From: an uncultured Eubacteriales bacterium
GTDB taxonomy: Bacteria > Bacillota > Clostridia > Oscillospirales > Acutalibacteraceae
Direction: 5' to 3'
DNA length: 37,079 nt
Assembly: GCA_949293815.1 (NCBI GenBank)
Contig: CASFEZ010000026.1
Span: 17,686-54,764 of the forward strand
In this document: piece by piece, positions 1 to 37,079 of the stretch
Layout of the letters: every line of letters starts with the position of its first letter
Position numbering within the stretch: the stretch's first letter is position 1
The notes under the pieces: model-generated
What the model saw: the letters and a program-made list of their open reading frames with translations, nothing else
Told to the model about the DNA's origin: nothing
Database searches by the model: none
Position numbers and translations under genes: made by a program

Positions 1-116
1 TGGTGTGGTGATGGAGGACCGTAAAGCAGCGCCGGCACTTAGAGCGCGTTTTTTGCGCTCTTACGTACCGCTGCGTCTGCGGTCCGAACGAAAGTGTGTT
101 CTCCGGCACCACACCA
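1..116. other. Compact self-complementary element, possible structured RNA or small repeat
   Basis: The first ten bases (TGGTGTGGTG) are an exact inverted repeat of bases 107-116. Further nested complementarity lies inside: GGAG 13-16 with CTCC 101-104, GGACC 16-20 with GGTCC 81-85, GCAGC 26-30 with GCTGC 70-74, and a terminal hairpin AGAGCGC 41-47 with GCGCTCT 54-60. A small side hairpin GAAC 86-89 with GTTC 98-101 is also possible. The pairing would fold nearly the whole element into one branched rod on either strand. No T-run follows on either side, so it is not a simple terminator. It does not match the conserved cores I know for 5S rRNA, SRP RNA, 6S RNA or tRNA. It sits at the very edge of the window, so more of it may lie outside. 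The fold is seen; the identity and strand are unknown. Confidence 0.45.
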
Positions 117-141
117 GTCTCTTCCGGCGTCCCTTCTCAAA

Positions 142-864
142 TTATACAAATCCGAATTTTTGCTTGTTCAAAAGTAATGCACATATAATTACTGCTGCAC
201 AGAATATCAAAATTAAATACCATAGATTTTCAAGGCAAAAGCCATTCTCTAACATCAATCGGTATCCCCATGAAGCGGGAAAAATGCGCCCTATGGCTTC
301 AAGAAAATCGGGCAGCAAATCGATAGGGAACATAATCCCTGAAAGCATAATCGAGGGTAAAAACACAAGCTGCGCGATCATTGTCAACTTTGCCTGACTT
401 TTTACAGCCAAACCTAATATACTCCCAATACTCAGCGACACAATAATGTATATGGCAAGCGCAGGAAAGAAAAGCGGAAGCTGTACCGGCAAAGCCGCCT
501 CAAACAATATCGGAGCGAGGAGTAATATAATAATACAGCTGATCATTAAATGCACAAATGCAGAAAGGGACATTGTAACAAGCCCTAAATATAAAGGTAC
601 TCCATTTGCTTTATAAACCTTTTTTACATCACTTCCATAAGTTTCAATCAACGATGGCGGCAGCCCGATAAACGCTCCCATTGAAACGCTCATCACAATC
701 ATAGATTGTATCAATGTACTTCTCATTTCAGGCATAACAGAAGTAAAAATACCACCCATAAACAGAAAGAAAACAAGCGGAACGACATAGCAGGTTACCA
801 ACAAAGATTTACTGCGTATATCCAGTTTCCACTGTAATTCCACGCCATATAAAAAACCGTTCAT
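142..864 (-). CDS. ABC-2 type transporter permease
   Basis: This 240-residue integral membrane protein has about six hydrophobic segments, from residues ~20 to ~235, separated by short charged loops. That is the size and pattern of an ABC-2 family permease, the membrane half of exporters for drugs, antibiotics or lipids. It lies directly behind the ATPase gene: the ATPase stop is at 865 and this gene starts at 864, so the two are almost certainly co-translated and form one transporter. The substrate cannot be read from sequence. The reading frame is AT-rich compared with the arginine genes that follow, in line with the whole MerR-ABC cassette having a different origin. No clear rho-independent terminator follows; the next sequence downstream is the structured element at 1-116. 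Confidence 0.85.
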   Translation of the reverse strand: MNGFLYGVELQWKLDIRSKSLLVTCYVVPLVFFLFMGGIFTSVMPEMRSTLIQSMIVMSVSMGAFIGLPPSLIETYGSDVKKVYKANGVPLYLGLVTMSLSAFVHLMISCIIILLLAPILFEAALPVQLPLFFPALAIYIIVSLSIGSILGLAVKSQAKLTMIAQLVFLPSIMLSGIMFPIDLLPDFLEAIGRIFPASWGYRLMLENGFCLENLWYLILIFCAAVIICALLLNKQKFGFV

Positions 865-1677
865 TTAAGCATCCCTCCTTGCCATTTCGATAAAATGCTG
901 CTCCAGTGTGCCACGATCAACTTTAATATCTGATACATGGATTTTTTTCTGTTTTAATTCGCTCAGTAAGAAAATCAAAGTGTCTTCGATATTGTCCGTT
1001 TCAAAAGTGTTTTCTCCTTGCTGCGTCTTGATATGGATAAAATATTTTCTCCCAATCCTATCGGTCAGTTCCGAAGCTGTACCGCAAAAGGCAATATTTC
1101 CGTTATTCAGAATAGCAATGCGGTCACATAAGGTTTCTACCTCTGCCATATCGTGGCTTGCCAAGACGATTGTTTTTCCGTATGATTTGAGCTTTCGGAT
1201 TTGTTCGTGGAGCGATAGTCTTCCCTCGACATCAAGTCCCGCAGTCGGCTCATCGAGAAAAATAATATCGGGATTGCCGATAAGCGCAAGAGCAAGATGC
1301 AACCGCCTTTTCTGCCCTGCGGATAATTGTATATACTGCTTCTTCTCAATTTCTTTGATAGCAAGACCGTCAAGCATGGCATCATCAATTTTTGTTTTAT
1401 TCCATTTTGCAAACAGCTTTACAGCCTCCATTGGCTTGATATGGGCTGGTAAAGAAGAGGATTGTAGCTGAATACCCATCTTCCCGTTTACAGTAATCGC
1501 ACCACTGTCATATTGTCTCAAACCTTCGATACATTCAAGCGTTGTTGTTTTTCCTGCTCCGTTTACGCCGAGCAGAGCGAAAATTTCTCCTTTTTCAATT
1601 TGAAAATCGAGACCCTTAAGAACCATATGGCTGCCGTAGTTTTTCTTTAATTCACGAACTTGTATTGCGTCTTTCAC
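865..1677 (-). CDS. ABC transporter ATP-binding protein
   Basis: This 270-residue nucleotide-binding subunit powers the adjacent ABC-2 permease. The Walker A motif GVNGAGKTTT is near residue 38, the family signature LSAGQ near residue 118 and the Walker B region IIFLDEPTAGLD near 138, followed by the H-loop histidine in LASHDMAEVE. The last ~60 residues form the variable C-terminal extension seen in CcmA/DrrA-like exporter ATPases. The start overlaps the end of the merR gene by four bases, so translation is coupled. The operon order regulator-ATPase-permease suggests an export or self-protection system induced by a ligand of the MerR protein. The ligand and substrate are unknown. Confidence 0.92.
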   Translation of the reverse strand: MKDAIQVRELKKNYGSHMVLKGLDFQIEKGEIFALLGVNGAGKTTTLECIEGLRQYDSGAITVNGKMGIQLQSSSLPAHIKPMEAVKLFAKWNKTKIDDAMLDGLAIKEIEKKQYIQLSAGQKRRLHLALALIGNPDIIFLDEPTAGLDVEGRLSLHEQIRKLKSYGKTIVLASHDMAEVETLCDRIAILNNGNIAFCGTASELTDRIGRKYFIHIKTQQGENTFETDNIEDTLIFLLSELKQKKIHVSDIKVDRGTLEQHFIEMARRDA

Positions 1678-2477
1678 GGTTTCACCTCCTCAAAGGGATT
1701 TATTCCAAGTCCTGAAAAATAGACCTGCAAAGCTGGTTCTAAATAATCGTTAACAATTTTCTGCCTTTCTTCCCAGGCGTTTGTGGCAGTATCGATGTTA
1801 CCGACTTCCATCAATTTCGGAAGCATACTCATATCGCCATTTGTAAACTCCATAATCAAGCCCCAATATTCTTTTACAACCTGTTGGCATTTTTCGCTTT
1901 CGGGCGGTACATTTTCTTTTTGAAGCTGTATGATTTCATCACTCAGGCGGTTAAATCTGTCCATAAAATCTAAGCCGCTTTCCTTATCAAATCGGCTGCG
2001 TATATGGTCGAGCGTATCATCGTCGAAACGCTTAATCAGATAATAAGAATCATTCTGCATTTGCAGGTTGACAATAATATCCGCATACTTCTTAAAGCTG
2101 ACCGTCTGCATTTGTAAAACTTCTGCTTTTAACTGTTCTATTGCTGACAAAGAAGCCTGAAGCTGTTCTATTTTTTTGCGTATATCATCTGCCTGCTCTG
2201 CAAGAGCATTTGCAACATCAGCCGGTGTTTCCAAAGAGATCAGCCGCTCTTTTATATCGTCCAAAGAAAAGCCCAGCGATTTCAAAGATATAATCTGATG
2301 AAGCGTAATCAAATCTTTATCGGTATAAAGCCTGCGTCCGCCTTCGCTTTCTGCCGACGGGGAAAGCAGCCCTTCTTTATCGTAGTATTGCAGCGTACGG
2401 ACGGTAACTCCCATTTTCTTTGCCACTTCGCCAACTGTCATAAACCCTTGCGGAATTGCTCTGTATTTTGCCATCAT
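1674..2477 (-). CDS. MerR family transcriptional regulator
   Basis: This 267-residue regulator has an N-terminal MerR winged helix: MTVGEVAKKMGVTVRTLQYY at residues ~13-32, then a basic wing with GGRRLYTDKDL and a long coiled coil around residues 80-130. The C-terminal ~130 residues form an effector domain rich in Asp, Glu and aromatic residues, resembling TipA-like ligand or peptide-sensing MerR proteins; that subfamily call is tentative. It has no Cys-rich metal loop, so a metal ligand is unlikely. Two adjacent ATG codons (2477 and 2474) are both within reach of the AGGAGG site at 2484-2489; the upstream one is used here. It heads the operon with the ABC exporter and probably controls its own promoter. 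Confidence 0.9.
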   Translation of the reverse strand: MMAKYRAIPQGFMTVGEVAKKMGVTVRTLQYYDKEGLLSPSAESEGGRRLYTDKDLITLHQIISLKSLGFSLDDIKERLISLETPADVANALAEQADDIRKKIEQLQASLSAIEQLKAEVLQMQTVSFKKYADIIVNLQMQNDSYYLIKRFDDDTLDHIRSRFDKESGLDFMDRFNRLSDEIIQLQKENVPPESEKCQQVVKEYWGLIMEFTNGDMSMLPKLMEVGNIDTATNAWEERQKIVNDYLEPALQVYFSGLGINPFEEVKP

Positions 2478-2483
2478 TATTTA

Positions 2484-2527
2484 CCTCCTGACACCTATTA
2501 TAAATCATTACGCAGCGTCACAAACAA
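2484..2527 (-). promoter_or_regulatory. MerR-type promoter with 19-bp spacer and central dyad, plus RBS
   Basis: Reading the minus strand, a TTGTTT -35 (2522-2527) and a perfect TATAAT -10 (2497-2502) are separated by 19 bp, the over-long spacing characteristic of promoters activated by DNA-twisting MerR regulators. The spacer contains the imperfect dyad TGACGCTGCGTAA (2508-2520), centred within 2 bp of the middle of the spacer and a likely operator. A strong AGGAGG ribosome binding site (2484-2489) follows, six bases before the merR ATG. The dyad and spacing are seen; autoregulation is inferred from the family. Confidence 0.7.
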
Positions 2528-2548
2528 GACCTTTTTTAAAATTTTTGA

Positions 2549-2572
2549 GCGGCAAAGATTTTTCTTTGCCGC
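2549..2572. other. Strong 10-bp hairpin upstream of merR
   Basis: GCGGCAAAGA (2549-2558) and TCTTTGCCGC (2563-2572) form a perfect 10-bp stem with a four-base loop. The surrounding 2530-2600 is AT-rich. Neither side has a clean T-run directly after the stem, so it is a poor match to an intrinsic terminator, although it could end transcription reaching merR from higher coordinates. The rest of the gap 2478-2760 holds the merR promoter and the terminator at 2701-2740; I see no gene there. Confidence 0.4.
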
Positions 2573-2700
2573 CTTAAAGTATATATTCTTCTTTTGGCAA
2601 TATTGCCCAATTTCCATAGTGTAAATTTGTTTACTCATACAAAGTTTATTTTTCGAGGTATTTTCTCTTGCATAAAGATATCGCATGCATTTAAATAACA

Positions 2701-2740
2701 AGGTCTGCCGTGAAATTAAACAATCACGGCAGACCTGTTT
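2701..2740. terminator. Terminator hairpin downstream of the dockerin-tailed protein
   Basis: AGGTCTGCCGTGA (2701-2713) and TCACGGCAGACCT (2724-2736) form a perfect 13-bp stem around a 10-base AT-rich loop. It lies 20 bp past the stop of the minus-strand gene at 2761. The plus side is followed by GTTTT and the minus side by TTGTTATTT, so it could act in both directions. Confidence 0.7.
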
Positions 2741-2760
2741 TCATTGCAATCGGAGCAAAG

Positions 2761-3261
2761 TTATGCCAATATGCCTTCCAGAGAATCCAGTCCGGTGGCC
2801 GCGCGCAGAATCAGGCGGGCATCGGCGGAATTGACTTCGCCGGTTTGGGGGTTCAGCTTGATAATCTGCGGCTGACGCTGTTCTTCGCTGAATTCCGGCA
2901 GTTCCCCGTGGCTTACCAGCGTGGTTATCTGGTTCAGCGCATCGATTCCAAGACCCGTACCGAAGCTGTTAATGGCAACCTGCAAAGAATTGCGGTTCAC
3001 GCCAATATACAAATACCCATCCCGGTATGCCGTTGCCCAGGCATAGGAATTCAGACGGTTGGCTTCTTCCCCTAAAAGGATCCCGTCCGCCTCGCCGCTG
3101 CCCGTTGTGGGGTTTGTGATTTTGGTCGCTTTGTAATTGTCGGAATAATAGGCATTCGCCTGCATCCCATCCTCTGCCGCACCGATAAGCATCGGCATAC
3201 TGCCGCACAGCAGTGAAACACATAAAAGAAGAGAGATAAGCGAGCGAAAATATCGCTGCAT
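2761..3261 (-). CDS. Small secreted protein with dockerin-like tail, apparently internally deleted
   Basis: This 166-residue protein starts with a typical signal peptide: a basic start, then a hydrophobic core to about residue 28 ending GAAE. Residues ~35-100 contain NRLNSYAWATAYRDGYLYIG, which resembles the first blade of a secreted beta-propeller or Kelch-like protein. The chain then ends with NSADARLILRAATGLD, one half of a type I dockerin helix pair; the same phrase occurs in the dockerin of the large exoprotein at the window end. A normal dockerin has two such halves with a DxNxDG calcium loop, but here only one half remains and its loop reads LNPQTGEV. The product is far shorter than a propeller-dockerin protein should be, so a large in-frame internal deletion is inferred. 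A strong TAGGAGG site lies 7-8 bases before the ATG. Function is unknown and it may be a remnant. Confidence 0.6.
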   Translation of the reverse strand: MQRYFRSLISLLLCVSLLCGSMPMLIGAAEDGMQANAYYSDNYKATKITNPTTGSGEADGILLGEEANRLNSYAWATAYRDGYLYIGVNRNSLQVAINSFGTGLGIDALNQITTLVSHGELPEFSEEQRQPQIIKLNPQTGEVNSADARLILRAATGLDSLEGILA

Positions 3262-3420
3262 GGTAATTCCTCCTAAATTTTTTGTAATTTCAGACGCAAT
3301 TTTATATGAGGTACATCAAAAAAATACTTCAAAAATATAAACGCAAAATAAATAACCCGAGAACCTTTATCAAATTCCTGTAACATTTATCAATCCTGAC
3401 ACACTTTTTTGTGGAAAAAT

Positions 3421-3462
3421 AGAAAAAGCCGGTGCATTACCCTTTTATCGGTAACGCACCGG
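3421..3462 (-). terminator. Intrinsic terminator of the arg operon
   Basis: On the minus strand, CCGGTGCGTTACC (3462-3450) pairs with GGTAATGCACCGG (3441-3429), a 13-bp stem with one G-U pair, followed at once by CTTTTTCTATTTTTC. It lies about 95 bp past the argD stop. This is a textbook rho-independent terminator. The rest of the gap 3262-3555 holds the leader of the small dockerin-tailed gene and otherwise no recognisable feature. Confidence 0.85.
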
Positions 3463-3555
3463 TCATATGATGATATTGTGGAAAATACCAAATGGGGCAA
3501 AATAGTATTTTCGTTTGATAGGCATGACATGCGTCCTGTCACCGCACAAAATCCT

Positions 3556-4734
3556 TTATTCCTCAGCGCAAACCTCAGAAATGCAGGTTTTCAGCGTGTC
3601 AACCGCTTCTGTCAGCAGTTCCCACGGAATAGTCAGCGCGGGCAGCAGGCGCACTTTGTCTTTGGCGGTCAGCACCAAAAGACCCTTTTCCAGCGCAGCG
3701 TTGGCAATCTCTCTGCCGGGCTTTTTGCAGGCGACGCCCAACATCAGACCGCGTCCGGTGATTTCCAAAACGCCGTCTGCCCCGCTGAGCTCTTGGCGGA
3801 TATAGTCCGACTTGCGGTTGACCTCGACCAGGAGATCCGGCGTCAGGCGGGAGAGGATGTTCAGCGCACCGGCGCAGCAGACGGGATTGCCGCCGAAAGT
3901 GGAACCGTGGGTGCCCGGCTCCAGGGCGTTTTCGCATTTTTCTGAGAATACGGCAAGTCCCAGCGGCAGACCGCCGCCAATGCCCTTTGCGGTGGTGAAC
4001 AAATCGGGTTTGATGCCATAATGCATATAGGAATACAGCTCGCCGGTTCTGCCGTTGCCGGTCTGCACCTCGTCCACAATCAAAAGCAGATCGCTTTCAT
4101 CGCAAAAACGGCGCAGCCCCTTAACAAAATCATCCGAAAGTGGCACCACGCCGCCCTCGCCCTGAATGGTTTCAATCATCACCGCGCAGCACTTGTTTTC
4201 GGCGGCCAACTGTTTGACGGAATCCAAAGAATCCGGCTCAGCATAAACAAAACCGCCGGGGAAGGGACCGAAATCCTTATGGTACCCGTCCTGCCCCGTG
4301 GCCGCCAGGGTGGCAAGGGTTCTGCCATGGAAGCTGTTTTTCATGGTAATAATGGTACTTCTGCCCTCGCCGTATTTTTTGACCGAATAGCGGCGGGCGG
4401 CTTTGATGGCGCATTCATTGGCCTCCGCGCCGGAATTGCCGAAGAATACCTTTTTCATACCGGTTCTTTTGCAGAGTTCCTCCGCCAAAAGCGCGCAGGG
4501 CTCGGTATAGTAAAGATTGGAGGTATGCTGCACCTTGAGAAGCTGCGCACTGACCGCAGCCGCCCATTCCTTATCCGCCACACCGAACACATTGACGGCG
4601 ATGCCGCTGCCCATATCGATATATCGTTTGCCGTCCTCGGAAAACAGCTCACTGCCCTGCCCCTTTACAATCTGCACCGGGAAACGCGCATAGGTGGGCA
4701 TGATATATTCCTTGTCAATTGCTTTAATATCCAT
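3556..4734 (-). CDS. argD: Acetylornithine aminotransferase
   Basis: This cytoplasmic PLP enzyme of 392 residues is the usual length for the family. It transfers an amino group from glutamate to N-acetylglutamate semialdehyde to give N-acetylornithine. Class III aminotransferase landmarks are present: the cofactor-binding FGNSGAEANE near residue 96, FHGRT near 134, IVDEVQTGNGRTG near 220, and the PLP lysine in TTAKGIGGGLPLG near 250. It is the last gene of the operon, but 491 bp of repeat-bearing non-coding DNA separates it from argB, so it may depend on read-through or on a weak local promoter. The Shine-Dalgarno site before its ATG is poor. A strong terminator follows at 3421-3462. The related activity on succinyl-diaminopimelate (dual ArgD/DapC) is possible but not visible in sequence. 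Confidence 0.95.
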   Translation of the reverse strand: MDIKAIDKEYIMPTYARFPVQIVKGQGSELFSEDGKRYIDMGSGIAVNVFGVADKEWAAAVSAQLLKVQHTSNLYYTEPCALLAEELCKRTGMKKVFFGNSGAEANECAIKAARRYSVKKYGEGRSTIITMKNSFHGRTLATLAATGQDGYHKDFGPFPGGFVYAEPDSLDSVKQLAAENKCCAVMIETIQGEGGVVPLSDDFVKGLRRFCDESDLLLIVDEVQTGNGRTGELYSYMHYGIKPDLFTTAKGIGGGLPLGLAVFSEKCENALEPGTHGSTFGGNPVCCAGALNILSRLTPDLLVEVNRKSDYIRQELSGADGVLEITGRGLMLGVACKKPGREIANAALEKGLLVLTAKDKVRLLPALTIPWELLTEAVDTLKTCISEVCAEE

Positions 4735-4800
4735 CAGGAAACCAGCTTTCTATTTTAAATTTCGTAAATTCAAATAAGTCCCACAGGCGTCTTCCTCTGT

Positions 4801-4826
4801 GTAGGGGCGGGTCTTGTGCCCGCCCG
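4801..4826 (+). repeat. GC-rich dyad repeat, copy A
   Basis: This copy begins GTAGGGGCGGGTCTTGTGCC and continues into CGCCCG. It contains the perfect dyad GGGCGGG-n7-CCCGCCC, so each copy can fold as a short hairpin. It is in the opposite orientation to copies B and C. Similar REP-like intergenic repeats are common in many bacterial genomes. Confidence 0.75.
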
Positions 4827-4970
4827 GGGGAGAGGCAGAGAAGGCGGATTTCCATAATCCCCGGGAAAGGGCATAAAAGATCCGGTTTCCTGTCAAAACC
4901 ATCAAACAAAAATCGGGAGGTTATATTCACGCCCAGGCTGCGGTGGTACAGAGGGATACCATCTACGCTC

Positions 4971-4997
4971 CCGGGCGGGCACAAGACCCGCCCCTAC
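4971..4997 (-). repeat. GC-rich dyad repeat, copy B
   Basis: This is the reverse complement of copy A, with the core GGGCGGGCACAAGACCCGCC. It is followed by CTAC and then GCTGTGGAAA, a tail nearly the same as that of copy C (GGAGTGGAAA), so the repeat unit is longer than the core. With copy A it could form a larger stem. Confidence 0.75.
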
Positions 4998-5165
4998 GCT
5001 GTGGAAATGGGGAGGGGCAGAGAATTTCGGTGCCGCACATGCCTCGGAAGACGCTCCGTGTTTTCTGAAGGGTATACATTTGGGTTTGTGGGATTTGAGA
5101 GGGGATTTTTGGTTTGCTGCCACGCCAGCCCCTCGCCGGTATGGGGTATTTTTCTTCCACGCCCT

Positions 5166-5191
5166 CGGGCGGGCACAAGACCCGCCCCTAC
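5166..5191 (-). repeat. GC-rich dyad repeat, copy C
   Basis: This has the same 26-base core and orientation as copy B, 195 bases further on. It lies about 35 bases past the argB stop on the operon strand, where its hairpin could influence 3' end stability or partial termination between argB and argD. That role is inferred from position only. Confidence 0.75.
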
Positions 5192-5225
5192 GGAGTGGAA
5201 ACAATCAATTATCCTATATAAAGGT

Positions 5226-6089
5226 TTAATTTTTAGTAAACATCGTACCCAGGCCTTCGTCGGTCAAAAGCTCCATTAACAGCGAATGGGGCACCCGACC
5301 GTCGATAACAAACACCTTTTTAACGCCCGCTTTCAGCGCTTCAATACAGCATTCGACTTTGGGGATCATGCCGCCGGCAATCACGCCTTCGGCAATCAGC
5401 CGCTTGGCGGTGCGGATATTCAATTTGGAAATCAGCGAGGAGGGGTCGTCTTTATCCATCAGTACGCCGCTTTCGTCGGTAACGGAAATCAGGCATTCCG
5501 CTGAAAGCTTTCCCGCCAGCTCCGCCGCCGCTGTGTCGGCATTGATATTATATACATTGCCCTCGTCGTCGTAGCCGATGCCCGCCACCACGGGAATATA
5601 CCCGCAGGCCAGCAAATCTTCCACCGGCTGGGAGCGAATGGCGACCAGTTCGCCCACATAGCCAAGTCCGAGTTCCGGATTTTTAGGACGGGCTTCCATC
5701 ATTTTGCCATCCAGACCGCAAAGACCGATGGCTCTGCCGCCTTTGTTATTGATTAACTTGACCAGATCCTTGCAGACCTTACCTGCCAGAACCATTTGCA
5801 CAATCTCCGCCGTTTCCCGGTCGGTGACACGCAGACCGTTTTTGAACTCGCTCTTTTTGCCGATCTTTTTCAGCATTTCGGAAATTTCCGGACCGCCGCC
5901 GTGGACGAGAACCACATTCATACCCACCTGCCGCAACAGGCAGATGTCCTCCATGACCGCATCCTTGAGCGTTTCGTTCACCATGGCGCTGCCGCCGTAT
6001 TTAATCACAACGGTTTTTTTGTTGTATTTTTGAATCAAAGGCAGGGCGTGTACCAGCACTTCCGCCCGAAGCGCATTCGACATTTCCAT
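5226..6089 (-). CDS. argB: Acetylglutamate kinase
   Basis: This cytoplasmic amino-acid kinase of about 287 residues phosphorylates N-acetylglutamate with ATP, the second step to ornithine and often the arginine-inhibited step when ArgJ recycles acetyl groups. Family motifs are the N-terminal VVIKYGGSAM near residue 28, the glycine-rich LVHGGGPEI near 62, the substrate loop GLRVTDRETAE near 87, and the C-terminal nucleotide-site VIAGGMIPKVE near 234. The frame could begin at a TTG at 6095, but AGGGAG sits only 3 bases before that codon and 9 before the ATG at 6089, so the ATG is preferred. It follows argJ by about 45 bases in the same operon. Confidence 0.95.
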   Translation of the reverse strand: MEMSNALRAEVLVHALPLIQKYNKKTVVIKYGGSAMVNETLKDAVMEDICLLRQVGMNVVLVHGGGPEISEMLKKIGKKSEFKNGLRVTDRETAEIVQMVLAGKVCKDLVKLINNKGGRAIGLCGLDGKMMEARPKNPELGLGYVGELVAIRSQPVEDLLACGYIPVVAGIGYDDEGNVYNINADTAAAELAGKLSAECLISVTDESGVLMDKDDPSSLISKLNIRTAKRLIAEGVIAGGMIPKVECCIEALKAGVKKVFVIDGRVPHSLLMELLTDEGLGTMFTKN

Positions 6090-6134
6090 ACGCAAGGTCT
6101 CCCTTATTTATAAAGTCAATATTTTATCTATCTG

Positions 6135-7355
6135 TTATGTTCGATAATCCCCATTGATTTTTACATAATCGTAGGTCAAATCACAGCCCCAGGCTTCAGC
6201 GACCGCCTCGCCATCGTGTAAATCGATATTCACATCGATTTCCTTTTCCAAGAGGATTTCCTTCGCCTTTTCCTCTGAAAACGGCACACCCGCCCCAGCC
6301 TTACAGACGGTGATTTCGCCTTTGGCGGATGCAAAGCCTACATCAATTTTCGCAATATCCAGCGCTGCGCCGCTGTAGCCGAGGGCACAGAGCACCCGCC
6401 CCCAGTTGGCGTCCGCACCGAACATGGCTGCCTTAAACAGCGAAGAGCAGATTACGCTTTTTGCTGCGGTTTTGGCGGTTTGCTCGTCCCTGGCGTTTTT
6501 GACCTTGCAGGTCAACAGCTTGGTTGCGCCTTCGCCGTCCCCGGCAATCATCCGGCAGAGCTTCACGGTGACCCGATGGAGCGCTTCGCAGAACACCGCG
6601 AAATCCCCGTCCTCAGCGGTTATTTCCGGGTTACCCGCCAGACCGTTGGCCATGACGGTGACCATATCGTTGGTAGAGGTGTCGCCGTCGATGCTGACCA
6701 TATTAAAAGAAGATTTGACATCCTCACTCAGCGCCTTTTGCAAAAGCGCAGGGGCAATGGCGCAGTCGGTCGTAATAAAAACAAGCATGGTCGCCATATT
6801 CGGGTGAATCATGCCGCTGCCCTTGGCGATGCCGCCCAAACGGCAGGGTACGCCGCCGACCGTAAAGGAAACCGCCGCCTCTTTGGCGATGGTGTCTGTG
6901 GTCATAATCGCCTGAGCCGCCGCAAGCCCGGTGGTGGATAGATTCGCGCAGAGGTTATCCATACCCTCCGCAATCGGATCAAGGCTGAGGGGCTGACCAA
7001 TCACGCCGGTAGAGGCGACCAGCACGTCCGAAGCGGGAATCCCCAGATGCTGCGAGACCAGTTCGCACATACCCTCGGCAATTTCAATGCCGTTTGCGTT
7101 GCAGGTGTTGGCGTTGCCGCTATTGCAGATCAGAGCAGAAGCAAAGCCATCCGCCAGATGGTTTTTGGTGACGGTCAGGGGCGCGCCTTTCACCAGATTG
7201 GTGGTGTATACCGCCGCCGTAGCTGCCCGCTGCTCGCTTACGATCAGCGCCAAATCTTTTTTAACTTTATTTTTCCGAATCCCGCAATGCACGCCGCTCG
7301 CCCGAAAGCCCTTGGCGGCGCACACGCCGTTTTCGATTGCTACAATCTCACTCAT
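6135..7355 (-). CDS. argJ: Bifunctional glutamate N-acetyltransferase / ornithine acetyltransferase
   Basis: ArgJ moves the acetyl group from N-acetylornithine to glutamate, recycling it, and in bifunctional forms also primes the cycle from acetyl-CoA. The enzyme self-cleaves before a threonine nucleophile, seen here as Thr189 in HPNMATMLVF, giving alpha and beta chains. Other landmarks are the N-terminal ICNSGNANTC near 77 and the C-terminal GANWGRVLCALGYSG. An upstream in-frame start at 7394 would overlap argC. The ATG at 7355 has AAGGAAAGG before it and gives 406 residues, the usual length, so it is chosen. Finding argJ without a visible argA or argE fits the cyclic arginine pathway. Confidence 0.95.
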   Translation of the reverse strand: MSEIVAIENGVCAAKGFRASGVHCGIRKNKVKKDLALIVSEQRAATAAVYTTNLVKGAPLTVTKNHLADGFASALICNSGNANTCNANGIEIAEGMCELVSQHLGIPASDVLVASTGVIGQPLSLDPIAEGMDNLCANLSTTGLAAAQAIMTTDTIAKEAAVSFTVGGVPCRLGGIAKGSGMIHPNMATMLVFITTDCAIAPALLQKALSEDVKSSFNMVSIDGDTSTNDMVTVMANGLAGNPEITAEDGDFAVFCEALHRVTVKLCRMIAGDGEGATKLLTCKVKNARDEQTAKTAAKSVICSSLFKAAMFGADANWGRVLCALGYSGAALDIAKIDVGFASAKGEITVCKAGAGVPFSEEKAKEILLEKEIDVNIDLHDGEAVAEAWGCDLTYDYVKINGDYRT

Positions 7356-7383
7356 TCTTTTCAGCCTTTCCTTCGCCTCAATT

Positions 7384-8322
7384 TTATAACACAAGACCGG
7401 TGGTTTCGTCCATGCCGGTCATAATATTCAAGCATTGTACCGCCGCGCCGGAGGCGCCTTTGCCCAGATTATCATACAAGGCAGTCAGCAAAAAACGCTC
7501 CTCGTTGCCCGAAACGCTGATACGCATACTGTCCTTGCCGCAAAGAGCGGAAGCGGCGATGAAGCCGCCCTCGTCCGCGATGGATTCCTGATACTGCACC
7601 AGCCCGGTGGTATAGGTTTCACGGTATACGGCGCGGATGTCCTCGATGCTGCCCTTGCACTGCTGCCGGAACAGGGGCACCGTCACCAGCATGCCGCTGT
7701 AAAAATCCCCGACAATCGGGCAAAAGGCGGGAGCGTTCTGAACGCCGGTGACGGCGACCATTTCCCTCAGGTGCTTATGCTGCTGGGAAAGGGCGTATTG
7801 GCGCGGAGAATCGTAGTCCCGGGGGCGGTCGTTCGCTTCATAAGAAGCAATCATCGCCTTGCCGCCGCCGCTGTAGCCGGTCAGGGAATGGCAGGTCAAA
7901 AGCGCGTCTTTTGCCACAAGATTCGCGTCTATCAACGGCTTTACCAGCGCAATAAAGCCGGAAGCGTGGCAGCCGGGCACCGCTGTGCGGGAGGACTGCT
8001 CGATATTTCGCCTCATAGAATCAGACAGCTCCGGAAAGCCGTACGCCCAGCCCGGTTCTGTGCGGTGGGCGGTGGAGGTGTCTATGATACGCAGCGGATG
8101 GGTTTTCTGCACCTCAAAGGCGAGCGACGCCGCCTCCCGCGCCGCCGCATCAGGCAGGCAGAAAAAGACCACATCGGACGCGGCGTAAATTTCCTGCTTC
8201 GCTGCCGGGTCTTTTCTCTTCTCCTCAGGCAAGGTCAGCAGCGTAATATCTTCGCGCGCCGACAGCCGTTCATGTATACGCAAGCCGGTCGTACCGGAAT
8301 TGCCGTCAATATAAATACGCAA
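7384..8322 (-). CDS. argC: N-acetyl-gamma-glutamyl-phosphate reductase (short, type 2)
   Basis: ArgC reduces N-acetylglutamyl phosphate to the semialdehyde with NADPH. At 312 residues it belongs to the shorter class of the family. The N-terminal nucleotide-binding loop is DGNSGTTGLRIHERL, the catalytic cysteine is Cys118 in VPGCHASGF, and SLTGYSGGGK follows near 146. It is the first gene of argCJBD. The start codon is TTG, preceded by a strong GGGGAGGA site 8-9 bases upstream; no ATG or GTG is better placed. The promoter with its putative ARG boxes lies just upstream. Confidence 0.95.
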   Translation of the reverse strand: MRIYIDGNSGTTGLRIHERLSAREDITLLTLPEEKRKDPAAKQEIYAASDVVFFCLPDAAAREAASLAFEVQKTHPLRIIDTSTAHRTEPGWAYGFPELSDSMRRNIEQSSRTAVPGCHASGFIALVKPLIDANLVAKDALLTCHSLTGYSGGGKAMIASYEANDRPRDYDSPRQYALSQQHKHLREMVAVTGVQNAPAFCPIVGDFYSGMLVTVPLFRQQCKGSIEDIRAVYRETYTTGLVQYQESIADEGGFIAASALCGKDSMRISVSGNEERFLLTALYDNLGKGASGAAVQCLNIMTGMDETTGLVL

Positions 8323-8343
8323 GGCGAATATCCTCCCCAGAAG

Positions 8344-8421
8344 TATATTTATTCATGAGATGTTTTATAATTATACGCTTTCCTCCGGAAAAGTCAAGGA
8401 AAAAATGAATATTTATTAAAT
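8344..8421 (-). promoter_or_regulatory. argC promoter flanked by two putative ARG boxes
   Basis: On the minus strand TTGACT (8392-8397) and TATAAT (8370-8375) are 16 bp apart, forming a strong vegetative promoter. One ARG-box-like sequence, TCATGAATAAATATA (8358-8344), lies just downstream of the expected start point. A second, better palindrome, ATGAATATTTATTAAAT (8405-8421), lies directly upstream of the -35. The Bacillus/Clostridium ArgR/AhrC consensus is built on TGAATA...TATTCA half-sites. Two boxes bracketing a promoter suggest looping or occlusion by an arginine-bound ArgR hexamer. The regulator gene is not in the window. Confidence 0.7.
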
Positions 8422-8530
8422 ATAAGCCTCGGGCGCCGCTTCTCAAAAAGACAGAAGCACCGTCAAAAAAGCGAATATGCGGTCTGGAACAAAAGAATAT
8501 GAAAAAAAGTAAAAAATACAGTTTTTCATA

Positions 8531-8575
8531 TTGACAATAAAGATATATCTTGTTATGATAAATAAAAAAAGGAGG
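8531..8575 (+). promoter_or_regulatory. Promoter and RBS of the small lipoprotein gene
   Basis: TTGACA (8531-8536), 17 bp, then TATGAT (8554-8559) is a near-consensus sigma-A promoter. GGAGG (8571-8575) follows, seven bases before the ATG at 8583. It is divergent from the argC promoter, with the upstream ARG-box-like palindrome lying between them. Confidence 0.75.
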
Positions 8576-8582
8576 TTTGGTT

Positions 8583-9062
8583 ATGAAAAAATTAGCGAGA
8601 ACGCTAAAATATATTTGTGCTTGCAGTCTTGTTATGCTGCTGTTGCTCTTTTGCGGCTGCGGCCAGGGGGAATTTGCGCCTCTTGCCTATCAGGAGGGCA
8701 TGACCGCCGATGCAGTCTGGCTGCCCTCTCCGCCGCAGAATAAAACATTGACCGAAGAACCCCAAGTGCGTGCGCTGCTTTCCTATATCAATGAAAGCAT
8801 TCAGGAGGATTTGGGGGAAGTGCCAAAGCAGGAAGAGCCGGCGGGACGGGACGACACCATTACCATTCGCTTTCAGGGGGACAATCAGGAGCAAAGCAAT
8901 TTGTCCTATCACCTGAGCGAACGGGAACAGGTGATAATCGACAACCACCTCTACCGGGTGCCGGCGGATTTTTTAGCGGGGTTATGTGATGTATTGGAGA
9001 TTCCGCAGGTCGAAGAGCTGATTTCCGAAGAGCTGGCGCAGGCAGGCACAACGGAAGCGTAA
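8583..9062 (+). CDS. Small predicted lipoprotein of unknown function
   Basis: This 159-residue protein has a signal sequence with a basic start (MKKLARTLK) and a Leu-rich core ending LLFCGCGQ. The cysteine after CG fits a lipobox and would be lipidated and anchored outside the membrane. The mature part is acidic, rich in Gln and Glu, and has two short alpha/beta-like stretches around ITIRFQGDNQEQS and VIIDNHLYRV. I do not recognise a family. The frame could open at a TTG at 8577, but the GGAGG spacing favours the ATG at 8583. It is a single-gene unit between the argC promoter and a shared terminator, and is probably an accessory envelope protein. Confidence 0.75.
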   Translation: MKKLARTLKYICACSLVMLLLLFCGCGQGEFAPLAYQEGMTADAVWLPSPPQNKTLTEEPQVRALLSYINESIQEDLGEVPKQEEPAGRDDTITIRFQGDNQEQSNLSYHLSEREQVIIDNHLYRVPADFLAGLCDVLEIPQVEELISEELAQAGTTEA

Positions 9063-9090
9063 TTTTTACAAACGATAAAAAAGCAGATAC

Positions 9091-9128
9091 AGCAGGATGC
9101 CCAAAAAAAGGCATCCTGCTTGTATTTT
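9091..9128. terminator. Bidirectional terminator between the lipoprotein and cyclophilin genes
   Basis: AGCAGGATGCC (9091-9101) pairs with GGCATCCTGCT (9110-9120), a perfect 11-bp stem. On the plus strand it is followed by TGTATTTTTT. On the minus strand it is followed by GTATCTGCTTTTTT, so it can end both convergent genes. Confidence 0.85.
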
Positions 9129-9140
9129 TTAATCAAAATC

Positions 9141-9830
9141 TTATTCGGCCAGGGTTACGGGTTCGGGATAGTCCACGCCCTTGGTATCGACGGTGACGGT
9201 TTGCATGACCTGGTCTTCATAAGGCTTGGCGGAAGCGTTGGTGTCCACGCTGACAATTTCGTCCGCCACATCCATGCCGGAAATAACTTTGCCGAAGGCA
9301 GCATACTGCCCGTCCAGATGGGGCGCGTCGTCAACCATAATAAAGAACTGGCTGCCGGCGGAATCGGGAGCAGAGGAACGCGCCATGGAAATCACGCCGC
9401 GGGTATGCGCCAGATTGTTTTCAAAGTCGTTGTCGGAAAACTCGCCCGCGATGCTGTAACCGGGGCCGCCGTAGCCCATGCCTTCGGGGTCGCCGCCCTG
9501 AATCATAAAGCCAGGTATCACCCGATGGAAAATCAGCCCGTCATAAAAACCGTCCTCAACAAGGCTGATAAAGTTGTTGACGGTATTGGGCGCGACATCG
9601 GGGTACAGTTCAATTTCAATTACCCCGCCGTTTGCCATGGTGATGGTGACGATGGGATTATTCTCAGAAGAAGTCACGGTAGTGCCCTCCGTTTCGTTAT
9701 TTTCTGTGGTTTGCTGCGCCGCTGTGGTCTGATTGGCGTCCTGGTCAGAGGTCGTTTCCGTATCGGAGCAGGCGGCAAAACCAAAGACACACAGGGTCAG
9801 CGAAAGAAAAACAGCTAAAAATTTTTTCAT
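9141..9830 (-). CDS. Cyclophilin-type peptidyl-prolyl cis-trans isomerase, lipoprotein
   Basis: This 230-residue protein has a signal peptide ending FGFAAC, a lipobox. A linker rich in Thr, Gln, Asn and Glu follows (residues ~22-60), then a complete cyclophilin domain. The domain carries the catalytic-arginine motif FHRVIPGFMIQGGDP near residue 105, a SQFFI strand near 160 and the LDGQYAAFGKV motif, so the isomerase is likely active. Anchored on the outer face of the membrane, it would assist folding of secreted proteins, which the window encodes in number. The ATG at 9830 with AGGTGA before it is preferred to an upstream in-frame ATG at 9857, because it starts exactly at the signal peptide. 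Confidence 0.92.
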   Translation of the reverse strand: MKKFLAVFLSLTLCVFGFAACSDTETTSDQDANQTTAAQQTTENNETEGTTVTSSENNPIVTITMANGGVIEIELYPDVAPNTVNNFISLVEDGFYDGLIFHRVIPGFMIQGGDPEGMGYGGPGYSIAGEFSDNDFENNLAHTRGVISMARSSAPDSAGSQFFIMVDDAPHLDGQYAAFGKVISGMDVADEIVSVDTNASAKPYEDQVMQTVTVDTKGVDYPEPVTLAE

Positions 9831-9840
9831 AGTATCACCT

Positions 9841-9874
9841 GAAAAAGAAGGCGGCAACAGAAAGTGCTGCCGCC
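9841..9874 (-). terminator. Terminator of pckG
   Basis: On the minus strand GGCGGCAGCA (9874-9865) pairs with TGTTGCCGCC (9859-9850), a 10-bp stem with one G-U pair and a CTTTC loop, followed by TTCTTTTTC. It lies between the pckG stop and the start of the cyclophilin gene, so the latter is probably transcribed mainly from elsewhere or by leak-through. Confidence 0.75.
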
Positions 9875-9894
9875 CGTAAGGCTAAGGGACTTTT

Positions 9895-11679
9895 TTACAG
9901 AGAGGCCTTCAAAGAATCCAGCTCGTTTTTAAGGGTTTCGGGCAGTTTGTCGCCGAACTGGGCATAGAATTCGCCGATGCCGTCCGCTTCCTCTTTCCAC
10001 AAATCGTTGTCCACCTCAAGGATGGATTTAAGCGTATCCATGGAAACCTCGTCTTCGATACCGCTCAGGTTGATGTCCTCCGCATAGGGAACATAGCCGA
10101 TGGCAGTTTCTTTGGCGTCTACTTCGCCTTCGCAGCGCTTGAGGATCCATTCGAGCACGCGCAGGTTCTCGCCGAAGCCCGGCCACAGGAACTTGCCCTC
10201 ATCGCTCTTTCTGAACCAGTTGACATTGAAGATTTTGGGCGCTTTGTCCGGATCGAGGGTCTTGCCGATGTCGATCCAGTGCTGCCAGTAATCTGCCATA
10301 TTGTAGCCGCAGAACGGAAGCATCGCCATGGGGTCACGGCGCAGCTCGCCGACCTTGCCGACCGCAGCGGCAGTCTTTTCGGAAGCCATAATGGAACCGA
10401 CAAATACGCCGTTGTTCCAGTCTCTGGACTGATAAACCAGCGGAGCCAGTTTTGCGCGGCGTCCGCCGAATACGATAGCGGAAATCGGCACACCGTTGGG
10501 ATTTTCAAATTCGGGAGACAGGCAGGGGCAGTTGACGGCGGGAGCGGTGAAGCGGCTGTTGGGATGGGCGCCTTTCACATCGCTGGTCTTGCCGTTCCAG
10601 GGGTTGCCGAGCCAGTCAATGCCGTTTTCAGGCGGGTCGTTATCAAGGTCTTCCCACCAGGCGGTCATGGTATCAAGATTCAGGGCAACATTGGTGAAAA
10701 TGGTGCCTTTTTTGGTTGCAGCCAACGCGTTGGGGTTGGAGTGGGCGTTGGTGCCGGGGGCTACGCCGAAGAAGCCGTTTTCGGGGTTGATGGCGTACAG
10801 GCGACCATCCGGACCCTTGCGAATCCAGGAGATGTCATCGCCGACACACCAGACTTTATAGCCTTTTTCACGATAAACTTCGGGAGGAATGAGCATCGCA
10901 AGGTTGGTCTTGCCGCAGGCAGAGGGGAACGCGGCGCAGATGTATTTGACTTCGCCCTTCGGGTTCTCCACGCCGAGAATCAGCATATGCTCAGCCTGCC
11001 AGCCCTCTTTCCAGCCCTGATAGGAGGCAATGCGAAGCGCAAAGCACTTTTTACCCAAAAGCACATTGCCGCCGTAACCGGAGTTGACGGAAATAATGGT
11101 ATTGTCCTGGGGGAACTGGCAGATATAGCGTTTTTCTTCGTCAATATCGCATTTGCAGTGCAGACCGCGAACCCAGTCGTTGCTGTCGCCCAGCTTATCG
11201 AGCACGGATTTGCCCACACGGGTCATGATGCACATATTCAAAACAACATAGATCGAGTCGGTCACTTCGATACCGGCTTTTGCAAAAGGAGAAGCGACCG
11301 GTCCCATGGAATAGGGGATAACATACATGGTTCTGCCCTTGTAGCTGTCGCGGGCAATGTCATACAGCATCTGGTAGCAGGCGTTCGGTTCCATCCAGTT
11401 ATTGGTGGGACCTGCCTCTTCCTTGGTGGGGGTGCAAATCAGGGTTCTGGACTCTACACGGGCCACATCGTTGGGATGGGTTCTGTGCAGATAGCAGTCG
11501 GGAGCGAGCTCCTCATTCAGCTTGGTCAGCTCGCCGGTGGAAACAGCTTCCGCTCTGAGAGCGTCAATCTGCTCCTGAGATCCGTCAATCCAAACGATTT
11601 TGTCCGGCTTTACGAGTTCTATTTTTTCATCAAGCCATGCAAGAATGGACTTATTCGTTGTCAGCGCTTTGTTTTCCAT
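9895..11679 (-). CDS. pckG: Phosphoenolpyruvate carboxykinase (GTP)
   Basis: This cytoplasmic enzyme of 594 residues interconverts oxaloacetate plus GTP with phosphoenolpyruvate plus CO2 plus GDP. Length and motifs identify the GTP family rather than the ATP family: the P-loop with the reactive cysteine FPSACGKTNLAML near residue 260, the metal-site GDDISWI near 288, the substrate-site RVESRT near 75, and the GGRRAKLAPLVYQSRDW block near 405. In fermentative anaerobes this enzyme often runs in the carboxylating direction toward succinate or propionate; that direction is an inference. AAGGAG precedes the ATG by about 10 bases. It appears to be a single-gene unit with its own promoter and terminator. 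Confidence 0.97.
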   Translation of the reverse strand: MENKALTTNKSILAWLDEKIELVKPDKIVWIDGSQEQIDALRAEAVSTGELTKLNEELAPDCYLHRTHPNDVARVESRTLICTPTKEEAGPTNNWMEPNACYQMLYDIARDSYKGRTMYVIPYSMGPVASPFAKAGIEVTDSIYVVLNMCIMTRVGKSVLDKLGDSNDWVRGLHCKCDIDEEKRYICQFPQDNTIISVNSGYGGNVLLGKKCFALRIASYQGWKEGWQAEHMLILGVENPKGEVKYICAAFPSACGKTNLAMLIPPEVYREKGYKVWCVGDDISWIRKGPDGRLYAINPENGFFGVAPGTNAHSNPNALAATKKGTIFTNVALNLDTMTAWWEDLDNDPPENGIDWLGNPWNGKTSDVKGAHPNSRFTAPAVNCPCLSPEFENPNGVPISAIVFGGRRAKLAPLVYQSRDWNNGVFVGSIMASEKTAAAVGKVGELRRDPMAMLPFCGYNMADYWQHWIDIGKTLDPDKAPKIFNVNWFRKSDEGKFLWPGFGENLRVLEWILKRCEGEVDAKETAIGYVPYAEDINLSGIEDEVSMDTLKSILEVDNDLWKEEADGIGEFYAQFGDKLPETLKNELDSLKASL

Positions 11680-11754
11680 TCATAAACACTCCTTCTTCGA
11701 TTGTTCTGATGATTGAAAAAATAATAAATATTATTCAAATCATTTCCATTGTAA

Positions 11755-11784
11755 AGTATACAAAAATCAGCGCTTCTTTGTCAA
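11755..11784 (-). promoter_or_regulatory. pckG promoter
   Basis: On the minus strand TTGACA (11779-11784) and TATACT (11755-11760) are 18 bp apart. The leader to the pckG start is about 70 bases and AT-rich. It contains AATAAT-AAAT-ATTATT (11720-11735), a weak dyad that could be an operator but is low in complexity. Confidence 0.7.
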
Positions 11785-11790
11785 GTATAA

Positions 11791-12801
11791 TCAATTATAG
11801 TCAATCGACAAACTTGCCGTCGCATTCAGTGATAAATTGGCGATATTGCCCTTTTTCAGTTCATAATACCCCTGTGCGCCGACCATGGCGGCATTATCGC
11901 CGCATAAATTCAGGGACGGCAGGTATAATTCCACCCCATTTTTGGCGCACAGTTCCTGCAAGCGGCGGCGCAGCACCGAATTGGCGCTGACCCCGCCCGC
12001 CACCACCAGTTTGGAAAAACCGGTCTGCTCCAGAGCTGTCCTGGTGTTTTTCAACAGGCAATCTGTTACCGCCCAAATATAGGACGCGCCGAGATCTTTC
12101 GCATCGAGCGTTTCGCCCTTTTGCTGGGCATGGTGCAAAAGGTTCACCACCGCGGTTTTCAGACCGGAAAAGCTGAAATCCAAAGGCGAGCCGTCCACCT
12201 GCGGGTGCGGGAACGAAAAGGCATGGGGGTTGCCGTCCTTTGCCAATACATCCAGATTCGCGCCGCCGGGGTACGCAAGCCCCATGGCGCGGGCAGCCTT
12301 GTCCAGCGCCTCGCCTGCCGCATCGTCCCGGGTTCTGCCCAATACGCGAAAGACGGTATAATCGTCCACCGCCACCAAATGGCTGTGCCCGCCCGAAACC
12401 ACCAGCGCCAGGAACGGCGGCTCAAGATCCGGATGGGTGATATAGTTTGCAGCGATATGCGAGCGCAGATGGTGCACCGGCACCAGCGGCAGAGAGGCGG
12501 CCATGGAAATCCCTTTGGCAAAATTCACACCCACCAGAAGAGAGCCAATCAGCCCCGGGGCAAAGGTCACCGCCACCGCGTCGAGCATATCGTAATCCAG
12601 CGCGGCTTTGCGCATGGCGGCCTCGGTCACCGCGCCGATGCACTCCGCGTGCAGGCGGGAGGCGATTTCGGGCACCACGCCGCCGAATTTTTTATGGTCG
12701 GAAATCTGCGAGGCGACAATGGACGAGAGAATTTTTCTGCCGTCCTCCACCACCGCAGCCGCCGTATCGTCACAGGAGCTTTCAATGGCAAGAATTTTCA
12801 T
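11791..12801 (-). CDS. tsaD: tRNA N6-threonylcarbamoyladenosine transferase subunit TsaD
   Basis: TsaD (Kae1/Qri7/YgjD family) transfers the threonylcarbamoyl group to A37 of ANN-decoding tRNAs, normally with TsaB and TsaE. The 336 residues match the family. The opening MKILAIESSCDDTAAAVVED holds the ASKHA phosphate-loop region, and the metal-binding HxxxH is His111-x3-His115 in HLRSH. Nucleotide-binding glycines are in VVSGGHSHL and VVAGGVSANS, and the C-terminal metal aspartate is in CGDNAAMVG. The ATG follows directly on the TAA of rimI with no spacing, and AAGGATG lies inside the end of rimI, so the two are coupled. tsaB and tsaE are not in the window. Confidence 0.97.
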   Translation of the reverse strand: MKILAIESSCDDTAAAVVEDGRKILSSIVASQISDHKKFGGVVPEIASRLHAECIGAVTEAAMRKAALDYDMLDAVAVTFAPGLIGSLLVGVNFAKGISMAASLPLVPVHHLRSHIAANYITHPDLEPPFLALVVSGGHSHLVAVDDYTVFRVLGRTRDDAAGEALDKAARAMGLAYPGGANLDVLAKDGNPHAFSFPHPQVDGSPLDFSFSGLKTAVVNLLHHAQQKGETLDAKDLGASYIWAVTDCLLKNTRTALEQTGFSKLVVAGGVSANSVLRRRLQELCAKNGVELYLPSLNLCGDNAAMVGAQGYYELKKGNIANLSLNATASLSIDYN

Positions 12802-13530
12802 TTATATTTCATCCTTTTTCAGGTATTTCGTCATAATCAGGGCGTCCTCATCGGGCGCGGTATAAAAGTTTGGGCGGATCCCCATATCCAAAAAGCCGCA
12901 GCGGCGATACCAGTCAATCGCGTGGGTATTGCTTTTACGCACTTCCAAGGTCAGCAAAGCGGCATTTTCCCGCTGCGCTGCCATCACCAGCGCGCGCATC
13001 AAAGCCATGGCGGCGCCCCGATGGCGGTGCTGCTCTTCGACGGCAATATTGGCAATATACATCTCGTCTAAAATGAGATTTGCGCCGATATAGCCGACCA
13101 CCTCCCCGTCCCGCTCCGCCGCAAAGAACCGGGCGGTGGGATTCGTCAGCTGCGCTTCGAGCGTTTCCCTGCTCCAGGGGTGGGCAAAACAGCTTTGCTC
13201 CAGGGCGGCAATGGCAGAAAGATGCCGCGCCGCCATGGGCACGACCAGTACGGCGGCGCGTTTTTGGAACAGATTTTGAAGCTGCCGGTCAAGCGGCTCC
13301 TTTTGCGGCAAAATGCAATAGCGCTGGGTGGGCTCTATCAAAGGCGAATCCGTATCGCCGAGCAGCACCACAAAATCTTCCATGGGCGGTTTTGTTATGG
13401 CATTGGTGCTCTCAACAAAAATATCCGCCCGCCCCCCTTCTTTTGCCAGCAGCGCAAAGCGCGCGGCGGCCGTTTGGGCAAGGACAATATCGTTCTTACA
13501 AAAAAACAAAAAATGCGGCAAGGTCAGCAC
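12802..13530 (-). CDS. rimI: RimI-like ribosomal-protein alanine acetyltransferase with extra N-terminal region
   Basis: The C-terminal ~145 residues are a RimI-type GNAT acetyltransferase. LSAIAALEQSCFAHPWSRET begins near 103, the acetyl-CoA loop EEQHRHRGAAMALM is near 165, and the terminal NTHAIDWYRRCGFLDMG is present. RimI acetylates the N-terminal alanine of ribosomal protein S18 and often sits beside tsaD, as here. The first ~95 residues are not part of normal RimI (about 150 residues) and I do not recognise them; an internal Met at residue 99 marks the conventional start. The start codon is uncertain: the GTG at 13530 is very close to its GAGG, while a TTG at 13521 has better spacing. 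The gene begins 6 bases after the polA stop. Confidence 0.85.
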   Translation of the reverse strand: MLTLPHFLFFCKNDIVLAQTAAARFALLAKEGGRADIFVESTNAITKPPMEDFVVLLGDTDSPLIEPTQRYCILPQKEPLDRQLQNLFQKRAAVLVVPMAARHLSAIAALEQSCFAHPWSRETLEAQLTNPTARFFAAERDGEVVGYIGANLILDEMYIANIAVEEQHRHRGAAMALMRALVMAAQRENAALLTLEVRKSNTHAIDWYRRCGFLDMGIRPNFYTAPDEDALIMTKYLKKDEI

Positions 13531-13536
13531 CTCGGT

Positions 13537-16110
13537 TTATTCTTTTGCCTCGTACCAGCTTTTGCCCAAATGGACATCGGCGATAAGGCGAACCCCAAGC
13601 TGCACGGCGTTTTCCATCTCTTCCGACAAAAGCGCGGACACCGCTTCTTCTTCCCCGGCGGCGGTTTCCACAATCAGTTCATCGTGTACCTGCAAAACCA
13701 GACGGGACCTGCGCTGCTCCTCTTTCAGCCGCCGGTAAACGCGCACCATGGCAATTTTAATAATGTCGGCGGCGGTGCCCTGAATGGGCATATTCCGCGC
13801 CACTCGCTCACCGAAAGCGCGCTGCATGGCATTGGAAGCGGTCAGCTCCGGCAAATACCGGCGGCGGTGGAACACCGTTTCGGCATAGCCCTTTTCCTTT
13901 GCCGTTTCAATGGAATGCTTCATATACTGGTCTACTCCGGCGTAATGCGCCAGATACGCTTTGATATATTTATCCGCTTCAAAACGGGAAACACCGATGT
14001 CTTTTGCCAGAGAAAACGCACCGATCCCGTAGACAATGCCGAAATTCACCGCTTTGGCGCGGCTGCGCAGGGCGGCAGTAATCATCTGAGGCGGCAGGGA
14101 GAACACCTGGGAAGCGGTTGCGGTGTGGATATCCTCGCCGTTGTTAAAGGCGGAAAGCATCGCCTCATCCCCGGAAAGCGCCGCCAGAACCCGCAGTTCA
14201 ATCTGCGAATAGTCCGCATCGGCCAGGGTATAGCCATCGCCCGCCACAAAGAACCGGCGCATCTCCCGACCAAGCTCGGAGCGCACGGGGATATTCTGTA
14301 AATTCGGCTCGGAGCTGGAAATTCTGCCAGTGCGGGTTTCGGTCTGGTTAAAGGTAGAGTGGATTCTGCCATCCTTGCCAATCACTTTCAATAAGCCGTC
14401 ACAGTAGGTGGACTTGAGCTTGGACAGGGTACGGTAGTGCAGAATATCTTTTACAATCGGATAGTCATCCGCCAACCCTTCCAGCACCTCGGCGCTGGTG
14501 GAATAGCCGGTTTTGGTCTTTTTCTTAGACGGAATCTCGAGCTTTTCAAATAAAATTTTGCCCAGCTGCTTGGGGGAATTTAAGTTAAATTCCGCATCCG
14601 CCTGCCTGTAAATATCCTGCTCCAGCGTTTCAATCTGCTGCCCGAGCGTTTCCCCAAAGGCGGCAATGCCCGCCCTGTCCACCTGAAAACCAAGGGTTTC
14701 CATGGAAGCGAGCACCTCGGATAAGGGCAGCTCCACCTCATAAAACAGCGTATGCTGCTCGTTGCTCTCCATCTGCGCCAGGAGTTTATCGGAAACCACC
14801 GGCAACAGCGCCACGGCGCGCAGGAGCGAATCCGGCTCCTCGATTCCCGCTATCTCCGGGCAGCTCACCCCCAGCGAGGCGGCCGCCGCGATGGCAGAAT
14901 AATCCGAGGCATTCGGGTTCAAAAGATACCCGGCAATTTCGCAATCAAATACAATCGACTGCGCTCCCCTTCCCTGCTCCAAGGCGAAGCGGTGCAGCGG
15001 CTTGGAGGAAAGGGTATATTTTTCAAGCTGCTCCTCACAAAGCACAGACAGCAGCGCCGTATCGACCTGCTCTGTAAACACATATAAAGCTTTCCCATCG
15101 CTGCAAGCAAGGCGATGAGGCTGACCATCCACCCAATCCACGCCAAGATATAGCTTGTCAGCGGAAAGCAGCGGGGTGATATCGCCGTTTTCCCGCACCG
15201 TAAGCGCTGGCAGCGCCTCCTGCGCCGTTGCCTGCTGCGGCAAAGGGGTATCGGGCAAATGGAGCCGGTCTATCATTTTATACATTTCCAGGCTGCCAAG
15301 CAGCGCCCGCAGTGCGGCAGGGTCGCCCTCGCCAACCAGATAGTGCGCCGGGTCGGTATCCATGGCAACGGTTTTGCAAATGGTGCCGAGCTGATAGCTC
15401 AAATAGGCAGAATCCTTTCCCGCCAAAAGCTTGGCTTTGACGGATTTGGTTGCCTGCAAGCCGTCCAGATCCGCATACACCCCGTCAAGCGAGCCGCATT
15501 TCAAAAGCAGGTCGGTGGCGGTTTTCTGCCCAATCCCCGGCACGCCGGGAATATTGTCGGAGGAATCGCCCATCAGCGCTTTCAGGTCAATCATCTGCTG
15601 AGGGCTCATGGAATAGGTTTCCATGAGTTTTTCTTTATCATATTCCACCGTTTCGGTCTGCCCGGCGCGGGTGGACGCTAAAAGCACGGTTGCCTTATCG
15701 GAAATCAGCTGCAAGCTGTCCCTATCGCCGGTGGCGATATAGCAATGGTCGCAGTCGCAGACCGAGAGCGTGCCCAAAATATCATCCGCCTCTACCCCGG
15801 TCTGCTCAACGGTGACAATACCCATATCGTGCAGAATTTCCTTGATAACCGGCATCTGCTCGGCAAGCTCCGGAGGCATTCCCTTTCTGCCCGCCTTATA
15901 CTCGCCGTACATCTCATGGCGGAAAGTCGGCGCTTTGACGTCAAAGGCCACGGCAATCGCGTCGGGCTTATATTTTTCCCGCAGGCTCAAAAGGATGTTC
16001 ATAAAACCGAAAATCGCATTGGTGAACCTGCCGTCTTTTGTGGTCAGCATTTTAATGCCGTAAAAGGCGCGGTTCATCATGCTGTTGCCGTCAATTGCCA
16101 ATAAAATCAT
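13537..16110 (-). CDS. polA: DNA polymerase I
   Basis: This 857-residue polymerase acts in Okazaki-fragment maturation and repair. Residues 1-~290 are the 5'-3' exonuclease/flap domain, with the metal aspartates in AIDGNSMMNRAFYG, VEADDILGTL and GDSSDNIPGVPGIG. The middle ~290-460 region corresponds to the 3'-5' exonuclease fold but its start (LYLGVDWVDG) lacks the DxE pair, so proofreading is probably absent, as in Bacillus-type Pol I. The polymerase part has motif A DYSQIELRVLAALSGD near 630, the O-helix RSRAKAVNFGIVYGIGAF and motif C QVHDELIVE near 807. It heads the polA-rimI-tsaD run. GAGG lies about 8 bases before the ATG. Confidence 0.97.
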   Translation of the reverse strand: MILLAIDGNSMMNRAFYGIKMLTTKDGRFTNAIFGFMNILLSLREKYKPDAIAVAFDVKAPTFRHEMYGEYKAGRKGMPPELAEQMPVIKEILHDMGIVTVEQTGVEADDILGTLSVCDCDHCYIATGDRDSLQLISDKATVLLASTRAGQTETVEYDKEKLMETYSMSPQQMIDLKALMGDSSDNIPGVPGIGQKTATDLLLKCGSLDGVYADLDGLQATKSVKAKLLAGKDSAYLSYQLGTICKTVAMDTDPAHYLVGEGDPAALRALLGSLEMYKMIDRLHLPDTPLPQQATAQEALPALTVRENGDITPLLSADKLYLGVDWVDGQPHRLACSDGKALYVFTEQVDTALLSVLCEEQLEKYTLSSKPLHRFALEQGRGAQSIVFDCEIAGYLLNPNASDYSAIAAAASLGVSCPEIAGIEEPDSLLRAVALLPVVSDKLLAQMESNEQHTLFYEVELPLSEVLASMETLGFQVDRAGIAAFGETLGQQIETLEQDIYRQADAEFNLNSPKQLGKILFEKLEIPSKKKTKTGYSTSAEVLEGLADDYPIVKDILHYRTLSKLKSTYCDGLLKVIGKDGRIHSTFNQTETRTGRISSSEPNLQNIPVRSELGREMRRFFVAGDGYTLADADYSQIELRVLAALSGDEAMLSAFNNGEDIHTATASQVFSLPPQMITAALRSRAKAVNFGIVYGIGAFSLAKDIGVSRFEADKYIKAYLAHYAGVDQYMKHSIETAKEKGYAETVFHRRRYLPELTASNAMQRAFGERVARNMPIQGTAADIIKIAMVRVYRRLKEEQRRSRLVLQVHDELIVETAAGEEEAVSALLSEEMENAVQLGVRLIADVHLGKSWYEAKE

Positions 16111-16154
16111 GGGAGTACCTCATTCCGTTATATCATCAAATCCCGCTGTCCGTA

Positions 16155-17588
16155 TTACGCGGTTACGGGCTGCAACTGTAACTCGCTGTCCGCCTGCATA
16201 AACTGGGTATAGCCCGTCATATTGGAAACGGTGGGCTGGGCATCGCTTTCGATTAAAGCAAACAAAAATTCTGTGACATCCGAACCGACCCGACTGGGTA
16301 CATGGGGCGCGCCTTTCAGCGCCCAGGTATTTTCCGGGAACAGCGCGGTGGACATATCAAGGATGCGGTCAGGTGAAAGACAGGCAGGCTCCGCCGCCGC
16401 ATAGGATTCAGCAAGCGTTTCGCCAACGGGCGCCATTGTTGCGCCGCCGAGCATCAGCGGGCTTTCCAATGTACCGTCGCCGTGGACATTGGCGCGGGCA
16501 TAAAACGGTACACAGGAGCCGTTATAGCTGGCAACCACGCTGATTTTACAGCCGTCTGCCTGCGCGTTTAAGAGCATCTGGTCGGTTTGGGCGTTGATTT
16601 CGCCCATCCGGCGGGCGCGGGCAATCACGCCGCTGTATTCCTCCTGCAAAGCCACAGTCGGAAAAACATAATCGATACAGCTTTCCAGCTCGTCGGGCAG
16701 TGTGACCGCCCAAAGGGAAGGAATGGTGGCAAAGGTGGAGCGCATAAAGCCCTCATAAATATCGCCCTTAAATTCATCAATAAACAGATTGCAAAGCATA
16801 CCCGCCACCGACGAAACCGCGTTGATAATAGAAGAAGGCAGCGCGCCGCCGGTTTGATTTTGTAAGAGGAACGATAATGCCTGACTGTTCAGTACCGCTT
16901 TGCCCTGGAATAAATCCGTGGTGCAGTATGTTCCCTGAAAAGTAGAGGACAAATGGACACAGCTGTTAATGGATTCATACCCGTAACGATACATATAGGC
17001 GTTCAGCATCACGCCGCCCATGCTACAGGCAATGACATTGACCTTATCGGTCTGGTGCTCCGCTTTCGCCTGCTCGACCGTATCGTAGATATCCTCGGCC
17101 ACATCATAGGGGTCAAGCCGCCAGTCGTAAACAAAATAATAGACATTCTCCGCCCCGTACCGTTCGCAGGCCGCTGCCAAAAGCGCATCTTCGCCGCCAT
17201 CGCCCAAGTCCGCCGAATCGATATATTGCGAGAATGCGCCGGGATAGACAACCGGGGAAACATCATAAATGGAATTGCCGTCTGAATCGCATGCCATTTC
17301 TTCAAACATCCACAAAAGCGATTCTATCATGGAATCGGCAAAGGCATCGCGGCTGTGGGAAACAATGGCGCTCACCAGCGCTTTGATCACCGCTACAGCA
17401 ATATTTCCTGCCGAAATCCGCTCCAGATACGGGTGTTCATTCTCCGTCCCCAAATCGGTATACTGACCGGTAAACTGCATGCCGCGCACAATCACCAGCG
17501 GCGGCGTTTCTTCCTCCGCCGCAAAAGCTGGCGTTAACAAGGTAAACATGGTAAGAAGACTTAATAAAACCGCAAGAAACTTTTTCAT
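16155..17588 (-). CDS. Secreted LCAT/lipase-like alpha/beta-hydrolase
   Basis: This 477-residue protein has a clear signal peptide (cleavage near AFAA-EEE, residue ~24). The mature part resembles the lecithin:cholesterol acyltransferase/lipase branch of alpha/beta-hydrolases. YYFVYDWRLDP (near 150) matches the family pattern that precedes the nucleophile, and the nucleophile elbow VIACSMGGVM places Ser189 as the catalytic serine. Likely acid and His partners lie in the C-terminal third (GDGTLESP and APHVPSR). It probably hydrolyses lipid or other esters outside the cell; the substrate is unknown. GGAGG sits 7 bases before the ATG. It is upstream of polA in the same direction with a 44-bp gap and no obvious terminator, so some read-through is possible. 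Confidence 0.75.
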   Translation of the reverse strand: MKKFLAVLLSLLTMFTLLTPAFAAEEETPPLVIVRGMQFTGQYTDLGTENEHPYLERISAGNIAVAVIKALVSAIVSHSRDAFADSMIESLLWMFEEMACDSDGNSIYDVSPVVYPGAFSQYIDSADLGDGGEDALLAAACERYGAENVYYFVYDWRLDPYDVAEDIYDTVEQAKAEHQTDKVNVIACSMGGVMLNAYMYRYGYESINSCVHLSSTFQGTYCTTDLFQGKAVLNSQALSFLLQNQTGGALPSSIINAVSSVAGMLCNLFIDEFKGDIYEGFMRSTFATIPSLWAVTLPDELESCIDYVFPTVALQEEYSGVIARARRMGEINAQTDQMLLNAQADGCKISVVASYNGSCVPFYARANVHGDGTLESPLMLGGATMAPVGETLAESYAAAEPACLSPDRILDMSTALFPENTWALKGAPHVPSRVGSDVTEFLFALIESDAQPTVSNMTGYTQFMQADSELQLQPVTA

Positions 17589-17666
17589 GAAAATACCTCC
17601 AAACCCTTAATTTTCATTATTTTAACACAATCGGCTCAGATTTACTACCTTTGTTGCAAAAAAGGG

Positions 17667-17695
17667 GTGAATTTTTTTTGCATTTGTGCTATGAT
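17667..17695 (+). promoter_or_regulatory. Probable promoter of the dus-kinase-GH31 operon
   Basis: TATGAT (17690-17695) is a good -10, with a weak -35 GTGAAT (17667-17672) 17 bp upstream. It lies in the 141-bp divergent gap between the LCAT-like gene and the dus gene, about 35 bases before the ATG at 17730. Confidence 0.45.
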
Positions 17696-17729
17696 GAAGC
17701 CGATACCTTTACAGAACAGGAAAAAAGAT

Positions 17730-18692
17730 ATGAAAATCGGCAATTTACAACTGTCCGGTCATGCTTCACTCGCGCCCATGGCGGGCGTAGCGGATCGGGC
17801 GTTCCGCGAATTGTGCATGTCCTTTGGTGCGGCTGCCTGCACCGGCGAAATGGTCAGCGTCAAAGGCATTCAGTACGGCGACCGCAAATCGGATTTGTTA
17901 ATGGAGGTGTCCGACCGGGAGCGTCCGGTGGGCATTCAGCTATTCGGCAGCAACCCCGAGGATTTTGCCCGTGCCGTACCGCAGGCACTCTTGCACAACC
18001 CGGATTTTATTGATATCAACATGGGCTGTCCCGCGCCGAAGGTGACCAAAAACGGCGGCGGCAGCACCTTAATGAAAACCCCCGAGCGCTGCGGCGAGAT
18101 TGTGGCAGCTGTCGTCCGCGCGACCGATTTGCCCGTAACGGTGAAAATCCGCCGGGGCTGGGACGAAGCGCATAGCAACGCCGTGGAAGTAGCTAAAATC
18201 TGCGAGCAGGCGGGCGCAGCCGCCATTACCGTACACGGCAGAACCCGCGAGCAGATGTATGCCCCGCCGGTCAACATGGAAACCATTCGGCTGGTCAAAG
18301 AAGCAGTTACTATTCCCGTTATCGGCAACGGAGATGTCACAGACGGCGCATCGGCGCAGGTAATGTACCAAACCACCGGCTGCGATCTGATTGCCGTTGG
18401 GCGGGGCGCGCTGGGCAGACCCTGGGTCTTTGCCGAAATCAACGCAGCCCTTTCCGGCAAACATTTTACCGAGCCAACCATTGAGGAAAAAATGGAGATT
18501 ATGCTCCGCCATGCCGCCAAAATCTGTGCATACAAGGGCGTTCGCATCGGCATACGGGAAGCGCGCAAGCACGCGATCTGGTATACCAAAGGTTTACGGG
18601 GCAAAGCCGCCTGGCGCAGGGAGCTTTCACAAATTGAAACAGTAGACGAACTAAAGCGCATCAGCGCGCGCATTGTCGAGGAAAACCGATGA
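17730..18692 (+). CDS. dusB: tRNA-dihydrouridine synthase
   Basis: This FMN-dependent TIM-barrel enzyme of 320 residues reduces uridines in the tRNA D-loop with NADPH. Motifs are the N-terminal APMAGVADRAFRELC near 16, DINMGCPAPKVTKNGGGS near 98 with the catalytic cysteine in MGCP, TVKIRRGWDE near 138, and the FMN-phosphate site IAVGRGALGRPWVF near 227. The DusB-type symbol is by overall resemblance. An in-frame upstream ATG exists at 17667, but homologous sequence begins at MKIGNLQL (17730), which has AGGAAAA before it. The stop overlaps the next gene by four bases (ATGA), the first of two such overlaps in this operon. Confidence 0.93.
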   Translation: MKIGNLQLSGHASLAPMAGVADRAFRELCMSFGAAACTGEMVSVKGIQYGDRKSDLLMEVSDRERPVGIQLFGSNPEDFARAVPQALLHNPDFIDINMGCPAPKVTKNGGGSTLMKTPERCGEIVAAVVRATDLPVTVKIRRGWDEAHSNAVEVAKICEQAGAAAITVHGRTREQMYAPPVNMETIRLVKEAVTIPVIGNGDVTDGASAQVMYQTTGCDLIAVGRGALGRPWVFAEINAALSGKHFTEPTIEEKMEIMLRHAAKICAYKGVRIGIREARKHAIWYTKGLRGKAAWRRELSQIETVDELKRISARIVEENR

Positions 18693-19282
18693 AACAAGAA
18701 GCCCTTACTCCTATTTTACAGCAGATACATAAAAGCGCCGCTGCCCGCGACGGCGTTTATGTCATTGCCATAGAGGGCGGCAGCGGCACCGGCAAAACAA
18801 CCCTTGCCGCGCTTTTATCGGAAAAACTGAGCTGTCCCGTGGTGCATACCGATGATTTTTTCCTGCCTCCTGCGCTGCGCAGTCGGGAACGGCTTTCCGA
18901 AATCGGCGGCAATGTGCATTATGAGCGGCTGAACGCCGAAATTGCCGAACCCATCCGCAAAGGACAAGACATCACCTATCGCATTTTCAGCTGCCGCCTG
19001 ATGGACTATACTGAGAGCGTAACATTCCCCCTGCCGAAAATTCTTATTTTGGAAGGGGTTTACAGCCAGCACCCGCAGATTGCGGATGTGATATCCTTGC
19101 GTCTGTTTGTACAGGCGGATATCCATACCCGCCTGAGGCGCATTGCCGCACGCAGCGGCGAAGAAAAATTGCAGCGGTTTCTTACTGAATGGATCCCCAT
19201 GGAGGATGCTTATTTTTCATATTTTAAAATTCCGCAGTATTGCGACTATATGATTGAAAATGATAAGGAGGATGACGCATGA
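18689..19282 (+). CDS. Uridine-kinase-like P-loop NTPase
   Basis: This 197-residue cytoplasmic protein has a Walker A motif IEGGSGTGKTTLA at residues ~27-39, then VVHTDDFFLP (near 52), the acidic substrate-binding strand typical of uridine/phosphoribulokinase-like kinases. ILILEGVYS near 115 matches the family's Walker-B-like strand, and RLRRIAARSGEE near 150 corresponds to the lid. It is most like bacterial uridine kinase-related proteins, but the exact substrate (nucleoside, pantothenate or other) is not determinable. It overlaps the dus gene upstream and the GH31 gene downstream by four bases each, so all three are translationally coupled. Confidence 0.8.
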   Translation: MKQEALTPILQQIHKSAAARDGVYVIAIEGGSGTGKTTLAALLSEKLSCPVVHTDDFFLPPALRSRERLSEIGGNVHYERLNAEIAEPIRKGQDITYRIFSCRLMDYTESVTFPLPKILILEGVYSQHPQIADVISLRLFVQADIHTRLRRIAARSGEEKLQRFLTEWIPMEDAYFSYFKIPQYCDYMIENDKEDDA

Positions 19283-21666
19283 AGTTTTCCGATACCTTTG
19301 CGCTTGACACCGCCCCGGCGGATGCCTCTGCGGCGGCTGTCGTCAGGGGAAATTTGCGCATTACCGTTTTGACCGAACAGCTCATTCGCGTAGAAAGCGG
19401 CTGTTTTACCGACTTGCCGACCCAGACTGTCCTTTGCCGGAGGTTGGATACGCCAATTTTTCGGATTACGGAAAAGGGCGAAAACCTGCTGATTTCCACC
19501 AAACAGGCGGCGCTTTGCATTCGCAGAACGGACGGCAATTTCGTCTATGCCAAAACCCGCGACTGCGGCAAAGTCACAAGCCTTTCGGGCAATCTGAAGG
19601 GCACCTGCCGCACGCTGGACATGACCGCAGGCTTTGCGCTGCTCGGGGACGGCATTTTATCCAAAAACGGTGCGGCGCTGCTGGACGACAGCAAAAGTTT
19701 ACTGCTGACTGCGGATGGAAAAATTATTTCCCGGGAAAACGGTACGGATTGCTATTACTTTTTATATGGCAGGAACTACCGCACGGCGCTGCGGGATTTT
19801 TACCGGCTCTGCGGCGCTACCCCGCTGCTGCCCCGCTTCTGTCTTGGCAACTGGTGGAGCCGTTACTATGCGTATTCCCAACAGGAATACCTTGATTTGA
19901 TGGCGCGCTTTCAAAAAGAACAGGTTCCCTTTACCGTTGCCACAGTGGATATGGACTGGCACTGGGTGAAGGTGACCGAAAAATTCGGCAAAGAGGCCGC
20001 GCTACGGCATGTCAAGCGTGCAGAGGGCGAGAAACAGCGGTTTCAGTCCGCAGGCTGGACCGGTTACAGCTGGAACACCGACCTGTTTCCCGATTACAAA
20101 GCTTTTCTTGATAAACTGCACGAAAGCGGATGCAAAGTTACGCTGAATCTGCATCCGGCAGCCGGTGTACAGTTTTTTGAGGATCAATATCCCCAAATGG
20201 CACGGGCGATGGGCATTGACCCGGCAACCAAAGAGCATGTGCCTTTTGATATCACCGATCCGAAATTTATTGAAAACTATTTTGAGCTGCTTTTGCACCC
20301 TTACGAAAACGATGGCGTGGACTTTTGGTGGATTGACTGGCAGCAGGGAAAAGAGAGCAAGGTGCCCGGTTTGGATCCGCTGTGGGGGCTGAACCACTAT
20401 CACTTTTTAGACAGCCAAAAAAATGGCAAACGGGGATTGATTCTCTCCCGCTTTGCCGGAGCCGGATCCCACCGCTATCCGCTGGGCTTTTCCGGAGATA
20501 CGGTCATGGGCTTTCCCTCGCTGCATTTCCAGCCCTATTTTACGGCAACTGCATCCAATATCGGATACGGCTGGTGGAGCCATGATATCGGCGGGCATCA
20601 TTTAGGAATACATGACGATGAACTCTACCTGCGCTGGCTGCAATTTGGCGTGTTCAGCCCTATCAACCGGCTGCACGCTACCTCTGACCCGTTTATGGGG
20701 AAAGAGCCGTGGAACTACCGCCCCGAAACCGAAGAGCTTGCCAAGCAGTGGCTGCGGCTGCGCAAACGGCTGATTCCCTGTTTGTATACCGCCAACCTGC
20801 ACGCCCACCGGGACGCGCTGCCGCTGTTGCAGCCAATGTATTATGAACACCCCTGGGACGAGCGCGCCTATCAGGTCAAGAACCAGTACCTGTTCGCTTC
20901 ACAGCTGGTAGTAGCGCCCCTTACAGAGCACACCGACAAACACACCGGTCTCAGCTGTACCAAGGTCTATTTGGACGGCAAGCGGTATACCGATATTTTT
21001 ACCGGCGACACTTACAGCTATAACGGTATCGAAAGGATGTACCGAAACCTGAAAAGCATTCCCGTTTTGGCAAAAGAGGGCACCATTCTGCCGCTGGACA
21101 GGAACGATACCGCCAACGGCACGGACAATCCCCGGAAACTGGAGCTGCTGATTTTCAGCGGCGACGGTGCGTACACCCTGTATGAGGACGACGGCGAGAG
21201 CATACAGTACCAAAACGGCGGGTTTACCACCCGGCGCTTTACCGTAAAAGAGACGGCTGAACAGCTGCTCTTTACCATAGAACCGGCCGGGGGCGCGGTG
21301 GAACTGGTTCCCGAGCAAAGAGAGTTCCGCCTGACCTTCCGCAATGTATGCGCAGGGGCAGATTTTACCGTCAGCGGTACGGATTCCTATTCTGTTGTAA
21401 CAAAGGCGGATTGCCTTACCATTGACTGCTCCGCCGTATCTTCCGAGCAGAACATAACGGTATGTATACAAAATCCACGCTGGTTCGTACCCCGCAGCCG
21501 CAGGGAAAAACGCACGGCGCTGCTCTCGGCCATTCCGGGCAGCAATATTCTGAAAACCCTGCGCTATTCCACCGTCCTGAAAACAGCCGCCCCCTCTCCC
21601 CTCCTCCCTGCTGCCGTACAGGGCGCCCTGCGGGAAATCGGGCTGCAATGGGAGAAAAATGCGTGA
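19279..21666 (+). CDS. Glycoside hydrolase family 31 (alpha-glucosidase/alpha-xylosidase type)
   Basis: This 795-residue protein has the GH31 arrangement: an N-terminal beta-domain (~1-180), a TIM barrel (~185-530) and C-terminal beta-domains. The retaining nucleophile is Asp353 in FWWIDWQQG, and the acid/base is probably Asp407 in GFSGDTVMG. GWWSHDIGGH near 433 and the RFxxxG stretch RFAGAGSHRYP are also diagnostic. No signal peptide is present, so it acts in the cytoplasm on imported oligosaccharides with alpha-linked glucose or xylose. WIDWQQG in place of the commoner WxDMNE suggests a less-studied subgroup. The last ~60 residues are basic and poorly structured. It ends the dus-kinase-GH31 operon; the association with a tRNA-modifying enzyme is probably transcriptional convenience. 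Confidence 0.93.
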   Translation: MKFSDTFALDTAPADASAAAVVRGNLRITVLTEQLIRVESGCFTDLPTQTVLCRRLDTPIFRITEKGENLLISTKQAALCIRRTDGNFVYAKTRDCGKVTSLSGNLKGTCRTLDMTAGFALLGDGILSKNGAALLDDSKSLLLTADGKIISRENGTDCYYFLYGRNYRTALRDFYRLCGATPLLPRFCLGNWWSRYYAYSQQEYLDLMARFQKEQVPFTVATVDMDWHWVKVTEKFGKEAALRHVKRAEGEKQRFQSAGWTGYSWNTDLFPDYKAFLDKLHESGCKVTLNLHPAAGVQFFEDQYPQMARAMGIDPATKEHVPFDITDPKFIENYFELLLHPYENDGVDFWWIDWQQGKESKVPGLDPLWGLNHYHFLDSQKNGKRGLILSRFAGAGSHRYPLGFSGDTVMGFPSLHFQPYFTATASNIGYGWWSHDIGGHHLGIHDDELYLRWLQFGVFSPINRLHATSDPFMGKEPWNYRPETEELAKQWLRLRKRLIPCLYTANLHAHRDALPLLQPMYYEHPWDERAYQVKNQYLFASQLVVAPLTEHTDKHTGLSCTKVYLDGKRYTDIFTGDTYSYNGIERMYRNLKSIPVLAKEGTILPLDRNDTANGTDNPRKLELLIFSGDGAYTLYEDDGESIQYQNGGFTTRRFTVKETAEQLLFTIEPAGGAVELVPEQREFRLTFRNVCAGADFTVSGTDSYSVVTKADCLTIDCSAVSSEQNITVCIQNPRWFVPRSRREKRTALLSAIPGSNILKTLRYSTVLKTAAPSPLLPAAVQGALREIGLQWEKNA

Positions 21667-21883
21667 ACATCATTGCATTCTACCACAGGTTGCGCAATCA
21701 AACTTTGATGCAGGCTCAAAAGACAATGCAAATCCTTTGTTATGATAGACATGGCAACCATCATTTTCAGTTGCTATGTATCTATTATCTCACTTCTATT
21801 TGTGTATTTTTTGGGCAAAAATAAACCATTTCTGCCGAAATCTACATATGTAAATGTACAATGCCTGCTTATATCATAAATAA
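21667..21883. other. AT-rich intergenic stretch, no gene seen
   Basis: This 217-bp stretch lies between the end of the GH31 gene and the terminator shared with carB. It is AT-rich relative to its neighbours and has no convincing frame, RNA or repeat. Confidence 0.6.
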
Positions 21884-21921
21884 ATCCCCGACTTCGTTTT
21901 GAATCGAGTCGGGGATTTTTG
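21884..21921. terminator. Bidirectional terminator between the GH31 gene and carB-dapF
   Basis: ATCCCCGACT (21884-21893) pairs exactly with AGTCGGGGAT (21907-21916), followed by TTTTTGTT on the plus strand and TTATTTATG on the minus strand. It is 17 bases beyond the carB-dapF stop and about 220 beyond the GH31 stop. Confidence 0.85.
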
Positions 21922-21932
21922 TTGGAACAAAA

Positions 21933-24900
21933 TCAATACTCAACTTCGCCGCGGTAGATGAGTTTGGCGGGACCGGAGAGGATCATGCCTTCGTCGGTGT
22001 AACAGACGGTCAAATCGCCGCCTTTGACCTTGATGGTAATATCCTCATTCTTTTTGCAGTAGCCGTTGAGCACCGCAACCGCCACGGCGGCGCAAGCGCC
22101 GGTTCCGCAAGCGGGGGTTTCGCCGTTGCCGCGCTCGTAGACACGCATTTTTAAGGTGGTGGAATTGATCACATCCACAAATTCGGTATTCACGCGCTCC
22201 GGGAACAGGGAGGCGTTTTCAAATTTCGGACCGATTTCATCAATATGCAGCGCGTCAATTTTATTGGCAAAGACCACGCAATGGGGATTGCCGATGGATA
22301 CACAGTTGATTTTATAGGTCGCGCCATCCACAATCATCGGATAATTGATCAGCGTTTGCGCATCGGTGGAAACGGGGATGGCTTTTGCATCAAAGACTGC
22401 TTTGCCCATATCCACGCTGGCAGAGCTGACCTTGTCGTTAATCGTATAGACCCGCACTTCCTTCACGCCGCTGGCAGTATCGATGGCCATGATATCCTTT
22501 TTCACCTTGCCGCTGTCATACAGATATTTTGCGACACAGCGGATGCCGTTGCCTGCCATTTTGCCCTCGGAACCGTCCACATTATATACGCGCATTTCCG
22601 CGTCGGCTATTTTGGACTTCTTTATCAAAATCAATCCATCCGCGCCGATACCGTAGTTGCGGTCACAGAAGGTCACGCTCAGCGCTTCGGGATAGGTTAT
22701 TTTGGCGTCTGGGTCATCAATCACAATATAGTCGTTGCCCGCACCCTCCATTTTAACAAAATCCAGTTTCATGGGTTCAGAGCGCAGAGCGTTGATGTCT
22801 ATCAGCTCGGTATTGCCCTGATTATAGCGCCCCGTGATAATATCCGCCAGCACATTGGCGGTATCCAGCGAAGTAACGCAGGTAATCGACAGCTCCAGCG
22901 CCCGCTTGTGCAAAAGGCGGTACTCACCAATGGTGGAATCATAGAGCGCGCCGGTGTAAATGATATAGCAGATAGCGCCGCTTTCGAGCAAATCGAAAAT
23001 TTCACTGCTTTCGGTCATGCTCTTCACTTCGGTCACTTCAAAGCCATAGGAACGAATGGTTTCCGCCGTGCCGCTGGTGGCATAGAGCTTCATGCCCAAA
23101 TCATCAAACTTTTTCACCAAGGGGAACAGCTCCCAATGGTCATGCTCGTCTACGCTGATAAACACGCCGCTCCGGTCGGTTTCGTTATGGGTCACAATTT
23201 TGAAGCCTGCGGAGGTTAAGCCCTTAAACAGCGCTTCGTTGATATTGCTGCCGATGCCCAAAACCTCGCCGGTGGATTTCATTTCCGGGCCGAGAATGGA
23301 GTTGGCATCGGTCAGTTTTTCAAAGGAGAACACCGGCACCTTTACGGTAAAATAGGGCGGCGTTTTATAAAGTCCCGTGCCGTAGCCCAAGTCCTTGAGC
23401 TTTTTGCCAATCATCACTTTGGACGCCAAGTCTACCATGGGCACGCCGGTTACCTTGCTGATATAGGGAATGGTGCGCGATGCGCGGGGGTTGACCTCAA
23501 TGACATACAGCTCATTCTTATAAATCAGGTATTGGATATTGACAAGCCCCTTGGTGCCCAGCGAACGCGCCAGCTTTTCGGACGAATCGATGATGGTGTG
23601 CAGCATCTTATCGTTGAGATTGTAGGGCGGATAGACGGCAATGGAATCGCCGCTGTGTACGCCTGCGCGCTCCACGTGCTCCATGATACCGGGAATCAGC
23701 ACATCGTCTCCGTCGGAAATCACATCCACTTCCAGCTCCGTGCCCATCATATATTTATCAATCAGCACCGGGTTCTCAATTTTACCGGAGAGAATGATAT
23801 TCATATAGTTAATGACATCCGCCTTTTCGTGGGCGATAACCATATTCTGCCCGCCGATAACATAGGAGGGACGCAGCAGCACCGGATAGCCGAGTTTTTC
23901 GGCGGCAGCCAGCGCTTCATCCATGGTCAGAACGCCCATACCCCGGGGACGGCGGATGTTGAATTTTTCCAAAAGTTCATCAAACTTTTCCCGATCCTCC
24001 GCCGTATCGATGCCCTCCGCCGAGGTGCCGAAAATGCGGATACCCTGGGAATCCAGGAACTTCGTCAGTTTTATGGCGGTCTGGCCGCCGAACGCAACCA
24101 CTACACCCTCGGGCTGCTCGACCTGAATGACATTCATCACATCTTCCGGGGTCAGCGGCTCAAAATACAGCCGGTCGGAGGTATCGTAATCTGTAGAAAC
24201 GGTTTCGGGGTTGTTATTGATAATAATAACCTCATACCCCTCCTCCTGCAGCGTCCACACACAGTGGACGGAGGAATAGTCGAACTCAATGCCCTGACCG
24301 ATACGAATCGGACCGGAGCCGATAACGATGATGCGGGGCTTGGTATGGTTGCGAATAAAGTGCCGCGCCTCGCAGAAATCGTCGTAGGTGGAATAGAAAT
24401 AGGGCGTTTCGGCGTCAAATTCCGCGCCGCAGGTATCTACCATTTTATAAACGGCGTTCCGATGTTCCAGCTCCTTGCAGCCACTAATTTCTTTTAAGGA
24501 CTTATCAAGGTAGCCTAATTTTTTGCCGTGCAGGTACTCTTCCGGCGTCAGGCTGCCTTTTCCGGCAATGGACACCTCATAGTCCGCCAATTTTTTCAGC
24601 TTATTTAAGAAAAAGCGATCCACACGGGTAATATCAAAAATTTCATCGATGCTCACGCCGTCTTTGATGGCCTCAAAGATGGTAAACAGACGGATATCAT
24701 TGATGTCTTTGAGCCGCTCCCGAATGGGTCTGTCATCGTTGCTGACCGGACGGTTCAGCGTGTCAAGAGAAATTTCCGCGCCACGCACCGCTTTCATAAT
24801 GGCCATTTCAAAAGAGGGCGCAATGCTCATCACTTCGCCGGTGGCTTTCATCTGGGTGCCTAAGGTTCGGTTGGAGCCGATGAATTTATCAAAAGGCCAT

Positions 24901-25976
24901 TTCGGGAATTTGACCACGCAATAATCCACTGTCGGCTCAAAGCAGGCGCAGGTTTTGCCGGTGATGTCGTTGCGGATTTCATCCAGCGTGTACCCAAGGG
25001 CAATCTGCGCCGTGATTTTTGCAATCGGGTAGCCGGTCGCCTTACTGGCCAGCGCCGAGGAGCGGGAAACACGGGGGTTGACCTCAATTACCGCGTACTC
25101 GAAGGAATCGGGATTTAACGCAAACTGACAGTTGCAGCCGCCCACAATGCCCAGGGCGGAAATGATCTCCAGCGAGGCTTTGCGCAGCATTTGAAATTCC
25201 TTATCCGCCAGCGTCAGCGCAGGCGCGACCACGATGCTATCACCGGTATGTACGCCCACCGGGTCGAAGTTTTCCATGCTGCAAACGGCAATCACATTGC
25301 CCGCGCTGTCACGCATGGTTTCAAACTCAATCTCTTTCCATCCGAAAATATATTTCTCAATCAAAACCTGACAAATCGGGGACATATCCAGACCGGTACG
25401 GGCGATAACTCTGAGTTCCTCCGGATGATACGCCACGCCGCCGCCGGCACCGCCCAGGGTAAACGCGGGGCGCACAATGACCGGATAGCCAATCTGGTCG
25501 GCAATTTTCAGCGAATCTTCAACCGTATTGGCGATTTCGGATGGAATGGTCGGCTGACCGATGGCAGCCATGGTATCCTTGAACATTTTGCGGTCTTCTG
25601 CTTTGTCGATGGCTTCGGCATCCGTGCCCAGAAGACGGCAGTTCATTTTCTCCAGATAGCCCTCTTTGGAGAGCTGCATGGCAATGGTAAGACCGGTCTG
25701 ACCGCCAAGACCTGCCAAAAGAGAATCGGGGCGTTCTTTTTCGATAATGCGCTTCACGGTTTCCGCCGTCAAGGGCTCTAAGTAAATTTCATCCGCCAGC
25801 GCCTTATCGGTCATAATGGTTGCGGGGTTGGAGTTGACCAGTACTACATTGACGCCTGCCTTTTTCAGCACGCGGCAGGCCTGCGCCCCCGCATAGTCAA
25901 ACTCGGCGGCCTGTCCTATAACAATGGGACCGGAGCCAATAACCAAAACTTTTCGAATATTTTCTGCCTTAGGCAT
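21933..25976 (-). CDS. carB-dapF: Fused carbamoyl-phosphate synthase large subunit and diaminopimelate epimerase
   Basis: This is one open frame of 1347 residues. Residues 1-1068 are a full-length CarB: two ATP-grasp halves (first from VLVIGSGPIVIGQAAEFDYA, second from IIVIGSGPIRIGQGIEFDYS near 560), an oligomerisation region between them, and a C-terminal MGS-like allosteric domain ending at INALRSEP. Residues 1069-1347 (from the ATG at 22772) are a complete 279-residue DapF, with both catalytic cysteines: Cys1147 in GNGIRC and Cys1290 in ETPACGTGAC. CarB makes carbamoyl phosphate from glutamine-derived ammonia, bicarbonate and two ATP; DapF turns LL-diaminopimelate into the meso form for lysine and peptidoglycan. 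The linker is essentially absent. No Shine-Dalgarno site precedes the internal ATG, so DapF is probably made only as part of the fusion. The start overlaps carA by eight bases (ATGCCTAA). Confidence 0.95.
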   Translation of the reverse strand: MPKAENIRKVLVIGSGPIVIGQAAEFDYAGAQACRVLKKAGVNVVLVNSNPATIMTDKALADEIYLEPLTAETVKRIIEKERPDSLLAGLGGQTGLTIAMQLSKEGYLEKMNCRLLGTDAEAIDKAEDRKMFKDTMAAIGQPTIPSEIANTVEDSLKIADQIGYPVIVRPAFTLGGAGGGVAYHPEELRVIARTGLDMSPICQVLIEKYIFGWKEIEFETMRDSAGNVIAVCSMENFDPVGVHTGDSIVVAPALTLADKEFQMLRKASLEIISALGIVGGCNCQFALNPDSFEYAVIEVNPRVSRSSALASKATGYPIAKITAQIALGYTLDEIRNDITGKTCACFEPTVDYCVVKFPKWPFDKFIGSNRTLGTQMKATGEVMSIAPSFEMAIMKAVRGAEISLDTLNRPVSNDDRPIRERLKDINDIRLFTIFEAIKDGVSIDEIFDITRVDRFFLNKLKKLADYEVSIAGKGSLTPEEYLHGKKLGYLDKSLKEISGCKELEHRNAVYKMVDTCGAEFDAETPYFYSTYDDFCEARHFIRNHTKPRIIVIGSGPIRIGQGIEFDYSSVHCVWTLQEEGYEVIIINNNPETVSTDYDTSDRLYFEPLTPEDVMNVIQVEQPEGVVVAFGGQTAIKLTKFLDSQGIRIFGTSAEGIDTAEDREKFDELLEKFNIRRPRGMGVLTMDEALAAAEKLGYPVLLRPSYVIGGQNMVIAHEKADVINYMNIILSGKIENPVLIDKYMMGTELEVDVISDGDDVLIPGIMEHVERAGVHSGDSIAVYPPYNLNDKMLHTIIDSSEKLARSLGTKGLVNIQYLIYKNELYVIEVNPRASRTIPYISKVTGVPMVDLASKVMIGKKLKDLGYGTGLYKTPPYFTVKVPVFSFEKLTDANSILGPEMKSTGEVLGIGSNINEALFKGLTSAGFKIVTHNETDRSGVFISVDEHDHWELFPLVKKFDDLGMKLYATSGTAETIRSYGFEVTEVKSMTESSEIFDLLESGAICYIIYTGALYDSTIGEYRLLHKRALELSITCVTSLDTANVLADIITGRYNQGNTELIDINALRSEPMKLDFVKMEGAGNDYIVIDDPDAKITYPEALSVTFCDRNYGIGADGLILIKKSKIADAEMRVYNVDGSEGKMAGNGIRCVAKYLYDSGKVKKDIMAIDTASGVKEVRVYTINDKVSSASVDMGKAVFDAKAIPVSTDAQTLINYPMIVDGATYKINCVSIGNPHCVVFANKIDALHIDEIGPKFENASLFPERVNTEFVDVINSTTLKMRVYERGNGETPACGTGACAAVAVAVLNGYCKKNEDITIKVKGGDLTVCYTDEGMILSGPAKLIYRGEVEY

Positions 25977-27036
25977 TTTCCGTCCCTCCCATCATGGCAA
26001 TAAACCGGTCAAAAATATATTCCGTATCCTTGGGACCTGAACAGACCTCCGGGTGGAACTGCACCGAAAACGCACCATAGTCCGGGTAATCGATGCCCTC
26101 GCAGGTGCCGTCATTGGCGTTGATATAACTCTGCACACCGTGCTTAACGCTGTCGGCAACCACCGCATAGCCGTGGTTCTGGCTGGTGATATAGGTGCGC
26201 GTTCCGCCTATCTCCCGCACCGGCTGGTTGACACCGCGGTGACCGTATTTTAATTTAATGGTTTGTCCGCCGTCCGCAAGTCCCAACAGCTGATGCCCCA
26301 GGCAGATGCCGAAGATTGGTTTTTTACCCAGAAGTTTTCTAAGCTGTTCGATTTCATAAACATTCTCCGCCGGGTCGCCCGGACCATTGGACAGCATAAT
26401 GCCGTCCGGATTGCCCCGAAGAATCTCCTCGGCAGAGGCGCTCGCGGGCAGCACGGTCACTTCGCAGCCGCGCTGCGCCAGCTCGCGGATAATATTGCGC
26501 TTGGCGCCGTAGTCCAAAAGCGTAACGGCATATTTCTTTTCGCCTTTGGCGGGCACGATGTATTTTTCCTTTGTGGTAACGCTTTTCACCGCGTCCTGAA
26601 TGATATAATCCTGAATCGGCGTCAGGTCGGCGGGAACTTCATCGCAGATAACCGCGTTCATGACACCGTGTTCACGAATCAGGCGCGTGACGCTGCGCGT
26701 ATCGATTCCGTACAGCCCGACAATACCGCGCTGTTTTAAAAAGGTATCCAAATCATATTGGCAGCGGAAATTCGAGGGCGTGTCGCACCATTCGCGCACC
26801 ACATATCCCTTCACGCAGCATTCGCCCTCAAAATCGTCCTCAATGATGCCGTAATTGCCAATCAGGGGAAAGGTCTGCATGACGATCTGCCCATAGTAGC
26901 TCGGGTCGGTCAGCGTTTCAATATAACCGCACATACCCGTGGTAAACACCAACTCACCAAGCGTATTGCCGTCCGCGCCAAAGCGGACGCCTTCGAAAAC
27001 CGTACCGTCGCCAAGAACGAGATAGGCTTTTTTCAT
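25969..27036 (-). CDS. carA: Carbamoyl-phosphate synthase small (glutaminase) subunit
   Basis: CarA hydrolyses glutamine and passes ammonia through a tunnel to CarB. The 355 residues are the usual length. The N-terminal half (~1-170) is the CarA-specific domain, with GMCGYIETLTDPSYYGQ near 34. The C-terminal half is a class I glutamine amidotransferase with nucleophile Cys245 in FGICLGHQLLG and the partner His and Glu in VQFHPEVCSGP near 330. It starts 18 bases after argF with a GGAGG site and overlaps carB-dapF by eight bases, so stoichiometric synthesis is likely. Confidence 0.97.
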   Translation of the reverse strand: MKKAYLVLGDGTVFEGVRFGADGNTLGELVFTTGMCGYIETLTDPSYYGQIVMQTFPLIGNYGIIEDDFEGECCVKGYVVREWCDTPSNFRCQYDLDTFLKQRGIVGLYGIDTRSVTRLIREHGVMNAVICDEVPADLTPIQDYIIQDAVKSVTTKEKYIVPAKGEKKYAVTLLDYGAKRNIIRELAQRGCEVTVLPASASAEEILRGNPDGIMLSNGPGDPAENVYEIEQLRKLLGKKPIFGICLGHQLLGLADGGQTIKLKYGHRGVNQPVREIGGTRTYITSQNHGYAVVADSVKHGVQSYINANDGTCEGIDYPDYGAFSVQFHPEVCSGPKDTEYIFDRFIAMMGGTENA

Positions 27037-27054
27037 TGCGAATTACCTCCGTTT

Positions 27055-27969
27055 TTATTGGCGTGATTGAGAAAGCAGCTTAACAAGCACGGCTTTCTGC
27101 GCGTGCAGGCGGTTTTCCGCCTCCTCAAAAATTTCATCGGCATGCGCCTCGAGCACTTTTCCGGTGATTTCCTCTTCCCGGTGGGCAGGCAGGCAGTGCA
27201 GCACCATGGCGTCCGGTTTGGCAATCGCCATCACGCTGTCGTTAATCTGATAGTTCTTGAAAATCTTTTTGCGCTCTTCCGCTTCGCCTTCCTGCCCCAT
27301 GGATGCCCAAACATCGGTATACAAAACATCCGCACCTGCGGCTGCTTCTTCAATATTGCCGGTGCAGAGGAATTCGCCGTTCGACTTTGCCCACTGCATC
27401 AGTTCCTCATCGGGGCGGTAATCGTCCGGGCAGGCGATGGCAACCTGCATACCGGTAGTAATACCGCCTGCAATCAGGGAGTTTGCCATATTATTGCCGT
27501 CGCCGATATAGCAGAGCTTCAGACCTTCCAGCTTGCCCTTGTATTCACGAATGGTCATCAGATCGGCAAGCACCTGACAGGGGTGGCAGTAATCCGTAAG
27601 ACCGTTGATAACCGGAATCGAACCGCACTGAGCCAGCGCCTCCACTTCCTCCTGGTCGAAAGTGCGGATCATGATACCGTCCAAATAACGGGAAAGGACG
27701 CGGGCGGTATCCTGAATCGGTTCGCCTCTGCCGATTTGTAAATCGTGCGAACTCAAAAACAGAGCCGTGCCTCCCAGGTCATACATGCCGACCTCGAAGC
27801 TGACTCTGGTTCTTGTAGAAGATTTTCTAAAAATCATACCTAGGGCTTTTCCCTGTAAAATCGGATGGGGAATCCCCTGCTTTTTCTCCTTTTTTAATTG
27901 ATCCGCTGTGTCGAGAATGTCTAAAATCTCTTCTTTCGACAAGTCGGCGAGTTTCAAAAGATGTTTCAT
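27055..27969 (-). CDS. argF: Ornithine carbamoyltransferase
   Basis: ArgF condenses carbamoyl phosphate with ornithine to citrulline in the cytoplasm. The 304 residues carry the carbamoyl-phosphate motif KSSTRTRVSFEVG near 48, GLTDYCHPCQVLADL (HPxQ) near 125, the DVWASMGQE loop near 220 and the ornithine-site cysteine in MVLHCLPAHR near 260. The frame can be extended upstream to 28026, but the ATG at 27969 has GAGG at good spacing and matches the family N-terminus MKHLLKLADLS, so it is used. It is first in argF-carA-carB-dapF, placing the enzyme that consumes carbamoyl phosphate next to the one that makes it. Confidence 0.96.
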   Translation of the reverse strand: MKHLLKLADLSKEEILDILDTADQLKKEKKQGIPHPILQGKALGMIFRKSSTRTRVSFEVGMYDLGGTALFLSSHDLQIGRGEPIQDTARVLSRYLDGIMIRTFDQEEVEALAQCGSIPVINGLTDYCHPCQVLADLMTIREYKGKLEGLKLCYIGDGNNMANSLIAGGITTGMQVAIACPDDYRPDEELMQWAKSNGEFLCTGNIEEAAAGADVLYTDVWASMGQEGEAEERKKIFKNYQINDSVMAIAKPDAMVLHCLPAHREEEITGKVLEAHADEIFEEAENRLHAQKAVLVKLLSQSRQ

Positions 27970-28005
27970 ACTATATCCTCGCTTTTCATCTAATCTGTTG
28001 TCGCG

Positions 28006-28056
28006 CGTATTCATTGCATTATGCATAATATTACATCTTTTTCAGGCGCTTGTCAA
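28006..28056 (-). promoter_or_regulatory. argF-carAB promoter with ARG-box-like sequence
   Basis: On the minus strand TTGACA (28051-28056) and TAATAT (28028-28033) are exactly 17 bp apart. Just downstream, near the expected start, lie ATGCATAATGCA and TGAATAC (28026-28008), which resemble ArgR half-sites but do not form a clean TGAATA...TATTCA box. Promoter confidence is high; the operator is tentative. Confidence 0.7.
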
Positions 28057-28115
28057 GCCTTTACGGCGTACAAAATACATAAGAGTAAAAACAAATATCT
28101 GGCATTTCAAACAAA

Positions 28116-28250
28116 TTGCATATTTATTCTGTTTTTGTGTATTTTTATAAGCTTAAAAATTGCTTTGTTTATGGGGTTGCAGCGGGCATCTGCTGCCGCT
28201 ACCGGCGGTTGCGGCAGCAAAATAAGGCAAAAAGCTGTTGCCGCAACCCA
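28116..28250 (+). other. Structured leader with competing helices upstream of the acyltransferase gene
   Basis: Three overlapping pairings are visible. GCTGCCGC 28192-28199 pairs with GCGGCAGC 28211-28218. GCGGCA 28211-28216 pairs with TGCCGC 28239-28244. An outer GGGTTGC 28174-28180 pairs with GCAACCC 28243-28249. The second competes with both others, the arrangement expected of an attenuator or switch, but no T-run follows. A weak plus-strand promoter (TTGCAT 28116-28121, TATTTT 28140-28145) would place these in the 5' leader of the gene at 28360. I recognise no known riboswitch core. The remainder to 28359 has only the AAAGGA ribosome binding site. Confidence 0.4.
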
Positions 28251-28359
28251 AAGGATGTGGTATTTCCTGCCTGCCTAGGGTACAATACCCACAACGACAG
28301 CGGAACACGCCGCGCAGTAAAAACGAATACAAATTCACAAGAAGAAAGGAATCAAAAAT

Positions 28360-29322
28360 ATGCTTACCATTACCAACAAAGAACATTTCGGATTACAGAG
28401 AAAAGTCGTTGCCAATATGACAACCGAGGGCTGGCAGAACGCGCCGCATGTAACCTATCAATATGAGCCGGATGTAACGGAAGTTTTGCAGCTGCTGAAA
28501 AAAATCAACGCCGGCCGCAATGCGGAAAATAAAATTACCATTAATACCCTGATGCTGAAAATTATTGCCGAAGGGCTGAAAGCCGCGCCGATTATGAACG
28601 CACATATTTCCTATCATAAAGGGCTGGTAAAAGGCATTCTGAAAACGGCAAAGGAAATCAATATTTCCATGCCGATGATTATGCCCGACGGGCAGATGAT
28701 GACCGTAAATATCCGCGGTTTTGAACACATGAACCTGGATGAGATAGCCGAAAAAATCGAGGACACCAGAAGACGCGCGGAAAATACCATTTTGGACGAA
28801 GCGATGTTTGAAGCATCAATGTATAATACCTTTCAGGAACTGCGCCACGGCAGGATCCTGAAAGTAATGGGACGCCTGCTCGGCTCTCTTGTGGGCAAAC
28901 ACAAGATTGAGCGTCTGCGCGGCGAGGACAAAAGGCGCTATGAATCCATTCCTACCTGTGACCGGCTGACCGGACTCGACATTGCACAGGGCACGATTAC
29001 CGTTTCCAATTTAGGCTCTCTGAACCGCAATCTTCCCGGCAGCGTTACGCTTTTGGATATCATTCCGCCGCAGGTTTGCGCCATTGGTCTGAGCGCCGTA
29101 CAGGAGAAAGCGACGGTTATCACTGACCACACCGGCAAGCCGCTTCTGCAAACACGCAAAATTTTGCCAATGTGCATCGCATTTGACCACCGCGCCATGG
29201 ATTTCGGCGATATTGTGCCATTTATGGAGCATACCGAAGCCATTTTCAAAAATCCGTCCGTCATTTATGATTGGCTCGACAAAAGCATCCTTGGCACCTT
29301 TCAGCTGCTGAAAAACGCCTGA
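28360..29322 (+). CDS. Stand-alone 2-oxoacid dehydrogenase-type acyltransferase (E2 catalytic domain)
   Basis: This 320-residue cytoplasmic protein matches the chloramphenicol-acetyltransferase-like catalytic domain of dihydrolipoamide acyltransferases. It lacks the lipoyl and subunit-binding domains found in true E2 proteins. The active-site block is FDHRAMDFGD with His277 and Asp281; the usual DHRxxDG glycine is replaced by Phe282. TITVSNLGSLN near 222 matches the family's TxxxSNxG motif. An insertion of ~60 mostly helical, basic residues (about 150-205) separates the two halves. Such proteins occur in Clostridia next to no dehydrogenase genes, and their acyl acceptor is unknown. It is a single-gene unit with AAAGGA before the ATG and its own terminator. 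Confidence 0.8.
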   Translation: MLTITNKEHFGLQRKVVANMTTEGWQNAPHVTYQYEPDVTEVLQLLKKINAGRNAENKITINTLMLKIIAEGLKAAPIMNAHISYHKGLVKGILKTAKEINISMPMIMPDGQMMTVNIRGFEHMNLDEIAEKIEDTRRRAENTILDEAMFEASMYNTFQELRHGRILKVMGRLLGSLVGKHKIERLRGEDKRRYESIPTCDRLTGLDIAQGTITVSNLGSLNRNLPGSVTLLDIIPPQVCAIGLSAVQEKATVITDHTGKPLLQTRKILPMCIAFDHRAMDFGDIVPFMEHTEAIFKNPSVIYDWLDKSILGTFQLLKNA

Positions 29323-29343
29323 TTCTCCGTTCCATTCTCTGTA

Positions 29344-29386
29344 AAACCGTCCAACAAAATCGGTTCGCCCGTTGGACGGTTTTTTC
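29344..29386 (+). terminator. Terminator of the acyltransferase gene
   Basis: AAACCGTCCAAC (29344-29355) pairs exactly with GTTGGACGGTTT (29371-29382) and is followed by further Ts. It is 22 bases after the stop codon. Confidence 0.88.
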
Positions 29387-29427
29387 CATATATAAGACAA
29401 ACAATTTCTAAAAATAGGCATAACTTG

Positions 29428-29506
29428 TTTACAATTTTTTTGAAATGTGCTATACTGTTTTTGTAAAATTTATGAAAAGTCCTCGGACAATTCATATTAC
29501 AGGAGG
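29428..29506 (+). promoter_or_regulatory. Promoter and RBS of the alkaline phosphatase gene
   Basis: TTTACA (29428-29433), 17 bp, TATACT (29451-29456), then AGGAGG (29501-29506) eight bases before the ATG at 29515. No clear Pho box (direct TTAACA/CTTAACA-type repeats) was seen, so phosphate control is not supported by sequence here. Confidence 0.7.
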
Positions 29507-29514
29507 TTGTATTG

Positions 29515-30702
29515 ATGATGAAAGCGAAAAAGATTCTTGCCCTGCTTTTAACCCTGGCGCTGCTTTTCGGCTCGCTGTCCATTGCCGTATCCGGCACGGA
29601 TTCCGGTCAGATTAAAAATGTAATTTTGATGATTGGCGACGGCATGGGCGAAAACCATTTGAATCTGGCAAAGCAGGAAGGCATACAGTTGTTTATGGAG
29701 GACAATTGCGATTTACGCGGGCAATCCCAGACCCGTTCGCTGATGGAAGTAACCGACAGCGCCGCCGGCGCAACGGCGCTTTCCTGCGGGGTTCGTGTCA
29801 TTAACGGCACCTTAGGCGTATACGCGATGGATCCGCTCGGTTTGTTTTCCACGCCTGTTTCGCTGACTGAGGCAGCCATCGCAAACGGCATGAAAACCGG
29901 CATTGTCACAACAGACAGCACCGCCGGTGCTACCCCATCCGGTTTTTCGGTGCATGTATTGAGCCGTAGCATGGAAGCATCTATTTCCAATAAGCAAATC
30001 ACTTCCGGTATCGATCTTATCTGGGGCGATGCCTGTGATTCGCTTGACACCGACGCTGCCGAGGAAAACGGCTTTGCGGTCATTACCACAAAGGACGAAA
30101 TGGATGCGCTGACCCCGGGCACGCGCAGCTTTGGCCAGTTCAGCGGCAATATGTGGCAGCTTGCTGTTCCAGAGGATGACGCATCGCCCAATCTGACCGA
30201 AATGACCGAAAAAGCCATCTCCCTTTTGGACAACGAAGACGGTTTCTTTTTGATGGTTGAAGGCGCGCATATCGATAAGCACTCCCATAAAACAGATGAT
30301 GGGGTAAATTACCCGGAAAAAGTTGCAAACGCAGCGGAAGCGGTGGAAGAATTTGACAACGCCGTGGAAGCCGCCGTAAGCTTTGCCCGGGAAGACGGCG
30401 AAACTTTGGTTGTGGTCACCGCCGACCACGAAACCGGCGCCATCGAGCTGATTGACGGGACATATACCTATACCAGCGGCTCCCACTCCGGCGACAATGT
30501 ACCGCTGATGGTCTTCGGTTCCGATTCGCTGATTGAAGACGGCGCTGCTATTGACAACAAGGACATTCCCGTACGCATTGCCAACGCGCTCGGCTGGGAT
30601 TCAAACTCCTTCCCCGCCTCTGAAGACGGCGTATTCCTGACGCTGATGCAGCGTATCGTTATGCTTCTTGAGGGTCTGGAATCCATACAAGATCTGGTAT
30701 AA
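29515..30702 (+). CDS. Secreted alkaline phosphatase
   Basis: This 395-residue phosphomonoesterase has a signal peptide (MMKAKKILALLLTLALLFGS, cleavage near residue 26-28) and the full alkaline phosphatase core. The first metal aspartate is in LMIGDGMGENH near 40, nucleophile Ser82 is in TDSAAGATA, the metal ligands are in VEGAHIDKHSH near 250 and TADHETG near 305, and the final His is in SGSHSGDNVPLMVFG. It would release phosphate from organic phosphates outside the cell. Three consecutive start-like codons (TTG ATG ATG) occur; the first ATG fits the AGGAGG spacing best. The C-terminal ~40 residues are a short extension without a visible sorting signal, so it is probably freely secreted. Confidence 0.92.
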   Translation: MMKAKKILALLLTLALLFGSLSIAVSGTDSGQIKNVILMIGDGMGENHLNLAKQEGIQLFMEDNCDLRGQSQTRSLMEVTDSAAGATALSCGVRVINGTLGVYAMDPLGLFSTPVSLTEAAIANGMKTGIVTTDSTAGATPSGFSVHVLSRSMEASISNKQITSGIDLIWGDACDSLDTDAAEENGFAVITTKDEMDALTPGTRSFGQFSGNMWQLAVPEDDASPNLTEMTEKAISLLDNEDGFFLMVEGAHIDKHSHKTDDGVNYPEKVANAAEAVEEFDNAVEAAVSFAREDGETLVVVTADHETGAIELIDGTYTYTSGSHSGDNVPLMVFGSDSLIEDGAAIDNKDIPVRIANALGWDSNSFPASEDGVFLTLMQRIVMLLEGLESIQDLV

Positions 30703-30732
30703 CCTTTACAAAGACACGGTTTCCCTTTATGC

Positions 30733-30768
30733 GGCGCTGCCTTTTTTAATCGGCAGCGCCATTTTTTT
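30733..30768 (+). terminator. Terminator of the alkaline phosphatase gene
   Basis: GGCGCTGCC (30733-30741) pairs exactly with GGCAGCGCC (30752-30760), followed by ATTTTTTT. Confidence 0.88.
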
Positions 30769-30840
30769 GCCAAAAAATCGCCGGCATTTACTAGTCGGCA
30801 AAGCTGCGGATACCGATAGCAAAGCCGTTGGTTTTGCCCC

Positions 30841-30892
30841 TTGACAGCAAAATGAGGCTATGCTATAGTTATAAAAAATAGATGGTTTGAGG
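30841..30892 (+). promoter_or_regulatory. Promoter and RBS of the GH5-family gene
   Basis: Consensus TTGACA (30841-30846), 17 bp, TATAGT (30864-30869). GAGG (30889-30892) precedes the ATG at 30902 by nine bases. Confidence 0.75.
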
Positions 30893-30901
30893 TATTTTTT
30901 T

Positions 30902-32380
30902 ATGAACAAAATAGCTACAAGCGGGCTACGGCTCGTTGATGACCTGGGAAGAGAGCGGATTTTTAACGGCATAAACCTTTGCGACAAATCGGTTTACAAC
31001 CCCGAAGAAAAACAGGGGTATGATGAAGCGGAGCTGGATACCCTGCTCCGGCGCTTTCGGGATGCCGGACTCAATCTGATTCGTCTGGGCTTTACCTGGG
31101 CGAAGCTGGAACCGGAACAGGGCGTATACAATGAAGCGTATATCGACAATATCGCCATGCTGTTGGACAAATGCGAGCAATACGGCATTTATGTGTATTT
31201 GGATATGCACCAGGATGTGTATGCGGCGGCCATTGGCTCGGACGGCGCGCCGGACTGGGCGGTATTGACCGATGGACACGAAATCAAGCCCCCAAAATTT
31301 GTCTGGGCGGAACCCTATTTCTGGGGCAAAGCCTGCCATGCGGCGTTTGATAATTTCTGGAAAAACACGCCGGTCAACGGCAAAGGCTTACAGGACAGCT
31401 ATGCCGAGCTGTGGCAGCATTTGGCAGAGCGGCTGGGCGGAAAACCGGCAGTTATCGGTTTTGATATGATGAACGAGCCCTTCCCCGGCTCGGACGGCGG
31501 CAAGGTGTTCAAAGCGATTGTCAAGGGCGCGGTCAAGGCTGTTTTATTCGACAAAGAAATTAAGCGCGGCAAGCTGATTCGCGACCTGTTCAGCAAGGAT
31601 CGCATTCCCAAGGTGCTGAACCAGATTACCGGCAGCGTAGTGCGCAGAGCGACCAGCGGCGCGGACGAATTGATTCGCAAATTCGACACCGGCAGCTATT
31701 CGCAGTTTTTGGATAAAACCGCAACCGCTATCAGCGAAGTCAACGACGAAAAAATCTATTTTCTGGAAAACAGCTACTACTCCAACCTGGGCATCCCCTA
31801 CTCCACCCCGGCTATCAAAGTCAACGGCGAACGGGCAAAAAACCAGCTGTTCGCGCCCCATGCCTATGACTTTATGGTGGACACCCCCTTGTATAAATAC
31901 GCCAGCAACGACCGCGTAGGCACCATTTTTGCCGAGCATAAGAGAAGCCAGGAGCGCCTCGGGGTGCCGGTTATCGTCGGCGAATGGGGCGGTTCCGGCG
32001 GCTCGGACAATTCCGACTGGCTGCCCCATATCAGCTTCCTGTTAGACCTGTTCGACAAGAACAAATGGAGCAACACCTACTGGGCATACTACGACGGCTT
32101 TTTGGATACGCCCTTAATGAGCGTGTTCTCCCGCCCCTACCCCCGCGCCGTGGCGGGCACTATCAATGCCTATACCTATGACTTAAACGAGCGCATCTTC
32201 TACCTCGACTTTGACCAGCCGAAGGAAATGGCAAAAGTGCCGACCCTGATTGCCGCCCCCTTCCCGGTCGAGAGCGTGAGCATCGATGGCAAAGAAGTCA
32301 AGTTCAAACAAAACGAAGCAGAAATCGAACTGACCACCGCCCCCGGCAGCCATTATGTAAAGGTTATCTTCCAAAAATAA
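30902..32380 (+). CDS. Glycoside hydrolase family 5, endoglycoceramidase-like, no signal peptide
   Basis: This 492-residue retaining glycosidase has a TIM barrel over about residues 15-400 and a small C-terminal beta-domain (~405-492). GLNLIRLGFTW near 55 and YLDMHQDVY near 100 are typical of the GH5 branch that includes endoglycosylceramidases. The acid/base is Glu192 in DMMNEPFPG and the nucleophile is Glu361 in VGEWGG. An in-frame TTG at 30887 could extend it by five residues, but the ATG has the better ribosome binding site. There is no signal peptide or membrane anchor, so unlike many family members it should act inside the cell, perhaps on imported glycolipid or glycoside; the substrate is not predictable from sequence. 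It is a single-gene unit. Confidence 0.88.
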   Translation: MNKIATSGLRLVDDLGRERIFNGINLCDKSVYNPEEKQGYDEAELDTLLRRFRDAGLNLIRLGFTWAKLEPEQGVYNEAYIDNIAMLLDKCEQYGIYVYLDMHQDVYAAAIGSDGAPDWAVLTDGHEIKPPKFVWAEPYFWGKACHAAFDNFWKNTPVNGKGLQDSYAELWQHLAERLGGKPAVIGFDMMNEPFPGSDGGKVFKAIVKGAVKAVLFDKEIKRGKLIRDLFSKDRIPKVLNQITGSVVRRATSGADELIRKFDTGSYSQFLDKTATAISEVNDEKIYFLENSYYSNLGIPYSTPAIKVNGERAKNQLFAPHAYDFMVDTPLYKYASNDRVGTIFAEHKRSQERLGVPVIVGEWGGSGGSDNSDWLPHISFLLDLFDKNKWSNTYWAYYDGFLDTPLMSVFSRPYPRAVAGTINAYTYDLNERIFYLDFDQPKEMAKVPTLIAAPFPVESVSIDGKEVKFKQNEAEIELTTAPGSHYVKVIFQK

Positions 32381-32721
32381 CATTTTCGACCTTCCGCAAC
32401 CGCAAGTTGCCCCCTGCAACCACCAGTAGCAACGCCCCTCTCCCTCACGGGTGAGGGGTTTTCTGCTATTAAAACACAAAATCGATATTCCACTCCCCCG
32501 CGCGCATTTTACCCACCGCAAGCAGAAACAACTGTTACCCCTGTCTAAAGAACAACACACCGCATCGCCCCGTCAAAATACCGCAAAACCATCTATTGTG
32601 ACCATATCATGAAAATATTTTTACCAACCAATTGACAGCAGCGCAACATAAGAGTAGTATATACTTATAAATAGATAAGTGATAAACTGTTATATATAAC
32701 AAAGAAAAAGGGGTCACGCAT
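32381..32721. other. Intergenic stretch with terminator and promoter, no gene seen
   Basis: A short hairpin CCCTCA-CGGG-TGAGGG (32442-32457) followed by GTTTTCTG is a modest terminator for the GH5 gene. CCCCTC (32435-32440) could pair with the GAGGGG side as an alternative. From 32470 to 32625 I see no feature. The promoter of the repeat exoprotein begins at 32632. Confidence 0.6.
32632..32715 (+). promoter_or_regulatory. Promoter and RBS of the repeat exoprotein
   Basis: TTGACA (32632-32637), 17 bp, TAGTAT (32655-32660), with a second possible -10 TATACT at 32659. AAGGGG (32708-32713) lies 8 bases before the ATG at 32722. Confidence 0.6.
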
Positions 32722-35700
32722 ATGAAAACCGCAGGAAAATGTATGTTAATTTTACTGACCATCCTAACCCTGTCCCTCTGCCTCATGCTAACCGCCAACG
32801 CCGCAACCAGCGGGGTTTATACCTATAAGATTCTAAGCGACGGCACGGCGGAAATTACAGATTACAGAGGAAATGGCGGAGATATTACGATTCCGGATAC
32901 GATTAATGGGTATGCCGTAACCACCATCGGCAATTATGCGTTCTCTGGATGCGATGCCCTGACCTCAATCGTGATTCCGGACAGCGTAACCACCATCGGC
33001 GATCGGGCGTTCTCTTCCTGCGATGCCCTGACCACGGTAGAGATCGGCGACAGCGTAACCACCATCGGCGATTATGCGTTCTATTCCTGCGAAGCCCTGA
33101 CCACGGTAGAGATAGGCGACAGCGTAACCACCATCGGCAATGCTGCGTTCAAAGACTGCTATGCTCTGACCACGATAGAGATTCCGGACAGCGTAACCAC
33201 CATCGGCGATTTTGCGTTCACGGACTGCGATGCCCTGACCACGGTAGAGATCGGCGACAGCGTAACCACCATCGGCGATAATGCGTTCTCTTTCTGCGGT
33301 GCCCTGACCTCAATTGTGATTCCGGACAGCGTAACCACCATCGGCGATTATGCGTTCGAGTACTGCGATGCCCTGACCTCAATCGTGATTCCGGACAGCG
33401 TAACCACCATCGGCGATTATGTGTTCGCATACTGCGATGCCCTGACAACGGTAGAGATTCCGGACAGCGTAACCACCATCGGCGATGATGCGTTCTCTGA
33501 CTGCGATGCCCTGACCGCCATAACGGTAGCGGCAGAGAATCCGAGCTATTCCTCGGATGCATACGGCGTATTGTATAATAAAGATAAAACCACGCTGATT
33601 CAATATCCCATTGGCAACAGCAGAACCGCATATACCATCCCGGATAGCGTAACCACCATCGGCGATGGGGCGTTCGAGTTCTGCGCTGCCCTGACCTCGA
33701 TAGAGATCCCGGACAGCGTAACCACCATCGGCGATAGGGCATTCTCTTCCTGCGATGCCCTGACCGCCATAACGGTAGCGGCAGAGAATCCGAGCTATTC
33801 CTCGGATGCATACGGCGTATTATATAATAAAGATAAAACCACGCTGATTCAATATCCCATTGGCAACAGCAGAACCGCATATACCATTCCGGACAGCGTA
33901 ACCACCATCGGCTATAGGGCGTTCTATTCCTGCGATGTCCTGACCACGGTAGAGATACCGGACAGCGTAACCACCATCGGCAATTCTGCGTTCTATAACT
34001 GCGATGCCCTGACCACGGTAGAGATAGGCGACAGCGTAACCACCATCGGCGATTATGCGTTCGCTTGGTGCGATGCCCTGACCACGGTAGAGATCGGCGA
34101 CAGCGTAACCACCATCGGCGATTATGCGTTCGCGTACTGCGATGCCCTGACCACGGTAGAGATACCGGACAGCGTAACCACCATCGGCGATAGGGCGTTC
34201 CAGTACTGCTATGCCCTGACCACGGTAGAGATACCGGACAGCGTAACCACCATCGGCGATTTTGCGTTCTATTCCTGCCATGCCCTGACCACGGTAGAGA
34301 TAGGCGACAGCGTAACCACCATCGGCGATTTTGCGTTCTATTCCCGCGCTGCCCTGACCACGGTGTATTATACCGGAACCGAGGAGCAGTGGGACGCTAT
34401 TGACATTGGTTCATATAATGACCCGCTTTTGGATGCGGAATTGATTTTCGGCGAGATGCCGGATCCCTGCGCCGATGGGCATAGCTGGGGCGGCTGGACA
34501 ACCATTACGGCGGCAAGTTGTGAGAGCGCCGGGTTGCGCGCCCGCACGTGCACTGTTTGCAGTGAGAGGCAGACCGAAACCATCCCAGCCACAGGTCACA
34601 GTTGGGGCGGCTGGATGACCATTACGGCGGCAAGTTGTGAATATGACGGGGCGCGCAGACGTACCTGTTCGGTTTGTGGGGAACGGCAAACGGAGACCAT
34701 TCCCGCCACTGGACATACGAAAGTAACCGTTTCCGGCTATGCAGCGACTTGTACAAAAGCGGGATTAACGGATGGGGTCAAGTGCTCTGTCTGCAATAAG
34801 GTATTGACTGCGCAGCAGACGATTGCAGCAAAGGGTCATAGATGGGGCAATTGGTCAACCACGACAGCGGCAAGTTGTGATTATGACGGGGCGCGCAGAC
34901 GTACCTGTTCGTTTTGTGGGGAGCGGCAGACGGAGACCATTCCCGCCACAGGACACACGGAAGTTGCTGTTCCCGGGCATGATGCAACGTGTAACCAAGC
35001 AGGGCTGACGGATGGTGTGAAGTGCTCTGTTTGCGGTAAGGTATTGACTGTACAGCAGACCATTCCTGCCAAGGGGCACAGCTGGGGCGGCTGGACAACC
35101 ACCACGGCGGCAAGTTGTGAGAGCGCCGGGTTGCGCGCCCGCACGTGCTCTGTTTGCAGTGAGAGGCAGACCGAAACCATCCCAGCCACAGGTCACAGCT
35201 GGGGCGGCTGGACGACCATTACGGCGGCAAGTTGTGAGAGCGCCGGGTTGCGCGCCCGCACGTGCTCTGTTTGCAGTGAGAGGCAGACCGAAACCATCCC
35301 AGCCACAGGTCACAGTTGGGGCGGCTGGACGACCATTACGGCGGCAAGTTGTGAATATGACGGGGCGCGCAGACGTACCTGTTCGGTTTGTGGGGAACGG
35401 CAAACGGAGACCATCCCTGCTACCGGTCACACAAGGGCAACCATTTCCGGATATGATGCGACCTGCACCAGAGATGGGCTGACGGACGGGGTTATGTGCT
35501 CGGTTTGCGGTAAGGTATTGACCGCAGCACAAACCATTCCTGCCAGGGGGCACAGCTGGGGCGGCTGGACAACCATTACGGCGGCAAGTTGTGAATATGA
35601 CGGGGCGCGGAGACGCACCTGTTCGGTTTGCGGGGAGCGGCAGACGGAGACCATTCCAGCCACTGGACATACGAAAGTAACCGTTTCCGGCTATGCAGCG

Positions 35701-37079
35701 ACTTGTACTAAAGCGGGATTGACAGATGGGGTCAAGTGTTCCGTTTGCGGCAAGGTATTGACCGCCCAGCAGACCATTCCCGCCAAGGGGCACAGCTGGG
35801 GCAGCTGGACAACTACCACGGCGGCGAGCTGTGAATATGACGGGGCGCGCAGGCGTTCCTGTTCGGTTTGTGGGGAGCGGCAGACGAAGACCATTCCCGC
35901 CTACGGGCATTCGGATGAGGACATTCCGGGTATAGCTGCGACCTGCACCGAGCCGGGCCTGACCTACGGCAGGCAGTGCGCCGTTTGCGGCAAGGTACTG
36001 GATAAACAACAAGTGATTCCTGCCACTGGGCATGTGGCGGAAATCATGCCGGGGTTTGATGCGACCTGTACGGTTGCCGGGCTTTCGGATGGGGTGAAGT
36101 GTTCTGTTTGCGGCAAGGTGCTGGAGCCCCAGTCGATTACCTCGGTTATCGACCATACGCCCACAATGCTGGCGGCAGTGGCACCTACCTGTACGGGAAC
36201 CGGCTTGACCGAAGGGCAGGCCTGTGGAGTTTGCGGAAAGATTTTAGAGGAGCAGCAGACGGTTGCGGCGCTGGGGCACAGCTGGGGCGATTGGGCTCAG
36301 AGCCAGGCGCCCACCTGCACCGCTGAAGGTGAGGAAACCAGAAGCTGCGCAGTATGTCAGCACACCGAATCGCGGGCGGTTGCTGCCGCCGGACATACCG
36401 AAGAGACGATTCCTGCGGTTGCTGCCACCTGTACCGCAACGGGCTTGACCGAAGGGACAAGATGTGCCGTTTGCGGTACGGTTTTACAGCCGCAAGAGGC
36501 AACTCCGCTGGCAGAACATACCCGACAGACCATTCCCGCCGTGGCCGCCACCTGTACTGAAACAGGATTGACCGAAGGGATAAGCTGCGGGGTTTGCGGA
36601 TTGGTTTTGGAGAAACAGCAGCCAACCGAACCCACCGGGCATACCGCAAAGACCCTGCAAATTGTTGGCGCAACCTGCACGGAACCCGGCCTTTCCGAGG
36701 GAAAAGCCTGTGCGGTCTGCGGCGCGATTTTACAGGCACAAAATGAAATCCCCGCCAAGGGACATACCCCCGGCGAATGGACCATCATAACCCCTGCCGC
36801 GTTAGGTGTGGAAGGGACAGAAGAGTGTCGGTGCAGTCTGTGCCACGAGCTTCTGGAAACCAGAACCATTCCCGCACTGAGCAATGCCCTGGGCGATGTC
36901 AACGGCGACGGCAGAATCAACTCCGCTGACGCCCGGCTGGCACTGCGTGCCGCCGTTAAATTGGAAACCTTGGACGAGCTGCAAGCCCTTGCCGCAGATG
37001 TGGATCACGACAACCAAATCCGCTCCATCGACGCCCGCCTGATCCTGCGCGTCGCGGTAGGACTTGGAAAATTTGACGA
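32722..37079 (+). CDS. Large secreted LRR / Cys-module / dockerin protein, runs off the window
   Basis: The frame is open from the ATG at 32722 to the last base, at least 1452 residues. A signal peptide (1-27, ending LTANA) is followed by 18 BspA-type leucine-rich repeats of about 23 residues, each built on IPDSVTTIGDxAF and CxALTTVEI (residues ~60-560). An 83-residue block is duplicated within them. Residues ~586-1386 hold about 20 modules of the form C-x9/10-C-x2-C ending in Gly-His; the final one lacks the first Cys. From residue 1391, GDVNGDGRINSADARLALRA and DVDHDNQIRSIDARLILRVA form a complete two-part type I dockerin with calcium loops. This predicts a cell-surface or cellulosome-like scaffold ligand with a long adhesive arm; the binding partner is unknown. 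The stop codon probably lies just past the edge. Confidence 0.9.
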   Translation, partial: MKTAGKCMLILLTILTLSLCLMLTANAATSGVYTYKILSDGTAEITDYRGNGGDITIPDTINGYAVTTIGNYAFSGCDALTSIVIPDSVTTIGDRAFSSCDALTTVEIGDSVTTIGDYAFYSCEALTTVEIGDSVTTIGNAAFKDCYALTTIEIPDSVTTIGDFAFTDCDALTTVEIGDSVTTIGDNAFSFCGALTSIVIPDSVTTIGDYAFEYCDALTSIVIPDSVTTIGDYVFAYCDALTTVEIPDSVTTIGDDAFSDCDALTAITVAAENPSYSSDAYGVLYNKDKTTLIQYPIGNSRTAYTIPDSVTTIGDGAFEFCAALTSIEIPDSVTTIGDRAFSSCDALTAITVAAENPSYSSDAYGVLYNKDKTTLIQYPIGNSRTAYTIPDSVTTIGYRAFYSCDVLTTVEIPDSVTTIGNSAFYNCDALTTVEIGDSVTTIGDYAFAWCDALTTVEIGDSVTTIGDYAFAYCDALTTVEIPDSVTTIGDRAFQYCYALTTVEIPDSVTTIGDFAFYSCHALTTVEIGDSVTTIGDFAFYSRAALTTVYYTGTEEQWDAIDIGSYNDPLLDAELIFGEMPDPCADGHSWGGWTTITAASCESAGLRARTCTVCSERQTETIPATGHSWGGWMTITAASCEYDGARRRTCSVCGERQTETIPATGHTKVTVSGYAATCTKAGLTDGVKCSVCNKVLTAQQTIAAKGHRWGNWSTTTAASCDYDGARRRTCSFCGERQTETIPATGHTEVAVPGHDATCNQAGLTDGVKCSVCGKVLTVQQTIPAKGHSWGGWTTTTAASCESAGLRARTCSVCSERQTETIPATGHSWGGWTTITAASCESAGLRARTCSVCSERQTETIPATGHSWGGWTTITAASCEYDGARRRTCSVCGERQTETIPATGHTRATISGYDATCTRDGLTDGVMCSVCGKVLTAAQTIPARGHSWGGWTTITAASCEYDGARRRTCSVCGERQTETIPATGHTKVTVSGYAATCTKAGLTDGVKCSVCGKVLTAQQTIPAKGHSWGSWTTTTAASCEYDGARRRSCSVCGERQTKTIPAYGHSDEDIPGIAATCTEPGLTYGRQCAVCGKVLDKQQVIPATGHVAEIMPGFDATCTVAGLSDGVKCSVCGKVLEPQSITSVIDHTPTMLAAVAPTCTGTGLTEGQACGVCGKILEEQQTVAALGHSWGDWAQSQAPTCTAEGEETRSCAVCQHTESRAVAAAGHTEETIPAVAATCTATGLTEGTRCAVCGTVLQPQEATPLAEHTRQTIPAVAATCTETGLTEGISCGVCGLVLEKQQPTEPTGHTAKTLQIVGATCTEPGLSEGKACAVCGAILQAQNEIPAKGHTPGEWTIITPAALGVEGTEECRCSLCHELLETRTIPALSNALGDVNGDGRINSADARLALRAAVKLETLDELQALAADVDHDNQIRSIDARLILRVAVGLGKFD
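33502..33663 (+). repeat. Duplicated LRR block, copy 1
   Basis: This 162-bp segment inside the exoprotein gene recurs at 33751-33912, offset 249 bp (83 codons), with only a few base differences, most of them silent. It encodes an island of NPSYSSDAYGVLYNKDKT within the repeat ladder. Confidence 0.9.
33751..33912 (+). repeat. Duplicated LRR block, copy 2
   Basis: Near-identical second copy of 33502-33663. The differences seen (for example TTG/TTA and GATAGC/GACAGC) do not change the protein, pointing to a recent duplication or gene conversion. Confidence 0.9.

Follow-up and report, generated by a model that had tools for sequence, protein, structure and literature searches.

The carB-dapF gene described here, found in a window of 37,079 nucleotides (the whole stretch of DNA analysed), couples the large subunit of carbamoyl-phosphate synthase (CPSase) to a tail with the fold of diaminopimelate (DAP) epimerase, in which the first of the two catalytic cysteines is replaced; the epimerase half, judged from its residues, is almost certainly inactive in this genome. 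The fusion is old and has a single origin on the tree built, and its dead tails are under purifying selection, although somewhat relaxed. The tail, whose catalytic death is predicted from sequence, probably senses DAP or an amino acid like it, or serves as another regulatory module.

The Fusion Gene and Its Neighbourhood

The fusion gene is a single open frame of 1347 codons on the minus strand (21933..25976), the strand that carries all the features given below. The CarB part, residues 1-1068 (22773..25976), is recognised by its family match and by the ATP-grasp positions; the NCBIfam CarB model TIGR01369 aligns over its full length at residues 1-1048 (1385.2 bits), and the MGS-like allosteric domain (Pfam PF02142) is located at residues 949-1035 (22872..23132). 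The junction peptide ...NTELIDINALRSEP (22773..22826), near variants of which recur in fusions across families, leads into the DapF-like domain, residues 1069-1347 plus the stop codon (21933..22772), predicted to be catalytically dead; the NCBIfam model for full-length DapF, TIGR00652, matches it at residues 1072-1345 with 273.4 bits against a cut-off of 114.65. The single frame and the two matches confirm what an earlier note on this DNA had described, namely an in-frame fusion of a full-length CarB and a full-length DapF in 1347 codons.

Gene order on the strand is that of an arginine-type operon: argF, for ornithine carbamoyltransferase (27055..28026), then carA, for the CPSase small subunit (25969..27036), which shares 8 bases with the beginning of the fusion gene, and then carB-dapF. 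A promoter-like TTGACA-17-TAATAT lies upstream of argF (28028..28056) and a terminator-like hairpin with a T-rich tail follows the fusion stop codon (21887..21908); both are consensus matches only, and terminator-like matches of this type are no commoner in real sequence than in shuffles. An Rfam scan of the window at the gathering threshold gave no match to an RNA regulator.

Directly before the internal ATG (22772-22770) no Shine-Dalgarno-like motif is present in the window; the earlier note was right that the linker is almost absent and that the window shows no sign of a separate start. Among 158 fused genes, such a motif together with a start codon near the junction was found in 13 by a wide search and in 12 by a narrower one, the latter comprising 7 of the 40 genes that keep both catalytic cysteines (Cys/Cys) and 5 of the 118 that have lost one (Cys-lost). 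A DapF translated by itself from the internal start is thus rejected for the window, which lacks the motif, and may exist in only a few relatives.

Of the 15 ATP-grasp positions checked (E. coli CPSase numbering), 14 show the expected residue in at least 150 of the 151 fused CarBs, the sole exception being His754, mostly Lys in the fused proteins; at the positions of ornithine-site Glu892 and Tyr1040 of E. coli, the window CarB has Val and Cys. A carA match is found on the same strand at 41 of the 44 fused loci with enough upstream DNA, and an argF-like gene lies upstream at 17 fused loci, all of them Cys-lost and most from one clade. Thirteen of the argF-like matches reach at least 476 bits; the four weaker ones (218-250 bits) could be another carbamoyltransferase.

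The Catalytic Centre of the DapF Tail

In the window tail the first-cysteine motif reads GKMAGNGIRC and the second PACGTGAC. The first catalytic cysteine (Cys73 of H. influenzae, Cys83 of C. glutamicum) is replaced by Ala1141, codon GCA at 22554..22556, while the second (Cys217 and Cys221, respectively) is kept as Cys1290, codon TGC at 22107..22109; the earlier note had credited the tail with both, which holds for the second only. According to passages of PMC5296763, C. glutamicum DapF has hardly any activity left with C83A or with C221A, and DAP is bound in that enzyme by N15, N74, N85, N159, N194, E212, R213 and T223. At the aligned motifs the window tail has N13, N64, N75, N162, N195, E213, R214 and T224, so that the DAP-binding set is complete. 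With a catalytic cysteine gone and the substrate pocket kept, the tail is probably non-catalytic and perhaps ligand-sensing; since it nonetheless scores far above the DapF cut-off, the annotation of such proteins as epimerases can be wrong.

The same genome contains a second, unfused carAB and a standalone dapF with both cysteines (G000:C4:77605-78441), which adjoins the gene for LL-DAP aminotransferase; the search for a second dapF, proposed earlier, thus found an intact copy. As the fused epimerase half is almost certainly inactive, DapF dose would not be tied to arginine/pyrimidine control, as had been supposed. The proposed tie between cell-wall/lysine and arginine/pyrimidine metabolism therefore fails as far as DapF dose is concerned, and a general link between the pathways persists as an unproven sensor hypothesis.

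Spread and Origin of the Fusion

Among 40 genomes, this one included, 19 others have the fused frame, that of G006 being cut by a contig end; at least 107 further rows (hand count) were found in a wider genome set, and fused CarBs occur across many families and orders. An assembly or frameshift artefact is thus ruled out, because the fused frame recurs in many genomes. In the outgroup-rooted CarB tree all 151 fused CarBs fall into a single clade with support of 100, in which a single unfused member is nested; this sequence, from G026, represents one case of tail loss with CarB kept. The suggestion of a lineage-specific stop-loss, retained because it is harmless, fits poorly with one origin, with presence in many families and orders and with purifying selection on the dead tail.

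The 120 fused genomes compared comprise the 20 found among the 40 and 100 of the at least 107 further rows, with G204, G073, G118, G226, G133, G052 and G323 left out. Together with 38 other named loci, four of which are identical in the domain to four of the 120, they provide 158 fused DapF domains with 154 distinct sequences; the sample was picked for being fused and near the window, and cannot give a rate of tail loss. In the CarB trees, rows with fewer than 900 CarB residues were dropped, leaving 151 of the 158, and 28 of 29 unfused CarBs were included (left out: G008, L284). All trees were built with FastTree and carry local support only; in the DapF tree, which is midpoint-rooted, 5 of 72 standalone sequences are placed within the fused ones, in part at poorly supported nodes. 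In open-licence PMC full text, no paper among the matches listed names a CarB-DapF fusion, nor is the fusion mentioned in the passages of PMC9026213 on DapF, CarB and Ddh.

Repeated Loss of the First Cysteine

A catalytic cysteine has been lost in 98 of the 120 fused genomes, the first one in 97, and both remain in 22; the 72 standalone DapFs examined are without exception Cys/Cys. Over the 158 fused domains, position 73 is occupied by Ala (80), Cys (41), Gly (23), Ser (10) or Phe (4), and position 222 by Cys (156) or Ser (2). On the rooted CarB tree this corresponds to 12 losses of the first cysteine, if it was never regained, versus two of the second; the former become 11 when branches with support below 90 are collapsed and siblings pooled.

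In 20 of the 22 Cys/Cys genomes there is no DapF match besides the fused copy, whereas 93 of the 98 Cys-lost genomes have either another dapF match (69) or the meso-DAP dehydrogenase gene ddh (24), one ddh match, in G293, consisting of two partial pieces. The 69 are match counts, and the 14 copies read, from 13 genomes, are all Cys/Cys. The ddh gene was searched for in 80 of the 120 genomes, covering every one of the 51 that are Cys/Cys or whose sole DapF match is the fusion, plus 29 of the 69; it is present in 9 of these 29 and also in 9 of the 20 genomes in which a Cys/Cys fusion is the only DapF match. The other 11 are without ddh, so their fusions are probably active, and ignoring fused tails in Cys/Cys lineages would miss the only DapF match. 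The association of cysteine state with a spare meso-DAP route gives a Fisher p of 2.6e-6 on raw counts (115 rows), but does not reach significance when the comparison is limited to phylogenetically independent pairs, which number only 6-8.

Five Cys-lost genomes had neither another dapF nor ddh found. G309 (99% complete) and G029 (90%), both with dapB, are unexplained exceptions to the spare-route pattern; the others are G391, also without a dapB match, G273 (57% complete) and G206 (84%).

A Candidate Regulatory Domain and Its Alternatives

The 118 Cys-lost domains keep the equivalents of the DAP-binding residues almost throughout: N64 in 117, N75 in 113, N162 in 117, N195, E213 and R214 in all 118, T224 in 117, and also H164 in 116. 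Asn13, corresponding to Asn15 of C. glutamicum, is replaced by Asp in 30, so that some of these domains may have another ligand; apart from position 73, the pocket is unaltered throughout in 74 domains, and in 98 when Asn13 is ignored. In the AlphaFold2 model of the tail, pLDDT of the DapF part is 86-98 by blocks of ten, and among PDB structures it matches 9mro best, in which DAP analogues are bound (rmsd 1.8; TM by target 0.92); the orientation of the MGS and DapF domains is uncertain in the model, with a pTM of 0.64 and a linker pLDDT of about 55-58.

We give close to an even chance to an ancient bifunctional fusion that repeatedly gave rise to a CPSase bearing a non-catalytic, ligand-binding regulatory DapF domain; from the comparisons above we infer the bifunctional ancestor, the binding of a ligand, its identity and the coupling to CPSase. 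According to this scheme, a bifunctional CarB-DapF would have arisen once, in the ancestor of many Clostridia, and in most of the descendants examined the DapF half would have lost one catalytic cysteine, mostly where meso-DAP has another source, the dead half persisting with its fold and nearly all its DAP-holding residues. LL-DAP, meso-DAP or an amino acid resembling them would then bind in the cleft, with closure of the two lobes as in DapF, and the closure would be passed to the adjacent CarB allosteric domain, so that the supply of carbamoyl phosphate might follow how the lysine/cell-wall pathway is faring. More tentatively, the tail may be a covalent sensor of DAP itself, from which catalysis was removed about 12 times in parallel, coupling cell-wall/lysine precursors to arginine/pyrimidine synthesis.

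The same pocket conservation would follow from the fold if the tail were a structural or partner module, which makes CarB more stable or oligomeric, or forms a dimer with the active standalone DapF to recruit or regulate it; this we consider rather unlikely. DapF does form dimers (in passages of PMC5296763) and in E. coli acts on RppH by contact without catalysis (in those of PMC4227774), and a P-E-x-L motif (domain positions 28, 29 and 31) is near-invariant in fused domains, both Cys-lost (P 117, E 113 and L 109 of 118) and Cys/Cys (39, 40 and 39 of 40), and more variable in the 72 standalones (54, 21 and 35), as might be expected of an interface. However, 29 of the 98 Cys-lost genomes are without another DapF match to pair with, the conserved residues include side chains that contact DAP, and G026 indicates that CarB can do without the tail.

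A new catalytic activity through the second cysteine alone, such as proton exchange, elimination or racemisation of another substrate, appears improbable. It would agree with the retention of that cysteine in 116 and of Glu213 in all of the 118 Cys-lost domains, and DapF-fold enzymes with other substrates or catalytic residues exist, such as O-ureidoserine racemase and PhzF, which appeared in the fold search, and the histidine racemase HisR (passages of PMC11602996); but no single residue substitutes the first cysteine, since Ala, Gly, Ser and Phe all occur, single cysteine mutants of C. glutamicum DapF and of HisR lose most of their activity (passages of PMC5296763 and PMC11602996), and the pocket still resembles that for DAP.

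A neutral relic, i.e., a harmless DapF read-through in slow decay, is very improbable. Median dN/dS is indeed higher in the dead domains (0.11; 26 of 40 pairs computable) than in Cys/Cys fusions (0.052; 12 of 14 pairs), and in pairs of at least 0.90 identity DapF dN divided by CarB dN is about 2.4 in nine dead versus about 1.0 in five Cys/Cys pairs (medians from rounded values), which shifts a little weight from the regulatory reading to this one, the values over all pairs being 1.35 and 1.26; some dead pairs may span branches where the domain was still active. Position 73 and Asn13 vary, and one lineage, G026, dropped the tail. On the other hand, dN/dS in the nine dead pairs with DapF identity of at least 0.90 is still 0.025-0.12, the DAP-contact residues are almost invariant over deep divergence, and the 40-genome set, from which both fused and unfused CarBs were taken, has 20 fused genomes versus one nested tail loss. 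Finally, the view of the earlier note, that the fusion works in this organism as both CPSase and epimerase, is least credible of all, because, although the DapF domain is full-length and 20 genomes have a Cys/Cys fusion as their sole DapF match, here the first cysteine is the Ala that leaves C. glutamicum DapF almost inactive (C83A, passages of PMC5296763) and an intact dapF stands beside the LL-DAP aminotransferase gene.

One fusion event followed by some 12 losses of the same cysteine, mostly in genomes with another source of meso-DAP and with most of the pocket preserved, looks like a natural replicate experiment in the evolution of an enzyme into a regulator. A tail sensing DAP would hard-wire peptidoglycan precursors to carbamoyl phosphate, from which, by way of UTP, the UDP sugars for that wall also derive; the organism of the window is a gut-type Firmicute, and such coupling would span many gut Clostridia.

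Comparison with Known Systems

Like other CPSase large subunits (TIGR01369), the CarB half is complete, keeps 14 of 15 catalytic-region positions and has carA directly upstream; it differs in the DapF-like tail of 279 residues that follows the allosteric domain. The tail in turn shares with active DapF (TIGR00652, PF01678) the fold, the full length, the second catalytic cysteine and the DAP-binding residues, but has Ala in place of the first cysteine, is fused to CarB and lies in line with argF-carA. Metabolic pseudoenzyme regulators in general are dead enzyme copies with the pocket kept and an active copy elsewhere; the window tail, unlike these, is fused to an enzyme of another pathway. In the engineered DapF variants C73S and C217S (PDB 2q9h, 2q9j) one catalytic cysteine is likewise absent and the fold kept; however, those are laboratory mutants, whereas here the first cysteine was replaced in nature about 12 times. 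The DapF of E. coli, according to passages of PMC4227774, still binds and activates RppH when both cysteines are replaced, so that in that case the fold acts by contact and the catalytic cysteines are not needed; there an active, separate enzyme moonlights, while here a predicted dead domain is covalently joined to its candidate target.

The operon and its catalytic cysteines

In the window, argF (27055-28026), carA (25969-27036) and the carB-dapF fusion gene (21933-25976; 1347 codons) lie on the minus strand, and the fusion product is a full CPSase large subunit with a full DapF-like domain attached straight to its C-terminal end. argF is closely preceded by a promoter-like site, and the fusion gene is closely followed by a terminator-like hairpin; both are consensus matches only, hairpins of this type being no commoner than in shuffles; the Rfam scan of the window gave no family at or above its threshold. 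Two carbohydrate-active neighbours on the plus strand, unrelated to the fusion, encode proteins with below-cut-off matches, to endoglycoceramidase (30887-32377, partial) and to alpha-xylosidase and alpha-glucosidase models (19279-21663).

The catalytic cysteines of DapF lie within MCGNG.RC and ACGTGAC; they are Cys73/Cys217 in Haemophilus influenzae (PMC3581254) and Cys83/Cys221 in Corynebacterium glutamicum (PMC5296763), where a Cys-to-Ala change at either site almost abolishes activity, while E. coli DapF with both changed gives no epimerisation (PMC4227774). The earlier note had both cysteines kept in the window; however, the first motif reads MAGNGIRC, and alignments place this Ala opposite the catalytic Cys of solved DapFs. 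Since such mutants are inactive or nearly so, the fused domain is predicted to lack epimerase activity.

The genome (2.46 Mb, 96% complete) carries a second dapF on its contig C4 (77605-78441), with both cysteines and adjoining LL-diaminopimelate aminotransferase. The same contig holds a second, unfused carA-carB pair in the vicinity of rseP, dxr and frr; thus, the fused CarB, with its arginine-type operon, is not the only CPSase of this genome. dapB is also present, and a search of this genome for the meso-DAP dehydrogenase gene (ddh) gave no match.

As to the CarB half, 14 of the 15 listed positions (E. coli CarB numbering) show no change in 150 or more of the 151 fused CarBs. Of the ornithine-site residues, Glu783, Asp791 and Thr1042 are invariant across all 151, whereas Val usually replaces Glu892, and Cys usually replaces Tyr1040; positions of the nucleotide site are variable. 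Because of this pattern, the fused CPSase should be functional and, comparing fused CarBs alone, its classical effector sites appear partly remodelled.

Distribution of the fusion and repeated loss of the first cysteine

The fusion occurs in 20 of 40 genomes (own included; all seven members of the genus have it), in many families of an order-level sample (394 genomes), in 51 of 391 class-level genomes (hand count; fused frame of at least 644 aa, E up to 1e-80) and in eight of 199 phylum-level genomes, own included, each having a second match. Named records comprise Ruminococcus sp. FC2018 (both cysteines), Neglectibacter sp. X58 (first Cys replaced by Gly), and many MAGs of the Oscillospiraceae and Ruminococcaceae. 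Three further MAGs are assigned to Treponema or Spirochaetaceae, which may reflect lateral transfer or a binning error; their loci (L107, L132, L135) lack the first Cys.

In the CarB tree (FastTree, rooted with E. coli) the 151 fused CarBs form one clade with support 100. Nested within it is the unfused CarB of genome G026 (locus L276), with a related C-terminus; the 40-genome survey found no DapF match there, and this case is best read as a seeming loss of the whole tail. The junction sequence NTELVDIN.MR turns up, in closely similar variants, throughout the fusions. An AGGAG-type motif precedes an internal ATG at the junction of 7/40 Cys/Cys versus 5/118 lost fusions, and such genes might thus yield free DapF as well; the Cys/Cys cases include L046, L210, L214, L217 and L251. 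In L245 (G250, 1-6687), a Cys/Cys fusion is directly followed by a same-strand standalone dapF.

Position 73 of the 158 fused DapF domains (154 distinct sequences) is Ala in 80, Cys in 41, Gly in 23, Ser in 10 and Phe in 4; 156 domains retain the second Cys, and all 72 standalone DapFs keep both. With regain of a lost Cys disallowed, the CarB tree needs 12 first-Cys losses, or 11 with branches below 90 support collapsed and siblings pooled, and two second-Cys losses, one within a lineage already devoid of the first. The DapF-domain tree agrees in outline: 91 rows, the window among them, make up one large dead clade (support 99), and more losses lie among the Cys/Cys fusions (10 changes, at least four forced by well-supported branches). 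Re-splitting into free copies may also have occurred, since five of the 72 standalones, some with weak support, fall among fused rows; standalone Cys/Cys DapFs placed there are L055 (G014), L057 (G022), L061 (G011), L127 and the L245 copy.

Cysteine state and meso-DAP supply

Among 120 fused genomes, 22 are Cys/Cys and 98 have lost a cysteine, the first in 97 and only the second in G029. The fused copy is the sole DapF match in 20 of the 22 Cys/Cys genomes. Another DapF match is present in 69 of the 98 lost genomes, and 24 of the other 29 match meso-DAP dehydrogenase (partially in G293), which bypasses DapF; an alternative meso-DAP source is therefore visible in 93/98. Nine of the 20 sole-copy genomes have ddh; the other 11 have neither ddh nor another DapF, so there the fused domain is probably the working epimerase. 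Fisher's exact test of Cys state against alternative route gave p 2.6e-6 (115 rows); a test over phylogenetically independent pairs, of which the tree offers only 6-8, was not significant. G309 and G029 combine an inactivated fused DapF with dapB, and neither another dapF nor ddh was found in them. All 17 loci with an argF-like gene 5′ of carA (four weaker matches) are inactivated, most being close kin and not separate cases; the 27 loci lacking it comprise 15 Cys/Cys and 12 lost.

Constraint on the inactivated domain and its possible role

Dead DapF domains have a median dN/dS of 0.11 (26/40 pairs with computable dS) and their attached CarB 0.048; in Cys/Cys fusions the values are 0.052 and 0.048 (12/14 pairs). 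The DapF/CarB dN ratio is 1.35 in dead versus 1.26 in Cys/Cys fusions over all pairs, and about 2.4 (9 pairs) versus about 1.0 (5 pairs) at identity of at least 0.90; therefore, dead domains change faster among close relatives, their dN/dS there still being 0.025-0.12. Constraint on the dead domain thus persists in a somewhat relaxed form. Residues equivalent to those by which C. glutamicum DapF contacts DAP are near-invariant in the 118 lost domains (Asn64 117, Asn75 113, Asn162 117, Asn195 118, Glu213 118, Arg214 118, Thr224 117), with the exception of Asn13, which is Asp in 30, perhaps a ligand shift; 13 pocket positions are jointly intact in 74, or in 98 with Asn13 set aside. An AlphaFold2 model of residues 918-1347 (mean pLDDT 87.2, pTM 0.64) shows the DapF fold with confidence, whereas the way in which this part joins the allosteric domain is less certain. 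Among solved structures, 9mro, which has DAP analogues bound, ranks first by E-value (rmsd 1.8), and 2q9h (C73S mutant) and 2q9j (C217S mutant) are near matches too.

Catalysis was lost about 12 times with the pocket retained, mostly where meso-DAP has another source, which suggests that the value of the domain to CarB would be binding, not turnover. A DAP-binding regulatory module is favoured: we infer that the tail binds a ligand, that this is DAP and that CPSase is affected, and likewise a bifunctional ancestor. The tail may possibly be a structural or partner module instead, or possess a new one-cysteine activity; slow decay is a further possibility. The earlier statement that the two reactions share no step holds for the reactions themselves, but carbamoyl phosphate leads to UTP and hence to the UDP-sugar carriers that receive meso-DAP; coordination of DAP and carbamoyl phosphate would hence make sense.

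Among the open-licence papers listed by literature searches, none dealt with the fusion or its inactivation, although protein databases that record domain architectures may well show the fusion. DapF and CarB themselves are known, DapF is known to act on a partner without catalysis, and regulators that are pseudoenzymes are known too.
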